A DNA stretch of 33,405 nucleotides from a virus, in IMG/VR virus record IMGVR_UViG_3300017776_003433, positions 1-33,405 of that record; one strand, written 5' to 3'. Below are positions 1-33,405 of the stretch, in pieces. Position numbers and translations under genes: made by a program. How positions within the stretch are numbered: the stretch's first letter is position 1; each line of letters opens with the position of its first letter. Under the pieces are notes generated by a model. It saw only the letters and a program-made list of their open reading frames with translations, searched no databases and was not told where the DNA came from.

Positions 1-428
1 ACTTCCTTAAATCCGTAATTACAAACAAAAGATTTGGTTTTATCATCATAGATCGAGTTGTCAGGTACATATACTTTTACGCATTCGTTATTAACTTCTT
101 TGAGTCCATAGTTGCAGTGTGCCATAAAACATTCTCCAGTTAGTGGGTTCCACTGGATAGTGTATTCTTTTGTGCTCAACTTTTCACATTCTTTGTGCTT
201 TCCTTCAGCCATTTTACGAATGTCTTCAAACATCCACTGTGTTTTTAACTGTTGATCTTGAGTATGTATTTTGTGATTAATTTCCAACATCTTGCTCGAC
301 ACTTGGTTGGCTGCACTAAGACTGTCGCCGTGACAATGGTATGGCTGCGAACCAGCGTGACAGCCACTAGTATCTGTGTTTCCACTGTGCGAGTACGCAT
401 TCATGACAAGCATATTTAAAAATATCAT
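1..428 (-). CDS. Secreted HSG...YHCH-motif protein, 3' truncated by the window edge
   Basis: An open frame of 142 codons starts at the ATG at 426-428 and runs off the left edge without a stop. A GGAG ribosome-binding site lies just upstream, and promoter copy 1 (456-488) lies before that. Residues 1-13 are short and hydrophobic, like a minimal signal peptide. Residues 14-33 form a His/Cys cluster of the HSGxTDxxGCHxxxxPYHCH type, known from small exported proteins and some HNH-nuclease-associated proteins. After a charged helical stretch there are Cys-rich repeats: CNYGLKEVNNEC at about 107-118, and another CNYGF just before the edge. A metal- or disulfide-stabilised extracellular protein is plausible. 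The function is unknown and any C-terminal nuclease domain would lie outside the window. Confidence 0.8.
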   Translation of the reverse strand, partial: MIFLNMLVMNAYSHSGNTDTSGCHAGSQPYHCHGDSLSAANQVSSKMLEINHKIHTQDQQLKTQWMFEDIRKMAEGKHKECEKLSTKEYTIQWNPLTGECFMAHCNYGLKEVNNECVKVYVPDNSIYDDKTKSFVCNYGFKE

Positions 429-455
429 TTATAACTCCAATGTTTGATTTGTGCA

Positions 456-488
456 TTCTATACGTTTGAAGAAATTAATTTATTCAAA
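456..488 (-). promoter_or_regulatory. Phage promoter copy 1 (TGAATAAA-N16-TATAGAA)
   Basis: On the minus strand TTTGAATAAA is followed by 16 nt ending in ACG, then TATAGAA. It sits about 28 nt before the ATG of the secreted-protein gene. The spacer contains CTTCAA, which can pair with TTGGAG (the ribosome-binding site) downstream of the predicted transcription start, with one G-U pair. Confidence 0.75.
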
Positions 489-510
489 GTTTATAATTAT
501 CTTCAGAAAT

Positions 511-528
511 CAACTCATAGTTGAGTTG
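511..528 (-). terminator. Hairpin downstream of the tRNA-like gene
   Basis: CAACTCA and TGAGTTG form a perfect 7-bp stem with a 4-nt loop, 23 nt downstream of the tRNA-like 3' end on the minus strand. The following tract is not clearly U-rich, so this may be a weak terminator or a 3' processing and stability element. Confidence 0.35.
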
Positions 529-550
529 TGTCAATCATTTTAAACCAAAG

Positions 551-643
551 TGCTCAGGTGGGGACTCGAACCCCACAATCCTCAGTGCTTATCTTTAAAA
601 TAGAGTGCCTGCCCTACACTGAGTGTTTCACCTTTAACTGAGC
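551..643 (-). tRNA. tRNA-like gene, possibly Leu (anticodon UAA), atypical
   Basis: The 3' half is convincing. The T arm is TGGGG, TTCGAGT, CCCCA, followed by an acceptor strand CCTGAGC and discriminator A. CCA is not encoded. A 5' strand GCTCAGT pairs at 6 of 7 positions to give a 93-nt gene. An anticodon arm with loop TTTAAAG (anticodon TAA) has 4 of 5 stem pairs, and a 12-nt variable arm can fold weakly, as expected for a class II tRNA-Leu. The region between acceptor and anticodon arm is too long for a normal D arm, so the isotype and 5' end are uncertain. It could be a degenerate tRNA. A short inverted repeat (GCAAAA/TTTTGC, 651-666) separates it from the aldolase gene. Confidence 0.55.
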
Positions 644-671
644 GTATAAAGCAAAAGAAGTTTTGCATTCA

Positions 672-1253
672 TCATACTATGATTCCGGATGCTAGGGCTA
701 TCTGGCATATGTGCTCTAGTCTTTCTATGTGCTCAAACGCATCCCAAGGGTGCTTTCCCATTGCACAAACACCGTGTTGTTCTTGCCCAACTATATTGAC
801 ATTGTGTGGAATTGACATTTTATAGAATGTCTCTGCTGCCAACTCTTGTGAAATGGCAGGCAGAACTGGAACATTATTTCCAACCTTTGTATATCGATGC
901 ACCTCTGGAAACTCTTCGGCTAGTTCTCTAAGATTCCATCCGGCTCTCATCGCTGCTATGGTATAGGTAGGGTGGAGGTGTAAGACAGATTTAGTATTGT
1001 GTCTAAACTTCTGCTGTAACTTCCAGTGCATCTCTAGTTCCCCACTAGGGTTGAGTCCGTCTAGCACCAACTTATTCTCAAAGATTGGTATCCTAACGAT
1101 TGTCTCAGGTATGATTGTAGTCTTCCTTACTGCTGATGGAGTGATATAAAGTATATCTGTTCCGCTTCTTCTTAATGAACAGTTGCCATCTCTTGTAGTA
1201 ATCCACCCTCTTTTGTATGCTTCACGCATAACGTCACCCATTGCTGTAATCAT
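672..1253 (-). CDS. Class II aldolase/adducin-family protein (FucA-like)
   Basis: The protein has 193 residues, the usual length for L-fuculose-phosphate aldolase-type enzymes. Family marks are GNCSLR (about 23-28), a TPSAV loop (about 38-42), PSGELEMHW (about 69-77), the zinc-site HLHPTY (about 92-97) and a third histidine in EQHGVCAMGKHPW. Known members cleave or epimerise phosphorylated sugars with a divalent metal; the substrate here is unknown. Its ATG overlaps the stop of the DUF2061 gene (ATGA), and GAGG precedes it. It is last in a tight string with a mannose-6-phosphate-isomerase-like cupin, so a sugar-phosphate role is likely. A sugar epimerase or a non-catalytic adducin-like role cannot be excluded. 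Confidence 0.85.
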   Translation of the reverse strand: MITAMGDVMREAYKRGWITTRDGNCSLRRSGTDILYITPSAVRKTTIIPETIVRIPIFENKLVLDGLNPSGELEMHWKLQQKFRHNTKSVLHLHPTYTIAAMRAGWNLRELAEEFPEVHRYTKVGNNVPVLPAISQELAAETFYKMSIPHNVNIVGQEQHGVCAMGKHPWDAFEHIERLEHICQIALASGIIV

Positions 1254-1447
1254 TTAAACCTCTTATCCCACATAGTCTCGAATACATAGTGAGAAGTAAC
1301 TAAAATCATGTGTAACATAACAGTGAAGTGTGTTGCTTGCTTTATTGATCCAGTGAAAGCCCACGTTGTTAGTAGGGTTATGACGATAGAGCAAAGTCTC
1401 CAGCATAGTACTTTTTTCAATCTTTCTTCTGATTGCCAGTTCATCAT
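1250..1447 (-). CDS. DUF2061 small membrane protein
   Basis: 65 residues match the DUF2061 pattern: an N-terminal K-x-x-x-W-R segment (KKVLCWRL), a hydrophobic helix with TTWAFTGS, a second hydrophobic helix and a terminal WDKR. Two membrane segments are predicted at roughly 17-33 and 40-55. The family has no established biochemical role and is often found near sulfur or sugar metabolism genes. The start overlaps the cupin stop as TGATG, with two consecutive ATGs, and the stop overlaps the aldolase start as ATGA. It is clearly part of the same translationally coupled string. Confidence 0.75.
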   Translation of the reverse strand: MMNWQSEERLKKVLCWRLCSIVITLLTTWAFTGSIKQATHFTVMLHMILVTSHYVFETMWDKRFK

Positions 1448-1800
1448 CAGTCAATTCTCCTGTAATCGTCTGCTATTCTAACAACGTCTTCGGGGTAGTC
1501 AGTGCTTACCTCTAAAAGCGTAACGTCACCTCTGTAAGCCTCAAATCTATGCACAGACAAAGGATAAACATGATATGCCTCTCCTTCCTCGACGATGCAT
1601 TCCTTGATCTCTCCATTTCTAGTTTGCGAGTATGTAAGTTTCAATCTTCCGCTAAGTACATATATTGTTTCTTCTTTCTGCTGATGGTATTGTAAGGATA
1701 GTCTATGCCCCTCTTTAATGTTTAAAATCTTGCCCATATACTTTCCTTTGGAATGTGCCCACCAAATTTCATTGCCCCAAGGCTTATCTACTTTTTTCAT
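1447..1800 (-). CDS. Cupin, mannose-6-phosphate isomerase type II-like
   Basis: The 117 residues cover a single cupin. PWGNEIWW near the N terminus matches the opening of ManC/PMI-II C-terminal domains. LSLQYHQQKEETIYVLSG supplies the metal-binding His/Gln/Glu set, and YPLSVHRFEA gives the second histidine. It ends in DDYRRID, another typical element. Known relatives interconvert mannose-6-P and fructose-6-P, usually fused to a GDP-mannose pyrophosphorylase; here the domain stands alone. It starts at an ATG overlapping the stop of the HExxH protein (ATGA) with GGAGA upstream. With the aldolase it forms a small sugar-phosphate module, perhaps redirecting host hexoses or supplying nucleotide sugars (inference). 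Confidence 0.8.
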   Translation of the reverse strand: MKKVDKPWGNEIWWAHSKGKYMGKILNIKEGHRLSLQYHQQKEETIYVLSGRLKLTYSQTRNGEIKECIVEEGEAYHVYPLSVHRFEAYRGDVTLLEVSTDYPEDVVRIADDYRRID

Positions 1801-2237
1801 CTGTTCTCCAATTTATTAGTCCATTCGACATATTTCTGTGTTGTTTTATTAACTAGGCGTTGCCAAGCCCTTTTTTCTATAGGAATCTGTAATCTAACTG
1901 CAATTTCTTCTGCTTTGTGCCAAGCGAGAACTTCTTCCATAAGAACCATAGTTCTTTCTCTGATGTTCTTTTTGCCTGAACGATTCATGAAATATGTTGA
2001 ATCACCCTCATTTTCCATCATTCTAGAGACATGCCCGACTTCGTGCAGAAGTATATAGAGTTTGTCTCTAGGTGGGGTTTCTCCTCTTACCTCAATCCTC
2101 TTGTTATCATAATGGTATGTAAAAGCATTGGATTCTGCCAACAGTTCTATCTCTGCGCCATATTCTAAATGTGCATACCTGCAAACTTTCTGTGTCCATT
2201 TGTAATATTGTGAGTGTTCATATTTGTAATCTAACAT
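1797..2237 (-). CDS. HExxH metallopeptidase-like protein
   Basis: 146 residues with a clear zinc-binding motif HEVGH at 65-69 in a hydrophobic context (YILLHEVGHVSRMM). A downstream glutamate in MEEVLAWHKAEEIA (about 100-113) could be the third ligand, as in IrrE/ImmA-like and SprT-like small peptidases. There is no signal peptide, so it should act in the cytoplasm. Possible roles are cleavage of a host repressor or a structural zinc function, and the substrate is unknown. The start overlaps the glutaredoxin-like gene by 7 bp, and its stop overlaps the cupin start as ATGA. Confidence in the fold class is moderate; confidence in the motif is high. Confidence 0.65.
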   Translation of the reverse strand: MLDYKYEHSQYYKWTQKVCRYAHLEYGAEIELLAESNAFTYHYDNKRIEVRGETPPRDKLYILLHEVGHVSRMMENEGDSTYFMNRSGKKNIRERTMVLMEEVLAWHKAEEIAVRLQIPIEKRAWQRLVNKTTQKYVEWTNKLENR

Positions 2238-2497
2238 TTTTCGTATCCTTCCTCTTGCAAGAACTTAGTAAAGTCGTCGAACCCTCCTATGAACTCTTGT
2301 TTCCCATCAGTCTTGTTAACCTTGACTATGATGGGTACGGTATTATGATCATATATTTTTTTAATAGACTCATAGTAATCAGGTGACTTGTCAATCAGTG
2401 TTAAGACATGATCAAACCCATGTTCATTCATTTTGTTAATAGCATCCACACAGAAAGGGCATTTAACTTTTGCATATATTTTAAAATAGTATAGCAT
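2231..2497 (-). CDS. Glutaredoxin-like protein
   Basis: 88 residues with a thioredoxin fold pattern: an N-terminal beta strand, the redox motif CPFC at 14-17, the cis-proline motif TVPII at about 53-57, and GGFDD at about 71-75. This is the standard length for a phage glutaredoxin. It would reduce disulfides with glutathione. A plausible client is the class II ribonucleotide reductase of this phage, whose C-terminal Cys pair needs re-reduction. It lies 2 nt downstream of the previous stop, which places AAGGGG as its ribosome-binding site, and its end overlaps the HExxH gene by 7 bp. Confidence 0.85.
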   Translation of the reverse strand: MLYYFKIYAKVKCPFCVDAINKMNEHGFDHVLTLIDKSPDYYESIKKIYDHNTVPIIVKVNKTDGKQEFIGGFDDFTKFLQEEGYEKC

Positions 2498-2499
2498 TC

Positions 2500-2784
2500 T
2501 TACCCCTTTAGGATGCCAGTAGGGCTAGTATAGAGTTTAGTCTTTACATCTCCAACAGAGCCTACCACTACCATCTCTTGTCCGCTAGATCCTTTGTGGA
2601 GTATTACTCTGGTAAACTCGGCTGCGGATGTGATACCATCAGGTAATCTACCTTCATTCAATAATCGCTTTGTGTTTGTATCTGGCACAAGTGATACAAC
2701 AAAGGCTGGATTTACAAACACTTCTCTGAGTGAGTACGACTTTGTTGTTGCAGAGTTCTGCATTACTTCAATTAACTTTTTCAT
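2500..2784 (-). CDS. Conserved-looking phage protein of unknown function
   Basis: 94 residues, not recognised as a characterised family. It reads as a small alpha/beta protein: an N-terminal helix, an SLREVFVNPAFVVSLVPD strand-turn-strand, a Gly/Pro loop and a C-terminal VVVGSVGDVKTKLY. The ATG at 2782-2784 has GGAGA directly upstream and lies inside the upstream gene (17-bp overlap), so translation is probably coupled. No catalytic motif, membrane segment or signal is visible. Confidence 0.6.
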   Translation of the reverse strand: MKKLIEVMQNSATTKSYSLREVFVNPAFVVSLVPDTNTKRLLNEGRLPDGITSAAEFTRVILHKGSSGQEMVVVGSVGDVKTKLYTSPTGILKG

Positions 2785-3031
2785 AACTTCTCCTTTTTGT
2801 ATAATAATTAATCTTACTGATTTCCACTACTATCTCTTGACTTCCGTTGATCATGATTCTGCAAGGACTTACGAAGTCGTGAAATGATCTGTTCTCTTCT
2901 TTCAGAAATCCCAAGAAGATCCCTCTCAAAGACTTCTTTGATAAAGACAAAGTCCAACTCTGTGTATCAGTAAACCAAGAGTCTTGCTTGATCATAACCA
3001 AATCGCCGGGCATATAAGTGCTACTGCTCAT
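2768..3031 (-). CDS. Small phage protein, SH3-like beta barrel suspected
   Basis: 87 residues from the ATG at 3029-3031. This start is preferred over an in-frame TTG six bases upstream because GGAGG lies 6 nt before it. The pattern YMPGDLVMIKQ ... GIFLGF ... CRIMINGSQEIVVEISKINYY alternates beta strands with a central basic turn, as in small SH3-like barrel proteins of phages. This is inference only. It overlaps the upstream gene by 11 bp and the downstream gene by 17 bp, so the three small genes form one coupled unit under promoter copy 2. Confidence 0.6.
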   Translation of the reverse strand: MSSSTYMPGDLVMIKQDSWFTDTQSWTLSLSKKSLRGIFLGFLKEENRSFHDFVSPCRIMINGSQEIVVEISKINYYTKRRSYEKVN

Positions 3032-3314
3032 CCTCAACCTCCGATGGAGGGAACTGAGATGCGATCCTTATCTTCTCGTACGATAAGCAAAGAGATTGTT
3101 GCTCTTCTAAATTTTGATCTATCACGGCAAGTACTGATCTCAGAATTTCTATATTCTCAGAAGCAGAGATATACATCCCCTTGAGAGAATCATCGCGTAC
3201 GCTTTCTAAAATTTGCTTGGCTCCAATAAGGCGATTACTAATCGTACCAAGTTCGCTATCAATCTCTTCCGGTACCTCTTCTAGATACAACGTTTTTTGT
3301 ATTGTGATTTTCAT
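3021..3314 (-). CDS. Small helical phage protein of unknown function
   Basis: 97 residues. After an N-terminal strand (MKITIQKTLYLEEVPEEID) the rest is predicted to be long helices with heptad-like hydrophobics (about 25-80), ending in an acidic tail. It is the first gene of a coupled trio (3314 to 2500), driven by promoter copy 2, with GGAGAA before the ATG. No family is recognised. A dimerising regulatory or structural accessory role is possible but unproven. Confidence 0.6.
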   Translation of the reverse strand: MKITIQKTLYLEEVPEEIDSELGTISNRLIGAKQILESVRDDSLKGMYISASENIEILRSVLAVIDQNLEEQQSLCLSYEKIRIASQFPPSEVEDEQ

Positions 3315-3332
3315 ATATTCTCCTATGATATC

Positions 3333-3364
3333 TTCTATACGGTTGGGGATATGCTTTTATTCAA
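3333..3364 (-). promoter_or_regulatory. Phage promoter copy 2 (TGAATAAA-N16-TATAGAA)
   Basis: TTGAATAAA, a 16-nt spacer ending in CCG, then TATAGAA. The TAA inside TTGAATAA is the stop codon of groEL. The spacer CATAT can pair with AUAUG at the downstream start codon, a weak case of the hairpin seen at other copies. Confidence 0.75.
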
Positions 3365-4934
3365 TTTGAATTATAGCATGATTAGTATTTAACAAAGTTG
3401 ATGCTGCAGATACAGCATTTGTTAAGGCAGTCTTAGTCACCTTGACTGGATCAACAATCCCAACAGTATACATACAAGGCTGGAATTGATTATTTCTGAA
3501 ATCGTAACCAAACTCTTCTTGCAATCCATTAGTAACCTTGTCTAACATTATATCTTCTGATATACCACCATTAATACATAGTTGTCTAAATGGAGACTCA
3601 CAGGCTTTAAGTAGAATCTTTGAACCTAATTCTTGATCATCGTTCTCAAAATCCAATTTTAAGTCCTTTCTCGCTCTTAGCAGGGCAGTACCCCCACCAG
3701 TTGTTATGCCGTCCTTCTGTGCTGATTTGACGGCTTCTAATGCGTCTTCTATGCGATGCTTTGTCTCTATCATTTCAACATCAGTAGCGCCACCAACTCG
3801 AATAACAGAAACACCACTAGCAAGGCGAGTGATCCTTTCGTTATAAGTTCTTGCTTCGTGATCCGACTCTGTTTGTCGGAGGAGGGCTTTAACAGCCTCA
3901 ATCCTTTTTTCGACTTCTTCTCCTTCACCTTTACCTCCAACAAATGTAGTTATTGACTTTCCTACTTCTATAGATTTACAGGTTCCTAAGTGCTCGATTT
4001 TTACGTCACGCATTAGAAGTCCTGCTTCCCTAGAGATATAATTAGCACCAACAGAGATAGATAAGTCTTTTAAAATAGATTTTCTTTCTTCTCCATAGCG
4101 TGGAGCCTTGATTGCTACGATACGCATCGTACCTCGAATGGCATTCATGATAAGTGCAGCAAGTGCTTGTCCTTCGATCTCTTCGGCTACAATGACAAGA
4201 GGACGTCCGTCTCTTGCTACTTGCTCTAGAAGAGGGAGCATTTCATCTACCGTCTCTAGTCGTTCATCAGTGACTAATACCAAAGGATTGTCATAGTAAC
4301 ATATCCCTCGTCGCTCGTCTGTCATGAAAGCACCTGCTGCGAAACCTGAATCTATCTTGAATCCCTCGATCAAGTTAAGAGAAGTCTTATTCGATCTTGC
4401 TTCTTCGATGATTACGGTTCCATCCTTACCTGCGAGATCGACAGCCTTTGCTACCAAGTCGCCAATTACTTTATCGTTGTTGGCAGAGATACGAGCAATG
4501 TGCTGAATGTCCTCAACAGATCGGATAGGACGTGCGGTACTTGCCAAGTTACTTAGCAAAGCATCACAAGTCTTGTCCATTCCTCTTTTAAGTTCGATTG
4601 GAGAAACACCTGATACAATGTACCTTTGGGCTTCATTGACAATCGCTCTTGTCAGTACAGTTGATGTTGTTGTTCCATCACCTGCGTTTGTATTTGTTTC
4701 GTGACTTGCTTGCTTTACAATCTCTGCAATAGCATCTGTCACAGGATCGATACCTCCGAACTCTCTAGCAACTGTTACACCGTCTTTGGTTACATAACAA
4801 GGCTTGCCTCGGTTCTTCAGAAGGACATTCTGTCCTTTCGGCCCTAAAGTAGAAGCGACAGGTTCTGCCAATTCATTAACTGCGTTGACAATAGCCTGTC
4901 TTAACTCTTCACCCTTCAATACGATTTTCTTCAC
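3357..4934 (-). CDS. groL: GroEL-type chaperonin (HSP60)
   Basis: 525 residues align over nearly the whole length of GroEL. Landmarks are STLGPKGQNVLL (about 28-39), the ATP-site GDGTTTSTVL (about 85-94), the apical domain, GGATDVEM, and the EDALEAVKSAQ helix containing the hydrolytic Asp, followed by GITTGGGTALL. It lacks the C-terminal Gly-Gly-Met tail of bacterial GroEL and is about 20 residues shorter. It starts with GTG at 4932-4934, with GGAGG 4 nt upstream. Promoter copy 3 lies just upstream, so it is probably expressed independently. It would fold phage proteins, perhaps with the GroES-like protein at 19835-20104. Some phages encode single-ring chaperonins that work without GroES, so pairing is not assured. 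Confidence 0.97.
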   Translation of the reverse strand: MKKIVLKGEELRQAIVNAVNELAEPVASTLGPKGQNVLLKNRGKPCYVTKDGVTVAREFGGIDPVTDAIAEIVKQASHETNTNAGDGTTTSTVLTRAIVNEAQRYIVSGVSPIELKRGMDKTCDALLSNLASTARPIRSVEDIQHIARISANNDKVIGDLVAKAVDLAGKDGTVIIEEARSNKTSLNLIEGFKIDSGFAAGAFMTDERRGICYYDNPLVLVTDERLETVDEMLPLLEQVARDGRPLVIVAEEIEGQALAALIMNAIRGTMRIVAIKAPRYGEERKSILKDLSISVGANYISREAGLLMRDVKIEHLGTCKSIEVGKSITTFVGGKGEGEEVEKRIEAVKALLRQTESDHEARTYNERITRLASGVSVIRVGGATDVEMIETKHRIEDALEAVKSAQKDGITTGGGTALLRARKDLKLDFENDDQELGSKILLKACESPFRQLCINGGISEDIMLDKVTNGLQEEFGYDFRNNQFQPCMYTVGIVDPVKVTKTALTNAVSAASTLLNTNHAIIQIE

Positions 4935-4960
4935 TTTTCCTCCAATGATTATTCGTTATA

Positions 4961-4995
4961 TATATTATACGATTATAATCACGGTTTTATTCAAA
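4961..4995 (-). promoter_or_regulatory. Phage promoter copy 3 (groEL)
   Basis: TTTGAATAAA, a 16-nt spacer ending in TCG, then TATAATATA. An additional TTGACT sits just upstream. A 7-bp inverted repeat (TGATTAT in the spacer, ATAATCA at 4946-4952) flanks the -10 element next to, but not over, the GGAGG. Confidence 0.8.
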
Positions 4996-5000
4996 GTCAA

Positions 5001-6326
5001 CTAGCATTTGTCAATATTATCTCCAAAAAAGTCCACAGAAACTTTTAATTCTTTTATTAGTGTATTTAAGTTCTCTAGAGTAGGGTTTAGAGAATATTGC
5101 AATAACTTTTTTTTGATGCTGATCATAAATGCGTTGAGTCCTATTAAAGATTCATATATTTCTTCATTTTGATCTTTAAAGTCATTATTTGATGTCTGAT
5201 CTTGTCTACTTGAGAACACGACTGCATTATAGGCTGCTTCCTTGAAATCACCTACTCCCCACTTATTCTTGACTGCGGTAGGGTTTTTCAGTGCCCCTGT
5301 AATGCCAAGTACAGAATTTGATCTTATCTTTGATTCTATATTAGAGCGCCTAGATACACCGGAGGATCTCAAATAATGTATTTCATAGTTAGATGTGTCA
5401 ACAGCCAATGTTTTGTTTCTTATTTGCGATTTAAAATTCTTTACTATCTCTGCTAGCAGATTCTCTCTAGTAATTTTCATTGCTATAAAATTGGCTCCTA
5501 CATATTTCTTTTCGGCTGCGGCTCCCGTGTCATCTTTTTTCGAAACTTGTTTTCTGACAAAAAGATAATATAAGCCTCCAGAATGTATAGGTACAGTAGT
5601 GTTTGCTCTACTATCCACTTCTAAAATGTACTGTGGGTTGGTATCAGATTCTGGTACGCTATCGACATAATTTGGATTAGGTACCCTTTGTTTGACTACG
5701 ATACCCAATGTCCTTAAGAGATCCATCGTAGATCCGGATGTACCTTTTTCTTTTATTTTCAATGAAATACCGGTATCTCCCACAATAATGTCTGCAATAG
5801 TTCCGGAGTTTGTAGCAACAGAGGTTCCACCCAACAAACCAGATACAAACCTCTCTCCCACAAAACCTCCGGTTGAAGGATTATAGTTTGTAAGTATCGA
5901 GGTAAACGCTGTTTTTAGAAGTACTTTCGCCAGTCCTTGCTGAAGATTACTACAGGCTTGCTGTTGAACTCGCTGCCCCACATCAAAAAATACTTTAAAC
6001 CGTTCTAACAAGTCGTCGCTATCAGTTATAGTTTTTCCGGAAGGAGTTAATGAAAACGATCTCCTGATCATTTCAAAATCTTTGTTCATTCCTTCGTATT
6101 CTCCAGTTTTTGAACGTTTTAGTTCTGTTCCGGTAATTAAATTTTGAATAATTTGTTCAACACCTAATAAATCTTCTGATTCTTTGCTATATCCTGTACC
6201 AGTCGCTCCGCCCTTGCCTTTAGTTATTTTTGCCAAGCCTTTTGGATCTTCTTTCTCTTGCAGCATCTCTTCCTCAATTCCTCTCTTGAGTGCCTCAAGA
6301 ATATACTTTTTGTCTAATTTGCTCAT
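5001..6326 (-). CDS. Phage protein, possible PD-(D/E)XK fold, virion-associated suspected
   Basis: 441 residues. The N-terminal 50 residues are charged and Gly-rich, followed by helical segments. The striking core is at 153-192: GGFVGERFVSGLLGG, then TIADIIVGD, then GISLKIKEK. The spacing of E158, D179 and (S)LK190 resembles a PD-(D/E)XK nuclease core, but a structural role with a decayed nuclease fold is equally possible. It lies between the endolysin and groEL and starts at an ATG with GGAGAA upstream, one base after the endolysin stop region. No signal peptide or membrane segment is seen. I do not recognise a named family. Location beside lysis and protease genes suggests a late or virion role. 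Confidence 0.6.
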   Translation of the reverse strand: MSKLDKKYILEALKRGIEEEMLQEKEDPKGLAKITKGKGGATGTGYSKESEDLLGVEQIIQNLITGTELKRSKTGEYEGMNKDFEMIRRSFSLTPSGKTITDSDDLLERFKVFFDVGQRVQQQACSNLQQGLAKVLLKTAFTSILTNYNPSTGGFVGERFVSGLLGGTSVATNSGTIADIIVGDTGISLKIKEKGTSGSTMDLLRTLGIVVKQRVPNPNYVDSVPESDTNPQYILEVDSRANTTVPIHSGGLYYLFVRKQVSKKDDTGAAAEKKYVGANFIAMKITRENLLAEIVKNFKSQIRNKTLAVDTSNYEIHYLRSSGVSRRSNIESKIRSNSVLGITGALKNPTAVKNKWGVGDFKEAAYNAVVFSSRQDQTSNNDFKDQNEEIYESLIGLNAFMISIKKKLLQYSLNPTLENLNTLIKELKVSVDFFGDNIDKC

Positions 6327-6327
6327 T

Positions 6328-7224
6328 CTATATTTCTCCTAGTAGTTTTTCAATGTCAAGTCCGGCGCAATCTATCTTCGATCTCTTGACGTGATAATGG
6401 CTCAAGAAGCCCTTTGTTCTGCCGTTGGCACAGTTTGTATTATAGACGTTCTTAGAAGTGCCTGTAGGTGTCTCTAAGGGGACGCCACACGCTATATTGA
6501 TTGCTTTCCATAATGCTTTCAGTGCTTCCAACTGAACTGGATAGAATCCCAAGTGAGCACTTAGTTTCTTTCCATGAACCTCTGCGTCTGTTATGACAGG
6601 ACGCTCTCCGAATCCATGCTTACGATACCACTGTTGCCACTTGAGACTGTAAGCATTAGAGATCTCAACACCAACAGATAGGTTGTTAATCTTCGAAACA
6701 CCTGCATGCCAAGCAATATGCTGAAGATCCATTGTCTGATAGATTGTACCATCGTTATCAATGAGGAAGTGGACACTGATCCCTCTCTTGTCCAAGACAC
6801 GTTGGCATGTCTTAGCATTAAGACACACATCCCAGTGATTAATGAACTGAGTGATCTTTCTAGGTTTCTTGCCGGCTTGAGAACGATAGGCTCCCAACTT
6901 TGCCATTAAGCCACCTTGATCTGTCCATAGAACAGTTTTATCCCATTCAATAGGGAACTCCTTAGAGTTATAAACAATACGTGCCAAGCCGTCATTGTTG
7001 TAGTTAGGAGACACATAATCAGATATCTGTGCTTCCCTTTCGTTAAAGATGATGCGGAACGTTCCCGGCCCACACATACCATCGGCAGCCAGTCCTCTGT
7101 CTTTCTGCCACTTTCGGATAATGCGAGTGAGTTTCTCATCAAACGCATCGTGCCCGAACCAAGTTGGATCCCATCCTAACTTGGCAGCGGACGCTTCATT
7201 GTAAAATTGCTTATCTATAGTCAT
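6328..7224 (-). CDS. Endolysin: peptidoglycan-binding domain plus amidase_2
   Basis: 298 residues from the ATG at 7222-7224, chosen because GGAGT lies 6-7 nt upstream. A longer in-frame start exists but lacks this. Residues about 30-62 match a PG_binding_1 repeat (KLTRIIRKWQKDRGL, DGMCGPGTF). Residues about 125-290 match N-acetylmuramoyl-L-alanine amidase: INHWD with zinc ligand H130, HFLIDNDGTIYQ, IAWHAG, VGVEISN, then H276/H278 and C286 in the C-terminal HYHVKRSKIDCAG block, similar to T7-lysozyme ligands. It would cut the bond between MurNAc and the peptide. There is no signal peptide, so holin-dependent release is expected. The ribosome-binding site overlaps the ClpP stop codon, so the two genes are coupled. 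Confidence 0.93.
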   Translation of the reverse strand: MTIDKQFYNEASAAKLGWDPTWFGHDAFDEKLTRIIRKWQKDRGLAADGMCGPGTFRIIFNEREAQISDYVSPNYNNDGLARIVYNSKEFPIEWDKTVLWTDQGGLMAKLGAYRSQAGKKPRKITQFINHWDVCLNAKTCQRVLDKRGISVHFLIDNDGTIYQTMDLQHIAWHAGVSKINNLSVGVEISNAYSLKWQQWYRKHGFGERPVITDAEVHGKKLSAHLGFYPVQLEALKALWKAINIACGVPLETPTGTSKNVYNTNCANGRTKGFLSHYHVKRSKIDCAGLDIEKLLGEI

Positions 7225-7228
7225 AGTG

Positions 7229-7936
7229 TTACTCCAATATTTTATCAGCAATTCCTAAATTAATTGCTTCCTGTGCATTTAAATAGACGTTTTGTTTCCT
7301 TCTCATAAAAGATTTGAGTTGTTTTTTTGTCATATTTGTTGCATCTGCTAAAGATTGTAGATATATGTCTTGCATTTTCTTGATTTCTGTCAGTTCGTTC
7401 TCAAGATTATGAAGAGAGCCATGATTACCAGCGATTACTGAGTGTATCATAACACGACAGTTCTTTCCGATATAACGCTCTCCTTTGGTTCCTGATGCTA
7501 AGATAAGCACACCGGCTGACATAACCTTTCCAATTCCGATTGTTTCGATAGGACAGTCCTTCTTAACTACGTTCATAATGTCAACTAGTGCTGCCATCTC
7601 ATCTGCAGATCCACCATATGTAGATACATACAATTTGATTGGCTTTCCTTCTTCTGTCAGTTCGCCTTCGTCATCGTACTTAGGCATACCTACGTGTTGC
7701 AATGTCAACAGTGCAGAGATAACCTCTGCGATTCTTTCTTCGTCTACGTCGCCATAGAGCCCCACTGATCTCATGGTATTGAGATCTTCTTCCTCTTCTG
7801 CTTTCTGAGCAACCATTCCCAATAATTCTTGAAGGCTTATCTCTTGTCCTTCTTCTTCCTCTTCCTCTACATCAAACTGCTGATCTTCAGCGACATCTTC
7901 TGATGTTTCTTCGATTTCTTCATTATCTTTGTTCAT
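7229..7936 (-). CDS. ClpP-like serine protease with acidic N-terminal extension
   Basis: 235 residues. Residues 1-50 are a Glu/Asp-rich extension, followed by a ClpP fold. YVSTYGGS at 103-110 is the oxyanion and handle region, the nucleophile is S140 in GKVMSAGVLILASG, and the histidine is H165 in RVMIHSV. The position equivalent to the third triad residue (Asp in E. coli ClpP) is N216 in KQNVYLN, as in Listeria ClpP1. It could act with a host ATPase, or as a capsid-maturation protease, as phage ClpP-like proteins often do. Its mRNA starts from promoter copy 4, whose start site lies inside a terminator hairpin. GGAGAA precedes the ATG. Confidence 0.9.
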   Translation of the reverse strand: MNKDNEEIEETSEDVAEDQQFDVEEEEEEGQEISLQELLGMVAQKAEEEEDLNTMRSVGLYGDVDEERIAEVISALLTLQHVGMPKYDDEGELTEEGKPIKLYVSTYGGSADEMAALVDIMNVVKKDCPIETIGIGKVMSAGVLILASGTKGERYIGKNCRVMIHSVIAGNHGSLHNLENELTEIKKMQDIYLQSLADATNMTKKQLKSFMRRKQNVYLNAQEAINLGIADKILE

Positions 7937-7956
7937 AAATTCTCCTTTGGTTAAAC

Positions 7957-7989
7957 AAAAAAGGGCAAAACTATAGATAGTCTGCCCTT
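7957..7989 (-). terminator. Rho-independent terminator after the acidic-protein gene
   Basis: On the minus strand AAGGGCA and TGCCCTT form a 7-bp GC-containing stem with a 15-nt loop, followed by TTTT and G. It would stop transcripts coming from 8021-8575. The 5' arm abuts the -10 of promoter copy 4, so locally started RNA would lack most of that arm. Confidence 0.8.
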
Positions 7990-8020
7990 ATTATACGTTC
8001 GAAGTTTGCAAAATATTCAA
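7989..8020 (-). promoter_or_regulatory. Phage promoter copy 4 (clpP-like)
   Basis: TTGAATATT, a 16-nt spacer ending in ACG, then TATAATA directly after the stop of the acidic-protein gene. The predicted start is near 7983, inside the 5' arm of the terminator hairpin. Confidence 0.75.
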
Positions 8021-8575
8021 TTATTTACGTTTTGCAGACTCTCTCAAAAGACGTCTTGCGACACGACGAGTAACTTCAGCGATGACTTCTTCATCGTCAA
8101 CTGCTTCAGCATCGGCGGCTTCGAGATCGGCATCAACTTCATCGTCAGCCATCCCCATGTCACCTCCTTCGGGTGCTGCGTCCATGTCTTCCATGCCTTC
8201 ATCTTCCATACCTTCGTCTTCCATGCCCTCTTCGTCACCTTCAAGTTCCATAGAAACACCTTTGGATTCAGCCCAACCTTTGATTGCGCTAAGGAGATCC
8301 ATAACCATATCTTCGGCTTCTTCCTCTCCTCCTTCCATTTCGTCTTCAACTTCCATTTCTGGTTCCATTTCTGGCTCCATTTCCATTTCCATTTCTTCTT
8401 CTTGTTCTTCGAGTTTTTCTTCTTCGTCTTCACGATTACCCATTCCATAACCACCTTCTTCCAATTCTTGCTCTGCTTCATTTAAGAAGTTAGAAACGTA
8501 AGTTGGCTTGATGTTAGCGTACTTCATGAATTTACGAGTAGTACCCTCGTTTAAAATTAATTTTTTCTTAGCCAT
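8021..8575 (-). CDS. Highly acidic repeat-rich phage protein, head-core or scaffold suspected
   Basis: 184 residues. The first about 35 are basic and contain two LNE sites (ILNE followed by G at about 7-11; FLNE followed by A). Residues about 40-165 are dominated by Glu, Asp and Met, with tandem MEPEMEP and EGMED repeats, interrupted by a helix (VMDLLSAIKGWAESKG). The C terminus is a basic helix VARRLLRESAKRK. Similar architecture occurs in small core or internal proteins of large myoviruses. LxE sites recall the T4 prohead protease consensus, and a ClpP-like protease is the next gene. The function is inference. GGAG precedes the ATG, with a 14-bp palindrome just upstream. Confidence 0.75.
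   Translation of the reverse strand: MAKKKLILNEGTTRKFMKYANIKPTYVSNFLNEAEQELEEGGYGMGNREDEEEKLEEQEEEMEMEMEPEMEPEMEVEDEMEGGEEEAEDMVMDLLSAIKGWAESKGVSMELEGDEEGMEDEGMEDEGMEDMDAAPEGGDMGMADDEVDADLEAADAEAVDDEEVIAEVTRRVARRLLRESAKRK
8187..8231. repeat. Tandem 15-bp repeat, three copies
   Basis: Three adjacent 15-bp units, nearly identical, encode the repeated EGMED peptide of the acidic protein on the minus strand. Confidence 0.85.
8352..8393. repeat. Tandem 12-bp and 6-bp repeats
   Basis: Two 12-bp units (TCCATTTCTGGT/C) are followed by three TCCATT hexamers. They encode the MEMEMEPEMEPEM stretch of the acidic protein. Replication slippage is a likely source. Confidence 0.85.
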
Positions 8576-8590
8576 TTTTAAAATCTCCTT

Positions 8591-8604
8591 TTTGTCATGA
8601 CAAA
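8591..8604. promoter_or_regulatory. Perfect 14-bp palindrome upstream of the acidic-protein gene
   Basis: TTTGTCATGACAAA lies just upstream of the GGAG of the gene starting at 8575, so it could be an operator for a dimeric DNA-binding protein or a short RNA hairpin near the ribosome-binding site. No protein partner is identified. No convincing promoter of the main family lies in this 71-nt gap. Confidence 0.3.
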
Positions 8605-8646
8605 TAAATGCATTTTTGTTTTAATTAGTGACAGTCAATCCCAAGA

Positions 8647-8979
8647 TCATAAATCCGGATGATCTTTTTCAATTATGTCGAAAATATTTTCAATTTCAGA
8701 ATCCTTTAAAATAAAGTCCTCTTCAACAGTATTTAGTCCTTTCGTTATCATTTCTTCATTCTTTTTGCGATTTTTAGACGATTTTCTATAAGATTTCTCC
8801 TCCAGCACCTTGAAAAAGAATTGGAGGAACTGTTCATCATCGTTGATAAGCCCCGAAATGCACCCTCTGATGAAGTCTGACTGCGTTATACCGTAGTGCT
8901 TGAGTTTTATTTTTAAATCAGCGTGTCGTTTCTCTGTCTCCAAAAACAAAATTTGCTTATCTTTTTTGATACCTTTCAT
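8647..8979 (-). CDS. Small phage protein, possible ribbon-helix-helix-like N-terminal region
   Basis: 110 residues. An N-terminal strand (KQILFLE) is followed by two helices with GITQSDFIRGCISGLINDD (about 30-48), a pattern reminiscent of ribbon-helix-helix regulators. Next come a basic linker (RKSSKNRKK, about 65-73) and an acidic C-terminal helix. GGAGG lies 6 nt upstream of the ATG. It is preceded by the dUTPase gene with a 20-nt gap and so is probably cotranscribed. A nucleic-acid-binding regulatory role is plausible but unproven. Confidence 0.6.
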   Translation of the reverse strand: MKGIKKDKQILFLETEKRHADLKIKLKHYGITQSDFIRGCISGLINDDEQFLQFFFKVLEEKSYRKSSKNRKKNEEMITKGLNTVEEDFILKDSEIENIFDIIEKDHPDL

Positions 8980-8999
8980 AAGTTCCTCCTTCTATCGTC

Positions 9000-9503
9000 T
9001 TAATTACCAATGCCAAATGTATATTTCGAATTATCTCCTACAATTTTTTCATCTGTAGAACCTAATGCTCCATCACCTCTATCAGACATTGAGATTGGAT
9101 AGCCATATAGATCACCGTCATGACGACAGTAAGCACGAAATGGGACAATGGGGATCAAGACTGCTTGTGCAATCTTGTCTCCACGCTTAATTGTCTGAAA
9201 CTCAGTCCCTACGTTATGCAGGTTTACGAACACTTCTCCGTTATACCCTGAGTCTACTACGCAAGCGCCTACCAATAGACTCTTTTTTGATGCGACAGAA
9301 CTTCGATTCATGATCTGAAGCATGTGAGCGTGTGGAACTCCAAAGCGCAGTCCAGTCTGCAAAAGACAAGAATGTCCCGGTGCCAACTCGATTACCTCAC
9401 TGGTATCCAGTGGAGAGAAAAAGATATCTAATCCTGCATCTGATGGGTTAGCCCTTGTTGGCGGAATGACATTAGGGTGTGTAAAACTATATTCTAGAAT
9501 CAT
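9000..9503 (-). CDS. dut: dUTP diphosphatase
   Basis: 167 residues carry all five trimeric dUTPase motifs in order: SDAGLDI (about 21-27), NRSSVASK (about 66-73), CVVDSGYNGEV (about 81-91), GDKIAQAVLIP (about 108-118) and the C-terminal RGDGALGST (about 142-150). The enzyme hydrolyses dUTP to dUMP and pyrophosphate. This keeps uracil out of phage DNA and feeds the ThyX reaction encoded elsewhere in the window. It starts at an ATG preceded by GGAGAAGG and overlaps the HAD phosphatase stop by 4 bp (ATGA). Length is slightly above the usual 150 residues because of an insert before motif V. Confidence 0.96.
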   Translation of the reverse strand: MILEYSFTHPNVIPPTRANPSDAGLDIFFSPLDTSEVIELAPGHSCLLQTGLRFGVPHAHMLQIMNRSSVASKKSLLVGACVVDSGYNGEVFVNLHNVGTEFQTIKRGDKIAQAVLIPIVPFRAYCRHDGDLYGYPISMSDRGDGALGSTDEKIVGDNSKYTFGIGN

Positions 9504-9844
9504 TTTCCTTCTCCTAACAGCACAAACCCTTGCGGTGTATAAGTACTGGTTACTGGTTTATTGTCAACCCAATGATATTCCCAACCATCATCTGTTCGAG
9601 GCTTGTTATAGCACACAGACTCAAAAGGAAAGCCATTGTTTTTCAGCCATTGTTCAGTTACATCGGCATGCTCACTAGTCCTAGCAGTAAAGAAAGTAAC
9701 TCTATTACCTTCCTCTAAGACTTTATTAACCATGTCCAATGCGCCATCAATTGGCTTTGCTGATAAGAAGCGATGTGCTTCTTCGTTTGGTACGTCCTCG
9801 CAAACTGTACCGTCAATGTCAATAAGATATATTGTTTTATTCAT
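9500..9844 (-). CDS. HAD-family phosphatase
   Basis: 114 residues beginning with the HAD nucleophile motif DIDGT (9-13). The second motif is FFTART (about 51-56), and a conserved Lys/Asn-Lys region sits at about 79-80 (YNKPRTDDG). No cap domain fits in the length, so it resembles the minimal HAD phosphatases and PNK 3'-phosphatase-like domains of phages. The substrate could be a nucleotide or a nucleic-acid 3' phosphate. GGAGGTGAT precedes the ATG, which overlaps the previous stop as ATGA. It lies in an operon with dUTPase, supporting a nucleotide-linked role (inference). Confidence 0.85.
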   Translation of the reverse strand: MNKTIYLIDIDGTVCEDVPNEEAHRFLSAKPIDGALDMVNKVLEEGNRVTFFTARTSEHADVTEQWLKNNGFPFESVCYNKPRTDDGWEYHWVDNKPVTSTYTPQGFVLLGEGK

Positions 9845-10065
9845 TTATCACCTCCAAATTTTTGATCCAAATCATACTTAGCCTTGGCTGATGCCATGCT
9901 CATTGAGAAGATGGCTATCACAAAGAAAGCCAACATGCTCCATCCGGGACTTACTCCCAGATTTTCAGACAACTTAATAATAATTGCCCAGATTGAACAG
10001 ACTACAGCAAAGAATAGCATTCCTTGTAGTCCATTAATCATTCCTTCTTTTATCCATTTATTCAT
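9841..10065 (-). CDS. Small two-helix membrane protein
   Basis: 74 residues with two hydrophobic segments at about 13-32 and 42-58 separated by a short NLGVSPGW turn, then a charged tail KAKYDLDQK. It should sit in the inner membrane as a hairpin. It has the size and shape of phage accessory membrane proteins, and a holin or superinfection role is possible but not supported by motif or by neighbourhood with the endolysin. It overlaps both neighbours through ATGA. Confidence 0.6.
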   Translation of the reverse strand: MNKWIKEGMINGLQGMLFFAVVCSIWAIIIKLSENLGVSPGWSMLAFFVIAIFSMSMASAKAKYDLDQKFGGDK

Positions 10066-10262
10066 TTTTTCTCCAAATATTTTATTGCCTCATCAGCATC
10101 TACAATTTTTTTAATTAACTCAATAACCTCTCCTACAATATCAGGGTGTTCCCCGATGCCTGCAGGGTGTGAAAGATAGATGCTTAAGTTAGCCTCTGCT
10201 CTTTCCTTTTCTGCTTTGAAGTGAGCCAAAGCCGCTCTGCTTAGTTTATGATTATATCGCAT
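10062..10262 (-). CDS. Small helical protein of unknown function
   Basis: 66 residues from the ATG at 10260-10262. This start is chosen because GGAGG lies 5 nt upstream; the longer in-frame start would run through another small gene. The protein is two amphipathic helices (about 5-25 and 40-65) joined by a SHPAGIGEHPD loop, likely a helical hairpin. Its stop overlaps the next ATG as ATGA. No family is recognised. Confidence 0.6.
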   Translation of the reverse strand: MRYNHKLSRAALAHFKAEKERAEANLSIYLSHPAGIGEHPDIVGEVIELIKKIVDADEAIKYLEKK

Positions 10263-10263
10263 A

Positions 10264-10347
10264 TTATCCTCCATAATTTCCAAAAAACCACATCCATGCA
10301 AACACAAAGGCAAACAAGCATACGGTAAATACTAGTAATGCTATCAT
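10264..10347 (-). CDS. 27-residue single-pass membrane micro-protein
   Basis: An ATG at 10345-10347 overlaps the stop of the upstream gene as ATGA and has GGAGG a few nt before it. The 27-codon frame ends with a TAA that sits between the GGAGG and ATG of the next gene. Residues 2-23 are continuously hydrophobic (Ile, Leu, Val, Phe, Trp), so it should be a membrane-spanning peptide with a short GNYGG tail. Position within a coupled operon and good translation signals argue that it is real. The function is unknown. Confidence 0.6.
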   Translation of the reverse strand: MIALLVFTVCLFAFVFAWMWFFGNYGG

Positions 10348-10577
10348 TGTTCCTCCTGTGGTTGCATAGCCTTTAATATGGCATCGAACTTTGAGAACGC
10401 AGTTCGTAAAGAGTCCATTGATGATTCCATCTGTTCTTTACTGAGTTCACCAAAGTCTTCCTCATCATATCGTTCAAGATAAGAGTTGAACGTCTCTGCG
10501 AGAGCATAGGCAGCAATTGCCAGATCTCCCTGTGTTAAGCCAGATGTTTGTTCTGGCTCTTCGTTTGTAACTTCCAT
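10344..10577 (-). CDS. Small acidic helical protein
   Basis: 77 residues rich in Glu, with helices at about 15-38 (GDLAIAAYALAETFNSYLERY) and 48-72 (EQMESSMDSLRTAFSKFDAILKAM). It is first in the operon driven by promoter copy 5, with AGGAGG before the ATG. The stop overlaps the start of the 27-residue membrane peptide. No family is recognised; heptad-like spacing suggests a coiled-coil or a small binding protein. Confidence 0.6.
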   Translation of the reverse strand: MEVTNEEPEQTSGLTQGDLAIAAYALAETFNSYLERYDEEDFGELSKEQMESSMDSLRTAFSKFDAILKAMQPQEEQ

Positions 10578-10592
10578 TTAATCCTCCTGTCA

Positions 10593-10626
10593 TATATTAT
10601 ACGTTTGGGCATCATTCTTTATTCAA
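10593..10626 (-). promoter_or_regulatory. Phage promoter copy 5
   Basis: TTGAATAAA, a 16-nt spacer ending in ACG, then TATAATATA. It drives the operon of small genes starting at 10577 and lies back-to-back with the plus-strand VWA gene. Confidence 0.8.
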
Positions 10627-10646
10627 TTTAAAGTTACTTTTTCTAT

Positions 10647-10675
10647 TTGGCAAAGGTAGTTATGTTAGATACTAT
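10647..10675 (+). promoter_or_regulatory. Candidate sigma70-like promoter for the plus-strand VWA gene
   Basis: TTGGCA, 17 nt, then TACTAT. The predicted start would fall about 8 nt before the ATG and downstream of the GGGGG that looks like the ribosome-binding site, so the assignment is weak. Confidence 0.3.
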
Positions 10676-10689
10676 GGGGGTTATATGTT

Positions 10690-11622
10690 ATGTTGGTGTT
10701 ATTATTTATTATGTCTTGCATGTCTGATGGCATGCTAACATACGAGAAAGAAGTTGAAGTATATGTTGAGGTTGAATCAGAATGTGAAGTGGTGGAAGAC
10801 ACCGATTTTGACTTCTCTGATCTTTGGGTGGATTCCTTTACACAGGTGAGTGCAATGGATGGTGTCGATATATTTTGGGTTATAGATCCCTCTGGCTCCA
10901 TGCATGATGATCAACCTGCTATACTAGCAGGAATCCAAGTGATGATGAACAGTTTGCCTCCAGTTGGATGGCGTCTGATGATTATTCCTTCTGACTACCG
11001 AAGAATTTCTGATAGAAACTATTTCCCTATTGTTCCGGGTGATACGATAGCAGACGTCGAGACTATGTACAATGATCAAGTCGCTGGACAATTCGAAGCC
11101 GGATTTGACGCCGTGATCGAGTACATGGACTACAATCCCTACGCTCGAACTTGGCTTAGACAAGATGCTGCTCTCTTGATTGTCTTCGTTTCTGACGAGA
11201 ATGATCAATCTCAAGAGCACGTTATTAGCGAATACGAGTTTATTAATTGGGCAAAGTTGCAACGATCAAACGTGTTTGTCGCTAGCATTGTTAATGTTCC
11301 TAACGATCAATCTGTCTGTGATAACAACATTTCTCTTATGAACGTAGGAGAGAGGTATATCAATGCCACGAATTACTTTGGTGGTAATATCGTTGATATC
11401 TGTTCTGAAGATTGGAGTGCTGGTGTGTCACAAGCAGCCGATCAAATTGTTCCATACGAGTCAATTGATCTTACTCACGTTCCGCTAGATCCTAACTGGA
11501 TATATGTTTATATAGATGGCGTCCTAAACCGTGATTGGACTTACGATGCCACCTTAAACAGGGTTGAGTTCACTGTCATTCCGGCAGGCAACTCTTTGGT
11601 TGAAGTAGTTTATAACTATTGA
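10690..11622 (+). CDS. VWA-domain lipoprotein, the only plus-strand gene
   Basis: 310 residues. The N terminus is a short hydrophobic signal ending in a lipobox-like IMSC with Cys10, then a Val/Glu-rich linker. A von Willebrand A domain spans about 58-235, with the MIDAS motif D66-P-S68-G-S70 and a later FVSDENDQ loop. A C-terminal beta domain (about 255-310) holds PNWIYVYIDGV and a WTYD turn. It should be a surface-anchored, metal-dependent adhesion-type protein. GGGGG lies 9 nt before the ATG. The stop overlaps the convergent methyltransferase gene by 7 bp. Orientation and the bacterial-style lipoprotein make it look like an acquired cargo gene. A role in host surface modification is inference. 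Confidence 0.85.
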   Translation: MLVLLFIMSCMSDGMLTYEKEVEVYVEVESECEVVEDTDFDFSDLWVDSFTQVSAMDGVDIFWVIDPSGSMHDDQPAILAGIQVMMNSLPPVGWRLMIIPSDYRRISDRNYFPIVPGDTIADVETMYNDQVAGQFEAGFDAVIEYMDYNPYARTWLRQDAALLIVFVSDENDQSQEHVISEYEFINWAKLQRSNVFVASIVNVPNDQSVCDNNISLMNVGERYINATNYFGGNIVDICSEDWSAGVSQAADQIVPYESIDLTHVPLDPNWIYVYIDGVLNRDWTYDATLNRVEFTVIPAGNSLVEVVYNY

Positions 11623-12524
11623 GATTTCAATACGAGTTCGATTAACTCTGACTTGCTCATAGCCGTTACTTCTTTTCTAGATAGACTGCCTTCCTTTACT
11701 TCTGGAGTGTAGTCTTTCTTGTATCCGTTCTGAGCCATTTGTTCTGCAATCTTCATTCGCTCAATTGCAATATCAACATATTCTTCTGATATATCGATAC
11801 CTAGCCAACGTCGTCCATTGATTGCTGCCATCTTTGTGGTGGTTCCTGCTCCCACAAAAGGATCTACAACGAGATCTCCTTCCTTTGTCCAAGTCATAAC
11901 GTGATCTTCTGCTAGTGATTCCGGAAACATTGCCGGATGTTTGAAAGCAAAGTCGTCATTTGTTGTATACTTTTTACCAGTATTGAACTTCCAAACGTTG
12001 TGACGGGGGGAAAAATTAGGCGTAGGCTTTCTGTTCTTTGCCTTTACGAGTTCGCCGGCTGCGTTGCGGTTCGTTGATGTTCCGAACGAGGTGTAGCCGC
12101 TCCACTTGTTAGGCTTGTCACAGATGAGGTTCGCTGTCTTTGGCTTGCCCTTGCTGAATACGAACATGTACTCAAACACCTGAGAGTATCTATTGCCTGT
12201 ACGTCTAGCAGGGAAAGAAGAGCCATTCTTCTCATAGATCATTGTATCGTGGATGTTTAGTCCCAACTCTTGAAAGAAGATGGCTTGTCGAAAGGACGAA
12301 CCAGTCTCAGAGCCCTTCTTTGTTGCATCTCCCACAACCCATACAATGACTCCACCCTTTGCCAACTTCTGATACATCTTCCGAGCGATGTCTTCAAATG
12401 GAAATGAGTATCCATTGTAATCTCTTAATTCATCATAAGGCGGTGAGGTGATAAATGCATCTACAGATTCATCCTCTAGTTGATCCATCACCTTCACACA
12501 GTTTCCTAATATAATTTTATTCAC
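11616..12524 (-). CDS. Site-specific DNA methyltransferase, N4/N6 amino type
   Basis: 302 residues in beta-class order: the catalytic motif TSPPY (26-30) precedes the SAM-binding DPFVGAGTT (221-229), followed by GIDISEEYVDIAIERM. The target-recognition region lies between, at about 95-200. TSPPY is frequent in N4-cytosine enzymes, but base specificity cannot be assigned. It would methylate phage DNA, for example to resist host restriction; no cognate nuclease is visible nearby. It starts with GTG (12522-12524) overlapping the upstream stop as GTGA, with GGGGGA upstream. A basic Ser/Lys-rich tail of about 40 residues extends beyond the catalytic domain. Confidence 0.93.
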   Translation of the reverse strand: MNKIILGNCVKVMDQLEDESVDAFITSPPYDELRDYNGYSFPFEDIARKMYQKLAKGGVIVWVVGDATKKGSETGSSFRQAIFFQELGLNIHDTMIYEKNGSSFPARRTGNRYSQVFEYMFVFSKGKPKTANLICDKPNKWSGYTSFGTSTNRNAAGELVKAKNRKPTPNFSPRHNVWKFNTGKKYTTNDDFAFKHPAMFPESLAEDHVMTWTKEGDLVVDPFVGAGTTTKMAAINGRRWLGIDISEEYVDIAIERMKIAEQMAQNGYKKDYTPEVKEGSLSRKEVTAMSKSELIELVLKSQ

Positions 12525-12736
12525 CTATCCCCCTTGTATTTTCTGGTGTCTGTTGTTTTCATTTCTTTTAAGCAATTTTTGAATCTAACTACAAAGTCTG
12601 CTGCTGTAATCAGTTCGCCCACTAATATGTGAGCCTGCTCTTCAGACAGAGTTTCGTCTGATAAGAATAACAGCAACATTCTTTCTATTTCTTCAGTTTG
12701 CTTAATCTTTTCTTTAAGTTCTTTTTTAGTTAACAT
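12521..12736 (-). CDS. Small helical protein upstream of the methyltransferase
   Basis: 71 residues, mostly helix: a Lys/Glu-rich first helix (3-25), EEQAHILVGELITAADFVVRFKNCLKEM (about 32-59), and a basic tail. Promoter copy 6 drives it, with GGAGGG before the ATG. Its stop overlaps the methyltransferase GTG, so the two are coupled. No family is recognised. Confidence 0.6.
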   Translation of the reverse strand: MLTKKELKEKIKQTEEIERMLLLFLSDETLSEEQAHILVGELITAADFVVRFKNCLKEMKTTDTRKYKGDR

Positions 12737-12740
12737 AATA

Positions 12741-12771
12741 AACCCTCCTATATTATATACGAGCGAGGATT
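12741..12771 (-). promoter_or_regulatory. Anti-SD inverted repeat around the -10 of promoter copy 6
   Basis: AATCCTC in the promoter spacer (12765-12771) can pair with GAGGGTT of the ribosome-binding site (12741-12747) with one G-U pair. Only read-through RNA would carry both arms. Confidence 0.5.
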
Positions 12772-12784
12772 ACTATTTATTCAT
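12751..12784 (-). promoter_or_regulatory. Phage promoter copy 6
   Basis: TGAATAAA, a 16-nt spacer ending in TCG, then TATATAATA. The TGA of TGAATAAA is the stop codon of the 67-residue gene upstream. Confidence 0.75.
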
Positions 12785-12984
12785 TTTTCCCAACCACATT
12801 CTTTGAGTGCTATTCGTACATCCTCCAAAGCATCGGTGAACCTCTTGCGCTTTATTGTTCTTAGATGCCCCAAGACAAAGCCTTTCCAAGTTCCCATATG
12901 TCTGAATAGATGTACAATTATTTCTCCATCTTCATTAAAGTATCTGAAGTTATCGTTTTCTATTTCCCATTTGTTTTTATTCAT
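12781..12984 (-). CDS. Small protein downstream of dnaE
   Basis: 67 residues. A beta-hairpin-like start (WEIENDNFRYFNEDGEIIVHLF) is followed by a basic segment RTIKRKRF and a C-terminal helix ending GWEK. GGAGAAG precedes the ATG; it begins 11 nt after the dnaE stop and is likely cotranscribed. The stop lies in promoter copy 6. The function is unknown; the basic patch would allow nucleic-acid contact. Confidence 0.55.
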   Translation of the reverse strand: MNKNKWEIENDNFRYFNEDGEIIVHLFRHMGTWKGFVLGHLRTIKRKRFTDALEDVRIALKECGWEK

Positions 12985-12995
12985 TGGCTTCTCCT

Positions 12996-15900
12996 TTACC
13001 CTAGCAACCTAAAGTTTCTTCTAATCGATCTTGTGCTAAAGCCCCACTGTTCACTGTAGTCTAGTTTAGCCATATAGGGCTGGTTAACATAGATTGTATC
13101 ATTCTCGGAGGGATTCCAACACTTGATATCTACCATAGCATTGTTTGAGTCCACAACCTTGAGAATCCAATATTCCTTACCTTTAGTTGTTTTCTTCTTT
13201 AGCAACTTGCGCGGAACAAACCACACTAGTAGTTGATCATCTTGACTAGACTCTACGGACATCGCAACCTCGTATTCAGAGATGGGTACGACTGGCAACT
13301 GTTCTAATTTGATACGAATTGAATCACTCATCACCAAGTCAAAAGGAAAGATACCTGTTAGATCTGACTTCTGAGATATTAACTCGTCTTTGGAGAAGTC
13401 ACCTTCTGCTTTGTATAGTTCTATATTCTCTCCGAACTTCTTCTTATTCTTAGGGCGATCAACAACTACAGCACTCCAGAAGTGTTTCATTCCATTGAAT
13501 CTGACATCCATCAAATGATCACACGCTCCAGCCCTCACAAGCACATCTAAAGCCTTCTTGTTAAGTTTGCTATACTTGACGTCAGGGTTGAACAGAAAGT
13601 CCTCTACAGTGTGAAATGGGCGGTTATTAACCACCTGTTCCATAGCAGAGTCTCCTAGTCCTTTGATGGTAGTCAAAGGCTGAAGAAGAGAGTTATTCTC
13701 TTTGTCATACTCCCACTGTTTACCAGAGACATTAACATTCAGTTTGGAGATTGTATACCCCAGAGTCTTCGCAGTAGCAATAGCAGATTCTTTCTTCTTG
13801 TCCGATACTTTGTCCAAGTAAGCAGCAAGCCATTCGCCCTCATGATAAGTCATGAGCCAAGCACACTGATAGGATATGATTGAATAGCAAACAGCATGAG
13901 ACTTATTGAAACCGTAGCCTGAGAAGTACTCAAAGTTCTGCCACATATCAAGAGCATCTTTACGGCGCATACCTTTGTCCGTACAGCCTTGGATAAAACG
14001 ATCTCTGATGTCGTACTTGAGTTCTGCACCTTTACCAGTACCTTTCTTTGTCAAGAGTTTACGAAGTAGATTGCCCTCATCAAGAGAGATGTTCTTACCC
14101 AACTTGTGAGCCAACAGAGCAATCTGCTCTTGGAAGATAAGGAAACCATAAGTCTCACCAGTTACTTGCTTTACAATATTGTTCTCGTAGAACACTTCAT
14201 GTGGAGCATCTTTAGCCTTAACATAATCTTCATGCACACCTGCCGATAGTGGGCCGGGGCGGAAGATAGAAGTGATAGCAGAGATGTCAACAATGTTACG
14301 TGGCTTGACGGACTTACAGAAGTTCTGCGCTCCTGACTCTGTGAACTGGAAGATACCTGCCCACTTACCTTGATGGAAGACATTCTCATACACTCTACGA
14401 TCTTCTAAGTCTAGGTTAGATGGATGTAGGTGCTTATTGTAGAATGCTTTGACTTCTTGGAAAGATGGATTGGCGTTACCTTGCTTCTTGAGGATGCGCT
14501 CGATACAACCCTGAATCATACGAAGCGTAGTAAGCCCAAGCAAGTCAAACTTAATGAAACCCATAGGCTCAAGTTGTCGGACGTTCTGCCCTTCACTCCA
14601 AGGAGTTTGGATGACACCTCCTGACTGAATCAGTGGCATGTGACTGTCTAAGTCTTCTGCGATCACAACACCACCAGCATGACGAGAACAAGAGCGATAC
14701 TGCCCTACCATAGACTTGACGTGCTTCTCAACCTGTGGATACTTTTTGAGGAAAGCCTTGAGAGTCGTAGAGAACTCTAGCACCTCTTCCCAATTTGGAA
14801 TATAAAGCCCTGCTTTGATGCCGTGCTTTTTCTTGGCGAGAGGTGTTGCCTCTGTAATCATCTTGCCAGTAACAATATTAACTTCTTTAAACTCGATGTC
14901 ATACATCTTTGAGATGTCTTTGATAAGAGACTTGAGTTGAAGTGTGTTCCAGTTAGAGATAGGAGCAACACAGTCTGTCCCCCATTCTTCAATAAGGTGA
15001 TCCTTGAGTTCCATAGGTTCTGCCACATCGTAGTCAATATCTGGATAGTCCTTAGCATCTTTACGTAAGAAGCGAGAGAACAGTAGTCCATACTTGAGTG
15101 GATCAACTTGTGTGATACCCAAGGCATAGGCAACTAGGGAGCCAGCAGCAGAACCACGTCCAGTACCAGTAAGCATCATATTGGATGCCTTGTCAGATAC
15201 AGCCTTCATAGTCAAGAAGTACTTGGAGAAGCCGCGCTCTGATATGACTGACAACTCTTCATCGACACGCGCCTTATACAATTGTGCAGTCTTTTTATTA
15301 GCCCTGTCTTGTTCTACTAAGATATTGAACAAACCTTCAGTCGTAAGTCGTCTGAGGTATTCATCTTCTGAATATCCGGCAGGTACAACAAAGTTAGGAA
15401 GTCGAACAGTATTGTCTGGTAAGAAAGTTTCGATTCTTTTAAAAGCAATATTCTCTGTCTCTTTGATAGAATCTAGAACGATTTGATCATCATACTCTAC
15501 ACCACACTCTTGTGAGTAGCGCTTGTATGATTCCCACATTTGTTCGGCATTCTTAGGATAGAGTTCACACTCTAGTTCCTGAATTTCAGCAGGTAGAGAC
15601 ATATCTAGCCACTCTGGCTTAGATCTACCAAGCCAACCAAGTCGCTTGTACAATTCTCTATCTTGCCATGCTTCAGGAGTAGGATAGTGAGAGTCAGCAG
15701 TAGAGATTAGTTTAAGCCCTCTCTCTTTGTGCATCTCGATTATATAACGATTAAGTTCATGCTGTTGAGGTACTCGGTTCCATTGTAACTCTCCGTACCA
15801 CCTGTCGCCCAAGATAGATTGGAATCTGTCTGTAAGGCGACGCATCTCATTCATGACTGCTTCTTCACCTTCTTCGTGCATACTCCAATAAGCACCTGCA

Positions 15901-16463
15901 TATACTCCACCAAGACAAGCAGAAGCGGCGATAACATCCTCTCCATACTTCTCTAAGAGTCCGAAATCGACTCTAGGCTTTCGATAAAAGTAATCGCCCT
16001 TGTGTGACTCGGACACCATCTTGAAGATGTTGTTAAGCCCCTTCTGGCTCATAGCAATAAGAATGAGATGACGAGAACGATTAATATCAGAACGTCCTTT
16101 GGACTTAGACTCCCCTTCTGTTTCGATTGAGATTCCTGATGAATCGTCTTTGATTTCTTTCTTGCGTTTCTTGTCTGCTTTTGCTTGATCATACTTCTCT
16201 CTCCATTCTACTACGTCTTCAATAAAATAAGCCTCAACGCCAAAGATTGGCTTGAAGTCTTTTCCTGCTTCTTTCATCTTCTTGGCGTGGAGTACCTGAT
16301 AGGCAAATCCATTCATGTTGCCGTGATCTGTTAAGGCAAGTGCTTTTGAACCGTTGGAGTTGGCATAATCCATGTGATCCTGTGGATAGCCGAAGCCATC
16401 GAAAGGAGAGCCAACTCCAGAATGTGCGTGTAAATTAACGAAATCGATATTCTTGATATCCAT
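12996..16463 (-). CDS. dnaE: DNA polymerase III alpha subunit (DnaE type, C family)
   Basis: 1155 residues, close to bacterial DnaE length. The PHP domain (about 5-280) keeps its metal ligands: HAHS (12-15), TDHGN (45-49), GVEAY (75-79), SRHLI (about 130), SACLGG (181-186) and TADSHY (255-260). Metal-dependent PHP proofreading is therefore possible. The palm has GTGRGSAAGS (433-442) and the catalytic aspartates D475 and D477 (PDIDYD), with D640 in KFDLLGL. SRHAGGVVIA (593-602) and GFNKSHA follow, then a C-terminal OB-like region. It should be the main replicase, with primer synthesis and clamp from elsewhere. Promoter copy 7 and TAGGGAGGTT lie upstream. Phages more often carry A- or B-family replicases. 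Confidence 0.97.
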   Translation of the reverse strand: MDIKNIDFVNLHAHSGVGSPFDGFGYPQDHMDYANSNGSKALALTDHGNMNGFAYQVLHAKKMKEAGKDFKPIFGVEAYFIEDVVEWREKYDQAKADKKRKKEIKDDSSGISIETEGESKSKGRSDINRSRHLILIAMSQKGLNNIFKMVSESHKGDYFYRKPRVDFGLLEKYGEDVIAASACLGGVYAGAYWSMHEEGEEAVMNEMRRLTDRFQSILGDRWYGELQWNRVPQQHELNRYIIEMHKERGLKLISTADSHYPTPEAWQDRELYKRLGWLGRSKPEWLDMSLPAEIQELECELYPKNAEQMWESYKRYSQECGVEYDDQIVLDSIKETENIAFKRIETFLPDNTVRLPNFVVPAGYSEDEYLRRLTTEGLFNILVEQDRANKKTAQLYKARVDEELSVISERGFSKYFLTMKAVSDKASNMMLTGTGRGSAAGSLVAYALGITQVDPLKYGLLFSRFLRKDAKDYPDIDYDVAEPMELKDHLIEEWGTDCVAPISNWNTLQLKSLIKDISKMYDIEFKEVNIVTGKMITEATPLAKKKHGIKAGLYIPNWEEVLEFSTTLKAFLKKYPQVEKHVKSMVGQYRSCSRHAGGVVIAEDLDSHMPLIQSGGVIQTPWSEGQNVRQLEPMGFIKFDLLGLTTLRMIQGCIERILKKQGNANPSFQEVKAFYNKHLHPSNLDLEDRRVYENVFHQGKWAGIFQFTESGAQNFCKSVKPRNIVDISAITSIFRPGPLSAGVHEDYVKAKDAPHEVFYENNIVKQVTGETYGFLIFQEQIALLAHKLGKNISLDEGNLLRKLLTKKGTGKGAELKYDIRDRFIQGCTDKGMRRKDALDMWQNFEYFSGYGFNKSHAVCYSIISYQCAWLMTYHEGEWLAAYLDKVSDKKKESAIATAKTLGYTISKLNVNVSGKQWEYDKENNSLLQPLTTIKGLGDSAMEQVVNNRPFHTVEDFLFNPDVKYSKLNKKALDVLVRAGACDHLMDVRFNGMKHFWSAVVVDRPKNKKKFGENIELYKAEGDFSKDELISQKSDLTGIFPFDLVMSDSIRIKLEQLPVVPISEYEVAMSVESSQDDQLLVWFVPRKLLKKKTTKGKEYWILKVVDSNNAMVDIKCWNPSENDTIYVNQPYMAKLDYSEQWGFSTRSIRRNFRLLG

Positions 16464-16468
16464 AAAAT

Positions 16469-16516
16469 AACCTCCCTAGTCATATGTTGTGTATATATTA
16501 TACGATTAGGGAGGTT
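16469..16516 (-). promoter_or_regulatory. Perfect 10-bp anti-SD inverted repeat spanning promoter copy 7
   Basis: AACCTCCCTA in the promoter spacer (16507-16516) is the exact reverse complement of TAGGGAGGTT (16469-16478), the ribosome-binding site of dnaE. The loop is 28 nt. With a predicted start near 16490, local transcripts carry only the ribosome-binding-site arm. Read-through transcripts carry both and could hide it. Confidence 0.7.
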
Positions 16517-16527
16517 GATTTATTCAG
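16494..16527 (-). promoter_or_regulatory. Phage promoter copy 7 (dnaE)
   Basis: TGAATAAA, a 16-nt spacer ending in TCG, then TATAATATA. It lies in the 70-nt gap before dnaE. Confidence 0.85.
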
Positions 16528-16533
16528 AATAAT

Positions 16534-16923
16534 TTATCGATTAATCTCTCGATTTGATGCCTCTACTGCACCTTTTAATTTTGATGATATTCCATCAATC
16601 TTTTGATTGATTCCGGAATCAGGTGTCGATGCTGAGCCTGCCAAAGAATATTGACTGCCATCGAAATATACCAAAACTTCTTGCGGAACACTACCGCCAA
16701 AATCGATAACCAATGCTGAACGAGCGCCATCTTTTATAGCCTTTAGTCTTCCGGCTTTCAAGCCAGATACCTCAAAAGCCTGAGATGCTGCTTCTCTAAT
16801 TCTCATGCTAAATTTTTCTAATTCAGGAGAAGAATCAATCGCTCCAGACTTTTCGTTCAATACTTTGTTCGACTCTTCCTTAGTGTACTTTTTAAAGTTT
16901 TCCATTAATATTTTCATTTTCAT
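16534..16923 (-). CDS. Small tagged phage protein, packaged-protein candidate
   Basis: 129 residues. The first 25 (ILMENFKKYTKEESNKVLNE) form an amphipathic helix ending in LNE, similar to short N-terminal tags on other small proteins in this window and to T4 capsid-targeting sequences cut after LxE. The remainder is a compact alpha/beta region with an ALVIDFGG strand, a YFDGSQYSLAGS turn and a C-terminal helix. GGAG lies 8 nt before the ATG. It is the last gene of the set starting at 17358, ending before dnaE. The function is unknown; virion packaging is inference. Confidence 0.65.
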   Translation of the reverse strand: MKMKILMENFKKYTKEESNKVLNEKSGAIDSSPELEKFSMRIREAASQAFEVSGLKAGRLKAIKDGARSALVIDFGGSVPQEVLVYFDGSQYSLAGSASTPDSGINQKIDGISSKLKGAVEASNREINR

Positions 16924-16943
16924 TGTAATTTCTCCTTTAATTA

Positions 16944-17276
16944 TTACATATTGTGGACATATGTGTTGTATACATTGTCATTTGTTCTGAATCTGTCCAT
17001 CATGACAGGCTGATCCAGATCTTCTGGTGGTTTATTCATATTCGCAAAAATTCTATCAGCCAAGTCTTTTCCAATTGAATATTTTCCACTAGTTTGATCT
17101 CCGATAATATTCAAGAAATATCTAGGCTCACCAGAATTAGAAGATCTGACATAAATTGTAAAATTCTGTCCTGCTTGTGTTCTTCCGTCTCTTTCGTATT
17201 CAGGGCCTTTGCCTTCTAGTACTTTGTTCAACTCTTCTTTTACGAGTTGCTTGATATAAGATTTTGTTACTTTCAT
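16944..17276 (-). CDS. Small tagged phage protein with YIKQLVKEEL N terminus
   Basis: 110 residues. The N-terminal KSYIKQLVKEELNKVLE (5-21) is nearly the same as that of the protein at 24447-24713, although the rest differs. The remainder alternates beta strands (NFTIYVRSS, RYFLNIIGDQ) and ends in a polar Asn-rich tail. AAGGAGAAT precedes the ATG, as for the cysteine-rich peptide just upstream. The tag with a following VLE-G boundary suggests targeted packaging into the head and cleavage by a maturation protease (inference). Confidence 0.65.
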   Translation of the reverse strand: MKVTKSYIKQLVKEELNKVLEGKGPEYERDGRTQAGQNFTIYVRSSNSGEPRYFLNIIGDQTSGKYSIGKDLADRIFANMNKPPEDLDQPVMMDRFRTNDNVYNTYVHNM

Positions 17277-17298
17277 TTTAAATTCTCCTTAAATTAGT

Positions 17299-17358
17299 TT
17301 AACAACATTTTTCGCATTCACATGCACAACATTCACAGCAGTTACAATTTTTAGACAT
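17299..17358 (-). CDS. 19-residue cysteine-rich micro-protein (metallothionein-like)
   Basis: A 19-codon frame starts at the ATG at 17356-17358 and ends with TAA at 17299-17301. Nine of 19 residues are Cys (positions 5, 7, 8, 10, 11, 13, 15, 18 and 19), spaced as CxCC, CC, CxC and CC, with acidic residues between. AAGGAGAAT lies 9-10 nt upstream, the same leader as for the next gene, so translation is well supported. Such spacing suits binding of Zn or Cu ions or an iron-sulfur cluster. It could be a metal buffer or donor for zinc proteins such as the gp32-type SSB. The assignment rests on composition only; no homologue is claimed. Confidence 0.65.
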   Translation of the reverse strand: MSKNCNCCECCACECEKCC

Positions 17359-17391
17359 AATGTGATTCTCCTTAAATGATTGATTTTCAGA

Positions 17392-17400
17392 ATAAATAGT
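17392..17400 (-). promoter_or_regulatory. ACTATTTAT motif, candidate second promoter class
   Basis: ACTATTTAT on the minus strand lies about 34 nt before the cysteine-rich peptide. The same 9-mer precedes the other YIKQLVKEEL-tagged gene at 24735-24743. Two copies are few, so it may be chance. Confidence 0.25.
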
Positions 17401-17415
17401 TAATTAATTTGTTAA

Positions 17416-18303
17416 TCACTCAAATTCTAATAAAGATTTTTTATATTTCGATGGCTCTATCCACTTCTCCACAACTGGCTTGTCTATGTTGACGTCAGAA
17501 TTCGCCCATTGCCTGTATCCGTCAAAAGATGTAGCATTGAAATAATAAGGAAGATCAAGTGTCGTAGCATCTTCTCCAAGTTGACAGAACACGTCTTCAA
17601 GTTGAAAATGTCTGCCACTCCATCTCTCTTCTGCAGGGAGAAGTTCTCTAGGAATTCCTTCTTCGTTCTTCTTACCTCCGGGAACATATCTGCCAGTACC
17701 TTCTTTACGAACCCATGCACGACAATTTATGAAATCTTCCTCGTTGAAAGTAAAACCCATCATCTTGCCCTGCTTGATTCCCTCACCTTCAGAAGTAATC
17801 CTGAACCTTTTATGAGTAGAGATTGGCTTCCTGTATTCCCTAACTATCTCTGGAGGGTACAGGCTCCAAGGAAAGGCAACATAATACATACTAGGCACTA
17901 TCCACTTAGAAAGTTGATTAGACACCCTGTAAGCCATATATGCGCCCTCTATGATACTCCATCCATAAGAATCACGCTTGTTTCTATTCTTAATGTCGAT
18001 AGAAGTAAAGTAAATTGGAATCATTGTTCTTTTGGCAAATCTGTCTGGATCCATTGGACGATGATAATTGACAGGATCATAAACATAATCCCCTATCACC
18101 TTTTTAAACATTGGCTGAATGTCCGGATCAGCCACAATCCATATTGTCTCACATCCTGCCCAAGCACATTCCATGATTGCTCTGTGTATCATCAAATAGT
18201 TGTCATTCACAGGCAAAAGGCATGGGTGATAGGGCAAGTTATATTGTAACGGGATTGAAGACAATGGTATGATACCTGCTAAATGAAAATTAAGATTACT
18301 CAT
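17416..18303 (-). CDS. Conserved phage protein, divergent nucleotidyltransferase-like N terminus
   Basis: 295 residues from the ATG at 18301-18303; a longer TTG start is less likely. Residues about 7-60 (LAGIIPL, LPYHPCLLPVNDNYLMIHRA, CAWAGCETIWIVAD) follow the order of sugar-nucleotide pyrophosphorylases, which have LAGG, PKPLLPV and AGxxxIxIVT. The Gly-rich GTR loop is missing, so catalysis is doubtful. Later features include GWSIIEGAYMAYR, an aromatic-rich stretch and several WxxP turns. It overlaps the upstream gene by 8 bp and both are probably made together. The role is unknown; a sugar-nucleotide or RNA-end function would be guesses. Confidence 0.6.
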   Translation of the reverse strand: MSNLNFHLAGIIPLSSIPLQYNLPYHPCLLPVNDNYLMIHRAIMECAWAGCETIWIVADPDIQPMFKKVIGDYVYDPVNYHRPMDPDRFAKRTMIPIYFTSIDIKNRNKRDSYGWSIIEGAYMAYRVSNQLSKWIVPSMYYVAFPWSLYPPEIVREYRKPISTHKRFRITSEGEGIKQGKMMGFTFNEEDFINCRAWVRKEGTGRYVPGGKKNEEGIPRELLPAEERWSGRHFQLEDVFCQLGEDATTLDLPYYFNATSFDGYRQWANSDVNIDKPVVEKWIEPSKYKKSLLEFE

Positions 18304-19108
18304 ATATTTCTTTGTCCATAATATCAAAATCAATAATGTGCTCTAAAGAGTCCTCCATCCTATTCATAATGGGTGATATTTCTCTTTTACCCAGTGTTAA
18401 GTTAAAACTCTTTTCTATATTCCAGAATATAGAATTTTGCACCTTAAGTCTAGTTGCTGTTTGGCTGTATTTCCACACGTCTAAATTCTCTTCAGTTATT
18501 ATTGACTTGGCACATACTTTATATTTTCTTCCCTTGTCTTTGAAAAATATTGTTTCAAAATTCAAAGTATCTAAAAAATCACAATCTTTTGATGTGAACA
18601 TATCTGTCTTGAAGTCATAGATTTTGTCCAATTCTATGTAATCGTTAACCATGTACACCTTTTTTCCAAAAGTATGCTTTGCGTAGTCAAACAGCAAAGT
18701 ATTGCCTGAGTAGATATTGACAACCTTGTTGTCTGCTCCAACTGCAAACATACGTATATTGTTGCCAACCGGTACAGGATCTGTGAAACTGTTTTTATAG
18801 AAGCCATACATTGGCATTAAACCCATGATTCCCAATCGATAAGCCATAATATTCCAAAGTTCTAGCCTTTGCATTCCTCTTTTCTCTTTCTTGCCTGAGA
18901 GTAAGTTGTACTCTCTGGACTTATTTTCCACTTGAATACCCGACAGATCCAGCCCATAAGGTAGATGGTGATGTGGTAATGGCTTATGTCTTTCATCGAC
19001 AAAGATTGGTATTTGATATTTATAAGCAGTTACCATCGCTTGAACTGTGGTTCCGATTATTACCTTGTCGAAGTAAAGATCTGTATCACGATGAGGACTT
19101 GCTTTCAT
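18296..19108 (-). CDS. Conserved phage protein of unknown function, Rossmann-like start
   Basis: 270 residues. The N-terminal YFDKVIIGTTVQAMVTAYKYQIPIFVDE (about 12-39) reads as strand-turn-helix-strand with a GTT turn, resembling a nucleotide-binding fold without a complete GxGxxG. A central segment (GLMPMYGFYKNSF, about 97-109) and several Lys/Asp-rich strands follow. No catalytic motif is recognised. It follows thyX with a 23-bp overlap and precedes the nucleotidyltransferase-like gene with an 8-bp overlap, so these probably act in the same expression unit. Confidence 0.55.
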   Translation of the reverse strand: MKASPHRDTDLYFDKVIIGTTVQAMVTAYKYQIPIFVDERHKPLPHHHLPYGLDLSGIQVENKSREYNLLSGKKEKRGMQRLELWNIMAYRLGIMGLMPMYGFYKNSFTDPVPVGNNIRMFAVGADNKVVNIYSGNTLLFDYAKHTFGKKVYMVNDYIELDKIYDFKTDMFTSKDCDFLDTLNFETIFFKDKGRKYKVCAKSIITEENLDVWKYSQTATRLKVQNSIFWNIEKSFNLTLGKREISPIMNRMEDSLEHIIDFDIMDKEIYE

Positions 19109-19838
19109 TTTTTATCTTCCTATATGCTCCAACAGTAACTGGAAAGAGATCTGTTGCTATCTCTAGGCATGCATCTGCTACCTTCTGTATCTCCCACTGT
19201 GCTCCTTCATGAGTTCTCAAATCAATAAACTTGAGTAAATTGCTGAGGTTTACTGTTCCGTAATATTCCGTATATAAGTTCTGAGGCAATACTCCTCTAG
19301 CCTGTTCTCTACAGACTCCGGACTCTATCAACTTATCAAAAAAATCTAGAGACTGCTTATGCCATGATTTCATTGCATCAGAAGCCGAGATGTAGGAGTC
19401 GATAAATTGAGGTGCGATAGTAGGGTTAGCAGTGTCATTCTCATTTGAAGCCTGCCTATTACTTTCATGTTGAGTTCTGAACTCTAGCGGCTCATAAAAC
19501 TGGAGATTCTTCTCAGTATAACGTCTGCTAATCTCGTTATAACTCCAAGTGCGGTGCCTATGGTGCTGAGAACGAACAAACAGAGGCACGACGAATTTAA
19601 AAGTAATAAGATTATGCTCAAGTGTTGATGTGTGGCGATGTCTAATAAGATAGTTGATAAGTCGCTTGTCTCTTCTATCGAGTTCGGACTTCTCGATACC
19701 AAAAGAAACCCTTGCAGAGTTAACAACAGTGATGTCGCTGCCCATATAATCAACAAGGCTAACTGAGCCAATATTGTCTCCGTAAGTAAAAATCGTTCTG
19801 TTATATACATTATTTTTGTTATCACTTTCATTCATCAT
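19086..19838 (-). CDS. thyX: Flavin-dependent thymidylate synthase
   Basis: 250 residues. The ThyX signature RHRTWSYNEISRRY is at 94-107, matching RHRxxSxNExSxRY. CREQARGVLP (about 173-182) and a C-terminal RTHEGAQWEI block are further family marks. It converts dUMP to dTMP using FAD, NADPH and methylene-tetrahydrofolate. It fits with dUTPase and RNR in one dNTP pathway. Two consecutive ATGs overlap the stop of the GroES-like gene (GTATGATG). GGAGG spacing slightly favours the second (19835). A glutamine/asparagine-rich insert (about 119-140) is longer than in many homologues. Confidence 0.97.
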   Translation of the reverse strand: MMNESDNKNNVYNRTIFTYGDNIGSVSLVDYMGSDITVVNSARVSFGIEKSELDRRDKRLINYLIRHRHTSTLEHNLITFKFVVPLFVRSQHHRHRTWSYNEISRRYTEKNLQFYEPLEFRTQHESNRQASNENDTANPTIAPQFIDSYISASDAMKSWHKQSLDFFDKLIESGVCREQARGVLPQNLYTEYYGTVNLSNLLKFIDLRTHEGAQWEIQKVADACLEIATDLFPVTVGAYRKIKNESKSSS

Positions 19839-20104
19839 ACCTCCAGTAGTAATACTAAATAGTTTTCAGAAACAATATGGTACGTTTCCGAATTTATCGA
19901 TATATCCTCAATCATCGAAGTCTCCACATAAGCATCGCCAGAATATTGTTGTTTGCAGTCATCTGCACATGCAATAATCTGCACTCTAGTAAATCGTTCA
20001 ACCTCTTGTGGTTTGAAAGAAGTTGGCAATATAAAAGTGGTTGCCACTTCCTCCTTCTCTACAACTGGCATTTCTACCAATAAATGTCTATTGACTGGTT
20101 TCAT
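19835..20104 (-). CDS. GroES-like co-chaperonin
   Basis: 89 residues, the size of GroES. The N-terminal KPVNRHLLVEM and the C-terminal ETYHIVSENYLVLLLEV match the barrel-closing strands of GroES (the KPLxDRVLV and ExxxxxxENDILAxVE types). Between them, EEVATTFILPTSF (about 18-30) sits where the mobile loop with its hydrophobic IVL contact lies, with FIL in that place. It would cap a GroEL ring, either the phage one at 3357-4934 or the host one, as T4 gp31 does. Identity is low, so the call rests on pattern and size. It has its own promoter (copy 8), and its stop overlaps thyX. Confidence 0.7.
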   Translation of the reverse strand: MKPVNRHLLVEMPVVEKEEVATTFILPTSFKPQEVERFTRVQIIACADDCKQQYSGDAYVETSMIEDISINSETYHIVSENYLVLLLEV

Positions 20105-20112
20105 AAAAAAAT

Positions 20113-20146
20113 CCTCCTCTTTGTATATATTATACGTCTGAGGAGG
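20113..20146 (-). promoter_or_regulatory. Anti-SD inverted repeat spanning promoter copy 8
   Basis: CCTCCTC in the promoter spacer (20140-20146) is the exact reverse complement of GAGGAGG (20113-20119), the ribosome-binding site of the GroES-like gene. The predicted start near 20122 separates the arms. Confidence 0.6.
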
Positions 20147-20158
20147 TTGTTTTATTCA
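20126..20158 (-). promoter_or_regulatory. Phage promoter copy 8 (GroES-like, thyX)
   Basis: TGAATAAA, a 16-nt spacer ending in ACG, then TATAATATA, located between the RNR stop and the GroES-like start. Confidence 0.85.
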
Positions 20159-20165
20159 TTGGAAT

Positions 20166-22022
20166 TTAGAATATTTCGCAAGAACCTCCAGCACATGCAA
20201 GTTCTCCCGAAAGATTTGTTTGATCATCTTCTTCTGAAACATTATCTAGATTGATTTCTTCCAAACTCTTCAGCATTTCATTATATTCTTCTTCCGTGCA
20301 GTCTTCAAATGGAGCCTGCTTGTAAGTGTGATCATTGAAGGGTAGAACTGATAATCCATTATAAGAATCTCGGTTGTCCCACATCCATTCGCCAACTGTC
20401 TCCCATTCATGATCTTTGATGGTTACGGTTGCAGAAACATTGTGAGAATTCTGTCCTCTTTGGTGTCCACCACGTACCCAAGAAGACGTTACAGCCTTTA
20501 CCCTCTCCAACATATCCATAGCACTCTCAGAACGTGTTATGGCGCCTTCAGGAGCCTTCTGTGGTGCAGAAATAACTGCTGTATCGTGAGGCGAGAAGTA
20601 TTCGTCCTCAACCAACTCTGGATGGTTTTGTAAGAGGTAATTATAAATTGATTCATTCTTTCCTACGCGTAATCTGCGTATATAATAATCGTTATGCCAC
20701 GCATGAATACCACTTGAGGTACCAAGAGTCAAAGATGTAGTCCCTGCTGGTTTAACACAAGTTGTTCTAGCCGCCTGTTTAATACCAATCTGCATCGCAA
20801 TTCTACGATTTTCTTTTTTAATTTCTAGTGCAGCCTTACTCATGTCTAGCCCTAATACGCCTCCAGAAGCAATACCAGTCATAGATACGCCCACAAGAGC
20901 ATCTTTCTCTGTGGTTCGTTGCCACACAGGGCGAAGATAATGAAAATCAGTATACCCTGCTTGCAAAGTACCGATGAATGTTGCTGCTCTCGCCCTCTTC
21001 TCCAACTCTTCTTGAGTTTCAACGTCTGATACGTTAATTTCAGTCAGATTACAAAACTGGTAAGATCGCAGTGCGATCTCACAGCAAGGGTTGGTACCCC
21101 AATCTTTATCATTAGAGAAGTAGAATCCGGGCTCTCCAGCACCTGATGCTCTCACTCGTTCCCAGATATCCATAAAGAAGTCTTTCTTAATCTTGTGTCG
21201 TAGAAGAACAACAGAATTGTTTGCTCTACCACGTTGAGGATTAAGTTCCCACCAATTACCAGACTTGGCAGCCAACATCTCGATATCATCCGCAGAAAAT
21301 AAAGAAATAAGCGCTGCACGTCGGATGCCACCTGCCAATACTGCATCTGCAATATGACACATGATATCATGGGCTTCTATAGTAGTTAGTTTTTCTCCAT
21401 CTTCTTTATGCCGTAAGATACCTTTAACCTTTACAATACACTCACGAAGAGGTTGTGGGCCGGGTGCTTTACCGCCTGAAGTAACCAGTTTGGCTCCTTT
21501 TGCACGGATATCAGAGAAGTCAAAACGAATTTTGGAAGTCCCTTTAAAGTAAGAGTTCAAAAGCGCCTTAATGGCGTCTGCCCATCCTTCAATAGAGTCC
21601 GCCACTAGATATCGCCTAGTTCTATTCTCATTTGGCTTTCGGATCTCAGGCAACTTCTCGACATGATGACGTTGCACCGAAAAACCTACACCAGTTCCTC
21701 CCAAAAGCAAGAACATTGCTTCTGAGAAAGAACGAAGATCATCAACAGGCATGAAAGCACAGTTGAAGATACGATTAGGAGAAACCTCAATAGGCTTTCC
21801 TCCAAACTGCATAGATCTCATTGATGGAAGAACCTTCTTATCAAACACCATCTTGTACGTCTCAATAATTTCATCCCTCAGTTGAGGATATTTTTTAATA
21901 TGCATCTCCATATTACGAGTGACAAGTTCATTCCAGTTTTCTCGTCTCTGCTTGTCTTCCAGATAACGTGCGTATTTCATATGGACTGTGATGTCCGATA
22001 GTATTTGATTTGATACTTCCAT
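20166..22022 (-). CDS. nrdJ: Class II (B12-dependent) ribonucleoside-triphosphate reductase
   Basis: 618 residues, monomeric RTPR type. Redox Cys88 lies in FNCAFMPVDD. LLGGTGVGFS (106-115), NPCCEIAL with the thiyl-radical-site Cys (about 313) and E315, and C324 in FCNLTEIN follow. The C terminus has the re-reduction pair C610 and C615 (CAGGSC). It reduces ribonucleotides to deoxyribonucleotides with adenosylcobalamin, so it needs no separate radical subunit or oxygen. Host or environmental B12 is implied. It is shorter than the roughly 740-residue Lactobacillus enzyme. The start has GGAGAA in the last codons of the helicase gene. The phage glutaredoxin could supply electrons (inference). Confidence 0.96.
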   Translation of the reverse strand: MEVSNQILSDITVHMKYARYLEDKQRRENWNELVTRNMEMHIKKYPQLRDEIIETYKMVFDKKVLPSMRSMQFGGKPIEVSPNRIFNCAFMPVDDLRSFSEAMFLLLGGTGVGFSVQRHHVEKLPEIRKPNENRTRRYLVADSIEGWADAIKALLNSYFKGTSKIRFDFSDIRAKGAKLVTSGGKAPGPQPLRECIVKVKGILRHKEDGEKLTTIEAHDIMCHIADAVLAGGIRRAALISLFSADDIEMLAAKSGNWWELNPQRGRANNSVVLLRHKIKKDFFMDIWERVRASGAGEPGFYFSNDKDWGTNPCCEIALRSYQFCNLTEINVSDVETQEELEKRARAATFIGTLQAGYTDFHYLRPVWQRTTEKDALVGVSMTGIASGGVLGLDMSKAALEIKKENRRIAMQIGIKQAARTTCVKPAGTTSLTLGTSSGIHAWHNDYYIRRLRVGKNESIYNYLLQNHPELVEDEYFSPHDTAVISAPQKAPEGAITRSESAMDMLERVKAVTSSWVRGGHQRGQNSHNVSATVTIKDHEWETVGEWMWDNRDSYNGLSVLPFNDHTYKQAPFEDCTEEEYNEMLKSLEEINLDNVSEEDDQTNLSGELACAGGSCEIF

Positions 22023-22024
22023 TG

Positions 22025-23392
22025 TTAATTCTCCTTGTTTTTGTTTTTGTATCTACTGTATAGATCTGCTTTGTGCTCAGAGAGAGATCTTTCCTCCATT
22101 TCCTGCATTGTCTCCGTAGACTCGGCTAGAACTTGCATACTTACAGTGCTCCAGTCTGCTACGATTGGGTAAACAATTCCGTCAACCCCGTTTCTATTTT
22201 TGGCTACAAACATTCTACCTGTGTTGTTAACTTTGTCTTGTGCTGTTCTTGATACAGAACAGATAAAATCAGCAACAAAACACTTGTTAAATGCCTCAGA
22301 AATTGATTCCATTGTAACAACTTCGGCGTTAAGCCCTGAGCGGTTTGTTTGAGATGCTGTCCAAAGAGGACATTGAAACATTTGAGCCATTCCGCGTAAT
22401 TCTTCGTATATGTTCTCCAAGTCATGTCTTTTCTCCCTAGTCATACTCACTGGCTTAAGCAAATCGGCATAATCTACGATGATCATACCTACCTCAACTC
22501 CTCTTTTCTTCAACTTCTCTAAGTGATTTCTTAGAGTTTGAGTTGACGCAGATTTAGTTGGATATTCTTTAATTATGAGTGATCCATCTAATTGACTAAT
22601 TTCGTCATAAACTTGTTCCTTAAAACTGTTCAAATCAGACAATGGGACATTTGTGATACAAGAGTCATATCGTCTTCCTATGACTTTGTCTGAAAGTTCC
22701 ATAGTATAGTGTACAATAGTTTTACCTGCTTTGACTGCTTCTGCGCCCAAGGCAGTAAGAACCATAGATTTTCCTGCCCCTGTTGGAGCCACAACGACTC
22801 CTAACTCGCCTATTCCAAGTCCACCACCTGTTATATCATCAATGTGCTCCCACCCTGTAGACTGTGGATTGCGAGCCTTTAAAGTGTATCTTTCTTCGAA
22901 ATCTGTAAGGTACTCATAGCCTGCTTCATTTCCTAGTCCTAGGGACAAAGCATTATTGATAATCTTACTGATCTCATCAAATGATGACGATTGCATTAAC
23001 TCAACTGTTTCCATTAACGCACCTTTCAGTTTTTGCTTTCTACAGAAATCTAGACTGACTCCTATGATATACTCAGAATCTTCAACCTCAGATCCGTGAA
23101 TACGTGCAAAGTACTCTTTAACTTGTCTTTGTAACGCTTCGTTCTCACTTTCCAATTCTGTTCTTAATATGGTAATCATCGTTTTGTAAGATGGATGTAC
23201 CTTGTATTTCTCTCTATATCCCAAGATTTTAGACACGAATGTCTGTAAGTAAGATAACTCAAAGAAATTGATATCTAGAACCTCTGTGATTTGATCGCAG
23301 TAGTTTCTATCCTCCAACATTAGTTGAACCATCGATTCTTGAAAATGTTTCCCAAATCTGGAAAAATCTTCTGGCATTTTTCTCATATTCAT
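22025..23392 (-). CDS. Replicative DNA helicase (DnaB/gp41-like)
   Basis: 455 residues. The N-terminal part (about 10-150) is helical, as in DnaB-type scaffolds. The C-terminal RecA-like motor has Walker A APTGAGKS (202-209), an acidic switch strand HYTMELSD (about 228-235), Walker B IIVDYADLL (304-312), and QTNRSG (about 347-352) for motif H4. It should form a hexamer that unwinds the fork ahead of the phage polymerase. A loading protein is not obvious nearby. GGAGGG precedes two in-frame ATGs (MNM), and promoter copy 9 drives it. A charged Lys/Asn tail closes the protein. Confidence 0.95.
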   Translation of the reverse strand: MNMRKMPEDFSRFGKHFQESMVQLMLEDRNYCDQITEVLDINFFELSYLQTFVSKILGYREKYKVHPSYKTMITILRTELESENEALQRQVKEYFARIHGSEVEDSEYIIGVSLDFCRKQKLKGALMETVELMQSSSFDEISKIINNALSLGLGNEAGYEYLTDFEERYTLKARNPQSTGWEHIDDITGGGLGIGELGVVVAPTGAGKSMVLTALGAEAVKAGKTIVHYTMELSDKVIGRRYDSCITNVPLSDLNSFKEQVYDEISQLDGSLIIKEYPTKSASTQTLRNHLEKLKKRGVEVGMIIVDYADLLKPVSMTREKRHDLENIYEELRGMAQMFQCPLWTASQTNRSGLNAEVVTMESISEAFNKCFVADFICSVSRTAQDKVNNTGRMFVAKNRNGVDGIVYPIVADWSTVSMQVLAESTETMQEMEERSLSEHKADLYSRYKNKNKEN

Positions 23393-23411
23393 TAACCCTC
23401 CTTGTTTGTTT

Positions 23412-23442
23412 TATTATACGTTTGTGTTGCCTGTTTTATTCA
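23412..23442 (-). promoter_or_regulatory. Phage promoter copy 9 (helicase, RNR)
   Basis: TGAATAAA, a 16-nt spacer ending in ACG, then TATAATA. The TAA of TGAATAA is the stop codon of the exonuclease gene. No anti-SD arm is evident here. Confidence 0.85.
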
Positions 23443-24404
23443 GAGATTATTCTTCTCATTGTTTGTTCTAAGACTTCCCATTTCAATGACATAAAGCCAT
23501 CTTCCGATAGCATCAATTTAAACCCTGTAAGATTAAAGTGCTTATCTCTATCAGTTAGACAATTCTCAACCATTTGACGTCTCTGATAAGATACAGAAGG
23601 TTGATACAATTGCATGATTTTGTAGTTTTCATGAATCACATCTTTGTGCTCTAGAACTGCTTCTAGATACTTGCTCTTCTTTTCTTTTAAGAGATCATTG
23701 GTAGCCTTAAATAGATCTTGTGCACTATATTCTTCGTCTTCAGACAAGAAAGGAAAGAACTTTACTACTCTTCCAAACCCTATGCCCGGAACTCCGGGAA
23801 GGTTATCAGATGCATCGCCGACAAGTGCTCTAGCCAATGCCATATTCTTAGGGTGGATCTTTAGATCTTCTAAGATTCTCTTTGTGTTCAATATTTCCCA
23901 AGGCTTTTTAGCAGGACGCATTAAGATAGTTGTCTCATCGCACAACTGCATAAAATCCTTATCATTAGACATAATAATCTTTTGATCTTCTGCGACACCT
24001 TTAGCCTGAACAATCGCTGAGATGATATCATCAGCCTCAATGTCTTCAAACATAAATTGGCAAATTGGAAGATGCTCCAGATATTCTAGCAGTCTTGCCT
24101 GTTGCCAAACTTTGTTGTCCTTCTCTTGTTGCAAGGAGAAGTCATATCCCATGTCTTTAGGTAGATGGACAACCTTTCTACCTGCCTTATAGTTAGCGTT
24201 TATTTGTCGTCTCTTTCTAGATCCGCCACTGCCATCCCAGACGATTACAACGTCATCTGGCTTTGTTAGTCTTATGGACTTCTGTAAAGACTTCAGAAAG
24301 CCAATACAGCCACCTGCAGGGTTACCTTGTATACTTATACTTGGATCCCTAGCGTAGCACCTAAAAAACATATTAAGTGCATCAATAATTAAAATTTTTC
24401 TCAT
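23436..24404 (-). CDS. 5'-3' exonuclease / FLAP-type nuclease (T4 RNase H-like)
   Basis: 322 residues from the ATG at 24402-24404, with GGAGGG upstream; the longer frame would cross the promoter. Metal ligands of the PIN-like fold are present: D8 (IIDALN), D57 (VWDGSGG), E123 with D125 and D126 (EADD), D148 and D150 (SNDKD), and D197 and D200 (GDASDN). A GVPGIG helix-hairpin-helix follows. It would remove RNA primers and flaps at the fork, in line with its position upstream of the helicase. Length matches T4 RNase H (about 305). The stop codon is embedded in promoter copy 9. Confidence 0.95.
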   Translation of the reverse strand: MRKILIIDALNMFFRCYARDPSISIQGNPAGGCIGFLKSLQKSIRLTKPDDVVIVWDGSGGSRKRRQINANYKAGRKVVHLPKDMGYDFSLQQEKDNKVWQQARLLEYLEHLPICQFMFEDIEADDIISAIVQAKGVAEDQKIIMSNDKDFMQLCDETTILMRPAKKPWEILNTKRILEDLKIHPKNMALARALVGDASDNLPGVPGIGFGRVVKFFPFLSEDEEYSAQDLFKATNDLLKEKKSKYLEAVLEHKDVIHENYKIMQLYQPSVSYQRRQMVENCLTDRDKHFNLTGFKLMLSEDGFMSLKWEVLEQTMRRIISE

Positions 24405-24405
24405 A

Positions 24406-24437
24406 TTCCCTCCGTATATATTATACGTTTGAGGGAA
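24406..24437 (-). promoter_or_regulatory. Anti-SD inverted repeat spanning promoter copy 10
   Basis: TTCCCTC in the spacer (24431-24437) is the exact reverse complement of GAGGGAA (24406-24412), which includes the exonuclease ribosome-binding site; one more G-U pair is possible. The predicted start is near 24413. Confidence 0.6.
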
Positions 24438-24449
24438 CAATCTTATTCA
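24417..24449 (-). promoter_or_regulatory. Phage promoter copy 10 (exonuclease)
   Basis: TGAATAAG, a 16-nt spacer ending in ACG, then TATAATATA. The TGA is the stop codon of the tagged small gene upstream. Confidence 0.85.
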
Positions 24450-24713
24450 TACTTTCTTTTCACCATTTATTTTTAAACTGACACCAAAGCCTTGTGCTTG
24501 CAATTGCTTTGCTAACGACGTCATGGTATCTTCAATTTCTTCAGATGACATATTCTTGCGTGGTACTGAAGATTTGCTTGGAGACGGAGAACGTTCTTTG
24601 CTTCTCATATGCTTTTCCAATGCTTCTTCTCCAGCCAGAATATCATCTTTGTACCTAGTCTCGTCCAGTGCCTCTTTTACTAGTTGTTTGATGTAAGTTT
24701 TGTCGATTTTCAT
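24447..24713 (-). CDS. Small tagged phage protein with YIKQLVKEAL N terminus
   Basis: 88 residues from the ATG at 24711-24713, preferred because GGGAGA lies 8 nt upstream. Residues 5-18 (KTYIKQLVKEALDE) repeat the tag of the protein at 16944-17276 almost exactly, while the rest differs. The middle is Lys/Ser-rich and disordered (about 35-52), and the C-terminal helix is SSEEIEDTMTSLAKQLQAQG. It lies between the UvsX terminator and promoter copy 10. The shared tag suggests the same destination, perhaps the capsid interior (inference). Confidence 0.65.
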   Translation of the reverse strand: MKIDKTYIKQLVKEALDETRYKDDILAGEEALEKHMRSKERSPSPSKSSVPRKNMSSEEIEDTMTSLAKQLQAQGFGVSLKINGEKKV

Positions 24714-24734
24714 AATATGCTCTCCCATTTTGAT

Positions 24735-24743
24735 ATAAATAGT
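24735..24743 (-). promoter_or_regulatory. ACTATTTAT motif, candidate second promoter class
   Basis: The same 9-mer as at 17392-17400, here about 22 nt before the ATG of the tagged protein and just after the UvsX terminator. A gene placed directly behind a terminator needs its own promoter, which gives this copy some weight. Confidence 0.3.
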
Positions 24744-24746
24744 CAC

Positions 24747-24780
24747 AAAAAAAACTCCCTACCAAATAAATGATAGGGAG
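24747..24780 (-). terminator. Strong rho-independent terminator after uvsX
   Basis: On the minus strand CTCCCTA and TAGGGAG form a perfect 7-bp stem with a 12-nt loop, followed directly by eight T. It closes the SSB-UvsX transcript. Confidence 0.92.
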
Positions 24781-24820
24781 CCACAACACAAACAAACAAA
24801 GGAGTCATTTCGTACTACTT

Positions 24821-25963
24821 CTATGTTTCATTATCTTCGTAGTACTGGGATGCCTCGCCCAATCTTTTGTCAAACTTCATGATGACTTCTTCATCAATGA
24901 TGTCTAATACAATTCTTTTAAATTCTTCATCTTCTCGAACTATGTCGGCAAACTTTGACTTTTGAAACTTCTTTTCATATCCATCCTTTTTCAAAGTAAA
25001 CCAAGCACCGCTATTGTTGATACATTCTGATGATGCAATGGCATCAAACCAAGACTCTTCATCTTGAATACCTACATCGTCACCCCATAAAATCTTGAAG
25101 TTACACATTCTTCCGTGGGTTCCGAAGCGAGACTTCTCTAACTTACACTTAACTTCGGAACCGATTCTATATCCTTTATCGTCAGTAACAAATGATGCTT
25201 TTGCCTTTCTCCCTGTAAGCCAAATTCGGAGGGAATATGAATAAATTAGTGCTTTTCCACCGGGAGTAAAGTAAGGCGTAGTCATTGCTTCTGAAGGGCT
25301 ACGTGTGATATTGTCTTTCAACTGGTTTAGTACCAACAATGCGGAGTTGGAGTTCGAAATTGGCTGAAGTAATTTAGCCAATCCTTTAGACAGAATACGT
25401 GGCTTGACTGCCATAGTACTCTGTGGGTTAAAATCGCCTTCTAAATCGGCAATAGCAGGGGTAAGAGCCAAACTGTCCCAGACGAACAGATTATTTTCTT
25501 CTCCTGAATTTAAGATCGTTTCAATTGTTTCCAAAACGAACTCAACGTTCTGAGCCTGAATGTATATGAAGTCTCCGTAATCCTCTTCATTCTCTGTGTC
25601 TAACAGACAACCACATTCTTCCAAAAAATCAGAACTAATAGCCGACTCTGAGTCGAAATAATAAACGTTGTAGCCTTTCTTTTGAGCATTACCAGATATC
25701 TGAGCAGCCATATAAGACTTTCCAGTACCACTTAGTCCTGCTAGTTCAGAAATCCTACCAATTGGAATTCCTGCTTTCTTTCCCCTACAGACAATAGAGT
25801 CTAGCCAAGTAGATCCTGTTGGGATCCAGTCGTATACATCTGTTGGGTTTTCTTGTGTCAAGTCGTGTGCTACGTCACCACCTGCCAGTTTATTAATCAT
25901 TTTTAATTTGTCCTTAAAGGACAGTTTGCCACTAACGGGCTTAATACTTTTTTTACGGGGCAT
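24821..25963 (-). CDS. uvsX: UvsX/RecA-family recombinase
   Basis: 380 residues from the ATG at 25961-25963, chosen for GGAGAAAG upstream; a longer in-frame start is weaker. The core has Walker A GLSGTGKS (76-83), the acidic FDSES (103-107) and Walker B LFVWD (159-163), then NQLKDN in the polymerisation and motif region, and a GGKALIYS segment matching loop L2. It would form filaments on single-stranded DNA and drive strand exchange and recombination-dependent replication, with the gp32-type SSB encoded just upstream. Length and layout follow T4 UvsX more than bacterial RecA. A strong terminator follows the gene. Confidence 0.95.
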   Translation of the reverse strand: MPRKKSIKPVSGKLSFKDKLKMINKLAGGDVAHDLTQENPTDVYDWIPTGSTWLDSIVCRGKKAGIPIGRISELAGLSGTGKSYMAAQISGNAQKKGYNVYYFDSESAISSDFLEECGCLLDTENEEDYGDFIYIQAQNVEFVLETIETILNSGEENNLFVWDSLALTPAIADLEGDFNPQSTMAVKPRILSKGLAKLLQPISNSNSALLVLNQLKDNITRSPSEAMTTPYFTPGGKALIYSYSLRIWLTGRKAKASFVTDDKGYRIGSEVKCKLEKSRFGTHGRMCNFKILWGDDVGIQDEESWFDAIASSECINNSGAWFTLKKDGYEKKFQKSKFADIVREDEEFKRIVLDIIDEEVIMKFDKRLGEASQYYEDNET

Positions 25964-26083
25964 TCTTTCTCCATTGTTTGTTAAATAAGGCATCTGTAAA
26001 CCCATGCCTACCTGCGGTTTTTACTCGTTATATATGACAGTTTTTGAAGAGAACTGACAAACTCACATATCACAGGAGATATC
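25964..26083 (-). promoter_or_regulatory. Intergenic leader between SSB and UvsX genes with a weak promoter candidate
   Basis: 120 nt without a convincing gene. On the minus strand TTGTCA, 17 nt, then TCATAT/ATATAA could be a sigma70-like promoter for uvsX. It does not match the 13-copy phage promoter. A short ATATC/GATAT hairpin follows the SSB stop but has no U tract. Confidence 0.3.
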
Positions 26084-26851
26084 TTATGATAATAACTCTT
26101 TGAAGGCTGCATCGACATCTGATGTCTCTGAATTAGAGTACTTGGTAGTACCAACAGAGTTGTCAGCAGTTGATGTGCCTGCTTCGGCATTCAAGAATTC
26201 AGAAAGCATAGTTTCTATTTCTTGTGTAGTTTTTGTGTTAAAGTTCTCCATGAATGAAGGCATCGAGTCCATGATTCGAACCGTGTCTTCGGAGGCTTCT
26301 GCCAAAGCACTAGGGCGGCGACGTGGAGTGATTTTAGTTACTGGGAACTGTGCTCCGGGTGGCTTACCATAATTAATAGACAGATCAGTTCCGCCATCAA
26401 TATCAGTAATATCACCGTAGTCGGGATTAGTTACCAGTCCGATCAATTCGCCATAAGCCGTCTTACCATAGCCCCACAATTTAATACCTTGATCTTCTTC
26501 ACCTCGAACTACGACAGGTGAGAAAAAGCGTTCTTTCGCAAACAAGGTTTTACAGAACTTAAGTGTTTCAGTATCACCTGCCTTTTTTGCATCATTATAA
26601 GTGCTCCAAGCAAAGTTGCAAACAGGGCAGTCTTCGCCGTGCATCTTTTTAGGACACAAAAATCCGGGATTCTTACCTACATTGTAGTGAAAGAAAAATT
26701 GCTTGAACGGATCTCCGTCTTCGGGACAAACAATGCGAATTGTTTGATCTCCATCTTGTGGTTTCCAAAATGCGTTTTGGGTTGAGTTTCCATTGCCGTT
26801 TCCTTGCAATGCGTTGAGTTTTTGTCTCATTTTATTAAAATCTATAGCCAT
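26084..26851 (-). CDS. Single-stranded DNA-binding protein (T4 gp32-like)
   Basis: 255 residues with gp32 layout. A basic N-terminal region (1-15) is followed by an OB-type core with zinc ligands H55, C66, C75 and C78, near the His-Cys-Cys-Cys spacing of T4 gp32. Aromatic-rich DNA-contact strands follow. A flexible acidic C-terminal tail (about 215-255, ending in DVDAAFKELLS) is the usual site for partner binding. It coats single-stranded DNA at forks and assists UvsX, whose gene is next. Promoter copy 11 lies upstream, with a leader that has a hairpin and an unstructured A-rich run before GGAG, reminiscent of the self-regulated gp32 leader. Confidence 0.95.
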   Translation of the reverse strand: MAIDFNKMRQKLNALQGNGNGNSTQNAFWKPQDGDQTIRIVCPEDGDPFKQFFFHYNVGKNPGFLCPKKMHGEDCPVCNFAWSTYNDAKKAGDTETLKFCKTLFAKERFFSPVVVRGEEDQGIKLWGYGKTAYGELIGLVTNPDYGDITDIDGGTDLSINYGKPPGAQFPVTKITPRRRPSALAEASEDTVRIMDSMPSFMENFNTKTTQEIETMLSEFLNAEAGTSTADNSVGTTKYSNSETSDVDAAFKELLS

Positions 26852-26896
26852 AATATTTCTCCTTTGTTTGAATTTTGACTTTTTGTCTAAAGTAGA

Positions 26897-26914
26897 GATG
26901 ATTGATCTATCATC
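26897..26914 (-). promoter_or_regulatory. Leader hairpin upstream of the SSB gene
   Basis: GATGAT and ATCATC form a 6-bp stem with a 6-nt loop, about 46 nt before the SSB start codon. An A/U-rich, weakly structured segment follows up to GGAG. Possibly a translational operator, by analogy with T4 gene 32. Confidence 0.4.
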
Positions 26915-26923
26915 CCTCTATAG

Positions 26924-26954
26924 TATTATACGTTTGAGTTGTTGAAATTATTCA
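26924..26954 (-). promoter_or_regulatory. Phage promoter copy 11 (SSB, UvsX)
   Basis: TGAATAAT, a 16-nt spacer ending in ACG, then TATAATA. The whole promoter lies inside the 3' end of the upstream gene, whose stop TAA (26926-26928) is part of the -10. Confidence 0.8.
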
Positions 26955-27207
26955 AAATTTCTTGATTTCCTTCAAAAGAAACTACTTCATCAGTATCAGC
27001 AGTACGCCAATTGAAGGTACGCCATCCTTGAGCCTGAAGATCCCACACGGTTTCTAAGCCTTCTTTAAGGGTGCGTTGCTTACCTGTACCTTTTGTATTG
27101 GTTTCTACAAAAGTGGTAGGTAAATCCTTTGATCTTACAAAGAACATTGTTCGAAGTTCTCCGTTTGATTTGGAAAAAGTTCCACGATAGTATTTAATGT
27201 TTGTCAT
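26926..27207 (-). CDS. DUF2693/WYL_2-like small SH3-fold protein
   Basis: 93 residues from the ATG at 27205-27207, with GGAGATAAC upstream. The body shows the phage DUF2693 pattern: KYYRGTFSKSNGELRTMFFVR (a strand, a turn with G-E-L-R-T-M), then VWDLQAQGWRTFNW (about 60-73). Relatives are small Sm/SH3-like proteins often found next to phage replication genes. Biochemistry is undefined; nucleic-acid binding is likely. The last eight residues (NNFNNSNV) are encoded by promoter copy 11, so the C terminus looks dictated by the promoter sequence. Confidence 0.7.
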   Translation of the reverse strand: MTNIKYYRGTFSKSNGELRTMFFVRSKDLPTTFVETNTKGTGKQRTLKEGLETVWDLQAQGWRTFNWRTADTDEVVSFEGNQEILNNFNNSNV

Positions 27208-27229
27208 GTTATCTCCTTTTGTTGACACT

Positions 27230-27260
27230 TATTATACGTCTGAAGATGTCATTTTATTCA
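27230..27260 (-). promoter_or_regulatory. Phage promoter copy 12
   Basis: TGAATAAA, a 16-nt spacer ending in ACG, then TATAATA. The TAA of TGAATAA is the stop of the tubulin-like gene. ATCTTC in the spacer can pair with GGAGAT of the next ribosome-binding site, with one G-U pair. TGACA/TGTCA also flank the -10. Confidence 0.85.
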
Positions 27261-28093
27261 GATTGAATTTCAGATGATGTCTTCAGAGCAAAAGAGAAGC
27301 CTTGATCTAGATCTGTCGGATAAACTCCAAAAGATATTGACTTGTCTTCTGAGTCTGAGGAAGAGATATTAGATAGTTTCTCAAACAACTCTTCATCGTT
27401 CTCTATTCTTATACGGTTAACGCCAAAGAAATATTCAATCTGATTATGTTTTTTTATCTCATAACAATCTTTAGTCTGAGATTCATCAATGTTTACAATA
27501 CTCATAGTACCAATCCTAGAACTGATATATTTTTCTCTAAATGTGTCAAACACTGGATCTGTGTTCGTGTATATATTATACCAATGTATAGATGTAGCCA
27601 CTAATCTGTTGATATTAGGATAGAAGTTTAGAATCGACGTCTTCCCAATTATCTCAGACATACTGTTATTGTCAAATATCAACATTTTCTCAAATACACC
27701 TGATCTAGTATATTCCTGAAGTATGTGAAGGTGAGCCCTATTTCTAAGAATAGAATTCTTATCTAGTGTGGATACATCTGGTTTAATATAGACTATACTA
27801 ACCTTTCTATGACTCACTTGTTGTAAAACCCACAAAGAGCATGCCGATATCTTTCCTGATCCGCAGACAATAAAATATACCTCCTCGTCATCATCGAGTG
27901 ACTTTACAAGTTTTGTTAATTGTATTACATTTGCATCGTAAAGTTCTGCTGATTGTTGTCGAGGTATATGAAAACAGTTTTTCTTTCTTTTATACTTATC
28001 ATCTGAATCAAGTAAAAAGACAGTATACTGAGGATATTCTTTAAATAGTTGTGCTATTTTACATCCTGCTTTTCCTAATCCTATAATATTCAT
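27254..28093 (-). CDS. Distant tubulin/FtsZ-like protein
   Basis: 279 residues. The order of elements follows the tubulin superfamily. GLGKAG (5-10) opens a Rossmann-type strand and helix, followed by VFLLDSDD (about 25-32). FIVCGSGKISACSLWVLQQV (74-93) is where the GGGTGxG T4 loop and helix lie. IVYIKPD follows at about 100-106, IFDNNSMSEIIG (139-150) matches the FtsZ VIPNxxL region, and INRLVATSIHWY continues as in the core helix H7. The canonical glycine-rich loop is reduced to CGSG, so GTP use is uncertain. It could position DNA or phage heads, as PhuZ does, or be a non-polymerising relative. It lies beside the PolA-like gene, after a very AT-rich spacer. Confidence 0.5.
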   Translation of the reverse strand: MNIIGLGKAGCKIAQLFKEYPQYTVFLLDSDDKYKRKKNCFHIPRQQSAELYDANVIQLTKLVKSLDDDEEVYFIVCGSGKISACSLWVLQQVSHRKVSIVYIKPDVSTLDKNSILRNRAHLHILQEYTRSGVFEKMLIFDNNSMSEIIGKTSILNFYPNINRLVATSIHWYNIYTNTDPVFDTFREKYISSRIGTMSIVNIDESQTKDCYEIKKHNQIEYFFGVNRIRIENDEELFEKLSNISSSDSEDKSISFGVYPTDLDQGFSFALKTSSEIQSE

Positions 28094-28221
28094 TTTATTT
28101 CTTATCTCCTTATTTCTAATTGTTTTAGTTTATTTATAATATATTTTACAATTCTTATTATAACTTTTCTTAATACTAAAAATATTTAATATTATTATTA
28201 ATATATTAACATTTATTTAAT
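28094..28221. other. Roughly 90% AT intergenic tract
   Basis: 128 nt with only about 13 G or C, between the PolA-like and tubulin-like genes. It holds TTAATATATTAA and other palindromic A/T runs, a T4-late-like TATAAATA on the minus strand and a -10-like TATAAT, but no full copy of the phage promoter. It may be a melting site for replication initiation or a promoter-rich leader. Confidence 0.5.
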
Positions 28222-29403
28222 TTATATTAATATTTTATTTAAATTATATAAATCCTTTCCTGCTGAAACAGTAGCAACAAATCTGCCCAATTTGGTGTTT
28301 CTGAATTCTTCAATAATCGGCTTTATAAGTTCCTTATCTTCGGAAGCAAAGTCCAAGATGACGCTGTCGTGAAGAGTGAACGCTATGTAACTCTTTCTGC
28401 CCTTCAAGAGTTCATAGATCGCCACCATTCTTTCTAGCACCAAGTCTGCACATGTACTTTGAATAAGGTAGTTTAAAGCATGATAATCATCACATTGTAT
28501 TTTTCTTTTGAATATATTCTCAACTGAACCGTATAGATAATATCTGCCTAATATTAAATCTCTATCATACTGCCCACTAGAGACTGTATCATCTGAATTT
28601 GGATTATACAACCAAGCAAAGAATCTTTTCTTCGCTTCGTCTCTAGTACTATGATAGAGATTTTTTGCGTTATAGTCGTGTATATCTTCATCTGGCTGAT
28701 CTAATCCGAGTAGAGCAAGTACGACTCTTGCCTCTGCTGCATTGTAATCTAGTTCAATAAAGAAATCATTGTTAGGCTTAATACAAGCCCTGTGTTCCTT
28801 CTTCATGTTCATTAAGGGTAGGGAATCGCCCGAAAGGCTCAGCCTACCCGTTTTAGAGCCAAATAAATTATAATCACAGTAGGCATCTCTGCCTGTAAAT
28901 TTCTTGTAAAGAAGTTTTGCTTTTGGATCTGTCCAAAAGTCTTGCAATACTTTGGTATCTAGATTTACTCTACGATACTTAATATCAGACAATACTTGCT
29001 GCACTTGCAACAAATGATTGTAGTTATTTGGGCGAGAATATTTATCAAATACCCACTCACAGATTTCATTTCTGATATTGCAGTATTCTTTGAGAAATCT
29101 CTCTGGCGTTAAGTCAAAAAAACAATTCTCTGCTAGATTAACTTTTGCTAGTTGATTTGAACGAATGAAAGCCTTGAGTTTGTTTGTGATCCTTTCCCAA
29201 TCCTCTAAAAGGTGAGACGGACATACATCATCAAGACTTTTTCCATTGACATAAAGTTGAGCATAGTCGATAGGCATTCCATATAAAAAGTTTGAATAGC
29301 CCCAAGTCTTAGATAGCCCATCTGGAATATCTTTGAAATGAAGTTCACCACTGGAATACACACCGACACACTCTGATTTATCATCGAGTGTTTGAAACAG
29401 CAT
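28222..29403 (-). CDS. Minimal DNA polymerase A-family protein
   Basis: 393 residues holding the polymerase half only. GSKTGRLSLSG (182-192) is the TGRLSS motif. Motif A is ELDYNAAEARV, with catalytic D219 and E224. The O-helix motif B matches Klenow residue by residue: R254, K258, F262 and Y266. QSTCADL is the usual Q-x-x-A-A-D element, and motif C is LHDSVIL, with H345 and D346 and Ser in place of the conserved Glu. The 3'-5' exonuclease domain and much of the thumb are absent. It may serve primer or repair synthesis beside DnaE, or be a specialised polymerase. Promoter copy 13 lies in the upstream gene, with GGAGG before the ATG. Confidence 0.88.
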   Translation of the reverse strand: MLFQTLDDKSECVGVYSSGELHFKDIPDGLSKTWGYSNFLYGMPIDYAQLYVNGKSLDDVCPSHLLEDWERITNKLKAFIRSNQLAKVNLAENCFFDLTPERFLKEYCNIRNEICEWVFDKYSRPNNYNHLLQVQQVLSDIKYRRVNLDTKVLQDFWTDPKAKLLYKKFTGRDAYCDYNLFGSKTGRLSLSGDSLPLMNMKKEHRACIKPNNDFFIELDYNAAEARVVLALLGLDQPDEDIHDYNAKNLYHSTRDEAKKRFFAWLYNPNSDDTVSSGQYDRDLILGRYYLYGSVENIFKRKIQCDDYHALNYLIQSTCADLVLERMVAIYELLKGRKSYIAFTLHDSVILDFASEDKELIKPIIEEFRNTKLGRFVATVSAGKDLYNLNKILI

Positions 29404-29411
29404 ATTTCCTC

Positions 29412-30884
29412 CTATAATTTGATTGTAAATGTCTTCTTTCTATACGGTTGATGAGTAGAGAATATTCGATAATTTTCTTCTTTTTTCGTTCGAACGCCGT
29501 AGTTTGCTCCATCCCCAACGATTAAACATGTTTTGTCGTGAATATGATGCAGACACTCAGTTAGTCCGTAATGTTGAAATACCTCAAACGACTCTTCAAC
29601 TGATAAATCAAAGTAATCCTGATTCCATTCTTTTTTCGCTTCTTTCGCTCTGATAAAGTAATATAGTTCTATTAATTTTCTATCTGTAAAATCTGTCTCT
29701 GTTCTTTTCTTTCTAAATGTTAGTTTAGACTTAGATCCCTGCCCACATACTTTTGTTTCAGTATAATATGGATAAGCCTCTACGTAACTGTCATAGAACG
29801 ACAGCATATATTTTTTAAGTGCACTAATTTCGAAAAAGTGAGTTTGGTAATAGCACTTATTGAACATGTCTTGTAGGTTCTCATATCCCTTTTCGTTCAT
29901 TCTTTCTAGCATCTGCTGGGACTCCAAATCGGCAATAAACCTCCAAGGTGCGTTCTTGTCTACCATGAACCCAAAAGCATTTGCTATCTTTTGTATTTGT
30001 AGGAAGTGTTCGTCTAGGATAAAAGAGGTGTATTTATTTTTGTCGTCATCGTGCTTTGCAGTTGATATTTCAAATACCACACCACTCATTGCTGGATTTG
30101 CAGCACGTCTTAATTGGAGATTACTCCTAGTCATAGGGAATACAGGTAACAAGACATTTAGAAATAGTGTAAACTCTTTTATATAGTCTCTGTAATCTTT
30201 GATCCTGCTTGATCCTTGTTTGGCGTATTTGTTTATGAATCCTTTAAATATCGATTCCATTGTTTCATGATGATCAGCCAAACTATCACTCCAGCCAGTC
30301 TTTACTTTAAAAGAGTAGTAAGCACTCTTTTTCTTGAGTTTCTTGATTTCTTTCATTCTGTTGATCTTATCTAGCATGTCTATCAGAGCCTCACAAACGA
30401 AATCTAATAGCAGAACGTTGTCTGTCCCCGGTACAAGTCTAAGGAACTTGCTAGAGGGGTATACAGGGCGATTGTGGGTGTCTATACGCCCATATAGCAT
30501 CTTTTCATGTATGAAGTCTATTGACTGGAATTCGGGAAAAACATTTCTAGATTCACCTTGATATTCTGACATGTCATCCACTGCATCACCAGTGATTGAA
30601 TCTTGGGATTCTGGCTTAAAGCCTTTAGGGAATGCATGTTCGTAATAATACCGTTTGTTGTGATATAGATCTTTTGTTCCTTGACTGTTTCTCCCTAAAG
30701 GGATTATTTCCGGATTAAAAGGCTCTAAAACATCAGAAGGTATAGAATTTTTGACAATCTCTTCAATAATGCCATTTATTTCTTTTTCGCTAAATGGCTC
30801 TGGATTGTCCATTGCGTCACGAAACCTCTTGTTAAGGCTATCTAAAACCTTTTCTTTAATTTTATATTTTCTATGATTAATCAT
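29412..30884 (-). CDS. Conserved large-phage protein, virion-associated suspected
   Basis: 490 residues. No enzyme motif is seen. Distinct conserved-looking blocks are FPEFQSIDFIHEKMLYGRIDT (about 115-135), SSKFLRLVPGT, NPAMSGVVFEIS, GFMVDKNAPWRFIADLES (about 306-323) and the C-terminal YRKKTFTIKL. I recall similar blocks in conserved virion-associated proteins of marine T4-like phages, but cannot check it here. Its ATG overlaps the stop of the large structural-type gene upstream (ATGA), with GGGAGG inside that gene, so they are coupled. The 3' end carries promoter copy 13. Confidence 0.6.
   Translation of the reverse strand: MINHRKYKIKEKVLDSLNKRFRDAMDNPEPFSEKEINGIIEEIVKNSIPSDVLEPFNPEIIPLGRNSQGTKDLYHNKRYYYEHAFPKGFKPESQDSITGDAVDDMSEYQGESRNVFPEFQSIDFIHEKMLYGRIDTHNRPVYPSSKFLRLVPGTDNVLLLDFVCEALIDMLDKINRMKEIKKLKKKSAYYSFKVKTGWSDSLADHHETMESIFKGFINKYAKQGSSRIKDYRDYIKEFTLFLNVLLPVFPMTRSNLQLRRAANPAMSGVVFEISTAKHDDDKNKYTSFILDEHFLQIQKIANAFGFMVDKNAPWRFIADLESQQMLERMNEKGYENLQDMFNKCYYQTHFFEISALKKYMLSFYDSYVEAYPYYTETKVCGQGSKSKLTFRKKRTETDFTDRKLIELYYFIRAKEAKKEWNQDYFDLSVEESFEVFQHYGLTECLHHIHDKTCLIVGDGANYGVRTKKEENYRIFSTHQPYRKKTFTIKL
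29438..29468 (-). promoter_or_regulatory. Phage promoter copy 13, intragenic (PolA-like)
   Basis: CGAATATT, a 16-nt spacer ending in CCG, then TATAGAA, wholly inside the end of the upstream coding region. It is the most divergent member of the family. The 5' part can pair imperfectly with the downstream AGGAGGAAATAT. Confidence 0.6.
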
Positions 30885-33403
30885 TCGTTACCTCCCGAAG
30901 AGAAAGGGTTTACTGAATCTAATGCCGAGCCTATAACATTAGTAACTCGTTCAGTTACTGGTATATCTCTCGCTGGCTTGTTGCCGTCGCCAAACCTTTC
31001 GCACCTAGCCTCGATTGAATCCAATGTTCCTCCGGATTGTGCAAATATGCAATTCAGTGTTGTTTCATATTGTCCGCCCCTAGATATCGTTGAATCAATT
31101 GAAATTATGTCATAGTATCCGCCAATACCCAATAAATTAGCCAAAGATCCATAATTAGCAGGCACAATGTTGTCTCCAATATTTCTTCCAGCATCCCCAT
31201 CATCTTGAGGACGTCCGAAGCCCATTGGAGCGTTTAAGAATACCTTCATTCCCGGATAAAATAGTGTGTTGCCAACTAATTTAACCGAAGCGTTGTATAC
31301 ATCTCTGATTTGTCCCAGATTTCTTGCATCTGCTTGACGTGCCTCTCTAAGCCCTTCGACATCAGTTCTAGAATAGTCAATTGATTTCACAATTCCAGTC
31401 TCCGCTCCAATATAAAAATGATATATTCCTTTGTTCATGTCCTCATCCGGATTTGCCCTTAATTCAGATGCTTTATAGTTTATAGCGTGAAACAATAGGC
31501 AATTTACCATTGGCTCTCCCTCTACAGGATCTCCTACAGTCTCAAATGTGTTGCTAATGTCAATTCTCTTAGTGGGGAATGAATAGTTAACATTTAGTCC
31601 GTTCTGTGTTGCCATATACTTGCTAATTGTGAAATTGTTCATTGCGATATTTATTGTTCTTTTCTCTTTCCCAACATCAAAGCATTCTGGTGGTTGTAAT
31701 ACTTTTTTAACCAATCTTTCTAATATGTCTTTAAAGAACTGCTTAAGTGGATAACTGGCGATTTGCTTTCTAACCACTGTTTCTAGGAAGAAAGCCTGAA
31801 AGTCGTTATAAGATATTGGAATATCAGCAAGATTGATTTGAAATTTGCCACCTCTAGGATGATGAATCACTACTGGGCCGCTAATAATTGCAGAATCTCC
31901 CATACTTTTGTTTAGATGCGGATTCATCACTGTGCATGCTGCATTAAGTATATCTCCTAAATATATAAACTGTATATAGCCCTTAGATGGATCTTGTTGT
32001 GCTTCTCCAGACTCTTTTGTAACTTCTTCTAGTTTTTCTGTATCTCCATCAGCGGCTTCTTTTATTGCTTCCTCGGCTTCATCAGCATTTTTAACCTCTT
32101 CTTCTCCAAAATCTTTGAATGTACCATCTTCATTAAATAGTCCATCAATTTTTGGACGAGCAGAGTCTAATGTTATACTCTCAAGCCAATCTTCAATTTC
32201 AGATTCGCTTAGTTCTATTGTCTGTACTTCTTCGTTGAGGGCTGTGAGGAATTGCTTATAGATTTCTTCCCTTTGTCCGGACAAAATCTCTTCTACTTCT
32301 TCTTCTCCGTTTTTTATCTCTGCTTCAAGTGATTCAACATTATCTTTGTATTTATGAGCCTCTTCGTCATCTGGATTATCAAGCCTTAGACAGTCAATGT
32401 ACTCATTCATATCTGCTATTCTCTGTCTTTTAAGTTCAAAAGAATCTTCTTGATTTGATATTAAGGCAGAATTCTTTACTCGATCCAAAATAGCCAATAT
32501 ATTTGCATCGTTTCCGTTGATCGAAGACTCTAAAGCGCCTTGGTATTCAACCGTAAGAGAAATTGCACCATTTTCTTTGATATCGAAGGAGTGGCTAACC
32601 AAATTTAAAATTAGAGACATGTTTTGTTTACGAAGTTCTGATTTCAATTCTCTAGTCGCCTGATCAGGTGGAGTATTGCGAATATTTCTTTCTTGGATTT
32701 CTAATCCCGGCAGTACACCACCAACTATATCTGTATTCGCCCACCCTACATCGAGTCTAATTCTGTAAAATTTCGGAACGTATTGTCCCCTTTGTCCTGC
32801 AATTCTAGCAGAAACCCCTTGAGAGTCTTTGAAAGTAGGTGGATGTAAGATTAAATCAATGAAATTAGCCTGCATATCTAATGTATCTGTTGTTAGTCCG
32901 TTTTCATCTAGGGCAATATTGTTCAAAGTCCCATCAGTAGCGTTAAACCTACCTCCTAAAAGATCTGCTGCAGTTTGAAATTCAAACTTCATGCTCACAT
33001 CAATGACTTTGTCAGATTCAGCAGGATTTTTACCGTTAAGATTGAAACTAACTTCTGAGATACCTGCGCCTCCGATCCTTTTAAACGTTTCGGCGTTAAA
33101 TATGTCATCAATATTTTTTCTAGAGTAAAAATCGTCAAATATAAACTCCGGAGATGCAATTGGGTTTCTAGAATCTTCAGATCCATATATTAGTTTAAAC
33201 AACCTAACTTTTGGTTGCAGGGCTGCCAAAGTAGCCGGTTTTATATTTAAAAACCTCTCCTGTCCGTTTCTAGAAGTCAACTTTGAAATAATCTCATAAG
33301 CGCCACCGCCAGTTTCAGGATCTGTGTCAACTACACTAAAATTAGAGAAACCCAATGGGTTTTTGTTTTTTCCATACGCTGACAGATGATCGATATAGTC
33401 CAT
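30881..33403 (-). CDS. Large virion structural-type protein, 5' end at the window edge
   Basis: 840 residues from an ATG at 33401-33403, two bases from the edge. It may be the true start (TGATG context) or an internal Met of a longer protein. Most of the sequence is beta-rich with many Gly/Asn turns, as in baseplate, tail or neck proteins. A Glu/Lys-rich helical region at about 315-475 interrupts it, likely a coiled coil or disordered linker. Later blocks (FQAFFLETVVRKQIASYPLKQF; GVRGGQYETTLN-like end) support an assembled structural protein. No enzyme motif is seen. It is coupled by ATGA to the next gene. Confidence 0.65.
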   Translation of the reverse strand: MDYIDHLSAYGKNKNPLGFSNFSVVDTDPETGGGAYEIISKLTSRNGQERFLNIKPATLAALQPKVRLFKLIYGSEDSRNPIASPEFIFDDFYSRKNIDDIFNAETFKRIGGAGISEVSFNLNGKNPAESDKVIDVSMKFEFQTAADLLGGRFNATDGTLNNIALDENGLTTDTLDMQANFIDLILHPPTFKDSQGVSARIAGQRGQYVPKFYRIRLDVGWANTDIVGGVLPGLEIQERNIRNTPPDQATRELKSELRKQNMSLILNLVSHSFDIKENGAISLTVEYQGALESSINGNDANILAILDRVKNSALISNQEDSFELKRQRIADMNEYIDCLRLDNPDDEEAHKYKDNVESLEAEIKNGEEEVEEILSGQREEIYKQFLTALNEEVQTIELSESEIEDWLESITLDSARPKIDGLFNEDGTFKDFGEEEVKNADEAEEAIKEAADGDTEKLEEVTKESGEAQQDPSKGYIQFIYLGDILNAACTVMNPHLNKSMGDSAIISGPVVIHHPRGGKFQINLADIPISYNDFQAFFLETVVRKQIASYPLKQFFKDILERLVKKVLQPPECFDVGKEKRTINIAMNNFTISKYMATQNGLNVNYSFPTKRIDISNTFETVGDPVEGEPMVNCLLFHAINYKASELRANPDEDMNKGIYHFYIGAETGIVKSIDYSRTDVEGLREARQADARNLGQIRDVYNASVKLVGNTLFYPGMKVFLNAPMGFGRPQDDGDAGRNIGDNIVPANYGSLANLLGIGGYYDIISIDSTISRGGQYETTLNCIFAQSGGTLDSIEARCERFGDGNKPARDIPVTERVTNVIGSALDSVNPFSSGGNE

Positions 33404-33405
33404 CA

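Follow-up and report, generated by a model that had tools for sequence, protein, structure and literature searches.

Early-class promoters nested in hairpins predicted to form only in read-through RNA of an uncultured marine phage group

Several T4-type genes (T4 e, soc, 49, I-TevI and segB, and Aeh1 mobE) carry a late promoter within a hairpin that contains the ribosome-binding site (RBS). Long early or middle RNAs started upstream hide the RBS in this hairpin, while locally started RNA is made without the 5′ arm (PMC3014915, PMC2988022). In Bacillus subtilis, a large hairpin ahead of sigG has been proposed to block translation of the spoIIG read-through RNA, and it cannot form in RNA started at the sigG promoter (PMC5942855). 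Ordinary insulation, with an intrinsic terminator placed just 5′ of a promoter, likewise stops read-through, but there the terminator and the promoter are separate rather than nested, and the Shine-Dalgarno (SD) sequence is not involved.

The hairpins described here resemble those of e and soc in that the 5′ arm lies within the promoter, 5′ of the predicted start, and in that folding predicts an RBS paired in the long RNA and free in the short one. The original prediction, that they follow the logic of e and soc, was therefore right for the anatomy. The timing appears to be inverted, because the nested promoter is early-class and most of the hairpins lie 3′ of late-type promoters: in T4 a late promoter sits inside the hairpin and early or middle transcription supplies the long RNA, whereas here, judged by promoter class, the promoter inside is early and the long RNA would come from late-type promoters. 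A further difference from T4 is that a U-tract follows some of the hairpins and that others are simple terminators. Unlike sigG, which is a single chromosomal gene, they concern several genes of a phage group and are exchangeable with terminators, sister phages having ordinary insulation at these genes. Judging from sequence, the mechanism would be akin to the T4 and sigG cases, its novelty being the inverted timing.

The window, that is the whole stretch of DNA analysed, is IMG/VR record IMGVR_UViG_3300017776_003433 (33,405 nt), from an uncultured marine phage group. It was compared with 27 related IMG/VR contigs (28 records in all), recruited via dnaE, exonuclease, ThyX and motif searches. 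A weight matrix derived from these records describes the early-class promoter, TGAATAAA-N14-CGTATAATA, whose -35 contains AATAAA; it found 323 sites in the 28 records, 15 of them in the window, versus 4 in the reversed control. A near-identity search of GenBank phages gave zero matches, and in protein searches of GenBank phages the relatives were all below 60% identity, the best rows standing at about 35% or less. Scanning bacterial and archaeal genomes for dnaE found no relatives, and protease and helicase scans brought no additional contigs; wide RNR and ThyX scans matched mostly unrelated phages. Neither Rfam families nor tRNAs were found in the window. The group is marine and contractile-tailed, and a close cultured relative is absent from the collection searched.

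Two candidate promoter classes emerged for this group. In G002, a 185-kb relative, the TGAATAAA class clusters between 89 and 147 kb, with few copies in the structural region; its members precede small genes and those for replication, SSB and HNH proteins, and are found shortly 5′ of a sigma-factor-like ORF. We take TGAATAAA-N14-CGTATAATA as an early or replication class, a timing inferred from these positions. A second element, ACTATTTAT, lacks a -35 and precedes the tail sheath, tail tube and head-tail adaptor genes. For ACTATTTA, 59 of 98 sites are followed by an SD-led start within 110 nt, versus 7-23% for control 8-mers, and A-rich positions occur 13-14 nt 3′ of the late-type element, as expected of a start. 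ACTATTTAT/ACTATTTA is thus a candidate late promoter.

Inverted repeats joining the promoter spacer to the downstream SD region had been announced at four genes of the window, and all four arm pairs were found at the coordinates given, on the minus strand. The arms match over 10 of 10 positions at dnaE (AACCTCCCTA/TAGGGAGGTT) and over 7 of 7 at both an 89-aa gene (CCTCCTC/GAGGAGG) and the exonuclease gene (TTCCCTC/GAGGGAA), and include one G-U at a 71-aa gene (AATCCTC/GAGGGTT). The energy of the duplex that the spacer can form with the SD region was computed for each of the 227 promoters (86 gene families) that have an SD-led gene no more than 60 nt away. In the window it reaches -17.6 kcal/mol for dnaE, -14.1 for the 89-aa gene and -12.8 for the exonuclease, and three pairs at -12 kcal/mol or better are far beyond chance (P = 0.0009, the 11 usable window spacers being shuffled among window promoters). 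The fourth gene did not hold up: the candidate hairpin of the 71-aa gene (12741-12771, minus strand) has -9.1 kcal/mol (p = 0.09 versus other spacers), is absent in most relatives and was rejected as a member. The remaining window promoters, some of which were said to carry weaker versions, are unremarkable at -0.8 to -7.2 kcal/mol. Of the 323 promoter copies in the 28 records, only a minority have an anti-SD spacer, and these cluster at a few genes. When spacers were shuffled over all families, about 2.3 families per draw were seen at -12.5 kcal/mol or better versus 0.2 expected (P = 0.0008); the signal was clearest with the strongest cut-off, and some 3 to 6 of the 86 families show anti-SD pairing. 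Hairpin families total only eight, and two of these, the 71-aa gene and a methyltransferase, are weak or rest on one case.

The anti-SD 5′ arms occupy the spacer between -35 and -10, and, counting from the C of CGTATAAT, SD sequences set in abruptly some 12 nt downstream. This onset places the start of transcription probably at or just before it, between the arms and 3′ of all anti-SD 5′ arms. For dnaE, the 89-aa gene and the exonuclease, the folded probability that the SD is unpaired is 0.00 in read-through RNA versus 0.41-0.80 in locally started RNA. Medians over the 20 anti-SD promoters are 0.00 and 0.57, respectively, against 0.61 and 0.68 for the 207 other promoters. In the exonuclease and 89-aa folds, the stem is lengthened by GTATA...TATAC flanking the -10 box. 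Folding, together with the conserved pairing and the exclusivity with terminators described below, supports the earlier proposal that transcription starts between the arms and that the hairpin is confined to read-through RNA.

At dnaE, the early-class promoter (16496-16526) is a motif match, and its spacer contains the anti-SD 5′ arm AACCTCCCTA (16507-16516); the 3′ arm with the SD, TAGGGAGGTT (16469-16478), is followed by ATTTT (16464-16468) and by the gene for a 1155-aa dnaE-like DNA polymerase (12996-16463; PHROG 405, E=1.4e-222). A late-type element, ACTATTTA (17393-17400), lies 874 nt 5′ of the promoter, and between the two are two small genes (16534-17276; all on the minus strand) of 110 aa (MKVTKSYIKQLVKEELNKVL...) and 129 aa. 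No Pfam family was found for either, nor any PHROG for the 129-aa protein. In all six orthologues with an early-class promoter, pairing is no weaker than -11.3 kcal/mol, even though few parts of the leader vary as much as the spacer arm. One base pair is deleted from both arms in ACTCCCT/AGGGAGT (contig of L003), a C-G is changed to U-A in AGCCTCTC/GAGAGGTT (L024), and a C-G to U-G in AACCTCTCTA/TAGGGAGGTT (L021). A test comparing own with swapped arms was only marginal for dnaE (36 of 720 permutations equally good), since every CCUCC is complementary to every GGAGG, and gave no discrimination for the exonuclease; the support from conservation is therefore the lasting pairing and the few compensated changes. 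This is the outcome of the covariation check suggested initially: the arms diverge and pairing persists. In a dnaE relative at 70%, both the late element and the hairpin are missing.

The exonuclease promoter (24419-24449), whose TGA doubles as the upstream gene's stop codon, carries the 5′ arm TTCCCTC (24431-24437), and the 3′ arm with the SD, GAGGGAA (24406-24412), is without a U-tract. The gene encodes a 5′-3′ exonuclease of 322 aa counted from ATG (23436-24404; PHROG 107, E=1.4e-32). Upstream, an intrinsic terminator, GCTCCCTATCATTTATTTGGTAGGGAGT plus a T-run (24746-24781, -17.3 kcal/mol), is immediately followed by the late-type element ACTATTTA (24736-24743), and an 88-aa late-type gene (MKIDKTYIKQLVKEALDE..., 24447-24713) fills the space from the terminator to the exonuclease promoter (all on the minus strand). 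Every cassette-bearing exonuclease relative has its terminator 5′ of the late element, so that the cassette was apparently inserted between the terminator and the hairpin-bearing promoter.

The 89-aa gene (19835-20104) has an early-class promoter at 20128-20158, the 5′ arm CCTCCTC at 20140-20146 and the 3′ arm with the SD, GAGGAGG, at 20113-20119, followed by A and T7 (20105-20111; all on the minus strand). It had been called GroES-like, a name that finds no backing in sequence matches (zero in PHROG, Pfam or PDB), remote homology being possible; a GroEL homologue of 525 aa, at 3357-4934, is indeed present. A late-type promoter is absent within 1.2-1.5 kb of the 89-aa gene and the closest one upstream lies some 4.6 kb away, so the hairpin may here simply insulate it from the RNR operon.

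Hairpin and upstream intrinsic terminator never coexist at these two genes: six exonuclease promoters have a hairpin without terminator and seven a terminator without hairpin, and the corresponding numbers for the 89-aa gene are four and four. On the exonuclease tree the hairpin/terminator label switches at least three times, with only one independent pair on well-supported branches.

Of 27 hairpin promoters, 17 have a late-type element upstream with no other early promoter between, versus 2 of 215 others (P=2.5e-17), and by family the element is seen in 5 of 8 with hairpins versus 1 of 80 others (P=8e-6); as the counts include related phages, P values here are too small. No comparable link to hairpin promoters was seen for 10 of 11 control 8-mers, the eleventh, ATCATTTA, sitting in the leaders of some late genes. 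Of 21 intervals from late element to hairpin, 20 are without a terminator. At dnaE, the exonuclease and the protease gene (described below), the gene or gene pair immediately upstream has a late-type promoter, which suggests that the early genes are silenced on late read-through RNA. We consider this reading, with hairpins formed in read-through RNA only and most likely silencing early or replication genes on late read-through RNA, to be well favoured by the sequences, which show directly the arms, their conservation, the mutual exclusion with terminators and the association with late-type promoters. The early-class promoter would be positioned so that transcription begins within the hairpin; its own RNA, made without the 5′ arm, would have a free RBS, while polymerase arriving from the upstream gene would place the complete hairpin in the RNA. 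This complete hairpin would hide the SD at the exonuclease and terminate the transcript at the protease gene, and the two effects are plausibly combined at dnaE and the 89-aa gene.

The most serious alternative is that the hairpins act chiefly as intrinsic terminators for the upstream (late) gene, pushed onto the next promoter by genome compaction, the SD pairing being a by-product of GGAGG serving as the 3′ arm. We hold this to be possible, albeit clearly the less likely account. At all 20 anti-SD promoters the upstream ORF ends within 23 nt of the -35, as compaction would have it. Moreover, a G+C-rich stem followed by a U-tract is present at dnaE, the 89-aa gene and the protease gene, and not at the exonuclease: every dnaE and 89-aa hairpin has a T-run of 4-8 behind the SD, and no other of 84 families has one of at least 5. 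These T-runs are unlikely to be mere partners of the AATAAA in the -35, as the 89-aa gene retains T6-T8 in relatives where ATATAATAT stands opposite, with T-T at several positions. Termination may thus replace or accompany SD sequestration at these two genes. At the head-maturation-protease-like gene (7229-7936; PHROG 94, E=1.6e-20), an intrinsic terminator, AAGGGCAGA...TTTGCCCTT plus a U-run (7961-7989), has its 5′ arm over the -10 and start region of the early-class promoter (7989-8019), and its stem, AAGGGCA...TGCCCTTTTTT, leaves the SD uncovered. A one-mismatch late-type element, ACTAATTA (8622-8629; these three on the minus strand), precedes the upstream gene 8021-8575, and relatives have ACTATTTA there. 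The promoter nested in the AAGGGC terminator occurs in seven records including the window, and an eighth record has a variant, AAGAGCATC, at another gene; the local protease RNA would retain part of the terminator if it starts 1-2 nt earlier than predicted. What a terminator alone explains less well is that the exonuclease hairpins, and that of a small gene in G004 (17964), retain the anti-SD without a U-tract, and terminators need not recruit the SD as an arm. With U-tracts at dnaE and the 89-aa gene and a terminator-nested promoter at the protease gene, the common feature is rather a hairpin confined to read-through RNA. As far as can be read from the DNA, this hairpin needs sequence 5′ of the start, and the blocked step (translation, transcription or both) varies by gene.

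The anatomy shared with T4 e and soc (PMC3014915, PMC2988022) would also fit a T4-like timing, with hairpins silencing a later-expressed gene on early read-through RNA, as the initial comparison with T4 implied. This we find improbable: promoters of the nested class stand before replication genes and small early-type genes and are rarely seen among structural ones, and the upstream promoters belong to the class preceding tail genes. Still less credit can be given to palindromes acting as protein operators over the promoter. The dyads do span the -10 region, and GTATAATATATAC is near-palindromic, but the arms vary between genes and orthologues with pairing retained, and the SD or terminator arm is always in the 3′ arm. 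Pairing that outlasts arm divergence, the exclusivity with upstream terminators and the folding results bear out the initial preference for RNA pairing over an operator. Chance, in the form of pyrimidine-rich spacers facing purine-rich SDs, could draw on the few families concerned and on a shuffle signal clearest at the strongest cut-off, but is scarcely credible given the pairing in all dnaE orthologues, the terminator exclusivity and the association with late-type promoters.

Returning to hairpins that silence early genes on late read-through RNA, a rule for the whole group can be put forward, to which we give slightly better than even chances: where a late cassette precedes an early gene, the early promoter would lie in a read-through-only hairpin, whether anti-SD, terminator or both. 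If true, the T4 device of a promoter in an RBS hairpin would also run reversed, closing early genes late in infection, and anti-SD hairpins and terminators would be interchangeable answers to read-through in compact phage genomes. It would also provide a simple sequence rule for spotting such sites in uncultured phages. In several of the late cassettes, the proteins share an N-terminal tag and have variable remainders; these tagged proteins are possibly internal head proteins.

The GroEL gene promoter (window 4993-4935) was omitted from the main set of promoters nested in hairpins, because the Shine-Dalgarno sequence (SD) itself is mostly unpaired there. In the window, its spacer GTGATTAT is complementary to ATAATCAT, which adjoins the SD without covering it, and in relatives the helix extends to the first SD base. 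The -35 element TGAATAA often doubles as the end of the open frame upstream, contributing its TGA or TAA stop, as at 24449 and 12783 in the window and at many promoters in relatives, which places these promoters right on gene ends; some of the frames counted are possibly non-coding.

A structured leader (window 26852-26945) was found between the promoter at 26954 and a gp32-like single-strand binding protein (SSB) gene (26084-26851; Pfam gp32, E=1.3e-12). Its structure is conserved, with an 11-bp hairpin whose stem sequence varies among relatives, followed by a conserved GACTTTAGACAAAAAGTC-like stretch. An Rfam search gave no match for this leader. The leader may contain an autoregulatory site like that of T4 gene 32.

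The 185-kb relative carries a sigma-factor-like gene (contig sequence L270:4889-5410), with matches in three other contigs (L301-L304); its product is a candidate factor for recognizing promoters of one of the two classes.

The head-maturation-protease-like gene is preceded, in relatives also, by a conserved acidic protein of 184 aa (window 8021-8575; start MAKKKLILNEGTTRKFMKYA, end EVTRRVARRLLRESAKRK), probably a late head protein. Late-type small genes preceding the exonuclease gene and dnaE (window 24447-24713 and 16944-17276; L247, L254, L256, L262 and L291 in related contigs) have in common an N-terminal, MKVTKSYIKQLVKEEL-like tag, presumably resembling the capsid-targeting tag of variable internal head proteins. 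The remainders of these proteins, 88-155 aa in total size, differ from one another.
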